A program made the translations under genes and the position numbers. The notes beneath the pieces are model-generated. The model had not been told where the DNA came from. It was given only the letters and a program-made list of their open reading frames with translations, and ran no database searches. Positions 1 to 32,077 of a stretch of DNA of 32,077 nucleotides are shown piece by piece (the first letter of the stretch is position 1; every line of letters starts with the position of its first letter). This DNA is from an uncultured Lachnospiraceae bacterium (GTDB taxonomy: Bacteria > Bacillota > Clostridia > Lachnospirales > Lachnospiraceae). The stretch spans positions 1-32,077 of the forward strand of contig CATJHO010000183.1 of the NCBI GenBank assembly GCA_949740535.1, read 5' to 3'.

Positions 1-14
1 CTTTGTTCTCCTTT
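1..14 (-). promoter_or_regulatory. Ribosome binding site of a gene beyond the left edge
   Basis: Read on the minus strand, the bases after the ulaE stop codon contain AAAGGAGAACAAAG, a good Shine-Dalgarno sequence a few bases from the window edge. Another gene of the same operon therefore probably starts just outside. In ascorbate loci this would typically be ulaD, ulaF or a related sugar-phosphate gene, but its identity cannot be seen here. Confidence 0.6.
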
Positions 15-33
15 CCCTTTGTGTTTTTTCTCA

Positions 34-876
34 TTATTCTTTTTGATCCAGCAAGTCACGCATAAACTTGTTGGCAAAAGCCAGATCCTCTTTCCACTTA
101 TCTCCGCCCAGATACCAGAATTCTGTCACAAATTTGCGGACGCCCATAGCCCAGGCAGTATCAATCACTGCCGGGAAATCCACCCGGCCGTTTCCGTACA
201 TCATATCCCGGAACTTACCAGGCTCTGTCTCTTTCAGATGCATAGACGTAATCCGTCCCTCGCAGCTTCTTAAATCCTCCAATACGTCTGTCCCATAGGT
301 AAGCGCTGCATTATTGATATTCCCACAGTCCGGATATACATTCAAATAGGTGGAATTGACACGATTTACATATTCCATGGATTTGCCGCAGGTATTCATG
401 AATTCCGTCTCCATGGTTTCAAATCCCATAAGAACTCCGGCTCTGGCTGCCATCAGGGTACACTTCTTCAAATTCTCCCCAAAGCGCGCCACTGTTTCAG
501 GCGTAGACGGATCATAATACACATCGTAACCGGCCAGCTGAATAATGCGCACGCCCAGATCATCTGCCAGCTGGATGGCTTTCTCCATAATCTCCATCCC
601 TCTTGCACAGGTATCCGGATCGCTGCTCCCGATGGGGTATTTACGATGACCGGACAAACACATGGTACGGATGGGAACGCCCACCTCGTACATGGTCTTC
701 ACAAGCTCCAGCCGTTCCTCCTTACTCCAGTCCAGCCGCGCCAGCTTTTCCTCTGTCTCATCAATACTGATTTCCACAAAATCATACCCTGCTTCTTTTG
801 CCGCTTCCAGCTTTTCTTTCCAGTTCAGTTCCTTTGGCATTGCCTTCTCATACAATCCGATGGTATATGCTTTCAT
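34..876 (-). CDS. ulaE: L-ribulose-5-phosphate 3-epimerase (L-xylulose-5-phosphate 3-epimerase), UlaE/SgaU type
   Basis: This 280-residue protein is a full-length cytosolic TIM-barrel sugar-phosphate epimerase of the xylose-isomerase-like superfamily. It interconverts L-xylulose-5-phosphate and L-ribulose-5-phosphate late in the anaerobic L-ascorbate pathway. Family signatures are the start MKAYTIGLYEKAMP, the metal-site region GFETMETEFMNT, the YPDCGNINN segment, SMHLKETEPGKFRDM and the C-terminal FVTEFWYLGG. The ATG has AGGAGG five bases upstream. It lies 154 bp downstream of the FG-GAP-type gene and is probably co-transcribed with it and the DeoR regulator. The PTS genes and ulaG of the same pathway lie further upstream, which supports the assignment. 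The main alternative would be the paralogous L-xylulose-5-phosphate 3-epimerase of another pentose pathway; context makes that unlikely. Confidence 0.93.
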   Translation of the reverse strand: MKAYTIGLYEKAMPKELNWKEKLEAAKEAGYDFVEISIDETEEKLARLDWSKEERLELVKTMYEVGVPIRTMCLSGHRKYPIGSSDPDTCARGMEIMEKAIQLADDLGVRIIQLAGYDVYYDPSTPETVARFGENLKKCTLMAARAGVLMGFETMETEFMNTCGKSMEYVNRVNSTYLNVYPDCGNINNAALTYGTDVLEDLRSCEGRITSMHLKETEPGKFRDMMYGNGRVDFPAVIDTAWAMGVRKFVTEFWYLGGDKWKEDLAFANKFMRDLLDQKE

Positions 877-886
877 GTTTTCCTCC

Positions 887-1026
887 TATTCCAGTTCCGC
901 AGCCCTTTCGCCTGCCCCTGATGCAGAAGCCATTTCCGGCCCTTAATACCCGGCCGTAAATCCTTCTGGGACATGCTCTGAGGGGCTGCTGTTTTTTATT
1001 CCAGTTCCGCAGCTCTTCCGCCTGCC
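887..1026. repeat. 30-bp direct repeat pair between two operon genes
   Basis: Two copies of a 30-bp sequence beginning TATTCCAGTTCCGCAGC lie at 887-916 and 997-1026. They differ at two positions and are 110 bp apart. One copy directly follows the stop of the FG-GAP-type gene; the other directly precedes the ulaE ribosome site. This suggests a local tandem duplication of about 110 bp whose interior has since diverged. No gene is visible in the 154-bp gap. Confidence 0.75.
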
Positions 1027-1030
1027 GGAA

Positions 1031-2077
1031 CTATATGCTTTCTATTTCGTAGAAAGCAATCTCATTTATCTCCCGGTTGGTTGAAATCAGGCCTGTCTTT
1101 CGGCCTTTATCATAACACCGTACATTGGCCGGCCCTACATCCTCGTCCAGTACCTCCATGACGTAATCCTTACCGTCATACATGCAGGCCAGCAGATTGC
1201 GTTTTCCCTTTCTGTGCCCCACTATGATCACGCCTTTTTTGTCAATCTCTGTTCCCCAGATACCGTGTGCAAATTCATAAGGCTCTTCAAAGGTTTTCAC
1301 ACAGGTATACATACTATCTGTTTTTTTATAGATTTTGATGACATCTCCATGGAAGGGTGTCATCACCAGCATTTCTGCCTGACCGTCACCGTCCAGGTCC
1401 GCAAATGCCACATCACTGGCTGCGTCCTCTGACAGCGTCTCAACTGCCCACTCTCCTCCTTTCCCGGCAGGCGGAACTACTTTAAAAATGCCATTGTCTG
1501 CTGCCACCGCTGCCCATACGCCTTCTTCGTCCTCCACACGGCAGTATCCGTGATTCTTCAAGAGACCGTCTTTGAGAACTGTAAGGCACAGTGGATGGTC
1601 TTTGTCCACAGCGCTCAAATCATCCGGAAGCTCTCCCACCCAGATTTTCCCCGGACTGCTCCAGTCATCCTTGTATTCATGACCAGATTTCAGCGTGCAG
1701 GCAATCAGATACTTTATCCCGCCGCTCTCAAGGATATCAAAGCGGTGTACAAAGGGCAGAGCTGCCAGTGTTTTAACTGCCCAGTCATCCTTTCCCCTGG
1801 GGGATGCCAGGACAATCTCTGCCTCCTTGGAATCATTGGGGGAGTAAAACTTTTGGGATGCCAGGAATTCTCCATCACTTCCCGGAACCTGTACCATGGT
1901 CATGGTTCCGCCCGGTCCTTCCCATACGGTTTCCTCCAGATTTCCGCCCAAATCAAACAGGAGGCATTTATTTACCTTCTCCGCCGCTGCCAGCAGATGT
2001 TCCTTTCCCTGATAAACCAGCGGACAGACAGCATAGCATTTTTCCAGCTCGTGTGTTTTGATTTTATTAATTTTCAT
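1031..2077 (-). CDS. Cytosolic FG-GAP/VCBS-like beta-propeller protein of the ascorbate locus, function unknown
   Basis: A protein of about 348 residues without signal peptide or membrane segment. Beta-rich segments with repeated V-x-D/DILE patterns suggest a propeller. The clearest motif is ADLDGDGQAEMLV (about residues 226-238), the calcium-loop core of FG-GAP/VCBS repeats. ATG at 2083 is possible, but AGGAG sits only one base before it; ATG at 2077 has seven-base spacing and is preferred. The gene begins 4-10 bases after the DeoR stop, so the two are translationally linked and followed by ulaE. I do not recognise an enzyme activity. FG-GAP repeats are usually extracellular, so a cytosolic version in a sugar-acid operon is odd; a lactonase, isomerase or sugar-binding role is possible but only a guess. 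Confidence 0.8.
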   Translation of the reverse strand: MKINKIKTHELEKCYAVCPLVYQGKEHLLAAAEKVNKCLLFDLGGNLEETVWEGPGGTMTMVQVPGSDGEFLASQKFYSPNDSKEAEIVLASPRGKDDWAVKTLAALPFVHRFDILESGGIKYLIACTLKSGHEYKDDWSSPGKIWVGELPDDLSAVDKDHPLCLTVLKDGLLKNHGYCRVEDEEGVWAAVAADNGIFKVVPPAGKGGEWAVETLSEDAASDVAFADLDGDGQAEMLVMTPFHGDVIKIYKKTDSMYTCVKTFEEPYEFAHGIWGTEIDKKGVIIVGHRKGKRNLLACMYDGKDYVMEVLDEDVGPANVRCYDKGRKTGLISTNREINEIAFYEIESI

Positions 2078-2087
2078 TTCCATACTC

Positions 2088-2852
2088 CTAATCTACTTGA
2101 TGGACCCAGATCCCTTTCTCCCGGAGCTCCCGGATCAGATCTGCCGGCGCGTCTGTATCCGTAATTACATTGGCAATCAGCTCTGGCGGGCAGCTTACAA
2201 AGCTGCTGCGCTTACCGAACTTAGAGCAGTCTGCCAGAATATACGACGCCTTGGTTACCCGCTCAAACATGGTCTGATTGAGATTCACCTCATTGAGCAG
2301 CTCTGTCGTCATTCCCACATCCGGGCACAGGCCTCCGCAGCCCATAAAACTTTTTTTGGCTGTCACCTGAGTCAGATTGTTCATTGCAAAGTCTCCCACC
2401 ATGGCGCCTTTCACATAGCGCAGCTCGCCTCCCAGAAGAATAATTGTGGCATGGGCGGGATTCTTTTCATTGATGATATTTCCATTATTGGTAATAATCG
2501 TTACATTTCTGCTGGTAATGTATTTTACCATAGCCAGAGCCGTAGAGCTGGTGTTGATAAAAATGCTGTCTCCTTCTTCCACCAGACTTGCCGCGTACCG
2601 GGCAATCCGTTCTCTGCGGAGCTGCTTTTGATTTTCTCCAAGGTCTGCACCCTCAGATGTATTGTTTCTTGCACCTCCGTAAAAACGCTCCAGCAGCTTA
2701 TGATCCTCCAGATACTGAAGATCTCTCCGGATGGTCAGAGGAGAAACCCGGAACTGCTCTGCCAGATCATTGACTGTCATGTCTCCGTTCTCACGAACCA
2801 GCTCCAGTACCTTTTCCCTTCGGCCATTCACAATCGTCCGACTCATTTTCAT
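2088..2852 (-). CDS. DeoR/GlpR-family transcriptional regulator, probable regulator of the ascorbate genes
   Basis: A 254-residue repressor-type protein. The N-terminal winged helix-turn-helix (about residues 1-60) has the family pattern REKVLELVRENG, LAEQFRVSPLTIRRDL and FYGGA. The C-terminal DeoR sensor domain, which binds a phosphorylated sugar, contains INTSSTA, IITNN, LLGGELR and the ADCSKFGK segment. The reading frame stays open 65 codons further upstream, but that extension crosses the terminator at 2997-3037. ATG 2852 has AAGGAGG eight bases upstream and begins the conserved fold. It sits between the PTS genes and ulaE, so it likely senses an ascorbate-pathway intermediate and acts at the ulaG promoter. 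E. coli UlaR, of the same family, is a functional parallel. Confidence 0.92.
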   Translation of the reverse strand: MKMSRTIVNGRREKVLELVRENGDMTVNDLAEQFRVSPLTIRRDLQYLEDHKLLERFYGGARNNTSEGADLGENQKQLRRERIARYAASLVEEGDSIFINTSSTALAMVKYITSRNVTIITNNGNIINEKNPAHATIILLGGELRYVKGAMVGDFAMNNLTQVTAKKSFMGCGGLCPDVGMTTELLNEVNLNQTMFERVTKASYILADCSKFGKRSSFVSCPPELIANVITDTDAPADLIRELREKGIWVHQVD

Positions 2853-2985
2853 GGAATTCTCCTCCTTCCCTGAAACCCTCGAACTGATGAATCCAGTTAA
2901 ACACCCCATAGCAGACCGGCGGGATATCAGCCCTTCACGGCCGCCGTCAAATGGACATGCCGGCACGGCCCGCCGCCTGTAGGAA

Positions 2986-3037
2986 TCAAAAAACAACGGG
3001 TGTGTTCCCGGATTGGGGGAATCCGGGAACACACCCG
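2986..3037 (-). terminator. Strong intrinsic terminator after the PTS IIB gene
   Basis: A perfect 18-bp inverted repeat (2997-3014 with 3020-3037, loop of five G) is followed on the minus strand by TTGTTTTTTG. It begins 14 bp after the PTS IIB stop. It separates the transport genes from the DeoR-FG-GAP-ulaE part, so the latter needs readthrough or its own promoter. I found no convincing promoter in 2853-2985. Confidence 0.93.
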
Positions 3038-3050
3038 CTCTTCTCAATGC

Positions 3051-3359
3051 TTATTCAGTCAAAATGCCAGATTCCTTTAACTTCTCTTCCATTTCCTGCA
3101 TGGACATAATATTCCGCAGTCCGATGACTGTGCTGCCTTTTTTCTCTGCATCCTTAAACATACTGGTAAAATTCTGAGCACAGAATACAACGTCAAACTG
3201 AGACGCTGCACTTTTTCCCTCTGACAGGGCGCAGTGATGAATCCTGCCCGGCTTAATTCCCACTTTCTTCAAGGTCTTTTCCAATGTCATCTTCATCATC
3301 AGGCTGGAACCTGCTCCATTTGCACAGCATACCAGAAAGCTCATATTATCCTTTGCCAT
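3051..3359 (-). CDS. ulaB: PTS ascorbate transporter subunit IIB
   Basis: A 102-residue cytosolic EIIB of the ascorbate (SgaB/UlaB) type that passes phosphate from EIIA to the incoming sugar acid. The motif LVCCANGAGSS gives the phosphorylated cysteine in the C-x-x-G-x-G-S loop (second Cys of the pair). The length matches the family (about 100). A GTG at 3365 is in frame, but AAGGAG is only three bases from it; the ATG at 3359 has nine-base spacing and is preferred. It is the last gene before a strong terminator and follows the IIC gene after a 100-bp AT-rich gap holding a small inverted repeat. Confidence 0.92.
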   Translation of the reverse strand: MAKDNMSFLVCCANGAGSSLMMKMTLEKTLKKVGIKPGRIHHCALSEGKSAASQFDVVFCAQNFTSMFKDAEKKGSTVIGLRNIMSMQEMEEKLKESGILTE

Positions 3360-3406
3360 AATCACAATCTCCTTTTTCTTTTTATACGGTGAAATTTATG
3401 ATTATT

Positions 3407-3421
3407 CTATCACTATGATAG
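3407..3421. repeat. Inverted repeat in the IIC-IIB intergenic gap
   Basis: CTATCA and TGATAG form a perfect 6-bp dyad with a 3-base spacer in an AT-rich 100-bp gap. A TCATAAAAAT sequence at 3431-3440 also occurs, on the other strand, inside the putative operator at the ulaG promoter. It could be a secondary regulator site or an RNA processing hairpin. In DNA this AT-rich, chance remains possible. Confidence 0.3.
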
Positions 3422-3467
3422 TAAAATTTTTCATAAAAATCAATCGTTTTCTTTGAATTTTTTTATT

Positions 3468-4955
3468 TTATTTTGCTGCTCTTTTTTCCTTCAGTTCCTT
3501 GTATGCCTCATAATCTTCGGTCATCAGGAAATATCCTTCCTTATCTGCGCGGTACTGCAGCTGTGGGATAAGCAGAAGACCGACAGCCACAATTGCAACC
3601 CCCGCATAACTTAAGAACTTCATCAAGCCTGTCATCACCGGCCATACCACGGCCCAGTCCCACATTCCAAGGTATCCGCCATAGGCGGCCATTCCTGCCC
3701 AGCCTGCAATAAGCGCCGAGCCGAACACCTGACACAGACCGGAGATAAAGGGCAGAATAAGCGCCGCTTTAATGCCGCCTTTCTCATTGGCAAAGATGGC
3801 AATGGTTGCATTGTCAAAGAATACAGGTACAAATCCACAGATGACCAGTACAGGACTTCCTGTAAATACCAAAATCGCAATTGCCAGAATCTGTCCTGCA
3901 AAACCTGCCAGGAATCCCAGAGGAACCGCATTGGCCGATCCGAAGCCAAAAGCTACCGCACAGTCTACACCGGGAACAGAACCGGGAAGAAGTTTATCCG
4001 CAATACCCTGGAAGGACTGTGTCAGCTCCGTAACGAAGGTCCTGACACCCAGCTGCAGGATTGCCAGGTACACAGCAAAGTACAGACAGGTCTGAATCAC
4101 ATAGAATACCATGCTTGCACCCTCTTTCAGGAAGCCCTGCTCCGTCAGATAGTCTCTTCCCAGGATACACAGAATCGCGCCAAAGAAAATCAGCATCAGG
4201 ATCGAAGTGCAGACCATATTCTCATTAAAGATGGACATAAAACCAGGAAGTTCAATATCATCAATTTTCTTTGTCTCTTTACCATCTTTCTTCTTTCCAA
4301 ACAGCTTCTCCGCCAGCCAGGTATTGAGTGCAATTCCAAACATCTGCTGGTGGGCCAGCGTAATGCCGGCACCGTCTGTAAGCTCCTGACAGGGCCGGAT
4401 AATAAGGTTAGAACCCACTGCCCAGTAGGCGCCGAGAATCACCGCCATAACAATGATAAGGGCCACATTGCGTGTCAGCAGACCCGGAAGCGCAAACATA
4501 ATCAGCCAGTAAGCGGTAGCCGCCTGCTGTACCTGCACATGTCCCGTAGTAAACAGAGCCCGCAGCTTCGTATACTTACTGAAACGAACCAGCAAAATGT
4601 TCACGATAAAGGCAATCAGCAGAAGGAGCATGGCATCACCAAAACCTTTCCCAAACTTTTCCATTACGCCGTCTGTCACAGCGTTCTGCCCAAAATAGGG
4701 ATCAATCACCATGGCGTCCATATTAAAGCGGTCCTTCAATCCTACCAATACCGGCCGGAAGTTGCTGACCAGCCCGGAAGAGCCAACTGTCAGAATCAGA
4801 TAGCCGACAATGGCCTTAATCACGCCTGCAAGTACATCATACCAGGGTTTTTTCAACAAAATATACCCCAGAGCCACAATCAAACCAATCATAAAGGCTG
4901 GCTGCTGTAAAATATTTTCAGCAAAATACGACCAAGCTCTCATTAAAATATCCAT
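3468..4955 (-). CDS. ulaA: PTS ascorbate transporter membrane subunit IIC
   Basis: A 495-residue polytopic membrane protein of the SgaT/UlaA family, which moves L-ascorbate across the membrane with phosphorylation by EIIB. Ten or more hydrophobic segments are visible. Family-typical parts are GYILLKKPWYDVLAGVIKA near the N-terminus, VIDPYFGQNAV, the GHVQVQQAATAYW loop, and PGVDCAVAFGFGSANAVPLG in the second half. Length is slightly above the usual 460-485. The ATG has AAGGAG seven bases upstream. It lies between the IIA and IIB genes, which completes a three-polypeptide ascorbate PTS. It differs from galactitol-type IIC in sequence, and ulaG nearby fixes the substrate as ascorbate or a close relative. 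Confidence 0.94.
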   Translation of the reverse strand: MDILMRAWSYFAENILQQPAFMIGLIVALGYILLKKPWYDVLAGVIKAIVGYLILTVGSSGLVSNFRPVLVGLKDRFNMDAMVIDPYFGQNAVTDGVMEKFGKGFGDAMLLLLIAFIVNILLVRFSKYTKLRALFTTGHVQVQQAATAYWLIMFALPGLLTRNVALIIVMAVILGAYWAVGSNLIIRPCQELTDGAGITLAHQQMFGIALNTWLAEKLFGKKKDGKETKKIDDIELPGFMSIFNENMVCTSILMLIFFGAILCILGRDYLTEQGFLKEGASMVFYVIQTCLYFAVYLAILQLGVRTFVTELTQSFQGIADKLLPGSVPGVDCAVAFGFGSANAVPLGFLAGFAGQILAIAILVFTGSPVLVICGFVPVFFDNATIAIFANEKGGIKAALILPFISGLCQVFGSALIAGWAGMAAYGGYLGMWDWAVVWPVMTGLMKFLSYAGVAIVAVGLLLIPQLQYRADKEGYFLMTEDYEAYKELKEKRAAK

Positions 4956-4989
4956 ACACTTACTCCTTTATATTCCTGTTTCTTATTGC

Positions 4990-5445
4990 TCAATCCAGAT
5001 ACTGCTCCTGAATTTTCAATAGATCTTCGGGTGTCTTTGCTTTTTCAAGCTCTTTTACCAGTTCCTCATTCATCAGCATATCCGACAGTTTCATCATATT
5101 GTCCAGATGCTGCTCCGGATTGCAGGAGGCCAGCGTGAAGAACAGCTGTGCATCCTTTTCCGGATCTGACGGATCAAAACTTACCGCTTTCTCAAGCTTC
5201 ATAAAGCCAATAGCCGTCTTATTAACGCCCACGGCATTTTCCTGGGAGTGCGGCATGGCCACATTGGGCATAATGACAATATACGGCCCATGCTTTTCCA
5301 CACAGGTGATAATATCTTCCTTGTAATTGGCCTCTATCGTGCCGTCAGCCTCCAGGCTCCGGCAGCTCATACGGATGGCTTCTTTCCAGTCCGGCGCTTC
5401 TTTTGCAAAAAGATAATGCTTCTTTTCCACAAATTCTCTTAACAT
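4990..5445 (-). CDS. ulaC: PTS ascorbate transporter subunit IIA (fructose/mannitol-type EIIA-2 domain)
   Basis: A 151-residue cytosolic EIIA that receives phosphate from HPr. The active-site region is IMPNVAMPHSQENAVGV, with the phosphorylated His about residue 66. A GTG at 5448 directly precedes the ATG at 5445; AGGAG spacing of seven bases favours the ATG. It lies 20 bp after ulaG and 34 bp before the IIC gene, so it is co-transcribed. Length and motif match SgaA/UlaC. There is no PRD or regulator domain, so it is a dedicated transporter subunit. Confidence 0.92.
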   Translation of the reverse strand: MLREFVEKKHYLFAKEAPDWKEAIRMSCRSLEADGTIEANYKEDIITCVEKHGPYIVIMPNVAMPHSQENAVGVNKTAIGFMKLEKAVSFDPSDPEKDAQLFFTLASCNPEQHLDNMMKLSDMLMNEELVKELEKAKTPEDLLKIQEQYLD

Positions 5446-5465
5446 CACATTTCTCCTTTCCCCAT

Positions 5466-6569
5466 TTACAGACAGGACCGGAATGGAATATTCTGAGGAT
5501 GCTCGAAACAGTCTTCAAATCCTCTTCTGTGGTGGTAGTAAATCTTATCCTTGTCCTGGGGATACGTATATCTGCCGCCCACCTGCCAGAAAAATGGATG
5601 GAACCTGTATTCATTTCGATCCTTCTTAAAATCATACAATACCTTAATTTCCTCACAGTCTGCCTGGAAATTTGTCCAGACATCCCAGTGGATGGGGACT
5701 ACAACCTTACACCGGAGGTTCTCTGCCATACGCAGAACATCTATGGACGTCATCTTATCCTGCATTCCGATGGGGTTCTCTCCAAAAGAGCCAAAAGCCA
5801 CATCCACATCGTAGTCCTTTCCATGCTTTGCAAAATAGATCGAGAAGTGGGAATCGCCGGAATGGTAAATATTCCCCCCCGGTGTCTTTACCAGGTAATT
5901 GACAGCCTTCTCATCCATATCTGTGGGACATACACCGGTCAATTCCTCCCGGTTCTCACTTGTGTCGTCGGTTGTCACAATACAGGTACGGTCAAAGCTG
6001 TCCAGCGCCACAATTTCCAAGTCCTTAATCTTAATCACGTCTCCCGGTTTCACGGTTACACAGCGCTCTGCAGGAACTCCCCACTTCATCCAGGTTTCAA
6101 CGGATTTTTTCGGTCCGATAAAGGGAACCGGAATCTCTCTGCCATTCTCGTCGGTCGTAGTCATGCCGCTCTGAATCACGTGAGCTGCCCACTCTGCGGA
6201 CATATGATCCTGATGGTAATGGGTTGCCAGAACCGCATCCACCTGCTTAAAGGCAAAGGGATCAATTACAAACGGTACATTCCGCAGGTTTGGCTGCATC
6301 AGACGGCCGCCGCACATATTAGCCATCTGGTGGCCCGGTTTCATTTTGTTGTCGCCGTGGGTCCTCTTTCCATTTCCACACCAGAGATCAATGGTGATGT
6401 TCGCGTTTTGGGGGGTCTTGAACCAGATGCCTGTACATCCCAGCCACCACATGGCTACATTGCCGGGAGCCACTACCTCGTTCTCAATGTCTTCCACCAG
6501 CCAGGTTCCCCATTCTGGAAATGTACTTTTAATCCAGCTTTCTCGTGTGATTTCTTCCACTTTGGACAT
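5466..6569 (-). CDS. ulaG: L-ascorbate-6-phosphate lactonase
   Basis: A 367-residue metallo-beta-lactamase-fold enzyme that opens the lactone of L-ascorbate-6-phosphate to 3-keto-L-gulonate-6-phosphate in the cytosol. The metal motif is THYHQDHMS (H117, H119, D121, H122). Other UlaG-typical parts are [44 protein letters not shown] and [12 protein letters not shown]. coli UlaG has about 354 residues, so length is normal. AAAGGAAG lies eight bases before the ATG. It is the first gene of the operon, directly behind a good sigma-A promoter, and precedes the PTS genes. Confidence 0.95.
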
Positions 6570-6619
6570 TTTTTCATCTTCCTTTCTTTTGATTTATGGT
6601 TTGTTTCTTTATGACTATT

Positions 6620-6663
6620 ATTGTACGGAAATGGTCATTTTCTTTCAATCATTTTTATGATTG
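6620..6663 (-). promoter_or_regulatory. Promoter of the ascorbate operon with overlapping operator-like dyad
   Basis: On the minus strand TTGAAA (6643-6648) and TACAAT (6620-6625) are separated by exactly 17 bp, giving a leader of about 45 nt before ulaG. A perfect dyad, CAATCAT-TTTT-ATGATTG (6646-6663), overlaps the -35 box. That is a good position for a repressor such as the DeoR protein. The promoter is directly readable; the operator role is inference. Confidence 0.7.
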
Positions 6664-6832
6664 TTTTTTATATTTTACGTTCGTTTTTAACTTTATTTGA
6701 TATTTTTGTATGTTATGTATAGTTTTTCTGTTTATTTACGCTGTTTATAATATCGTTTTTGTGATTTTTTAATAATTATTTCAAATTTATATGAATTATT
6801 TGAACTTTATTATTTTATCTGCGCGCAGAGAC
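6664..6832. other. AT-rich non-coding stretch upstream of the ascorbate promoter
   Basis: The 335-bp space between ulaG and the protease gene contains no credible gene. Beyond the promoter and the terminator it holds about 150 bp of very AT-rich DNA. This includes an inverted repeat TTCAAAT/ATTTGAA (6780-6786, 6798-6804) and a perfect 12-bp palindrome TCTGCGCGCAGA (6818-6829). It could be an upstream activation or looping region; nothing more can be said. Confidence 0.45.
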
Positions 6833-6878
6833 AAAACAAACAAGCCGGTACAGATAAGCTCTTTTATCTGTACCGGCT
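6830..6878 (-). terminator. Intrinsic terminator after the S41 protease gene
   Basis: A 15-bp perfect stem (6843-6857 with 6864-6878, 6-base loop) is followed on the minus strand by TTGTTTGTTTTG. It lies 26 bp past the stop of the protease gene and ends the CdaR-ftsEX-hydrolase-protease transcription unit. Confidence 0.9.
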
Positions 6879-6904
6879 CTCCATAAGCCGCTTTTATTTT
6901 CCTC

Positions 6905-8113
6905 TTATTGCTGCTGCAGAACTTCCAATGCTTTCTGAAGCTGGTTATCTTTGTCCCTGGGAATTACCGTCTCTCTTTTAAGAGATTCATCCAGCTCTAC
7001 CTCCACATCCGGCTCAATGCCAATGCCATGGATATTGTTTCCTTTTGGCGTATAATATTTGGATACTGTTAATTTTACCGCCGTCCCGTCACTCAAGGGA
7101 TAAATTTTCTGAACAATACCTTTTCCATAGGTAGTTGTTCCGACCAAAGTACCCATTTCATAATCCTTAACGGCTCCCGCAAAAATTTCCGAAGCGCTTG
7201 CACTGTTCCCGTTAATCAGCACCGCCATAGGCTTATCAAAATAATGTTCTTTGTCAGATCTCTCTTCCTCCCGGTTTCCGTATTTATCCTCCGTATAGAC
7301 AATCAGTCCCTCCGGAAGCAGGCGGTCCAGAATGGCGCATACACTGGAAACCAGACCGCCCCCATTGTTCCGCAGATCTACAATCAGCCCCTGTATTCCC
7401 TGCGCCTCCAGCTCATCCAGCGCACTTATAAATTGTTCCGAAGTTACATCATCAAAGGAACTGATGGATATATAACCTATGTGATTTTCCAGAACTGCCG
7501 AGGACACAGTCTGAATCTCTATGGTTCTGCGCTCCACCTGAAATTCCAGATAATCTTCCTCTCCTTCCCGGACAACACTGAGGGCTGCCTTCGTACCTTC
7601 CTCTCCCTTAATCTTAGACACTATCATATTCAAATCATTTCCAGTAGCCTCCAGGTCTCCCGCCTTATAAATGATATCTCCCGGCAGGATACCCGCTTCC
7701 ATAGCCGGAGAATCCTCAAACACACGGGTAATTGTAACAATACCCGAATTGATATTTTGGGAAATCTCCACGCCGATTCCACAGTAACTGCCGTTCGTGC
7801 TGTCCAGCATGCTCCGGTATTCTTCCTCTGTATAGTAAGCCGCATAAGGATCCCCCAGCCCGGCCACTGCTCCCTTATAAAGCCATGTTTCGATTTCACT
7901 GTTATCAATTTCGTCCAGATAATAATTATTCATCAACGTCTCAATCTCAACCAGCTTTTCCTGAACCGCTTTGTCTGTCAGGTCGATCTGTTCTTCCTTT
8001 TTTCCCAGCCTTTCTGCCAGAAAGCGGTTTCCAAACATCACCGCCTCAATTACGATCAGCGTTGCCGCAAATCCAATGACTATGCCTTTCCTCAGCTGCT
8101 TTTTGTCATCCAT
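6905..8113 (-). CDS. S41 family C-terminal processing peptidase (CtpA/CtpB type)
   Basis: A serine protease of about 402 residues, anchored by one N-terminal membrane segment (GIVIGFAATLIVIEAVMFG) with the active part outside. A PDZ domain (about residues 110-200) precedes the S41 domain. The catalytic pair is visible in NGNSASASEIF (second Ser of SAS) and TTYGKGIVQ (Lys 25 residues later), the same spacing as in Prc. An ATG four codons upstream (8125) is possible, but GAGGA lies five bases before the ATG at 8113. It follows the M23 hydrolase gene by about 120 bp; B. subtilis ctpB likewise neighbours ftsEX. It probably cleaves envelope or sporulation signalling proteins. Confidence 0.93.
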   Translation of the reverse strand: MDDKKQLRKGIVIGFAATLIVIEAVMFGNRFLAERLGKKEEQIDLTDKAVQEKLVEIETLMNNYYLDEIDNSEIETWLYKGAVAGLGDPYAAYYTEEEYRSMLDSTNGSYCGIGVEISQNINSGIVTITRVFEDSPAMEAGILPGDIIYKAGDLEATGNDLNMIVSKIKGEEGTKAALSVVREGEEDYLEFQVERRTIEIQTVSSAVLENHIGYISISSFDDVTSEQFISALDELEAQGIQGLIVDLRNNGGGLVSSVCAILDRLLPEGLIVYTEDKYGNREEERSDKEHYFDKPMAVLINGNSASASEIFAGAVKDYEMGTLVGTTTYGKGIVQKIYPLSDGTAVKLTVSKYYTPKGNNIHGIGIEPDVEVELDESLKRETVIPRDKDNQLQKALEVLQQQ

Positions 8114-8233
8114 ACTGTTCCTCATCTCTCACAACCGAAAAGGGCTGTCACAGAACAAGTTTTTTCCCTGCATCCTGTCCTATGCCATCCCCCACGGTTT
8201 CCTTATTTTAACTATACGCTGTTTTCTTTTATT

Positions 8234-9571
8234 CTATCCCACATAATTATGCGGGTTCACATAGGTGCCATTTTTAATCACGCCGAAATGCAGATGGGGG
8301 CCAGTGGAAAAACCGGTAGAACCCACTGCCGCAATACTCTGTCCTGCGCTGACCACATCACCCACGGACACATAGAGGGCCGAGCAGTGCATATATACCG
8401 TAGAAATTCCATTACCATGAGAAATTACCACATAATTTCCTGCCGAGCTGCTGTAGGTGGATGTGGTAACCCTCCCGCTGGCAGCCGCCACAATACTCGA
8501 ACCATGGGAGGCCCCGATATCAATTCCCTTATGATTGGTGGAAGCTCCCGGAGTAGGCTGAGGCCTTGGGCCAAAATCACTGGTAATACGCCTGCTGCTT
8601 GGACAGGGCCAGACAAAACCGGAAGCGCCGCCGTCTCCGTCGTCTGCGCTGGCATTGGCCAGTGCCGCTGCCGCAATCTGCTCCTCGATCTGATTCAGCA
8701 GCCGCTCCTGCTCCTCCAGATCCTCCTTAAACTCTGCCGCCTCATTGTTCTGGCTGTCAATCTGAGCCTGGAAGCTTTGAATTTCTGCTGTTTTCTTCCG
8801 AACCAGGGCATCAACGGTCTCCTTCTGCTCCTTGGCAGCCTCCGCCATGGCTTCCAGCTCTTCCTCCTCTGCCTCCAGAACGGTCTTGGCAGCCGCAACC
8901 GCTTCCTTCTGGGCTATATACTGGTCCATCATTTTGCGGTCATATTCTGACATAGCCCGCACGTACGTGGACTTATTCAGAAAATCCCCCAGATTCTTGG
9001 ATGTCAGAAACATTTCCAGATAAGAGGGATTTCCATTTTCATACAGATATTGTATCCGCAGCTTCATATCCTCATACTGCTGATCTGCCACCCGCTGGGC
9101 CTCTTCCAGTTCTGCTTCTGTCTGGACAATCTCTTCTTTTTTATCTTCAATATCCTCATTCAACTTCTGAATCTGCGCTGCCAGCGCCGTGGCTTCCTGA
9201 TCCAAACGGGCAATATAGCTCTTCAGGCTGCTTTTACTTGCTTCCAGCTGTTCAATGTTTTTCTTAACATCATTCAGCTCCGCCTTAATTCCCTCTATCT
9301 TATTCAGCGTGTCCTTCTTCTGCCGTTCCAGCTTATCCGTATCGATCCAGTTGGAGGGCTTAGAAGGCTTTTCGTCGTCCTCTTTATCATCCTCGTCTTC
9401 TTCCTCTTTAGAAGAGGAGTCCTCTGAAGATTCTTCTTCCGAAGGAGCCGTTTCCCCTCCTGCAGAGATCTCTCCCTCTGAAGCCTGTACCAAAACCCGG
9501 CCGGGATAAAGCAGAAGCCCTGCCAAAAGTACTGTCAGAATCAGAATTTTTACAAACTGCTTTCTTCTCAT
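8234..9571 (-). CDS. Secreted murein hydrolase activator / M23 peptidase with long coiled coil (EnvC/PcsB-like)
   Basis: A 445-residue exported protein with signal peptide (MRRKQFVKILILTVLLAGLLL up to about residue 30). A short acidic Ser/Glu/Asp-rich stretch follows, then a coiled coil (about 75-300), then an M23 LytM domain (about 320-445). The zinc ligands appear intact: HKGIDIG, the YMHCSAL region and GPHLHFGV. The start has AAAAGGA 11 bases upstream. It lies 38 bp behind ftsX, the arrangement in which FtsEX controls a coiled-coil peptidoglycan hydrolase at the division septum. Because its LytM motifs look complete, it may be an active endopeptidase rather than only an activator like E. 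coli EnvC. Confidence 0.92.
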   Translation of the reverse strand: MRRKQFVKILILTVLLAGLLLYPGRVLVQASEGEISAGGETAPSEEESSEDSSSKEEEDEDDKEDDEKPSKPSNWIDTDKLERQKKDTLNKIEGIKAELNDVKKNIEQLEASKSSLKSYIARLDQEATALAAQIQKLNEDIEDKKEEIVQTEAELEEAQRVADQQYEDMKLRIQYLYENGNPSYLEMFLTSKNLGDFLNKSTYVRAMSEYDRKMMDQYIAQKEAVAAAKTVLEAEEEELEAMAEAAKEQKETVDALVRKKTAEIQSFQAQIDSQNNEAAEFKEDLEEQERLLNQIEEQIAAAALANASADDGDGGASGFVWPCPSSRRITSDFGPRPQPTPGASTNHKGIDIGASHGSSIVAAASGRVTTSTYSSSAGNYVVISHGNGISTVYMHCSALYVSVGDVVSAGQSIAAVGSTGFSTGPHLHFGVIKNGTYVNPHNYVG

Positions 9572-9609
9572 CTTTTCAACATTCCTTTTCTCATCTGTCC
9601 CGCCGGTAT

Positions 9610-10524
9610 TTAAACTCTCAAATGCTTCCGAATGGTCAGAAAGCTTCCAAAGAAACCAATTCCAACACCCAGGGCAAGACCAACAGGCAGCAAAATACGA
9701 AACATCTCATCCACCGGCAGGAACTGAACCAGCCCGGCCAGGTTATCAAACTGTCCTCCCATATAATTTACAATCTTTGTATACAGGAAATATAAAAGCC
9801 CCAGAGGAATCGCCCCGCCGATCACACCAATCAGAAGTCCCTCCACTACAAAAGGAGCCTTTACAAAGGAATTCGTGGCGCCGATCAGCTTCATAATCGC
9901 AATTTCTTCCTTTCGGACCGCAATTCCGATGGTAACCGTATTGCTGATCAGGAATACCGACACGCACAGGAGCAGAATAATAATCGCAATGGATACATAG
10001 CCCACCAGCAGGTTAAAGCTGGTGAGAATATCTGCCACCTCTACGGATTTATTCACTCTGCGTATTCCTTCCATGGATTCCAGATATTCCACAAGGCTGT
10101 TCTGATCTTCTACTTCCTTGAGATAAATCTCATAGTGCGCCTGCTTGGCCAGCGGATTGTCATTGGCAAATCCTTCCGCCAGTTCCGGGGCTTCTGCAAA
10201 GTAAATATACTTATAGGACTCCCAGGTCTCCTCTGCTGAAACAAACTTTACCTCTGCCACTTCCTCTCTGCCGCCAATCTTCTCTCCAATTTCCTTCATG
10301 GCCGCCTCATCCTGAGATACCGTCTCATCAAAGAACACCGTAACAGATACATTGCCTTCCACTTCTTTTATCATGTACTGAAAATTCTCCACAACGCAGA
10401 AGAATAGTCCGAACAGAAAGATACAGATCGACATTGTCGCAATGGATGCCAGAGAAAACATTTTATTTCTCCAGATATTCTTCAGACCCTGCTTCAAACA
10501 GTAGCCAATGGTACTAATTCGCAT
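9610..10524 (-). CDS. ftsX: Cell division protein FtsX (permease-like)
   Basis: A 304-residue membrane protein with an N-terminal cytosolic tail (MRISTIGYCLKQGLKNIWRN), TM1, an extracellular loop of about 130 residues, and three C-terminal membrane segments in a FtsX/MacB-type core (VSIAIIILLLCVSVFLISNTV). Together with FtsE it transmits ATP-driven signals to a peptidoglycan hydrolase outside. The frame is open 19 codons further upstream inside ftsE, but the ATG at 10524 begins the conserved sequence and overlaps ftsE by 11 bp. This fits translational coupling, as no clear Shine-Dalgarno is present. Confidence 0.95.
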   Translation of the reverse strand: MRISTIGYCLKQGLKNIWRNKMFSLASIATMSICIFLFGLFFCVVENFQYMIKEVEGNVSVTVFFDETVSQDEAAMKEIGEKIGGREEVAEVKFVSAEETWESYKYIYFAEAPELAEGFANDNPLAKQAHYEIYLKEVEDQNSLVEYLESMEGIRRVNKSVEVADILTSFNLLVGYVSIAIIILLLCVSVFLISNTVTIGIAVRKEEIAIMKLIGATNSFVKAPFVVEGLLIGVIGGAIPLGLLYFLYTKIVNYMGGQFDNLAGLVQFLPVDEMFRILLPVGLALGVGIGFFGSFLTIRKHLRV

Positions 10525-11203
10525 GTTGTATGTACCCAGCCTTACGCTCGTCACTGATAATGACGCCTCTGTGCATTGCAATTACCCGCTTCTTCATCTG
10601 ATCCACAATTTCCTGGTTATGAGTTACCACCACAACCGTTGTTCCTCTCTCGTTAATGGTCTCCAGAAGCTTCATAATTTCCTTCGAGTTCTTCGGGTCC
10701 AGATTTCCTGTAGGCTCGTCCGCCAGCAGAATATTCGGCCGGTTCACCAGCGCCCGTGCCAGCGCAACTCTCTGCTGTTCTCCGCCGGACAGCTGCTTGG
10801 GATAAGACTTGTACTTCTCTGCCAGCCCTACCAGCGACAGCATGGCCGGTACATTTCTTCGGATATTCTTGGAAGGCGTAATCACAACCCTCTGGGCAAA
10901 TGCAATATTTTCATATACATTCCTGTCCTTCAGCAGACGGAAATCCTGAAATACCACACCGATTTTGCGCCGGTATTTGGGAATGGCCCGCTGCTTCATC
11001 TTGTTGAGATTAATCCCATTTACCTTAATGGTTCCGGAAGTGGGCTCCAGCTCTTTGAGCAGAAGCTTAATCAGCGTAGACTTTCCGGAACCGCTGTCTC
11101 CCACGATAAAGACAAATTCGCCTTTGTCAATGTGCAGACTCACCCCATTCAAGGCATGGTTGCCGGTCGAATAGGCCTTTGTCACGTTTTCCAAATCGAT
11201 CAT
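10514..11203 (-). CDS. ftsE: Cell division ATP-binding protein FtsE
   Basis: A 229-residue ABC ATPase. Walker A is GDSGSGKST (35-43), the signature is LSGGEQQRVALARAL, Walker B is ILLADEPTGNLD, and the switch His is in VVVVTHNQE. The start IDLENVTKAYSTGNHALNGVS and the length are typical of FtsE. GAGGAG lies seven bases before the ATG. It overlaps ftsX and starts 33 bp after the CdaR-like gene, so that regulator is probably in the same transcript. Confidence 0.96.
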   Translation of the reverse strand: MIDLENVTKAYSTGNHALNGVSLHIDKGEFVFIVGDSGSGKSTLIKLLLKELEPTSGTIKVNGINLNKMKQRAIPKYRRKIGVVFQDFRLLKDRNVYENIAFAQRVVITPSKNIRRNVPAMLSLVGLAEKYKSYPKQLSGGEQQRVALARALVNRPNILLADEPTGNLDPKNSKEIMKLLETINERGTTVVVVTHNQEIVDQMKKRVIAMHRGVIISDERKAGYIQHAN

Positions 11204-11236
11204 TTTTTCTCTCCTCAGTAAGTTTTCCCTTGTCTC

Positions 11237-12325
11237 TTAATAGTCTATGGTCTCCATATACTTCATATACTTCACAACCATAAGCGCAATCTTAAAGGTA
11301 ATCGCGTCTTCAAACACCCGCAGATCCAGTCCCGTACTCTTCTGAAGCTTATCCAGACGGTACACCAGGGTATTCCGATGAATATAAAGCTGCCTGGAGG
11401 TTTCAGAGACATTAAGGCTGTTTTCAAAAAACTTGTTAATGGTAGTCAGTGTTTCTTCATCAAAGTCATCCGGGGACTTGCCGTCAAATATCTCGCGGAT
11501 AAACATTTTGCACAGCGGAATGGGCAGCTGGTAAATCAAACGCCCAATCCCCAAAGTACTGTAGGCCACAATATCTCTCTCATCAAAGAAAATCTTGCCC
11601 ACATCCAGAGCCATCCTAGCCTCCTTGTAAGAACGCGATACTTCTTTAATCTCGCCGACAATGGTTCCATAAGCAATATGAACCCGCTCCTCTTCCTCTA
11701 CCGTAAGCAGATCCTTAATCACCTTGGCCGTCTTATTCATCTCCGGATAGCCTTCATTCTCAGCCAGCTCTTTCACTACAATGATATTCTTCTCATCCAC
11801 CGCTGTAATAAAATCCCTGGACTTTGTGCCAAACAGCGCCCGCAGGCTTTCCAGAGACGCCGTATCCTTCTCTCTTCCGGTTTCGATTACATATACGGAT
11901 CTGCGGACCTCCGTCTGGATATGAAGCTTCTTTGCCCGGTTGTAAATATCCACCAGAAGCAGATTATCCAAAAGCAGATTCTTGATAAAGTTATCCTTGT
12001 CAAAGCGTTCTTTATAAGCCACCAAAAGGTTCTGAATCTGGAAGACTGCTATTTTGCCTATCATATAGGCATCCTCGCTTCCGCCATTGATCAGCAGAAT
12101 ATATTCCAGCTGATTCTCATCAAATACTTTAAAAAACTGGAATCCCTGTATCACCTGACTGTCTGCCGGAGAATCGATAAACGCCAGAACGGAACCCGTA
12201 TAAGCATCAGCTTCCGGAAATGTAGAGGCAAGTACTTTACCTTCTGTATCAATGATACAGAGGTCAATGCGTGTAATACCCTTCAACCCCTCGATGGTAT
12301 TCTGTAGTATCTGGTTTGAAATCAT
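11237..12325 (-). CDS. CdaR/PucR-family transcriptional regulator with C-terminal helix-turn-helix
   Basis: A 362-residue cytosolic protein. The N-terminal ligand domain (about 1-130) begins MISNQILQNTIEGLKGITRIDLCIID and resembles sugar-diacid-recognition or PAS-like domains. A GGDEF-like middle part (about 130-270) follows. The C-terminal PucR/HTH_30 domain has FFENSLNVSETSRQLYIHRN and TLVYRLDKL, the strongest signature. CdaR-type regulators usually activate carbon-use genes, so its position 33 bp upstream of ftsE is unusual. AAGGAG lies 11 bases before the ATG; the preferred promoter was not found. Target and ligand are unknown. Confidence 0.88.
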   Translation of the reverse strand: MISNQILQNTIEGLKGITRIDLCIIDTEGKVLASTFPEADAYTGSVLAFIDSPADSQVIQGFQFFKVFDENQLEYILLINGGSEDAYMIGKIAVFQIQNLLVAYKERFDKDNFIKNLLLDNLLLVDIYNRAKKLHIQTEVRRSVYVIETGREKDTASLESLRALFGTKSRDFITAVDEKNIIVVKELAENEGYPEMNKTAKVIKDLLTVEEEERVHIAYGTIVGEIKEVSRSYKEARMALDVGKIFFDERDIVAYSTLGIGRLIYQLPIPLCKMFIREIFDGKSPDDFDEETLTTINKFFENSLNVSETSRQLYIHRNTLVYRLDKLQKSTGLDLRVFEDAITFKIALMVVKYMKYMETIDY

Positions 12326-12468
12326 AGTCTTCTCTGCTCCTTTTTGCTAGTCGTTTTGTGCATATCGCCAGATCTCTGCTCTTTTTTTATCTAACAATAC
12401 TGCCAATAAAAATACCCCTCTTCGTGTAAAAATAAAAATACCTAATCTATATAGTAATGCAAAATCAC

Positions 12469-12511
12469 AAAAAAGAAAAGAGGAAATACAAAAAAATTTA
12501 TGCATTTCCTC
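12469..12511 (-). terminator. Probable intrinsic terminator after the YitT-family gene
   Basis: GAGGAAAT and ATTTCCTC (12480-12487, 12504-12511) form an 8-bp stem that a G-T wobble and two further pairs extend to 11 bp. On the minus strand it is followed by TTTTCTTTTTTG. It lies 54 bp past the YitT-family stop. The 240-bp gap 12326-12565 otherwise holds only an AT-rich leader with a 12-bp direct repeat (AATAAAAATACC at 12405-12416 and 12431-12442). Confidence 0.7.
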
Positions 12512-12565
12512 GACTTTTTGGGTAATTTTTCCTGTTTTTTTCCTGTACATTGTTCACAAAAGAAA

Positions 12566-13441
12566 CTATCTCCCAGAACCGCTCTCAATAAACCCTTCTC
12601 CCAAAACCTCCCGCACATCCGTGACAATGACGAAGGCGTCCGGATCCAGACGCAGGGTCAGCTCCTTTAGCTGCACAATCTCTTTCCGGGACACCACGCA
12701 GAAGAGCATATTTTTCTGCTCCCCTGAATACATTCCTTTCGCCGAAAGTCCGGTAACCCCCCGACTCAGCTCATTCATCAGGATCTGTGACAGTTCGTCC
12801 GGCTTTCTGGTAATAATAAACGCGGCTTTGGAGAATTTAAGACCTTCTATAATGCCGTCCGACACCTTAGACACCAGATAAATGGAAATCACTGCATAGA
12901 GGGCCATCTGGATTCCAAATAAATAAGCCCCGGCCAGTACAATGACAGCATCAACTACCTGCATAATATCCGCAATGCTGTAATGCCGCCAGAAGTGCTG
13001 AATAATAGCCGCTATCAAATCCGTTCCGCCGGTAGTTGCCTGGCTTAAAAACACCAAACCGATTCCGACGCCCATCACCACGCCGCCGTAAAGGGCCGTC
13101 AGAAGCATATCTCCTTCCGCCAGAGGGATAACCGGCAGGATCCCCAGCCAGACAGACAGCATCAGTGTGCCGAAAAATGTTTTTACAATGTAATTCCATC
13201 CCTTCAGCCGGATGGCAATCAAAAACACCGGAACATTGAGGACCAGGTTGGTTACGGCCAGCGGCACGCCGCCGGGCACCAGTTCTTCCGTCAATTGTTT
13301 TACAATAATGGCCAGACCGGAAAATCCTCCTGTTACAAATCCGGAAGGATCATAAATGGATGCTACGGCAAAAGCAATCAGGCCTGTACCCACTGCTATC
13401 ATCAAATATTCTTTTACAGCTGTCCGGTTTTTGTTATACAT
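12566..13441 (-). CDS. YitT family membrane protein (DUF161 + DUF2179)
   Basis: A 291-residue integral membrane protein with five to six hydrophobic segments (for example YLMIAVGTGLIAFAVASIY and GVVMGVGIGLVFLSQATTG) in the DUF161 part. A soluble C-terminal DUF2179 domain (about 205-285) contains GVTGLSAKGMYSGEQK and MLFCVVSRKEI. SQATTGGTDLIAAII is a typical family stretch. Its biochemical role is not established. It is a single-gene unit: AGAAGGGAA precedes the ATG, a terminator follows, and it is divergent from the 171-residue gene. No clear promoter was found in the 218-bp divergent gap, which contains a small dyad CCCTG-T-CAGGG (13553-13563). Confidence 0.93.
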   Translation of the reverse strand: MYNKNRTAVKEYLMIAVGTGLIAFAVASIYDPSGFVTGGFSGLAIIVKQLTEELVPGGVPLAVTNLVLNVPVFLIAIRLKGWNYIVKTFFGTLMLSVWLGILPVIPLAEGDMLLTALYGGVVMGVGIGLVFLSQATTGGTDLIAAIIQHFWRHYSIADIMQVVDAVIVLAGAYLFGIQMALYAVISIYLVSKVSDGIIEGLKFSKAAFIITRKPDELSQILMNELSRGVTGLSAKGMYSGEQKNMLFCVVSRKEIVQLKELTLRLDPDAFVIVTDVREVLGEGFIESGSGR

Positions 13442-13659
13442 ATTTTTTGTTCCCTTCTATCATACCGCTCCTCTGACTCTTTTAGAAGAAGGTCTGTGTT
13501 TTTATCCCGGTTTCTATCACCGTTTAGTCTTTACACATTTTATCTTCTTATCCCCTGTCAGGGCACCCGGAGTTTTTATTTATCTTCTTTCAATCCGCTC
13601 ATATTTCTGCCTCTTTTCGCATAAGCTGTAGCAATCGAATAATACAGGAGGGGCTTTTC

Positions 13660-14175
13660 TTGAGCTCAAAAACTAAAATCGTGGTCCTCCGCATGAAGGA
13701 GTTGATTTATACCGGCATTTTTGTGGCCCTGGGTATCATTCTCATCCTTCTTCTGGTGTTTATGTTTGCCCCCAAGGACAGCAAAACAGACACAACCGAT
13801 GCCAATGCCTCCGACAAGTACATACCCGGAGTCTATACCTCCTCCATTATGCTGGGCGGCAGCGCTGTGGATATCGCCGTTACGGTAGAGAAGAACGAAA
13901 TCGCCTCTATCCGGATGGTGAATGTCAGCGAGACCGTTGCTGCCATGTACCCTCTTATGGAGCCGGCACTGGATAATCTTGCGGAGCAGATTATTACTTC
14001 TCAGTCTCTTGATCATATTACATATCCGGATGAAAATCAATACACTTCTCTTGTACTTCTGGATGCAGTAGAACGCGCTCTGGAAAAAGCGGCGGCTCCG
14101 GAAGAAGAGACTCAAAAAACCGAAGAGAACGGAAACAGCGGAAACAATAAAACACCAACGGTTAAAGAAGAATAG
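13660..14175 (+). CDS. Small membrane-anchored protein with degenerate FMN-binding-like domain
   Basis: A 171-residue protein. It starts with TTG (CAGGAGGGG eight bases upstream); the first ATG, 11 codons later, has no ribosome site. One membrane anchor (about residues 17-36) is followed by an outside domain (about 50-145) starting with YIPGVYTSSIMLGGSAVDIAVTVEKNEI. This resembles the FMN-binding domain of RnfG/NqrC-like and extracellular electron-transfer proteins (G-x-Y-x-G, then V-x-V-x-x-x-I). The flavin-attachment S-G-A-T-x-T/S motif is missing: the place that should hold it reads ITYPDENQYTSLVLLDAVERAL. The tail is Glu/Thr/Asn-rich. It is probably a structural or ligand-binding relative that does not carry covalent FMN. 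Confidence 0.8.
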   Translation: MSSKTKIVVLRMKELIYTGIFVALGIILILLLVFMFAPKDSKTDTTDANASDKYIPGVYTSSIMLGGSAVDIAVTVEKNEIASIRMVNVSETVAAMYPLMEPALDNLAEQIITSQSLDHITYPDENQYTSLVLLDAVERALEKAAAPEEETQKTEENGNSGNNKTPTVKEE

Positions 14176-14192
14176 GCAGACAGCTTAGATGC

Positions 14193-14244
14193 AGATAAGA
14201 CTGCCGGGAAAAGCAGCAGCTTTCCCGGCAGCCTTATCTGTTTT
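14193..14244 (+). terminator. Intrinsic terminator after the 171-residue gene
   Basis: A 19-bp stem with one mismatch (14193-14211 with 14221-14239, 9-base loop AGCAGCAGC) is followed by GTTTTAATG. It lies between convergent genes; no T-run exists on the minus strand, so it mainly serves the plus-strand gene. Confidence 0.85.
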
Positions 14245-14285
14245 AATGTATATTTATAAGCACCACGCGCAGATCTCCTCTGTGG

Positions 14286-15917
14286 TTACTCTTTGTAACG
14301 CACAATGGTCCGGTCTGCCAGCGCCTCTGTGGTACTCACAATTACCTCTGTGTCACTGTCTATGACCCCTTCCTCAATAGCGGCGTATCTGTCATTCTGG
14401 TCTAGAACATTTACATAAACCAGTTCTGCCGCAAGTTCCGGACCCAGGATCCCGGATCTTTCGTTTAAAATATAGACAAAACTGCGGCCGTTTTGGTCTT
14501 TATAGAGAGCCTCCAGCGGAACACAGCAGTTAAAAATATCTGTCTGTGTTTCCGCAGAGAACAGGCCGCTCTGGCCAAGACTTCCCACTCCCTCAGGCAG
14601 GAAAATAATACCCTCGAAAAGCTCTGGGTTCCCATCACTTGCCGCCACGTAATCTATCGTCACAGATTCCTTGTTTTTTCCCAGCGACAGCTGTGCCGTG
14701 TCCCCCTGATTAACGTATTGTTTCTGTTCTTTTGTGAAGGTTACGTAAAACTGCAGGGGACTTTCCAGGTCTGCGCAGACAACTGCTGCTCCGTCGGGAA
14801 CCCGCTCTCCGGGACTTACCTGTATACGGGTAACAATTCCGTCAGATTCAGGATATATGCCTCCCCCCAAGCGCTGAACCTCTTTGTATTTCTCCAGCTT
14901 CTCCTTAAGCACTGACAGCTCCAGACGGTTAATGGCCAGGCTGTTGTCAGCTGCAGATGCTCTATGAACATCCTCCAGACGGCGTTCTGCTTCCAGAAGC
15001 ACATCGTCCCGGCTTTTTCTGGCGTTATCCAGGGTCTTCTGTGCCGTTTCGACGTTGTTCTCCAGTGTACGCTTTTTTTCTTCCCATGCCGCCTTTGACG
15101 CGTCTTCGCCGCTGTAATCGGGCTTCTCCTTTGGAACAGCCGTATAAGTTTTATACTCTTTCTCCGCATTCTGCCGGGCAGTCTCTGCCGCTGCCGCCCG
15201 CTCTTCTGCCGCCTGAAGCTCCGCGTCTGCGGCCGGCTTTCCCTCTTCTTTCAGTCGGTTCAGTTCTTTCTCCGCCTCCTTATATTCTGCGTCCGCATCG
15301 TCATACACCCTTTGAAGCTCTGCCCGGCGCTTTTCCCAGGCCTCATACTCAGCCTCCGCTTTCTGACGCTCCGCAACCGAAGTAATCCCGGAAGGACTGT
15401 CAGCAAGACCATCCAGGGCCTCCTTTGCCTCTGACAGTTCCCGTTTTGCCTGATCGACGGCCTTTTGCGCGCTGTCAGCCGACCGATCGTAATCCTCTCC
15501 CGCCCGTTCCTGTTCTGCCTTCTTCTCTTTGGCTGCCAGCCCTCGATTGGCTTCCTGTTCCTGAATAGTCAGGTCAAGCTTCTGAATATTCATTTCCTGC
15601 TCTCGAATCTGTTCCTCCAGATCCCCCATATCAATTTCAAATAAAAGGGTCTTTGTTGTCACCTTATCCCCTACGCGGGCATGCACGGTTCTGCATCGAA
15701 GTCCGCTTAAGGCATTGACTGCGTATTCCCTGCCCTGCTGCACAATTCCTTCTGCCTCCACCCGGTGGATGAGCGCGGTGCGCTCCGGTTTCCTGGTAGT
15801 AATCTGCGGAAGTCCGGAAGCGTAGACCGCTCTGGAAATCAGGGTGCACAAAAACATCAGACCCAGAAAAATTCCAAATGCGGCAGCCGTCTTCTTCTGC
15901 TTTTTCCACAATTCCAT
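14286..15917 (-). CDS. HlyD-family periplasmic-adaptor-like protein with long coiled coil
   Basis: A 543-residue protein. One N-terminal membrane segment (about 12-33) is followed by a first half biotinyl-lipoyl-like motif (GLRCRTVHARVGDKVTTKTLLFEID). A coiled coil of about 250 residues rich in Glu, Lys and Ala comes next, then the second lipoyl half (GIVTRIQVSPGERVPDGAAVV) and beta-barrel-like C-terminal parts. This is the layout of membrane-fusion proteins of ABC and RND exporters. AAGGAG lies ten bases upstream and includes the stop of the preceding permease gene, so the two are coupled. No MacB-like or RND partner is encoded nearby; the neighbours are sugar-type importer permeases, an odd combination. 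It may act with them as an extracellular scaffold, or with an exporter encoded elsewhere. Confidence 0.87.
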   Translation of the reverse strand: MELWKKQKKTAAAFGIFLGLMFLCTLISRAVYASGLPQITTRKPERTALIHRVEAEGIVQQGREYAVNALSGLRCRTVHARVGDKVTTKTLLFEIDMGDLEEQIREQEMNIQKLDLTIQEQEANRGLAAKEKKAEQERAGEDYDRSADSAQKAVDQAKRELSEAKEALDGLADSPSGITSVAERQKAEAEYEAWEKRRAELQRVYDDADAEYKEAEKELNRLKEEGKPAADAELQAAEERAAAAETARQNAEKEYKTYTAVPKEKPDYSGEDASKAAWEEKKRTLENNVETAQKTLDNARKSRDDVLLEAERRLEDVHRASAADNSLAINRLELSVLKEKLEKYKEVQRLGGGIYPESDGIVTRIQVSPGERVPDGAAVVCADLESPLQFYVTFTKEQKQYVNQGDTAQLSLGKNKESVTIDYVAASDGNPELFEGIIFLPEGVGSLGQSGLFSAETQTDIFNCCVPLEALYKDQNGRSFVYILNERSGILGPELAAELVYVNVLDQNDRYAAIEEGVIDSDTEVIVSTTEALADRTIVRYKE

Positions 15918-15924
15918 ATCAAAA

Positions 15925-16770
15925 TCACTCCTTCAGAGCAGAAGCTGTAATCCCCCGCTCCAGATATTCCTGTCCCATCAGAAATACAAACACAGGCGGT
16001 ATCAGTGTAATCACGGAAGCTACAAAGGAATAGCCCGCCTGGCTGAGGCTGATCTCCGGCAGATACAGGGACAGAGGCCACAGGCTTTTATCCTCCAGAA
16101 ATGCCAGAGGCTGTTCCATAAGATTCCAGTATTCCAGGAACCCAAGAACCACGGCAGACAGAATTCCATTGGAAGCCAGCGGAATCCCAATCCGCCAGAA
16201 AATAGTCCACTCTCCCGCTCCATCCACCCGCGCCGCATCAATAATACTCTCCGGCAGGGTACAGAATCCCCGGTAAATCAAAAAAACAGGAAAGGTTGAA
16301 AAAACAGCCGGGAAAATAACGGCTCCATGGGTATTCATCAGATGCAGGCCGTCCAGAACCAGGTAGTTGGAAAGCATGGTTACCTGAAACGGCATCAGCA
16401 TCAGCACCACATACAGGGTAAACAGTATGTTCCGAAAACGGAACCGGTATACCGCAAAGGCCCATGCTGCCGGGACAGCTAAAAGCAGCTGGCCCAGAAG
16501 CACCAGAACCACAATCTTCATAGAATTCCAGAAAACCACAAAAAACTGAGGCGTATAAAACAGCACACGGGCATAATGCTCAAAAGTGGGATATCTGGGC
16601 AAAAGCTTCCAGGCAATAAACTCTCCGGCACCGGAAGTCAGCGGCTCCAGACACTGCTCCAGTTCATAACGGCTGAACAGCGTTCCCGACACCGCCAGAA
16701 CCGCCGGCAGTAAAAAGAAAAGCGCCAGCAGAAACAGACAGACTTTCCGTATATGAGATTGTACACGCAT
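15925..16770 (-). CDS. Carbohydrate ABC transporter permease (MalG/UgpE-like)
   Basis: A 281-residue permease with six membrane segments (for example KVCLFLLALFFLLPAVLAVS and VVLVLLGQLLLAVPAAWAFAV). The EAA loop for ATPase contact reads IIDAARVDGAGEWTIFWRI, followed by IPLASNG. The frame is open 34 codons further up inside the previous gene, but ATG 16770 has GGGAGG six bases upstream, begins one base from the previous stop and gives normal family length. It pairs with the upstream permease. No ATPase gene is present; Firmicutes often share one MsmX/UgpC-type ATPase between such importers. Confidence 0.93.
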   Translation of the reverse strand: MRVQSHIRKVCLFLLALFFLLPAVLAVSGTLFSRYELEQCLEPLTSGAGEFIAWKLLPRYPTFEHYARVLFYTPQFFVVFWNSMKIVVLVLLGQLLLAVPAAWAFAVYRFRFRNILFTLYVVLMLMPFQVTMLSNYLVLDGLHLMNTHGAVIFPAVFSTFPVFLIYRGFCTLPESIIDAARVDGAGEWTIFWRIGIPLASNGILSAVVLGFLEYWNLMEQPLAFLEDKSLWPLSLYLPEISLSQAGYSFVASVITLIPPVFVFLMGQEYLERGITASALKE

Positions 16771-16771
16771 T

Positions 16772-17674
16772 TTATGCCTCCCTTCCATCCTGATCCCAGA
16801 TTTTCTGGAGCAGTAAAATAAAGAAAAACAGCACGGTCCCCACACAGACTGCGGCGGCAGCCATTTTATCAAGCTCCAGATTTACAAACCAGTTGTTGAA
16901 CAGGTGCTGCAGGAGATACATGCTCTCATGGGGATAAGATCCCGCCACCAGATAGGCCTCCCGGAATACCTTGAAGGAATTGAGAAAAGACAGCACCGTA
17001 ATGGTGTACATCGTCCCTTTCAGATTGGGAAAAACCACCTGCCAGAAGCACTGTCTTTCATTTGCCCCGTCCACCTTGGCCGCATCCAGAATATCCACAG
17101 GAATGGAAAAGATTCCGGCCAGCCAGAGCACCACAGTGTAGCCAAGATTCTTCCATACATAACTGAATACCAGAACCCAGAAAGCCGCGTCTGTGCCCAT
17201 ATAATCCACAGGGCCGCCCGCCCCTGTCAAATGCAGACTGTCAAGAAGCAGATTCAAAAATCCCTGCTTGGAAAATACCATTTTCCACACCAGCACAATC
17301 GCTGCCGCCGGCATGGCCATGGGAAACAAAAAGCAGGACTTGAAAAACTGTATCTTGCGCAGCCTGCTCAGCTGTACTGCCAGGAATAACCCCAGCCCAA
17401 TCAAAACCGGAAGGCAGACCGCGGTAAAACGAAGCGTATTTTTTACTGCCAGCAAAAAGGCCTGATTTTTGAAAATCAGCTGATAATTATAAAGCCCTGT
17501 CCACTCCTGTGATACGACGGTCAGAAAAGACCGCCGTATCACATCCAGAAATGGCAGGCATACAAAGATCAGGACCCCAATCCCGCTGGGCAGCAGAAAC
17601 CACATCCACACATTCCTGCTTTGCCTGAACTTTCCGGTTCTATTCCGCCAGATAAATCGCTGCTTTTTTAACAA
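16772..17674 (-). CDS. Carbohydrate ABC transporter permease (MalF/UgpA-like)
   Basis: A permease of about 300 residues with six membrane segments. The first is WFLLPSGIGVLIFVCLPFLDV followed by IRRSF, typical of the MalF/UgpA group. The EAA loop is ILDAAKVDGANERQCFWQVVF. The start is uncertain: the TTG at 17674 (GAAGGA two bases upstream, overlapping the preceding gene by 35 bp) keeps a basic cytosolic tail. An ATG 23 codons later has AGGA at good distance but would begin directly in TM1. It is coupled to the binding-protein gene before it and the second permease after it. The substrate cannot be read from sequence. Confidence 0.92.
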   Translation of the reverse strand: MLKKQRFIWRNRTGKFRQSRNVWMWFLLPSGIGVLIFVCLPFLDVIRRSFLTVVSQEWTGLYNYQLIFKNQAFLLAVKNTLRFTAVCLPVLIGLGLFLAVQLSRLRKIQFFKSCFLFPMAMPAAAIVLVWKMVFSKQGFLNLLLDSLHLTGAGGPVDYMGTDAAFWVLVFSYVWKNLGYTVVLWLAGIFSIPVDILDAAKVDGANERQCFWQVVFPNLKGTMYTITVLSFLNSFKVFREAYLVAGSYPHESMYLLQHLFNNWFVNLELDKMAAAAVCVGTVLFFFILLLQKIWDQDGREA

Positions 17675-19988
17675 TTTCCTTCACCGCGTCTTCCACACTA
17701 ATGCTTCCGTCCAAAGCCTTAGGACCTATCTCCTGAACCGTCTGCTCTATGACGGAATCACTTCCGCTGGCAGTATCCGCCGCATCTACAATATCACGAA
17801 GCCGTTGGAAATGTTGCTCTGTTACCCACAGGACTTCCAGAGAAAAATACTCCCCATCCCCATTACTGCTTCCTATAGAGAAACTGCTTTCCGGATCTCC
17901 CTCATTGGGATCGCTTTTCTGCTTCTCAAAGGACGCCATATTCATCGGCAGGCCGCCCGGCAGATCCAAATCCTGAAGTTCCTCTCCAAACAAAAACCGG
18001 AAGAAGTCCAAAGCCAGCTCATTTTCCATGGAATTGGCATATATTCCGATACAGGTGCTGGGCACAAAACTGTTCGGCATCTGTCCCGGATAAGAAACAT
18101 AGTCTATCTTGTCTTCCTGATCTGTAAGCGTGGTTACCATATTGAAGTCAGCATTCATGCCTTTGATGGTTCCGATTCCCAGCCGGCAGTCTCCTGATGC
18201 AATCCCCATGGCCTGAGAAGACGCACTTGCACTGTAATCCTCCCACGCAAGACTTCCCACCTGGCTCCACACCTGAACAAACCGCTCCTGCATCTCTTTA
18301 AGCTCCGCCTCGTCCCAGCCGGCGGTCTCCGCTTCATAGATCCGTTTTGCCTGGGTGAGGAATTCCGTCAGTTCTGCCTCGTCAATACTTCCGTCCTCCC
18401 GAAGCCATACACCGGAAGATGAAAGTCCCAATGTATACAGCACCTGTTCTTCCGTAATCAGCCGGGTAATCGCTCCTTCTGGGTATTCGGCTCTCAAGTT
18501 CTCTACTGCATCTGCCATATCGGAAAGATTGCGGATGTCTTTTATCACTGCCGGATCTCCCACTATCAACGGAATCTTAAAACGAACAGGCAGAGCGTAC
18601 AGCTTCCCATCTTCACGAAATGCATCTACCAGATTGGGAAACAGACTGTTTTCACCCGCCAGCCCCTTTTCCAGTTCCGTCAAATCCGCAAGGATTCCCT
18701 TTTCCTTATAGGACTGCTCTGGAAGTCCGTCCAGCACAAGCAGATCCGGTCCGCTGCCTGACATAATTTTTGTATTCAGATTCTTGACAGCATCCTCCCG
18801 TGTCATACCGTCATCTCCTGTCATCCCTGTCTCATACCGGATATAAACATCCGGATGTTTCTTCTGATACAGGCTCACTGCCTGCCGGATCGTATAATCG
18901 TCCTCCAGGCTGTAAATAGAAAGCTGTTCTTCCGGGACTGCCGGAACATTCGGATCATACGTATAATGGCAGAGCTTGGGTCCGTTATATAATACAATAA
19001 ATTCGTTATCAGGCAGAACTGCCATGCCTTTTAAATACATCTGGGGATCGCCCAGAGAATTCAGTCCTCCGTCTGCCACCTGCTCCAGAACCGTTCCGCC
19101 CAGAACATGCCGGTAAAGTCCCGTATTCATGGCAAGATAAATCACATCCTCTTCTCCGGAATCCATTACAATACAGTGGCTGCCAGAATTGCTTCCAATC
19201 GCATCTCCTGCCTCTTCTGCAATAAAGTTCTGAAGCACCTCATCCTTGGAAGCCAGGTTTTTTTCTTCCAGATCATAGAGTTCTGCAGTTCTGCTTGTAA
19301 GAATTACCATATAGCGGTCTGTGAAGCATACATAGTCCGTCACTCCATCCACGCTGCAGAGTTCCTGAAGGGAACCATCCTCACGGTTAATCTCGTATAC
19401 AGTCCCCTTTAAAGTAAAGCCAAAGAGACGGCTGTCCTTTCCGAACCACAGCTGATGCAGACTATCCTGTTCCTCTGTATATTGAATTTCGTGCCATGTT
19501 CCGTCCGCATCCACATATGCGCACTTGGGATGGTATCCCTTATCCTCCTCTTTTTCGCCCTCATCCTCACCGCCAGAGTATATGACACCAGCTGTTCCAT
19601 CCGGCGCCAGGGCAAGATGGGAGATATATGCTTCTTTTGCCGATAAATCTGTCAGCCAGGATGCCGGGCGGGTTTCCCAGGTCTCTCCCTTATCTGCAGA
19701 CACATACAGTCCCATGCTCTCATCCAGCAGGGCCGTTTCCCCACTTTCCAGAAGCTGTACCGCCGCTGCTCCCCACTCTTTGGCCATTTCAAATTCCTCT
19801 GGAAGCTCTATCTGGCGTTCCAGATAACGGCCCATACTCGGTTCCTTCTTTCCTTCTGTACCATTTTCTCCTGAACCTTCTGCCGGAGATGCCGCCTTGG
19901 GACCAGTGTTCTTTCCGCATCCGCTGGCAAGCGCCAAAGCAAACAGCAAAAGCCACGCTGTAATTCGTTTTAATCCGGTCTGTTTCAT
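17640..19988 (-). CDS. Lipoprotein fusing a propeller-like (Asp-box) domain to an ABC extracellular solute-binding domain
   Basis: A 782-residue exported lipoprotein. The signal ends in ALASGC with the acylated Cys at 24. Residues about 50-350 are beta-rich and contain an Asp-box, VSADKGETW (96-104), plus a partial one, VDADGTW, as in BNR/sialidase-type propellers. From about 355 (LSIYSLEDDYTIRQAVSLYQ) a complete family-1 solute-binding fold follows: NTKIMSGSGPDLLVLDGLP, KLYALPVRFKIPLIV, ALDFFRFLFGEE. Ordinary binding proteins have about 420-450 residues, so the N-terminal half is an added module. It is followed by two permeases. The ribosome site is unusual: AGGAG is 14 bases before the ATG, and closer to an out-of-frame GTG. 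It probably binds an oligosaccharide or glycopeptide; a sensing role for the two-component system is possible. Confidence 0.88.
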   Translation of the reverse strand: MKQTGLKRITAWLLLFALALASGCGKNTGPKAASPAEGSGENGTEGKKEPSMGRYLERQIELPEEFEMAKEWGAAAVQLLESGETALLDESMGLYVSADKGETWETRPASWLTDLSAKEAYISHLALAPDGTAGVIYSGGEDEGEKEEDKGYHPKCAYVDADGTWHEIQYTEEQDSLHQLWFGKDSRLFGFTLKGTVYEINREDGSLQELCSVDGVTDYVCFTDRYMVILTSRTAELYDLEEKNLASKDEVLQNFIAEEAGDAIGSNSGSHCIVMDSGEEDVIYLAMNTGLYRHVLGGTVLEQVADGGLNSLGDPQMYLKGMAVLPDNEFIVLYNGPKLCHYTYDPNVPAVPEEQLSIYSLEDDYTIRQAVSLYQKKHPDVYIRYETGMTGDDGMTREDAVKNLNTKIMSGSGPDLLVLDGLPEQSYKEKGILADLTELEKGLAGENSLFPNLVDAFREDGKLYALPVRFKIPLIVGDPAVIKDIRNLSDMADAVENLRAEYPEGAITRLITEEQVLYTLGLSSSGVWLREDGSIDEAELTEFLTQAKRIYEAETAGWDEAELKEMQERFVQVWSQVGSLAWEDYSASASSQAMGIASGDCRLGIGTIKGMNADFNMVTTLTDQEDKIDYVSYPGQMPNSFVPSTCIGIYANSMENELALDFFRFLFGEELQDLDLPGGLPMNMASFEKQKSDPNEGDPESSFSIGSSNGDGEYFSLEVLWVTEQHFQRLRDIVDAADTASGSDSVIEQTVQEIGPKALDGSISVEDAVKEIVKKAAIYLAE

Positions 19989-20050
19989 ATTTTTTCACAC
20001 TTCTCCTTTCTGTTTCCCACTGTGCAGTGTTTTATTGGTTTCAAACAAGT

Positions 20051-20614
20051 TTACAAAACTACGTCTACAATCTGAACCTCTTTTGCCCGGTATGCATCTT
20101 TCTCATAACTTCCTTTCAGGCTTACCTCCATACCCTTTTCCAGCTGCTCAAAGGAGCTTTCCGAATCCTCATAGCTGGCTCCGCCGTCCCGGATAGTCCG
20201 CTTATAGATACGTGTATTTTCATCGCAGAGTACGGTCAGGGAATCCAATTCCATCTCACTTTCATGTTCACTGCCGTCTGCCGGAGAAACCAGAATGTCG
20301 CTGCCGTCTTCTCCTGTCTCCTGATAAAATGTTCGAATTGTAAACTGCCCGTCTCCCAGATCCAGGATTTCTCCAATGGGCTGTTCTCCGTTCTGTGCTT
20401 CCAAACCTTTGTCCTCATCCATTTGCTCTGGCTGTTCCTCTGGAGTCTCTTCTTCCGGCTCCGGCTTCTCAGGCATTTCCTGCGGTACCTCATTCTGCTC
20501 TTCCTGTACCGGCTTCTCTTCCTTTGTACCACCGCTTCCGCATCCCAAGAGTGTCAGGCTCATAACGCCTGCCATTGTAAACAGCTTCATTTGTTTCCAT
20601 ACTTTCTTTTTCAT
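20051..20614 (-). CDS. Small lipoprotein with acidic linker and DUF5666/OB-like domain
   Basis: A 187-residue exported protein. The signal ends in the lipobox TLLGC (Cys 25). A Glu/Pro-rich linker (about 30-75) reaches a C-terminal beta-rich domain (about 78-187) with the pattern GEILDLGDGQFTIRTF ... LTVLCDENTRIYKR ... LEKGMEVSLKGSYEKDAYRAKEVQIVDV. This resembles the short OB-like DUF5666 fold; that match is by eye only. GAGGAG lies six bases before the ATG. It is the first gene of the operon that continues with the fusion binding protein 62 bp later, directly behind the two TTAGAGA boxes shared with the two-component genes. It could be the signal input or an accessory for the kinase. Confidence 0.82.
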   Translation of the reverse strand: MKKKVWKQMKLFTMAGVMSLTLLGCGSGGTKEEKPVQEEQNEVPQEMPEKPEPEEETPEEQPEQMDEDKGLEAQNGEQPIGEILDLGDGQFTIRTFYQETGEDGSDILVSPADGSEHESEMELDSLTVLCDENTRIYKRTIRDGGASYEDSESSFEQLEKGMEVSLKGSYEKDAYRAKEVQIVDVVL

Positions 20615-20645
20615 CTGCTTCTCCTCATCTTTCTCTTATATTGTG

Positions 20646-20683
20646 ACTGTATGGTAACAGGGGTATCTCTAATTTTTCTCTAA
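20646..20683 (-). promoter_or_regulatory. Response-regulator boxes and promoter of the lipoprotein-transporter operon
   Basis: On the minus strand TTAGAGA occurs twice exactly 11 bp apart (20677-20683 and 20666-20672, separated by AAAA). This head-to-tail spacing is typical for OmpR/PhoB-family dimers. A -10-like TACAGT (20646-20651) follows after 14 bp, with no good -35, as expected of an activated promoter. Confidence 0.65.
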
Positions 20684-20750
20684 ATTTTGTGATTTGCAAG
20701 GCAGACGGTTGAGTGTGTATGCTTTATCAAGAGAGGATATATTTATAAAA

Positions 20751-20792
20751 TTAGAGATTTCTTAAAGATTTCTTTGATAAACTTATGATAAT
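20751..20792 (+). promoter_or_regulatory. Response-regulator boxes and promoter of the two-component genes
   Basis: On the plus strand TTAGAGA (20751-20757) and TTAAAGA (20762-20768) lie 11 bp apart with TTTC between them. A weaker third copy, TTTGATA (20773-20779), follows at the same period. A TATGAT/GATAAT -10 (20784-20792) starts 15 bp after the second box. The boxes match those facing the opposite operon, so the regulator probably controls its own gene. Confidence 0.62.
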
Positions 20793-20836
20793 ATGGACAA
20801 AATAAATTATTTTCATTAATCTCTACAGGAGTTATT

Positions 20837-21508
20837 ATGCGGATATTACTAGTGGAAGACGATGCGAAATTAAATGAAGCCCTGGCTTTTCAGCTAAAGA
20901 AAGAGGGCTTTCAGGTTGACGCCTGTTACGACGGAGAGGAAGCTCTTTATTATATAGAAGAGCAGATCCACGACCTGATTCTCCTGGATCGGATGCTCCC
21001 TCTTATCAGCGGAACCGAAGTTCTTTCCCGCATGCGTCAGGCCCGCAACGAAACCCCGGTGATTCTTATCACGGCTCTTGGAACTCTGGATGACAAAGTA
21101 ACGGGTCTGGATACCGGCGCGGACGATTATCTGGTAAAGCCTTTTGCCTTTGAAGAGCTGGTGGCCCGCATTCGCTGCATCGCCCGGCGGCCCCGCCGGA
21201 TGGAAGCAGACGCTCAGCTTACTCTGGGGGATCTTGTTTACCATCTGGGCGAAAATATCCTCACAGGTCCGGCTGGTTCCCACAGCATATCCAAGCGGGA
21301 GGGAGCGCTCCTGGAAGCATTTCTGCGCAATCCCGGCCAGACCCTTTCCCGTTCTCTTCTCCTGATTAAGGTCTGGGGCATGGACAGCGACGTGGAAGAG
21401 GGCAATCTGGATAACTACATTCATTTTCTAAGACGGCGGCTGAAATCCGCAGGAAGCTCTGTACATCTGCGTACAGTCCGTGGAATTGGTTACCGCATAG
21501 AAGCATAA
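20837..21508 (+). CDS. OmpR/PhoB-family response regulator
   Basis: A 223-residue two-domain DNA-binding regulator. The receiver has D8/D9, phosphoacceptor D51 (LILLDRMLP), T79 and K101 (YLVKPF). The C-terminal winged helix (about 128-223) ends in RTVRGIGYRIEA. AGGAG lies five bases before the ATG. A histidine kinase gene follows after 41 bp, and the transporter operon is divergent. Family members bind direct repeats about 11 bp apart, exactly the layout of the TTAGAGA boxes beside it. Confidence 0.96.
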   Translation: MRILLVEDDAKLNEALAFQLKKEGFQVDACYDGEEALYYIEEQIHDLILLDRMLPLISGTEVLSRMRQARNETPVILITALGTLDDKVTGLDTGADDYLVKPFAFEELVARIRCIARRPRRMEADAQLTLGDLVYHLGENILTGPAGSHSISKREGALLEAFLRNPGQTLSRSLLLIKVWGMDSDVEEGNLDNYIHFLRRRLKSAGSSVHLRTVRGIGYRIEA

Positions 21509-21549
21509 TACACGATGCGCATTTCCGGTTCCTTCCAGAAAGGAGACTT

Positions 21550-22827
21550 ATGGTTCAAAAAGTACACGTTCGTCTGGCTGTGCTCTGCGCCGGCATTACG
21601 CTTTTTATTCTGGCGGTTATGTCCTGTGGTTATCTCTATATTTCCGAAAAAAGTTTAAAAAACAGCAGTTTTACTGCTTTTCAGCGGGAAATGGAAGATC
21701 TCTCCGGCAGCCTTACACAATCCAGCATTTTCACCTGGAACCAGCTTAGAGAAATCGAGGAACAGGGAACTTATTCCATTCAGGTTCTGGATAATGATAT
21801 CCCTCTTCTTTTCAGCCAGCATCCATCCAGGGAACAGACAGAGCTCTTTGCGCTTGCATGGAACTTTTATGACCAGCATTTTGACATCCAGTCTCTGGAT
21901 ATGGACACTTCCTGCCGCGGAGAATTCGCTTTCTCCTCCAAAGGCTATGGTTCCTCGGATTACTTCGGCTGTGCCACTATCATAGAGCGGAACGGCGGCC
22001 TTCTCCGCATTATGATTTTAATGCCTTTAACCACGCTGCACCGGCAGATTCGTACACAGAGACTGCTGTTCGGCCTTACAGCTGCTTTGGCAGCGGCCGC
22101 CCTGTTCCTGTTTTCCTGGTATTTCACCAAACGCCTCCTTCGGCCTTTGGAAGAAAACCAGAGAAAGCAGACGCAGTTTATCGCTGCCGCTTCCCATGAA
22201 CTGCGCACGCCTCTGGCGGTAATTCTCTCCTGCGCTTCGGCCTCCCGTTATGGAAATCCAAAAGAGCAGGAACATTTTCTGAACTCCATTCAGTCCGAGG
22301 GTATGCGTATGTCCCGGCTCATTGACGATATGCTTCTTCTGACCAGCGCCGAAGCTCACACCTGGACCATCGAAAAACGGCCCGTGGAGCTGGATACCCT
22401 TCTTCTGGAGATCAGCGAGGCCTTTGAACCCATAGCTGCCGAAAAATCCATCCGGCTTCTGGCCGAACTTCCGGAAGGCGCTCTGCCGCCCTGTTCCTGC
22501 GATCCGGAGCGGATCCGGCAGGTACTTTCCATTCTCCTGCACAATGCAGTAAGTTATACACCAAAGGGCGGCCGCATCCGGCTCGCTCTGTCTTTTAACA
22601 AAGTATTCTATATTCAGACAGCAGACAATGGGCCTGGTATTCCCGACGAAGAAAAGGCCCGCATTTTCGACCGCTTCTACCGGGGCGATGGGGCCCGCAG
22701 CCAAAAGGGTCATTTTGGCCTGGGACTTTCCATCGCTTCTGAAATTATAAAAGCCCACCAGGGAAAACTTTTGGTGGGCGATACCCCAGGAGGCGGGACT
22801 GCTTTTACAATTATTCTGCAACAATAA
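21550..22827 (+). CDS. Membrane sensor histidine kinase, partner of the upstream response regulator
   Basis: A 425-residue kinase with TM1 at about 8-30, an outside sensor part of about 120-140 residues, and TM2 at about 172-192. HisKA has FIAAASHELRTPLAV (H216), and HATPase_c has N332 (LLHNAVSYTPKGG), DNGPGIP (359-365) and GHFGLGLSIASEI. No classical HAMP of full length is apparent between TM2 and the H-box; only about 20 residues separate them. AAAGGAG precedes the ATG. The sensor has no domain I recognise, so the signal is unknown; the divergent lipoprotein operon suggests an envelope or nutrient cue. Confidence 0.95.
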   Translation: MVQKVHVRLAVLCAGITLFILAVMSCGYLYISEKSLKNSSFTAFQREMEDLSGSLTQSSIFTWNQLREIEEQGTYSIQVLDNDIPLLFSQHPSREQTELFALAWNFYDQHFDIQSLDMDTSCRGEFAFSSKGYGSSDYFGCATIIERNGGLLRIMILMPLTTLHRQIRTQRLLFGLTAALAAAALFLFSWYFTKRLLRPLEENQRKQTQFIAAASHELRTPLAVILSCASASRYGNPKEQEHFLNSIQSEGMRMSRLIDDMLLLTSAEAHTWTIEKRPVELDTLLLEISEAFEPIAAEKSIRLLAELPEGALPPCSCDPERIRQVLSILLHNAVSYTPKGGRIRLALSFNKVFYIQTADNGPGIPDEEKARIFDRFYRGDGARSQKGHFGLGLSIASEIIKAHQGKLLVGDTPGGGTAFTIILQQ

Positions 22828-22862
22828 CAGGCGGCCGTATCTTTGTATGACACAGCCGCCTG
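22828..22862. terminator. Weak hairpin between convergent genes
   Basis: CAGGCGGC and GCCGCCTG (22828-22835, 22855-22862) form an 8-bp GC-rich stem with a 19-base loop directly between the kinase stop and the glgB stop. The T-run behind it is poor (CCGTTTCATTTC), so it is only a probable terminator. Confidence 0.4.
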
Positions 22863-22880
22863 CCGTTTCATTTCCTGTAT

Positions 22881-24839
22881 TTAAAATTCAAACACTGCAA
22901 CTCCATAAGGAGGCAGATGATATCCAATGGAATAAGGCAGTCCGTCACACTCGCTTTTCTCCGCTTTATACACCAGGGGTTTCTCCCGGCCGCTTCCGCC
23001 GAATTCCGCCGCGTCGCTGTCCAACACCAGCTTGTACTGCTTTCTTCTGGGCACGCCCATCCGGTAGTCCTCCCGCTCCATGGGAGTAAAATTGCACACA
23101 AAAAGAAGATTCTTCTTGCCATTTTTCCCAAAACGCATGAAAGAAAAAATACTGCGGCAGTTATCATTGGCATTGATCCACTGGAACCCTGCCGGAATCG
23201 TATCCTGCTCATAAAGACACGGCGTCTTCCGATAAAGGTGCAGCAGTGCCTTTACATAATTCTGAAGCTGCTGGTGCTTCTCCTCTCCCAGCAGATACCA
23301 ATCCAGCTCCCTTGCTTCGCTCCACTCCTGGAACTGAGCAAAATCCTGCCCCATAAAGAGCAGCTTCTTGCCTGGATGGCCCATCATAAAGGAGTATCCA
23401 ACCTTCAGATTGGCGAACTTATCGTCATACAGTCCCGGCATCTTGTTGATCATTGAGCATTTCAGATGCACCACCTCGTCATGAGACAGAACCAGAATAT
23501 AATTCTCGCTGTAAGCATAGGTCATGGCGAAGGTCATCATATTGTGGGCCCCGCTGCGGAAATAGGGATCCAGCTTCATGTACTCCAGGAAGTCGTTCAT
23601 CCAGCCCATATTCCACTTGAAGGAAAATCCCAGTCCGTCATTCTCTGCCTTATCTGTCACCTTCGGCCAGGCAGTAGACTCTTCTGCAATCATCATCACG
23701 CCCGGATTGCGGCCCAGAAGACAGGAATTCAAATGCTTAAAGAACTCAATGGCTTCCAGATTCTTATTGCCGCCGTATTTATTGGCTGCCCACTGGCCGT
23801 CCTGCTTTCCGTAGTCCAGGTACAGCATAGAAGCAACCGCGTCCACCCGCAGTCCATCCACATGATACTCCTCTACCCAGAAGAGCGCATTGGCAATGAG
23901 GAAGTTTTTCACCTCGTTCATTTCATAATTAAAGATCTTTGTACCCCAGTCCGGATGCTCTCCCTTTCTGGGATCCGGATATTCATAGAGTGCCTGCCCG
24001 TCAAAATCTGCAAGTCCGTGGGCATCCCTTGGAAAGTGCGCCGGTACCCAGTCCAGAATAACGCCTATCTTATTCTTATGAAGGTAATTAATCAGGTACA
24101 TAAAATCCTGAGGCGTTCCATATCTGGAAGTGGGCGCATAGTACCCGGTCACCTGATATCCCCAGGAGCCGTCAAAGGGGTGCTCTGCAATGCCCATCAG
24201 CTCCACATGCGTATATCCCATTTCCTTCACATATTCTGTCAGACTGTGGGCCAGTTCCCTGTAACTGTAAAAACCATCCTCGTCCGGTCCATGGGGATGC
24301 TTCTTCCAGGATCCCGGATGCACTTCATAGATAGACATGGGCATTTCTTTTGTATTCTTCTGTTTTCTCTTCTCAAGCCAGGCGCTGTCGCTCCAGCGGA
24401 AGCCGCTGATGTCCGCTACTCTTGAAGCAGTTCCCGGACGCTGTTCTGCTTGCAGGGCATAGGGATCCGCCTTGTAAAGCAGTCTGTGGTCCTCTGTCTC
24501 AATCAGATATTTATAGAGAGAGCCTGTCTCCACACCCGGAACAAACAGCTCATAAATCCCAAGCGGCTCCAGGCGCTTCATTTCATGGCTCTCCAGGTTC
24601 CAGCTGTTAAACTCCCCGATTACATGCACCTTCCATGCATGAGGGGCCCAGACAGCAAAATATACGCCTTTTTTTCCCTTATCCTTGGCCGGGTGGGCGC
24701 CCAGCTTCCGGAAAATATCATAGTGGTTTCCCTGTCCGAACAGATACTGATCCATATCTGTCACAAAGCAGGAAGGAATCTCCGGCCGTTTTTTCTCTTT
24801 TGGTTGTACCTTTTTTTTCTGTTTCTTCGTCTCTCCCAT
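22881..24839 (-). CDS. glgB: 1,4-alpha-glucan branching enzyme
   Basis: A 652-residue glycogen branching enzyme that cuts alpha-1,4 chains and reattaches them by alpha-1,6 bonds. After a lysine-rich tail (1-20) come the CBM48 domain (about 35-130, with FAVWAPHAWKVHVIGEFNSWN), the GH13 barrel and a C-terminal beta domain. Catalytic residues are D333 (GLRVDAV), E386 (MMIAEEST) and D454 (LSHDEV); WGYQVTGYYAPTSRYGTP is a family signature. The length is normal for the short form. AGGAG is nine bases before the ATG, six bases after the stop of the GH13 gene, so the two are coupled. The rest of the glycogen genes (glgA, C, P) are not here. Confidence 0.96.
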   Translation of the reverse strand: MGETKKQKKKVQPKEKKRPEIPSCFVTDMDQYLFGQGNHYDIFRKLGAHPAKDKGKKGVYFAVWAPHAWKVHVIGEFNSWNLESHEMKRLEPLGIYELFVPGVETGSLYKYLIETEDHRLLYKADPYALQAEQRPGTASRVADISGFRWSDSAWLEKRKQKNTKEMPMSIYEVHPGSWKKHPHGPDEDGFYSYRELAHSLTEYVKEMGYTHVELMGIAEHPFDGSWGYQVTGYYAPTSRYGTPQDFMYLINYLHKNKIGVILDWVPAHFPRDAHGLADFDGQALYEYPDPRKGEHPDWGTKIFNYEMNEVKNFLIANALFWVEEYHVDGLRVDAVASMLYLDYGKQDGQWAANKYGGNKNLEAIEFFKHLNSCLLGRNPGVMMIAEESTAWPKVTDKAENDGLGFSFKWNMGWMNDFLEYMKLDPYFRSGAHNMMTFAMTYAYSENYILVLSHDEVVHLKCSMINKMPGLYDDKFANLKVGYSFMMGHPGKKLLFMGQDFAQFQEWSEARELDWYLLGEEKHQQLQNYVKALLHLYRKTPCLYEQDTIPAGFQWINANDNCRSIFSFMRFGKNGKKNLLFVCNFTPMEREDYRMGVPRRKQYKLVLDSDAAEFGGSGREKPLVYKAEKSECDGLPYSIGYHLPPYGVAVFEF

Positions 24840-24845
24840 AAAAAC

Positions 24846-26204
24846 TCACTCCTGCATTATTTTAAATACCGCACTTCCTGCTGCGGGTATTTCCCATAAA
24901 ATTCTTCCGTTTTCTATCGGAAGGGTTCTGCCTGTCAAAACCTCTGCTGCACGTTTCCCATCCACCGGACAGGGAATCTCCATCCGGGCTGGTCCTTCAT
25001 CATTATTCACTGCCGCTATCACAGCCTTTCCATCTAATATCCTCGCAAAGGCATACTGCCGGTTGGTCAGGCGCAGTTCCCGGTATACGCCGTCCACCAG
25101 CGCCGGTTCTTCCTTGCGGATCTCTGCCAGCTTTTTCAGAAGTTCCTGAAGATCCGGGCAGGGCGGATTCTCACTCATCTCTTCCAGATTCAGGCAGGGC
25201 CGCAGGAAATCGTCATTAGCCCCCTCTTTCTTTCCCTCCACGCCCCATTCACCGCCGTAATAGACAGATGGTATTCCCGGCAGCGTGTAGAGAAGCGTGT
25301 ATACCGGTTTCAAGTGCTCCTTGTTGTTCAGCTTATTTACCAGCCGATCCACATCATGGTTCTCCACAAAGGAGTACAATCTGCGGCCCCTATAGATTCC
25401 GCCATTCTCATCAAACTGTCTGCGGATGGTGTGGGCAATTTCGAAATAATTATGATCGTTGTGGCCGGAATAAAGTCCTTTGTGCAATTCATAATTGGTA
25501 ACCGAATGCAGCATATCCTCCCCTGTCCACCGGGCATAATCTCCGTGAATCACTTCTCCCATCAGCCAGAAGTCTTTCTTTTTCTCTGCTGTCACCCGGC
25601 GCAGCTCCCGCATAAAGTTAAACTCCAGGCAGTCCGCGCAGTCCAGCCGGATGCCGTCAATATCAAAGGTATCGATCCAGAACCGCACCACATCAAACAG
25701 ATACTGCCGCACTCCTTCGTCATACAGGTTTAGATTTGCAAGCTCAAAGCAGTTCCGCCATGCCTTATAATAAAACCCGTCATTGTAATGGGTATTTCCC
25801 TCAAAGCTTACATCCTGATACCACCAGCGGTAAGCAGACCGCTCCCGCTTTTCCTTCAGGTCCAAAAAGGCATAAAACTCCCTTCCCGTATGATTGAACA
25901 CACCGTCCACCACCACGCGTATTCCCTTCGCATGACAGAGATCTACAAAATGCCGGAAGTCCTCATTATCTCCTAATCTTCGATCCACCACCTTGTAATC
26001 TCTGGTATCATAACCGTGGCTGGTGGACTCAAATAAGGGGCCAATATAAACAGCAGTAATCCCACACGCTTTCATATGATCAATCCAAGGATCCAGCTCC
26101 CGAAGGCGGTGGACTACTTCTTCCTCTGTGTTATACTTAGGCGCCCCCGTAAGCCCCAGGGGGTATATATGATAAAAAACTGCTTCCTCGTACCATTTTG
26201 ACAC
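24846..26204 (-). CDS. GH13 alpha-amylase/alpha-glucosidase family enzyme, probably cytosolic maltodextrin hydrolase
   Basis: A 452-residue GH13 protein without signal peptide. Conserved regions are DGVFNHTG, DGIRLDCADC (nucleophile Asp, D188 in this numbering), LMGEVIHGDY (acid/base Glu, E217) and VENHDVDRL. The chosen GTG start has a perfect AGGAGG eight bases upstream; an ATG 11 codons earlier (26237) has none. It probably breaks maltodextrins or pullulan-like oligosaccharides inside the cell, next to glgB in the same operon, for glycogen or starch turnover. No CBM34 N-domain of neopullulanases is present, which makes it a short form. Precise specificity is open. Confidence 0.9.
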   Translation of the reverse strand: MSKWYEEAVFYHIYPLGLTGAPKYNTEEEVVHRLRELDPWIDHMKACGITAVYIGPLFESTSHGYDTRDYKVVDRRLGDNEDFRHFVDLCHAKGIRVVVDGVFNHTGREFYAFLDLKEKRERSAYRWWYQDVSFEGNTHYNDGFYYKAWRNCFELANLNLYDEGVRQYLFDVVRFWIDTFDIDGIRLDCADCLEFNFMRELRRVTAEKKKDFWLMGEVIHGDYARWTGEDMLHSVTNYELHKGLYSGHNDHNYFEIAHTIRRQFDENGGIYRGRRLYSFVENHDVDRLVNKLNNKEHLKPVYTLLYTLPGIPSVYYGGEWGVEGKKEGANDDFLRPCLNLEEMSENPPCPDLQELLKKLAEIRKEEPALVDGVYRELRLTNRQYAFARILDGKAVIAAVNNDEGPARMEIPCPVDGKRAAEVLTGRTLPIENGRILWEIPAAGSAVFKIMQE

Positions 26205-26329
26205 AATCTTATCCTCCTGACATACATGTTGTTCCATAAATAAAGCAAAAAATCAGGCCGACAACCTCCTAAAAAGCCTATCCCGCCCTGGAGTTACCTC
26301 CCGATTATTTTCCCTCTATTTTCTTTATT

Positions 26330-26358
26330 ATTTTATACTTTTCAGTATATTGTGTCAA
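26330..26358 (-). promoter_or_regulatory. Sigma-A promoter of the GH13-glgB operon
   Basis: On the minus strand TTGACA (26353-26358), a 17-bp spacer and TAAAAT (26330-26335) give a near-consensus promoter about 125 bp before the GTG start. The leader contains an unused AGGAGG (26266-26271) and a small GGAG-TTAC-CTCC hairpin (26290-26301). Confidence 0.85.
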
Positions 26359-26394
26359 GTTCCTGTTTCACTTATCCCCATTTTCTTGTGAAAA

Positions 26395-26408
26395 TACACA
26401 AATGTGTA
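26395..26408. promoter_or_regulatory. Operator-like palindrome between two divergent promoters
   Basis: TACACA-AA-TGTGTA is a perfect 6-bp dyad with a 2-base centre. It lies 23 bp before the -35 box of the sugar kinase and 37 bp before that of the GH13 operon, a place where one regulator could act on both. No regulator gene is adjacent, so the role is inferred. Confidence 0.4.
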
Positions 26409-26430
26409 ACTTGAAGCCTCTGACTTTCAT

Positions 26431-26459
26431 TTGACATTCCCCCTCCCGGCCCCTATAAT
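26431..26459 (+). promoter_or_regulatory. Consensus sigma-A promoter of the PfkB-type kinase
   Basis: TTGACA (26431-26436) and TATAAT (26454-26459) with exactly 17 bp between them match consensus at all twelve positions. The leader is about 36 nt and ends in a GGGAGG ribosome site (26486-26491). Confidence 0.92.
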
Positions 26460-26501
26460 TTAACTCAGAAAAAGTATTAAAAAACGGGAGGTTTTATCCT
26501 T

Positions 26502-27434
26502 ATGATCTTAACCCTTACTTTAAATCCCTGTATTGACAAAACCATTTACCTGGATCAGCTGGAGGTCGGTTCCTATAACCGGGTCAAAAGCACCCGGCAG
26601 GATTCTGCCGGAAAAGGTCTCAATGTGGGCATTGTCCTGAATAATCTGAAAGAATCCGTCCGTTGCATGGGCTTTAACTTTAAAAGCAACGGCTATCTAT
26701 TGGAACAGCTTCTGGATGCCCACAAGGTTCCATATAGCTTCCTAATGGCAGAAGGCAGTATCCGCACCAATATCAAGCTGTTCGATCAGTCCTGCCAGGT
26801 GATGACAGAAGTGAACGAGGCCGGTCCCTTTGTTTCACAGGAGACTGTAGATCAGCTTCTGGCTGATGTTGACGCTGCTCTTTGTACTGCCGACATTCTT
26901 GTTATGAGCGGAAGTATTCCTCCCGGCGTTCCTTCCAATATTTATCAGCGTTTGATCCGGATGGCTAACGAAAAGCAAGTGAAAACCGTGCTGGATGCTG
27001 CCGGAGAGCCTTTGATTCTGGGGCTTCAGGAAAAGCCCTTCCTTATTAAACCGAACACCCTGGAATTTGAACAGGCTTTCCGGGATGACATTGACCGGGG
27101 CATGGACACACTGGAAATCGCACGGCGGGTCATTGAGAACGGAACCTCTTATGTATGTCTTTCCATGGGTGAAAAGGGCGCCATGCTCATAGACCGGGAG
27201 CATGCTTACCAGGCACCTCCTCTGCCACTGGAGCCCAGAGGACTTACCGGCGCGGGAGATTCCATTGTAGCCGGTCTCTGTTATGCCATCCGTCAAAATC
27301 TTGGCAGTGAGGACATGCTTCGTTACGCTATGGCCGCCGCCGGCGGTTCCATCCGTCAGGAAGGGACTCTTCTGGCTTGTGAAAGTGATGTGCAGGAGCT
27401 TCTTCCTCTGGTAGAGATTCAGACCCTTAGCTGA
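26502..27434 (+). CDS. PfkB-family hexose kinase, 1-phosphofructokinase / tagatose-6-phosphate kinase type
   Basis: A 310-residue cytosolic kinase of the FruK/LacC branch of the ribokinase superfamily. It starts MILTLTLNPCIDKTIYLD; the substrate loop is DSAGKGLNVGIVLNNL, VMSGSIPPGVP is typical, and the ATP/anion-hole motif is LTGAGDSIVAGL with the catalytic Asp. Members phosphorylate fructose-1-phosphate or tagatose-6-phosphate to the bisphosphate. Here no EII-fructose or DeoR gene is adjacent and the gene is alone between a consensus promoter and a terminator, so the substrate is undecided. It is divergent from the glucan enzymes and may share control with them. Confidence 0.9.
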   Translation: MILTLTLNPCIDKTIYLDQLEVGSYNRVKSTRQDSAGKGLNVGIVLNNLKESVRCMGFNFKSNGYLLEQLLDAHKVPYSFLMAEGSIRTNIKLFDQSCQVMTEVNEAGPFVSQETVDQLLADVDAALCTADILVMSGSIPPGVPSNIYQRLIRMANEKQVKTVLDAAGEPLILGLQEKPFLIKPNTLEFEQAFRDDIDRGMDTLEIARRVIENGTSYVCLSMGEKGAMLIDREHAYQAPPLPLEPRGLTGAGDSIVAGLCYAIRQNLGSEDMLRYAMAAAGGSIRQEGTLLACESDVQELLPLVEIQTLS

Positions 27435-27461
27435 TAAAACATACATCGTTAAACTACATAC

Positions 27462-27516
27462 AGCCAAAAGAGGATGCCGCCAGACAAACCGGCTTCATCC
27501 CCTTTTGGCTTTTTTC
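27462..27516 (+). terminator. Intrinsic terminator after the sugar kinase
   Basis: A 15-bp stem with one mismatch (27462-27476 with 27496-27510), extended by CCG/CGG inside, is followed by TTTTTCGC. It separates the convergent kinase and the 833-residue gene. Confidence 0.9.
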
Positions 27517-27524
27517 GCTTCTCT

Positions 27525-30026
27525 TTACTCTTCAAAATCCTTTTCCAGCAGAATCAAATTGCCGAACTCATCCAGACGGCTCTTACGCCGCTTTCCAAAC
27601 AGCCCCTTTTTGCCGCCACGCTCCATGGCTTCGTCAATCATTTCCTTGACCTCAGCCACATTTACCAGATGATCGCTGGTCTGACGGTTTCCTATGCGGT
27701 TATACAAAGCCAATACTGCCATCTCATCCAGAACGCATTCCTGTTCTTTTGCATAGGATTCTCCAAACGCCACCAGTTCCTTATTGGTAAAGGTAGGGAT
27801 TTCTATAGTCCTGGCAAACTTGGCGCCCAGGCTCTCACAGCGGATAAAGAGATCCCGAATCTCTTCCTTCTCATCCTCCAGTATCACCAGAAGGCCTCCC
27901 GTCTTCCGGGTCATGGCATGAGACAGCTGAACGGCTGTCTGAGTCTTCAGCCTTCCGGCCCGCTCGATCAGCAATGCTCCTCCGCCCAGTTTTCCGATTA
28001 CCGCAGAAAGGTTCTTGCCATTCAGGCTGTCTGCCTCTACTTTCGCCAGTTTTCCCACTGTATTTCCACGCTGCTTTTGAAGCGCCTTCACAATATCTGC
28101 AGCCAGTGTTGTCTTCCCATTGCCTCCCTCACCAGTAATTACAAGATTGCCGACCAGAGAATCCTCCCGCCGTTCTCCCCGCATCCGGTCTTCCTCCAGC
28201 AGTTCCATAAGCTGCTGATTCATGCCCCGGACGGATGTAAAATAAGCAAAAAGCTTTTTCTGCTCCTCCAAAAGCTGTCCCGGCGGGATAGCTGCAATCT
28301 CTTCTTCCAATGCCTTCTCCAGCTGTTCCATCATGGGCGAGGGCGCATCGGATTCTAAAGCCTCTTCTTCTGCTTCCGGCTCCGGCACAATCTCCAGTTC
28401 CGGTTCCATCAGATCCCAGAGCTCCCGTTTCCCGGATGCATTGGGATGCTCAGCCTCTAAAATGTCAAGAATGTCGTCCAATTCTTCCAGTGGTTTTTCC
28501 GCCTGCTGGGCAAGACGCAGGATGGTTTCAATATCCTGTGTCTCCTCCAGACGCTTCTGGTCGTCTTTCTCCTCCGGCTCCGACAGAATCTCCTCCGGCT
28601 CATCAAGCTCTTGCTCTTCCGCCTTCTGCGTCTCCTTCTCTTCCGCTGTCCTTTTAATAGGCTCTACATGTACACGGACCGGCAGTTTCCCTTCAATCTC
28701 ATCGATCAGCTGTTGAATCTCCGCTGGCAGTGTGGGAACTACCTGCGTATTTAATTCCGGGAGCCGGCCTGTTGCTCTGAGATATTCCCGCTCTTTGCGC
28801 TTGGCCTCATCCCGTTTTGCCGCTTCTGCAATGGCCGCCTCTGTTTCTTTCTTCTTCTCCTCCCAGCCATTCAGAATATCTTCTATGGTCAGCTGGCCCG
28901 TAATCTGCCGTTCCAGCACATTTTCTTCCATGTCAAAAGTCAGCTGGCCGGTCTCATCCTCCCCAAGAAATTTAGGCAGCCGGAATGTATCCTTTGGCAG
29001 CACCAATGGCGGCTCCAGCTCTTCATCCAGCTTCTTCCATTCCTCCGCCTGAGATTCCTGCCCAGCCTCCGGCTCTGGTTCCGGCTTTGGATATTCCTGA
29101 CTCCTGCTTTTATCCGCCTCCGGTTCTCCAAAACTGGTCAGCGTCTCTTCTTCCTCTTCATCCAGTGTATCTATATCAGAAAAGAACTCCTCCAAAGACA
29201 GCTCTTCCAATTCAGGCTCCGCCTTTTGGGTTTCCTCCGCCTGCTCTTCCTCACTATCCGTCCAGGGGGCAGGAACAGGCTCCCTGCTTATCTCCTGTTC
29301 CTGCTTGGCCGGCATAAAATCCTGAAGCCCCTCCGCCAGGGCAGCCTGGAGATTGCTTGTGTTAAACTCATCCATGTTGACCTGTTTAACCTGGATTTCA
29401 TCCGCTCTGGACTGATCCATCATCTGCCGGTACTTTTCTTCCTGAGAAGCCGTCAGGGGCTGTATCCGCATCTTCAGCTCCATGGCCTTCATCACATATT
29501 CGCCCTCGCTGAACCACAGAATCAGATCGTCACATTCCTCCACGCATTTGTCAGTCATTCCCTCTTTATAATACAGAGCCGCCAGCTCATAGGCCCACTG
29601 CTCCTGGTACTCCCGGCTTTTATACTCTTCCAGTATGGCAATCTGATCCTCAACCGCAGACCCCCTGCCACGGTAAATCTGATATTTCAACACATAACGG
29701 CTTAAATCATGGGGAGCAATTTTGATAAATTCCTTGTAAAGCTCAATCGCCTCGTCAAAATTCTGAAGCTTTACCGCTACTTCCACCATCCGATAAACAA
29801 TCATACGGCCGATAGGAGCACAGTCATATGCCATATTCAAGATCTCATTACAGTCCTCATAGCGCTCTAATTTATCATAAATCTCGCTGACATTCATCAG
29901 AAGACTCATATTGCGGACTCTGCTCCAGTCTATGGAATCAGCAATCTTCGCTGCCGCCTTGTATTCCTTCTTCTGCAGCAGCTTCTCCATCTGTTCTGTT
30001 TTTATCTGAAACTCATACTTGTCCAA
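27525..30026 (-). CDS. TPR-like protein with acidic linker and CbbX/SpoVK-like AAA domain (Walker B degenerate)
   Basis: An 833-residue cytosolic protein without signal or membrane segment. Residues about 1-215 are helical repeats of TPR type (YKAAAKIADSI, NFDEAIELYKEFIKI, ALYYKEGMTDKCVEEC). About 215-610 is a highly acidic Glu/Pro-rich linker with short basic islands. About 617-833 is an AAA-like domain: Walker A GEGGNGKTT (632-640), then GALLIERAG (683-691) where CbbX/SpoVK proteins have a Walker B of LFIDEA type, then LGAKFARTIEIPTFTNKELV. The Asp-Glu pair is replaced by Glu-Arg, so ATP binding without normal hydrolysis is likely. The start is TTG with GAGGTGG upstream; the first ATG is at codon 13 without a ribosome site. 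No function is known to me. Confidence 0.85.
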   Translation of the reverse strand: MDKYEFQIKTEQMEKLLQKKEYKAAAKIADSIDWSRVRNMSLLMNVSEIYDKLERYEDCNEILNMAYDCAPIGRMIVYRMVEVAVKLQNFDEAIELYKEFIKIAPHDLSRYVLKYQIYRGRGSAVEDQIAILEEYKSREYQEQWAYELAALYYKEGMTDKCVEECDDLILWFSEGEYVMKAMELKMRIQPLTASQEEKYRQMMDQSRADEIQVKQVNMDEFNTSNLQAALAEGLQDFMPAKQEQEISREPVPAPWTDSEEEQAEETQKAEPELEELSLEEFFSDIDTLDEEEEETLTSFGEPEADKSRSQEYPKPEPEPEAGQESQAEEWKKLDEELEPPLVLPKDTFRLPKFLGEDETGQLTFDMEENVLERQITGQLTIEDILNGWEEKKKETEAAIAEAAKRDEAKRKEREYLRATGRLPELNTQVVPTLPAEIQQLIDEIEGKLPVRVHVEPIKRTAEEKETQKAEEQELDEPEEILSEPEEKDDQKRLEETQDIETILRLAQQAEKPLEELDDILDILEAEHPNASGKRELWDLMEPELEIVPEPEAEEEALESDAPSPMMEQLEKALEEEIAAIPPGQLLEEQKKLFAYFTSVRGMNQQLMELLEEDRMRGERREDSLVGNLVITGEGGNGKTTLAADIVKALQKQRGNTVGKLAKVEADSLNGKNLSAVIGKLGGGALLIERAGRLKTQTAVQLSHAMTRKTGGLLVILEDEKEEIRDLFIRCESLGAKFARTIEIPTFTNKELVAFGESYAKEQECVLDEMAVLALYNRIGNRQTSDHLVNVAEVKEMIDEAMERGGKKGLFGKRRKSRLDEFGNLILLEKDFEE

Positions 30027-30112
30027 TATTCCACCTCAATCCAACTCCGCAGGTGTAACCATTTCCCACCTTCACAGGTGCTCAGAAATATTATATCTTT
30101 TCCCTTTTCCCT

Positions 30113-30191
30113 CAGTGAACAAGGGGACACTCGGTTTTGCACCCCAACCGCCAAAATACGGTACTTGGGGCGAGTGTCCCCTTATTCACTG
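30113..30191. repeat. Large imperfect palindrome, REP/RAYT-like or small mobile element remnant
   Basis: A 21-bp arm (30113-30133) matches 30171-30191 with one mismatch; its core is AAGGGGACACTCG / CGAGTGTCCCCTT. Inside are nested CCCCAA/TTGGGG (30142-30147, 30165-30170) and CCG/CGG pairs, so 79 nt can fold into one long stepped hairpin. No T-run follows on either strand, so it is not a normal terminator. Isolated GGGGAC-type palindromes of this size recall REP elements moved by RAYT transposases, but none is encoded here. Only one copy lies in the window. The rest of the 260-bp gap 30027-30286 holds promoters only. Confidence 0.7.
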
Positions 30192-30233
30192 AAGGCAGGG
30201 AAGGTTTTGTCAAAATATGTCGTAATCATTCTT

Positions 30234-30262
30234 AGTGTATCACAGGGCACATACCTTGTCAA
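30234..30262 (-). promoter_or_regulatory. Promoter upstream of the 833-residue gene
   Basis: On the minus strand TTGACA (30257-30262), 17 bp and TACACT (30234-30239) form a good sigma-A promoter. Its transcript would cross the 79-nt palindrome, giving a leader of about 200 nt. A second possibility lies closer to the gene: TATAAT at about 30092-30097 with a -35-like TTCACT 18 bp upstream inside the palindrome arm. Confidence 0.7.
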
Positions 30263-30286
30263 AATTTTTTCTATTAAGAATTCCTG

Positions 30287-32077
30287 TCAAAAAAGCATTC
30301 CCACATGGTAAACCGCAGCTGCCACCGCCCAGGCAAGTACCAGCTGGAACACTGCGCCAAAGATGGTCCACTTCCAGGAATTGGTCTCTTTCCGAATCGT
30401 CGCAACCGCTGCCATGCAGGGTGTATACAGTAAACAGAAGGTCATCAGTGCATAGGCATTGACTGCCGTAAATCCAAGACCGCCCAAAGCTTCCCGCATC
30501 CCGGCCATCCCGGCTGCTGAAGTTACATTGGTAATTCCAAACAGCACGCTCATACTAGACACCACCACCTCTTTCGCCGCAAGGCCTGCGATCAGGGCAA
30601 CCACTACCTGCCAGTACCCCAGACCAGCCGGTTTCATCAGCGGCGCCGCTGCCCGGCCGGCCGCTGCCCCAAAACTCATAGACATATCGGATACCATTCC
30701 ACCAGGCCCAAAGTTTAAAATTACCCAAAGCACAACGGATGCGGCAAAGATGGTTGTCCCCGCTTTGCGCAGATAATCCTCCACCTTCTCCCAGGTGTAA
30801 ATCGCTATGCTGTGAATATTGGGAGACTTGTATTCCGGAAGTTCAATCAGCAGTGTGTTGATCTCTTTCTTTCTCGTAAACAGATTCATTACCAGCGCCG
30901 CCACGACAGCTGTCACAATCCCCAGCACATACATGGAGTATGCTGCCCAAACAGCGCAGTTCGGGAAAAACATCCCTGAAAACAGCACATAAATAGGAAG
31001 CCTTGCGCTGCAGGACATAAAGGGTGTCACCAGAATGGTTTTCAGCCGGTCTCTGGGATCCTCAAGCGCCCTGGAGGCCATCACGGCAGGAACCGTACAG
31101 CCAAACCCCAGCAGCATAGGAATAAACGCCCGTCCCGACAGACCAATCTTTCCCATAATACCATCCATCACATAGGCCACTCTGGCCATATAGCCGCTGT
31201 CTTCCAGGAAGGCAAGAGCCAGAAACAGAATAAAAATATTTGGCAGAAAGGTCAGTATTCCTCCCACGCCAGCAATAATTCCATCTACCACCAGCGAGCG
31301 CACAATACTGCTTACGCCCCCGGACTCCATAGCGTTAAGAATCAAAGCCGTAACCTGATCCAGCCCCTCCTCCATATATCCCTTCAGCCAGTCGCCGATT
31401 GTAAAAGTGAGGAAAAATACAAGAGCCATAATCCCAAGGAAAATCGGCACTCCCCAGATACGGTTGGCCAGTACCCTGTCAATCTTGTCTGTAAATTCTG
31501 CCTTTCTGCTCTTTCCAACCAGACACTCTTCAATAATTTCCTCAATAAAATCATACTTCTGGCTGATAATCTCCGTCTCGCAGCTTTCCCTTGCAATCCC
31601 TGTCATATCAATGGGGTATTGATTTCGAATCTCTTCATCCCATTCCAAATGCTTGATCGCGTGCCAGCGCATATTGGGCAGTTCTCCGTATTTCTCCCGC
31701 AGACGGTCAGAAACCGCGTCAATCTTATCCTCCAGTTCATCGCTGTACACCATAACAATGTCTTTATGATGATCGTGCTTGTGATGGCTTATCCCTTCAT
31801 GATGGTGTTCCAGATTATGATCCAGCTCCCGATCCTTGTGATGAATCACCGCGTGCATCAAAATCTCCAATCCCTGCCTGGTTCTCGCACTTACCGGAAT
31901 ACAGGGAATCCCCAGCATTTCCGGCAGGCGGTGCAGATCCATATCCATACCCCGCTCTTCCACAATATCCATCATATTCAAAGCCAATACCACCGGTTTT
32001 CCAAGTTCTATCAGCTGCAGTGTCAGGTACAGATTCCGCTCCAGAGAAGAAGCATCTGCCACATCAATTACCACATC
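30287..32077 (-). CDS. feoB: Ferrous iron transporter FeoB, C-terminal part (5' end beyond the window)
   Basis: At least 596 residues remain; the frame is open to the window edge, beginning DVVIDVADASSLERNLYLT just after the missing G1-G3 motifs. The visible GTPase parts are G4 NMMD and G5 VSAR. A His-rich cytosolic segment follows, then a spacer with helices. The membrane domain has two gate motifs, GFGCTVPAVMASRALED and SCSARLPIYVLFSGMFF, and ends with CLLYTPCMAAVATIRKE. It imports Fe(II), with GTPase-controlled gating. No FeoA is visible on the downstream side. The His-rich stretch (about 31765-31858) has 11-12 His in about 30 residues, which is more than I expect for FeoB. Confidence 0.96.
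   Translation of the reverse strand, partial: DVVIDVADASSLERNLYLTLQLIELGKPVVLALNMMDIVEERGMDMDLHRLPEMLGIPCIPVSARTRQGLEILMHAVIHHKDRELDHNLEHHHEGISHHKHDHHKDIVMVYSDELEDKIDAVSDRLREKYGELPNMRWHAIKHLEWDEEIRNQYPIDMTGIARESCETEIISQKYDFIEEIIEECLVGKSRKAEFTDKIDRVLANRIWGVPIFLGIMALVFFLTFTIGDWLKGYMEEGLDQVTALILNAMESGGVSSIVRSLVVDGIIAGVGGILTFLPNIFILFLALAFLEDSGYMARVAYVMDGIMGKIGLSGRAFIPMLLGFGCTVPAVMASRALEDPRDRLKTILVTPFMSCSARLPIYVLFSGMFFPNCAVWAAYSMYVLGIVTAVVAALVMNLFTRKKEINTLLIELPEYKSPNIHSIAIYTWEKVEDYLRKAGTTIFAASVVLWVILNFGPGGMVSDMSMSFGAAAGRAAAPLMKPAGLGYWQVVVALIAGLAAKEVVVSSMSVLFGITNVTSAAGMAGMREALGGLGFTAVNAYALMTFCLLYTPCMAAVATIRKETNSWKWTIFGAVFQLVLAWAVAAAVYHVGMLF

Follow-up and report, generated by a model that had tools for sequence, protein, structure and literature searches.

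ABC importers and adaptor-dependent exporters are usually treated apart, and adaptors of the HlyD/MacA kind usually work with exporters. Parts of the gene set reported here are known from several described systems. Transporter C of Clostridium thermocellum (CbpC operon, Cthe_2125-2128; PMC9601137, PMC8303734) is reported to have likewise two importer permeases; an acrA gene is named in one of five transporter operons and can be placed at the CbpC operon by elimination only (PMC9601137). Ruminiclostridium cellulolyticum likewise combines a two-component system with a solute-binding protein and importer permeases in CuaABC plus CuaD-CuaS-CuaR, and the binding protein was shown to bind the kinase (PMC10384115, PMC5663094). 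In BceAB-BceRS, a two-component system adjoins the ABC unit under its control (PMC3023708, PMC5985334), as at our locus, where the control is predicted from operator sites. The MacA/YknX adaptors with MacB/YknZ (PMC5985334) share the adaptor family, and a MacB-like core domain also lies beside the adaptor in deep relatives of our locus.

Here we describe a gene set in a 32,077-nucleotide stretch, hereafter the window, of an uncultured Lachnospiraceae bacterium (GCA_949740535.1, contig CATJHO010000183.1, positions 1-32,077). It belongs to a predicted regulon, widespread in gut Lachnospiraceae, that combines importer permeases and an adaptor.

Gene layout and conservation

Open reading frames, called by a simple script, and Pfam matches placed all seven genes claimed by the first-pass annotation at 14286-22827, in the layout it had given: a minus-strand LP-SBP-P1-P2-MFP operon with a divergent RR/HK pair on the plus strand. 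The features are as follows.

20051..20614, minus strand: LP, small lipoprotein (lipobox LLGC) with an acidic linker, then an OB-fold-like domain
17640..19988, minus strand: SBP, 782-residue lipoprotein (lipobox ASGC) with a propeller-like N-terminal half and a solute-binding C-terminal half (SBP_bac_1, 3.8e-13; AlphaFold2 model; matches to sugar-binding proteins in Foldseek and by profile)
16772..17674, minus strand: P1, importer-type permease (BPD_transp_1, 1.1e-14; EAA loop)
15925..16770, minus strand: P2, importer-type permease (BPD_transp_1, 2.3e-13; EAA loop; GGAGG ahead of ATG 16770)
14286..15917, minus strand: MFP, HlyD/MacA-like adaptor with one N-terminal transmembrane segment (10-28) and a long coiled-coil hairpin (sub-threshold TIGR00999 match, 2.7e-9; family profile against ZneB/MacA)
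20837..21508, plus strand: RR, OmpR/PhoB-type response regulator (Response_reg, 6.2e-29; Trans_reg_C, 2.9e-18)
21550..22827, plus strand: HK, sensor kinase (HisKA, 4.4e-17; HATPase_c, 3.5e-25; transmembrane segments 9-27 and 172-190)
20651..20683, minus strand: predicted RR operator and extended -10 promoter of LP-SBP-P1-P2-MFP (exact TTAGAG-N5-TTAGAG)
20751..20783, plus strand: predicted RR operator and extended -10 promoter of RR/HK (variant, second half TTAAAG)
14192..14240, no strand assigned: hairpin lying between the operon end and the convergent gene 13660-14175 (about -38 kcal/mol, whichever strand is folded)

The start codon of P1 is uncertain, TTG 17674 overlapping the SBP stop. P2 probably starts at ATG 16770, MFP begins 7 nt past the P2 end with its own ribosome-binding site, and the hairpin downstream of MFP is a probable terminator.

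The gene set spans many Lachnospiraceae and other Clostridia families. The adjacency in relatives proposed as a check by the first-pass annotation was found: of 75 loci located through SBP (the best 80 of 363 relatives, reduced to distinct loci), 56 have SBP, P1, P2 and MFP together. Eleven of the remaining 19 stop near a contig edge, and 8 have ample flank with no permease or adaptor. We rejected such loci, with SBP and RR/HK, as independent sensors, because all 8 genomes encode the adaptor elsewhere. Conversely, P1 was present in 37 and P2 in 38 of the 39 MFP-seeded loci, the best-scoring ones outside the own genome from matches in 83 of 299 genomes. Other families carry the set in other gene orders (L178-L181, L269, L270), and in L300, L303 and L306 P1-P2-MFP are separate from SBP, with the operator before both pieces. 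The adaptor as a chance neighbour was rejected on account of its constant company with P1 and P2 and of the joint relocation of P1-P2-MFP. Since the same set was found in dozens of other genomes, it represents more than chance, and the pairing of importer permeases with an adaptor, first taken as unusual, is a recurrent family rather than an oddity of this genome. The own genome's second adaptor (G000:C133, in L071) has another RR/HK pair and an ABC ATPase as neighbours, and no sugar permeases.

RR or HK was found within the stretch covered in 67 of 88 full operons, and no RR/HK of this family was found there in the other 21. Homologous operons without adaptor and kinase had been named as what would count against the joint device; the adaptor is nearly always kept or encoded elsewhere in the genome, but RR/HK are less constant. 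No RR/HK of this family occurs in the stretch covered at L181, L182, L183, L268 and L270, and at L268 and L270 the SBP has too few residues to include a propeller. Therefore, sensing by this pair is not universal.

Permeases, adaptor and lipoproteins

P1 and P2 are two BPD_transp_1 permeases with EAA loops that are kept in an alignment of 94 rows, and SBP has both the domain and the fold of an extracellular solute-binding protein, as in importers. A Pfam/TIGR search of the operon's open reading frames revealed no ATPase gene and no export permease gene. The lack of an ATPase in the operon, observed at first sight, is not remarkable, however, as the genome has a single, stand-alone OB_MalK ATPase of the UgpC subfamily (493.3 bits vs a cut-off of 432), with no permease adjoining within the stretch covered, and the L069 operon encodes its own UgpC-type ATPase. 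We therefore rejected the missing ATPase as an oddity. P1/P2 are probably powered by the stand-alone UgpC/MalK-type ATPase.

As a single sequence MFP falls below the Pfam cut-off (HlyD_3, 17.3 vs 22.2 bits). Its family profile matches the solved adaptors ZneB (2.8e-15) and MacA (8.3e-12) and contains lipoyl, beta-barrel and membrane-proximal domains around the coiled-coil hairpin. No export transporter is encoded alongside in the operon; a MacB-like membrane protein, MM, adjoins the adaptor in deep relatives only. MacB_PCD (MacB periplasmic core domain) was found in 20 of 25 MM members at E up to 0.5, the first member scoring above the gathering score, and MM matches YknZ at 2.5e-5. By hydropathy, MM has four or more transmembrane segments in 16 of 29 members and one to three in 13. 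No FtsX domain was among the matches listed for MM, and a motif scan of 41 stretches revealed no MacB/LolD-type partner ATPase beside it. In the own genome, 5 of 12 MM candidates were scored. The MM-bearing operons sit on the deep branches of a tree that is a quick build with long branches. The export permease is thus missing from the operon, as first observed, but not simply absent from the family: on this gene distribution it is a lineage loss, the window clade having lost MM, because deep relatives encode the MacB-like protein beside the adaptor.

Among 88 distinct full operons including the window, 36 have MM, 25 have LP, 27 have neither and none has both (Fisher 9e-8, kinship uncorrected). 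Mutual replacement of MM and LP was rejected, as the MM-operon genomes G046, G251 and G268 have LP elsewhere with the same operator. In relatives, LP also occurs as an orphan gene with this operator upstream. DUF5666 was matched in 15 of 39 LP homologues (best 1.6e-4), and Pfam gave no DUF5666 match for the window LP itself. Its AlphaFold2 model (pTM 0.57) is confident for about residues 80-187 only, and its Foldseek matches are OB folds, such as uS17 and CusF, every E being above 0.001.

The AlphaFold2 model of SBP (pLDDT 88.2, pTM 0.85) revealed 24 strands in residues 54-362, followed by the SBP fold. The family profile reaches WD40-type chains (3dm0 RACK1 fusion, 8.9e-12; 5yzv PkwA, 1.8e-7), and one copy of an Asp-box, SADKGETW, lies at residue 97. 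These features agree with the propeller-like half assigned at first, but all 50 Foldseek matches listed for the model align via SBP/maltose-binding domains; this half has no structural match of its own, and a propeller is unproven. The best solved-chain match of the SBP family profile is CbpC (2.3e-24).

Operator and predicted regulon

The direct repeat TTAGAG-N5-TTAGAG with an extended -10 precedes the operon, and a variant form precedes RR. The operator occupies the place of the -35 box, with the extended -10 at a fixed distance after it, and TGnTAnnnT is found at fixed spacing on both sides of the divergent region. The exact operator is present in 45 of 64 divergent intergenic regions (44/62 without two duplicates) vs 0.0 in shuffles, and a relaxed form in 50 of the 64 vs 27 of 4186 control segments; 11 of the 64 lack the loosest motif. 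The full pattern gave 64 sites in 44 of 397 family genomes, and the reversed pattern gave 4. A module gene lies behind 56 of the 60 sites classified, three in G719 and one in G184 being left out. In a second set of 8 genomes with 34 operator sites, 18 of 20 inspected sites precede a module gene, at least three of the 20 falling in loci already counted. The site in L231 lies upstream of an adaptor-like/ABC gene set outside the module. In the own genome, the one-mismatch operator gave 5 matches, fewer than the 27 of the reversed control.

Because the operator is common to the module genes, including the separated pieces in three genomes, LP, SBP, P1, P2, MFP and RR/HK very probably form one regulon. 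The operator in place of the -35 box and the fixed spacing of the extended -10 suggest that RR is most likely an activator, both of the operon and of its own gene, the binding of RR to DNA being predicted from the site position. At the operator sites classified, the predicted regulon appears to hold almost nothing beyond the device; catabolic targets could have been missed. Neither the operator nor the combination of importer permeases, SBP and adaptor was found described in the literature searched, which left out most subscription journals.

Proposed mechanism and relation to known systems

We propose, with a probability of about 0.6, that the gene set is an importer-type ABC device, equipped with an adaptor, that responds to a ligand and induces its own expression. 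SBP would capture an extracellular ligand, sugar-like or sugar-containing judging by its fold, and dock on P1/P2. The transmembrane segment and membrane-proximal domain of MFP would sit on the permease complex, with the hairpin extending into the wall. HK may be switched on by loaded SBP or by the state of the complex, and RR would then activate the device operon and its own gene via the shared operator. The first-pass annotation had suggested an envelope device coupling transport, sensing and signalling; at the sequence level a co-regulated unit with its own two-component system stands, but the direct coupling is something we infer. With hardly anything but the device itself in the predicted regulon, the set probably has a sense-and-respond role of the Bce type, rather than serving to take up substrate for a catabolic pathway. 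A more tentative idea, which we consider somewhat doubtful, is a hybrid ABC machine of single-membrane bacteria, in which type I importer permeases are physically attached to a MacA-type adaptor and, in the ancestral form, to a MacB-like subunit as well. Its importer core, with a UgpC/MalK-type ATPase, would then drive or read an assembly of the adaptor outside the cell, and the machine would be wired to its own kinase.

As a counter-point to the device reading, the SBP half has the fold of oligosaccharide-binding proteins, a fold that also fits plain uptake. The set could then be, as with CuaABC/CuaDSR, an oligosaccharide importer of the ordinary kind that has a two-component system of its own for sensing sugar, the adaptor being a structural aid that holds SBP or guides sugar through the wall. 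The profile match to CbpC, the type I permeases with EAA loops and the UgpC-type ATPase agree with this, and a three-component system of SBP, kinase and regulator is reported in a clostridial relative (PMC10384115, PMC5663094). However, the gene behind the classified operator sites (60 + 20) is nearly always a device part, and CbpC, the closest solved SBP, is reported with a blocked pocket and no sugar binding, while glucose, cellobiose and Avicel each still supported normal growth of a mutant in its transporter (PMC9601137); the sugar binding is disputed, an earlier study having found CbpC to bind glucose and cellodextrins (as cited in PMC11212667). We regard a plain importer as unlikely.

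A detoxification or envelope-protection module on the lines of BceAB-BceRS, with the complex capturing an extracellular antimicrobial or wall-active compound, or displacing it, and HK/RR reporting its presence, would explain the self-contained regulon, the MacA-kind adaptor and the MacB-like subunit of deep relatives, and Gram-positive MacB-family transporters with adaptors or kinases are reported to give peptide resistance (PMC5985334). It is quite improbable, given that the window has neither a MacB/Bce ATPase partner nor a MacB-like subunit, that EAA-loop importer permeases and a sugar-type SBP are foreign to known Bce or MacAB systems, and that the extracellular domain of HK, about 145 residues, is unlike that of intramembrane-sensing kinases. 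That the adaptor merely hitch-hikes, serving an exporter elsewhere with no tie to the permeases, would fit the usual partnership of such adaptors and the lack of an exporter in the window operon. With P1 and P2 at nearly all MFP-seeded loci, the set kept by other families in other gene orders, and P1-P2-MFP moved jointly away from SBP under their own operator in three genomes, this is very improbable.

Such a widespread predicted regulon, pairing importer permeases with an adaptor under a sharply defined operator, offers a testable case for a new ABC assembly, and perhaps also a sensor at the surface of common gut bacteria. There is a warning for annotation here too, as such genes bear the names "sugar transporter" or "efflux pump", neither established as right.

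In transporter C, by comparison, CbpC is a 438-residue chain without propeller, and the available text of PMC9601137 and PMC8303734 mentions neither a two-component system nor a MacB-like gene alongside. The Cua target operon, in contrast, has a catabolic enzyme (CbpA), its signalling and transport SBPs are separate proteins, and no adaptor or fused propeller is mentioned in the available text of PMC10384115 and PMC5663094. In comparison to MacA/YknX, the window set has importer-type permeases, and no MacB-type ATPase was seen beside the adaptor. The Bce systems, as described in the available text, have a ten-TM BceB with its own ATPase and an intramembrane-sensing kinase, and no SBP, adaptor or importer permeases, whereas Pfam and transmembrane prediction revealed neither such a permease nor such a kinase among the window genes, the two transmembrane segments of HK being about 145 residues apart. 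Our best reading of the sequences is that the logic of the device would resemble that of Bce modules more than that of an operon for sugar catabolism.

Architecture of the operon and its proteins

The genes for the small lipoprotein (LP), the propeller-like, solute-binding lipoprotein (SBP), the two importer-type permeases (P1 and P2) and the HlyD/MacA-like adaptor (MFP) lie on the minus strand of a draft genome (3.03 Mb, 84% complete), divergent from those for the response regulator (RR) and the sensor kinase (HK). The SBP stop is overlapped by the listed TTG start of P1, other P1 starts being possible, and the best P2 start (ATG 16770, with GGAGG upstream) adjoins the P1 stop. MFP has its own AAGGAG and is followed by a hairpin of about -38 kcal/mol. 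The first-pass annotation had proposed that the set works as one envelope device, a view open to refutation by a transcript that stops after the permease genes and before MFP; the P2 stop and the MFP start are 7 nt apart, too short for such a stop.

Other gene sets in the window
8234-10581: FtsX adjoining a peptidase (M23) that has a PcsB-like coiled coil; this set for cell-wall hydrolysis is close to the operon and outside it
30287-32074: FeoB-like iron transporter at the window edge, probably truncated by the window end because its G-domain match starts at profile position 81

SBP is a lipoprotein with the lipobox ASGC. Its predicted structure (55 alignment rows, pLDDT 88.2, pTM 0.85) contains 24 strands within residues 54-362, followed by a two-lobed solute-binding fold with matches to sugar-binding proteins. 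The strand half appears propeller-like from its strand pattern and from profile matches to WD40-type chains; no propeller is among the 50 fold matches listed for the model. Among solved chains the top profile match is CbpC of C. thermocellum (2.3e-24). Comparison of five SBP regions revealed the highest conservation in the last 12 residues, which mostly end in YLAE or similar. MFP has a single transmembrane segment (residues 10-28) and, with region borders set by us, a hairpin less conserved than this segment, the first lipoyl half and the membrane-proximal part. Across 88 operons its length is between 430 and 800 aa; the version in a distant relative, L268, has 122 residues, among them a transmembrane segment and a portion similar to the C-terminal part. 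Weak matches point to an OB-fold-like domain in LP, and HK has two transmembrane segments about 145 residues apart.

The genome holds one OB_MalK ATPase match, of the UgpC subfamily (493.3 bits, cut-off 432), and no permease lies next to it within the 13.9 kb examined. One relative (L069) encodes a UgpC ATPase inside the operon itself (447.5 bits), and the L268 ATPase is of the UgpC kind at 387 bits, below the cut-off. The first position of the EAA loop is E or D in 91 of 94 P1 rows and 93 of 94 P2 rows, and its glycine is kept in 91/94 and 93/94, respectively. A common ATPase used by several sugar importers has precedent (excerpt of PMC7658222).

A distant locus with its own ATPase
L268 (G393:C29), 362-7109: SBP-P1-P2-mini-adaptor-ATPase; directly upstream, an apparent C39-type peptidase/ABC exporter, together with a small protein that seems to have a GG-type leader

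These neighbour names are tentative readings of the sequence; they suggest a possible link of the set to peptide secretion or immunity.

Distribution and the additional membrane protein

The MFP search matched 83 of 299 family genomes at E up to 0.001, own genome counted. The 39 best loci outside it carry P1 in 37, P2 in 38, SBP in 36, RR in 26 and HK in 24. A separate scan used the SBP alignment on the named genome collection and yielded 363 relatives; the best 80 gave 75 distinct loci, from Eisenbergiella tayi, Diplocloster agilis, Anaerosporobacter faecicola and strains or bins of Lachnoclostridium, Merdimonas, Robinsoniella and Roseburia, among others. P1 occurs in 59 of the 75, P2 in 58, MFP in 57, RR in 58 and HK in 55, and SBP, P1, P2 and MFP are all present in 56. 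Among the remaining 19, the DNA past SBP amounts to no more than 3.3 kb in 11 and to at least 7 kb in the other eight, whose genomes all have MFP elsewhere. The stretch examined shows RR or HK for 67 of the 88 distinct full operons, that of the window being one of the 88, and these 88 contain one (64), two (15), three (8) or four (1) SBP copies.

Variant loci
L032 and L086 (same genome): three SBP fusions in the operon, one between both permease genes
L098, 68-5614: two hybrid kinases (693 and 1140 aa; PAS, receiver domains, dCache match below cut-off) upstream of LP-LP-SBP-SBP-P1-P2-MFP; long kinases of this sort also occur in L100, L102 and further loci with LP

A MacB-like membrane protein (MM), absent from the window and without a match in its genome at E up to 0.001, is encoded in 30 of the 39 MFP-seeded loci, immediately 3' of MFP in most carriers and with a 4-base overlap in 13. 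Besides an N-terminal transmembrane segment and a periplasmic core domain like that of MacB, it usually has further segments (at least four in all by hydropathy in 16/29). Matches to MacB_PCD (E up to 0.5) come from 20 of 25 members, and the MM profile reaches YknZ (2.5e-5). In a P1+P2 tree made by a quick method, with midpoint root and some long branches, MM lies on deep branches, its presence or absence needs two changes over 94 rows, and the 48-row clade of the window has none. Some less distant relatives (L103, L104, L107, L108) miss its C-terminal part.

Gene order in loci from other families of the class
L178: SBP P1 P2 MFP MM
L179 and L180: SBP SBP MFP MM P1 P2, RR/HK divergent
L181: P1 P2 MFP MM
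L269: P1 P2 MFP MM SBP
L270: P2 MFP MM SBP

A predicted shared operator and regulon

Perfect 8-base repeats in 64 divergent RR/operon intergenic regions are most commonly spaced by 11 bp (20 regions against 0.3 shuffled). The exact repeat TTAGAG-N5-TTAGAG, here called the operator as a prediction, occurs in 45 of the 64 (shuffles 0.0), always on the operon strand and in five regions also on the opposite one. The relaxed TTARAG form occurs in 50/64; of 4186 segments of equal length from other parts of these loci, 27 have it. Removal of two duplicate regions leaves 44/62 exact and 49/62 relaxed. An extended -10 element, TGnTAnnnT, follows at fixed spacing in 49 sequences on the operon side and 29 on the regulator side. 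At activator sites of the PhoB/OmpR type, the binding repeat replaces the -35 box ahead of the -10. The predicted arrangement is that layout, and its position makes the neighbouring RR the likely operator-binding protein.

The own genome has a single exact repeat, upstream of LP-SBP-P1-P2-MFP. With one mismatch allowed there are five matches against 27 for the reversed control; therefore, only the exact or promoter-linked operator is informative. Operator plus -10 gave 64 sites in 44 of 397 family genomes (reversed pattern, 4), and in the 60 examined the gene behind is SBP (25), LP (15), RR (13), P1 (2), P2 (1) or another (4), one of these four sites lying ahead of adaptor-like and ABC genes in L231. 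In the eight genomes with MFP away from SBP, 20 of 34 sites were examined: LP 10, SBP 5, P1 3, other 2. P1-P2-MFP of L300, L303 and L306, related rabbit-gut bins (from the names of L131, L134 and L129), is separate from SBP and RR/HK and still headed by the operator; as a predicted site, this is a stronger tie among the parts than adjacency.

An outlying site
L231 (G177:C1), minus strand, ending at 8737: weak operator version; behind it are genes that match adaptors faintly and one that probably encodes an ABC ATPase, which may form a cousin regulon

Likely role and known systems

All the parts are of known kinds. Searches of open-licence papers returned no account of them combined, apart from an acrA gene that the legend to Fig. 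1 of PMC9601137 names and that by elimination only would belong to the CbpC operon. CbpC is the nearest solved relative of SBP. The same paper describes CbpC as having a blocked pocket and binding no sugar, and a transporter mutant as growing normally on glucose, cellobiose and Avicel; an earlier study, as cited in part of PMC11212667, reported binding, and cbpC expression was higher on xylose (excerpt of PMC7471329). The predicted regulon appears nearly closed on the device's own genes. Based on this near closure and the CbpC reports, we therefore favour, without certainty, a ligand-responsive device for sensing and transport rather than plain uptake of a nutrient. The predicted regulon would differ from that of CuaR, whose target operon includes a cellobiose phosphorylase (excerpt of PMC5663094), and would resemble the Bce modules, as portrayed in parts of PMC3023708 and PMC5985334.
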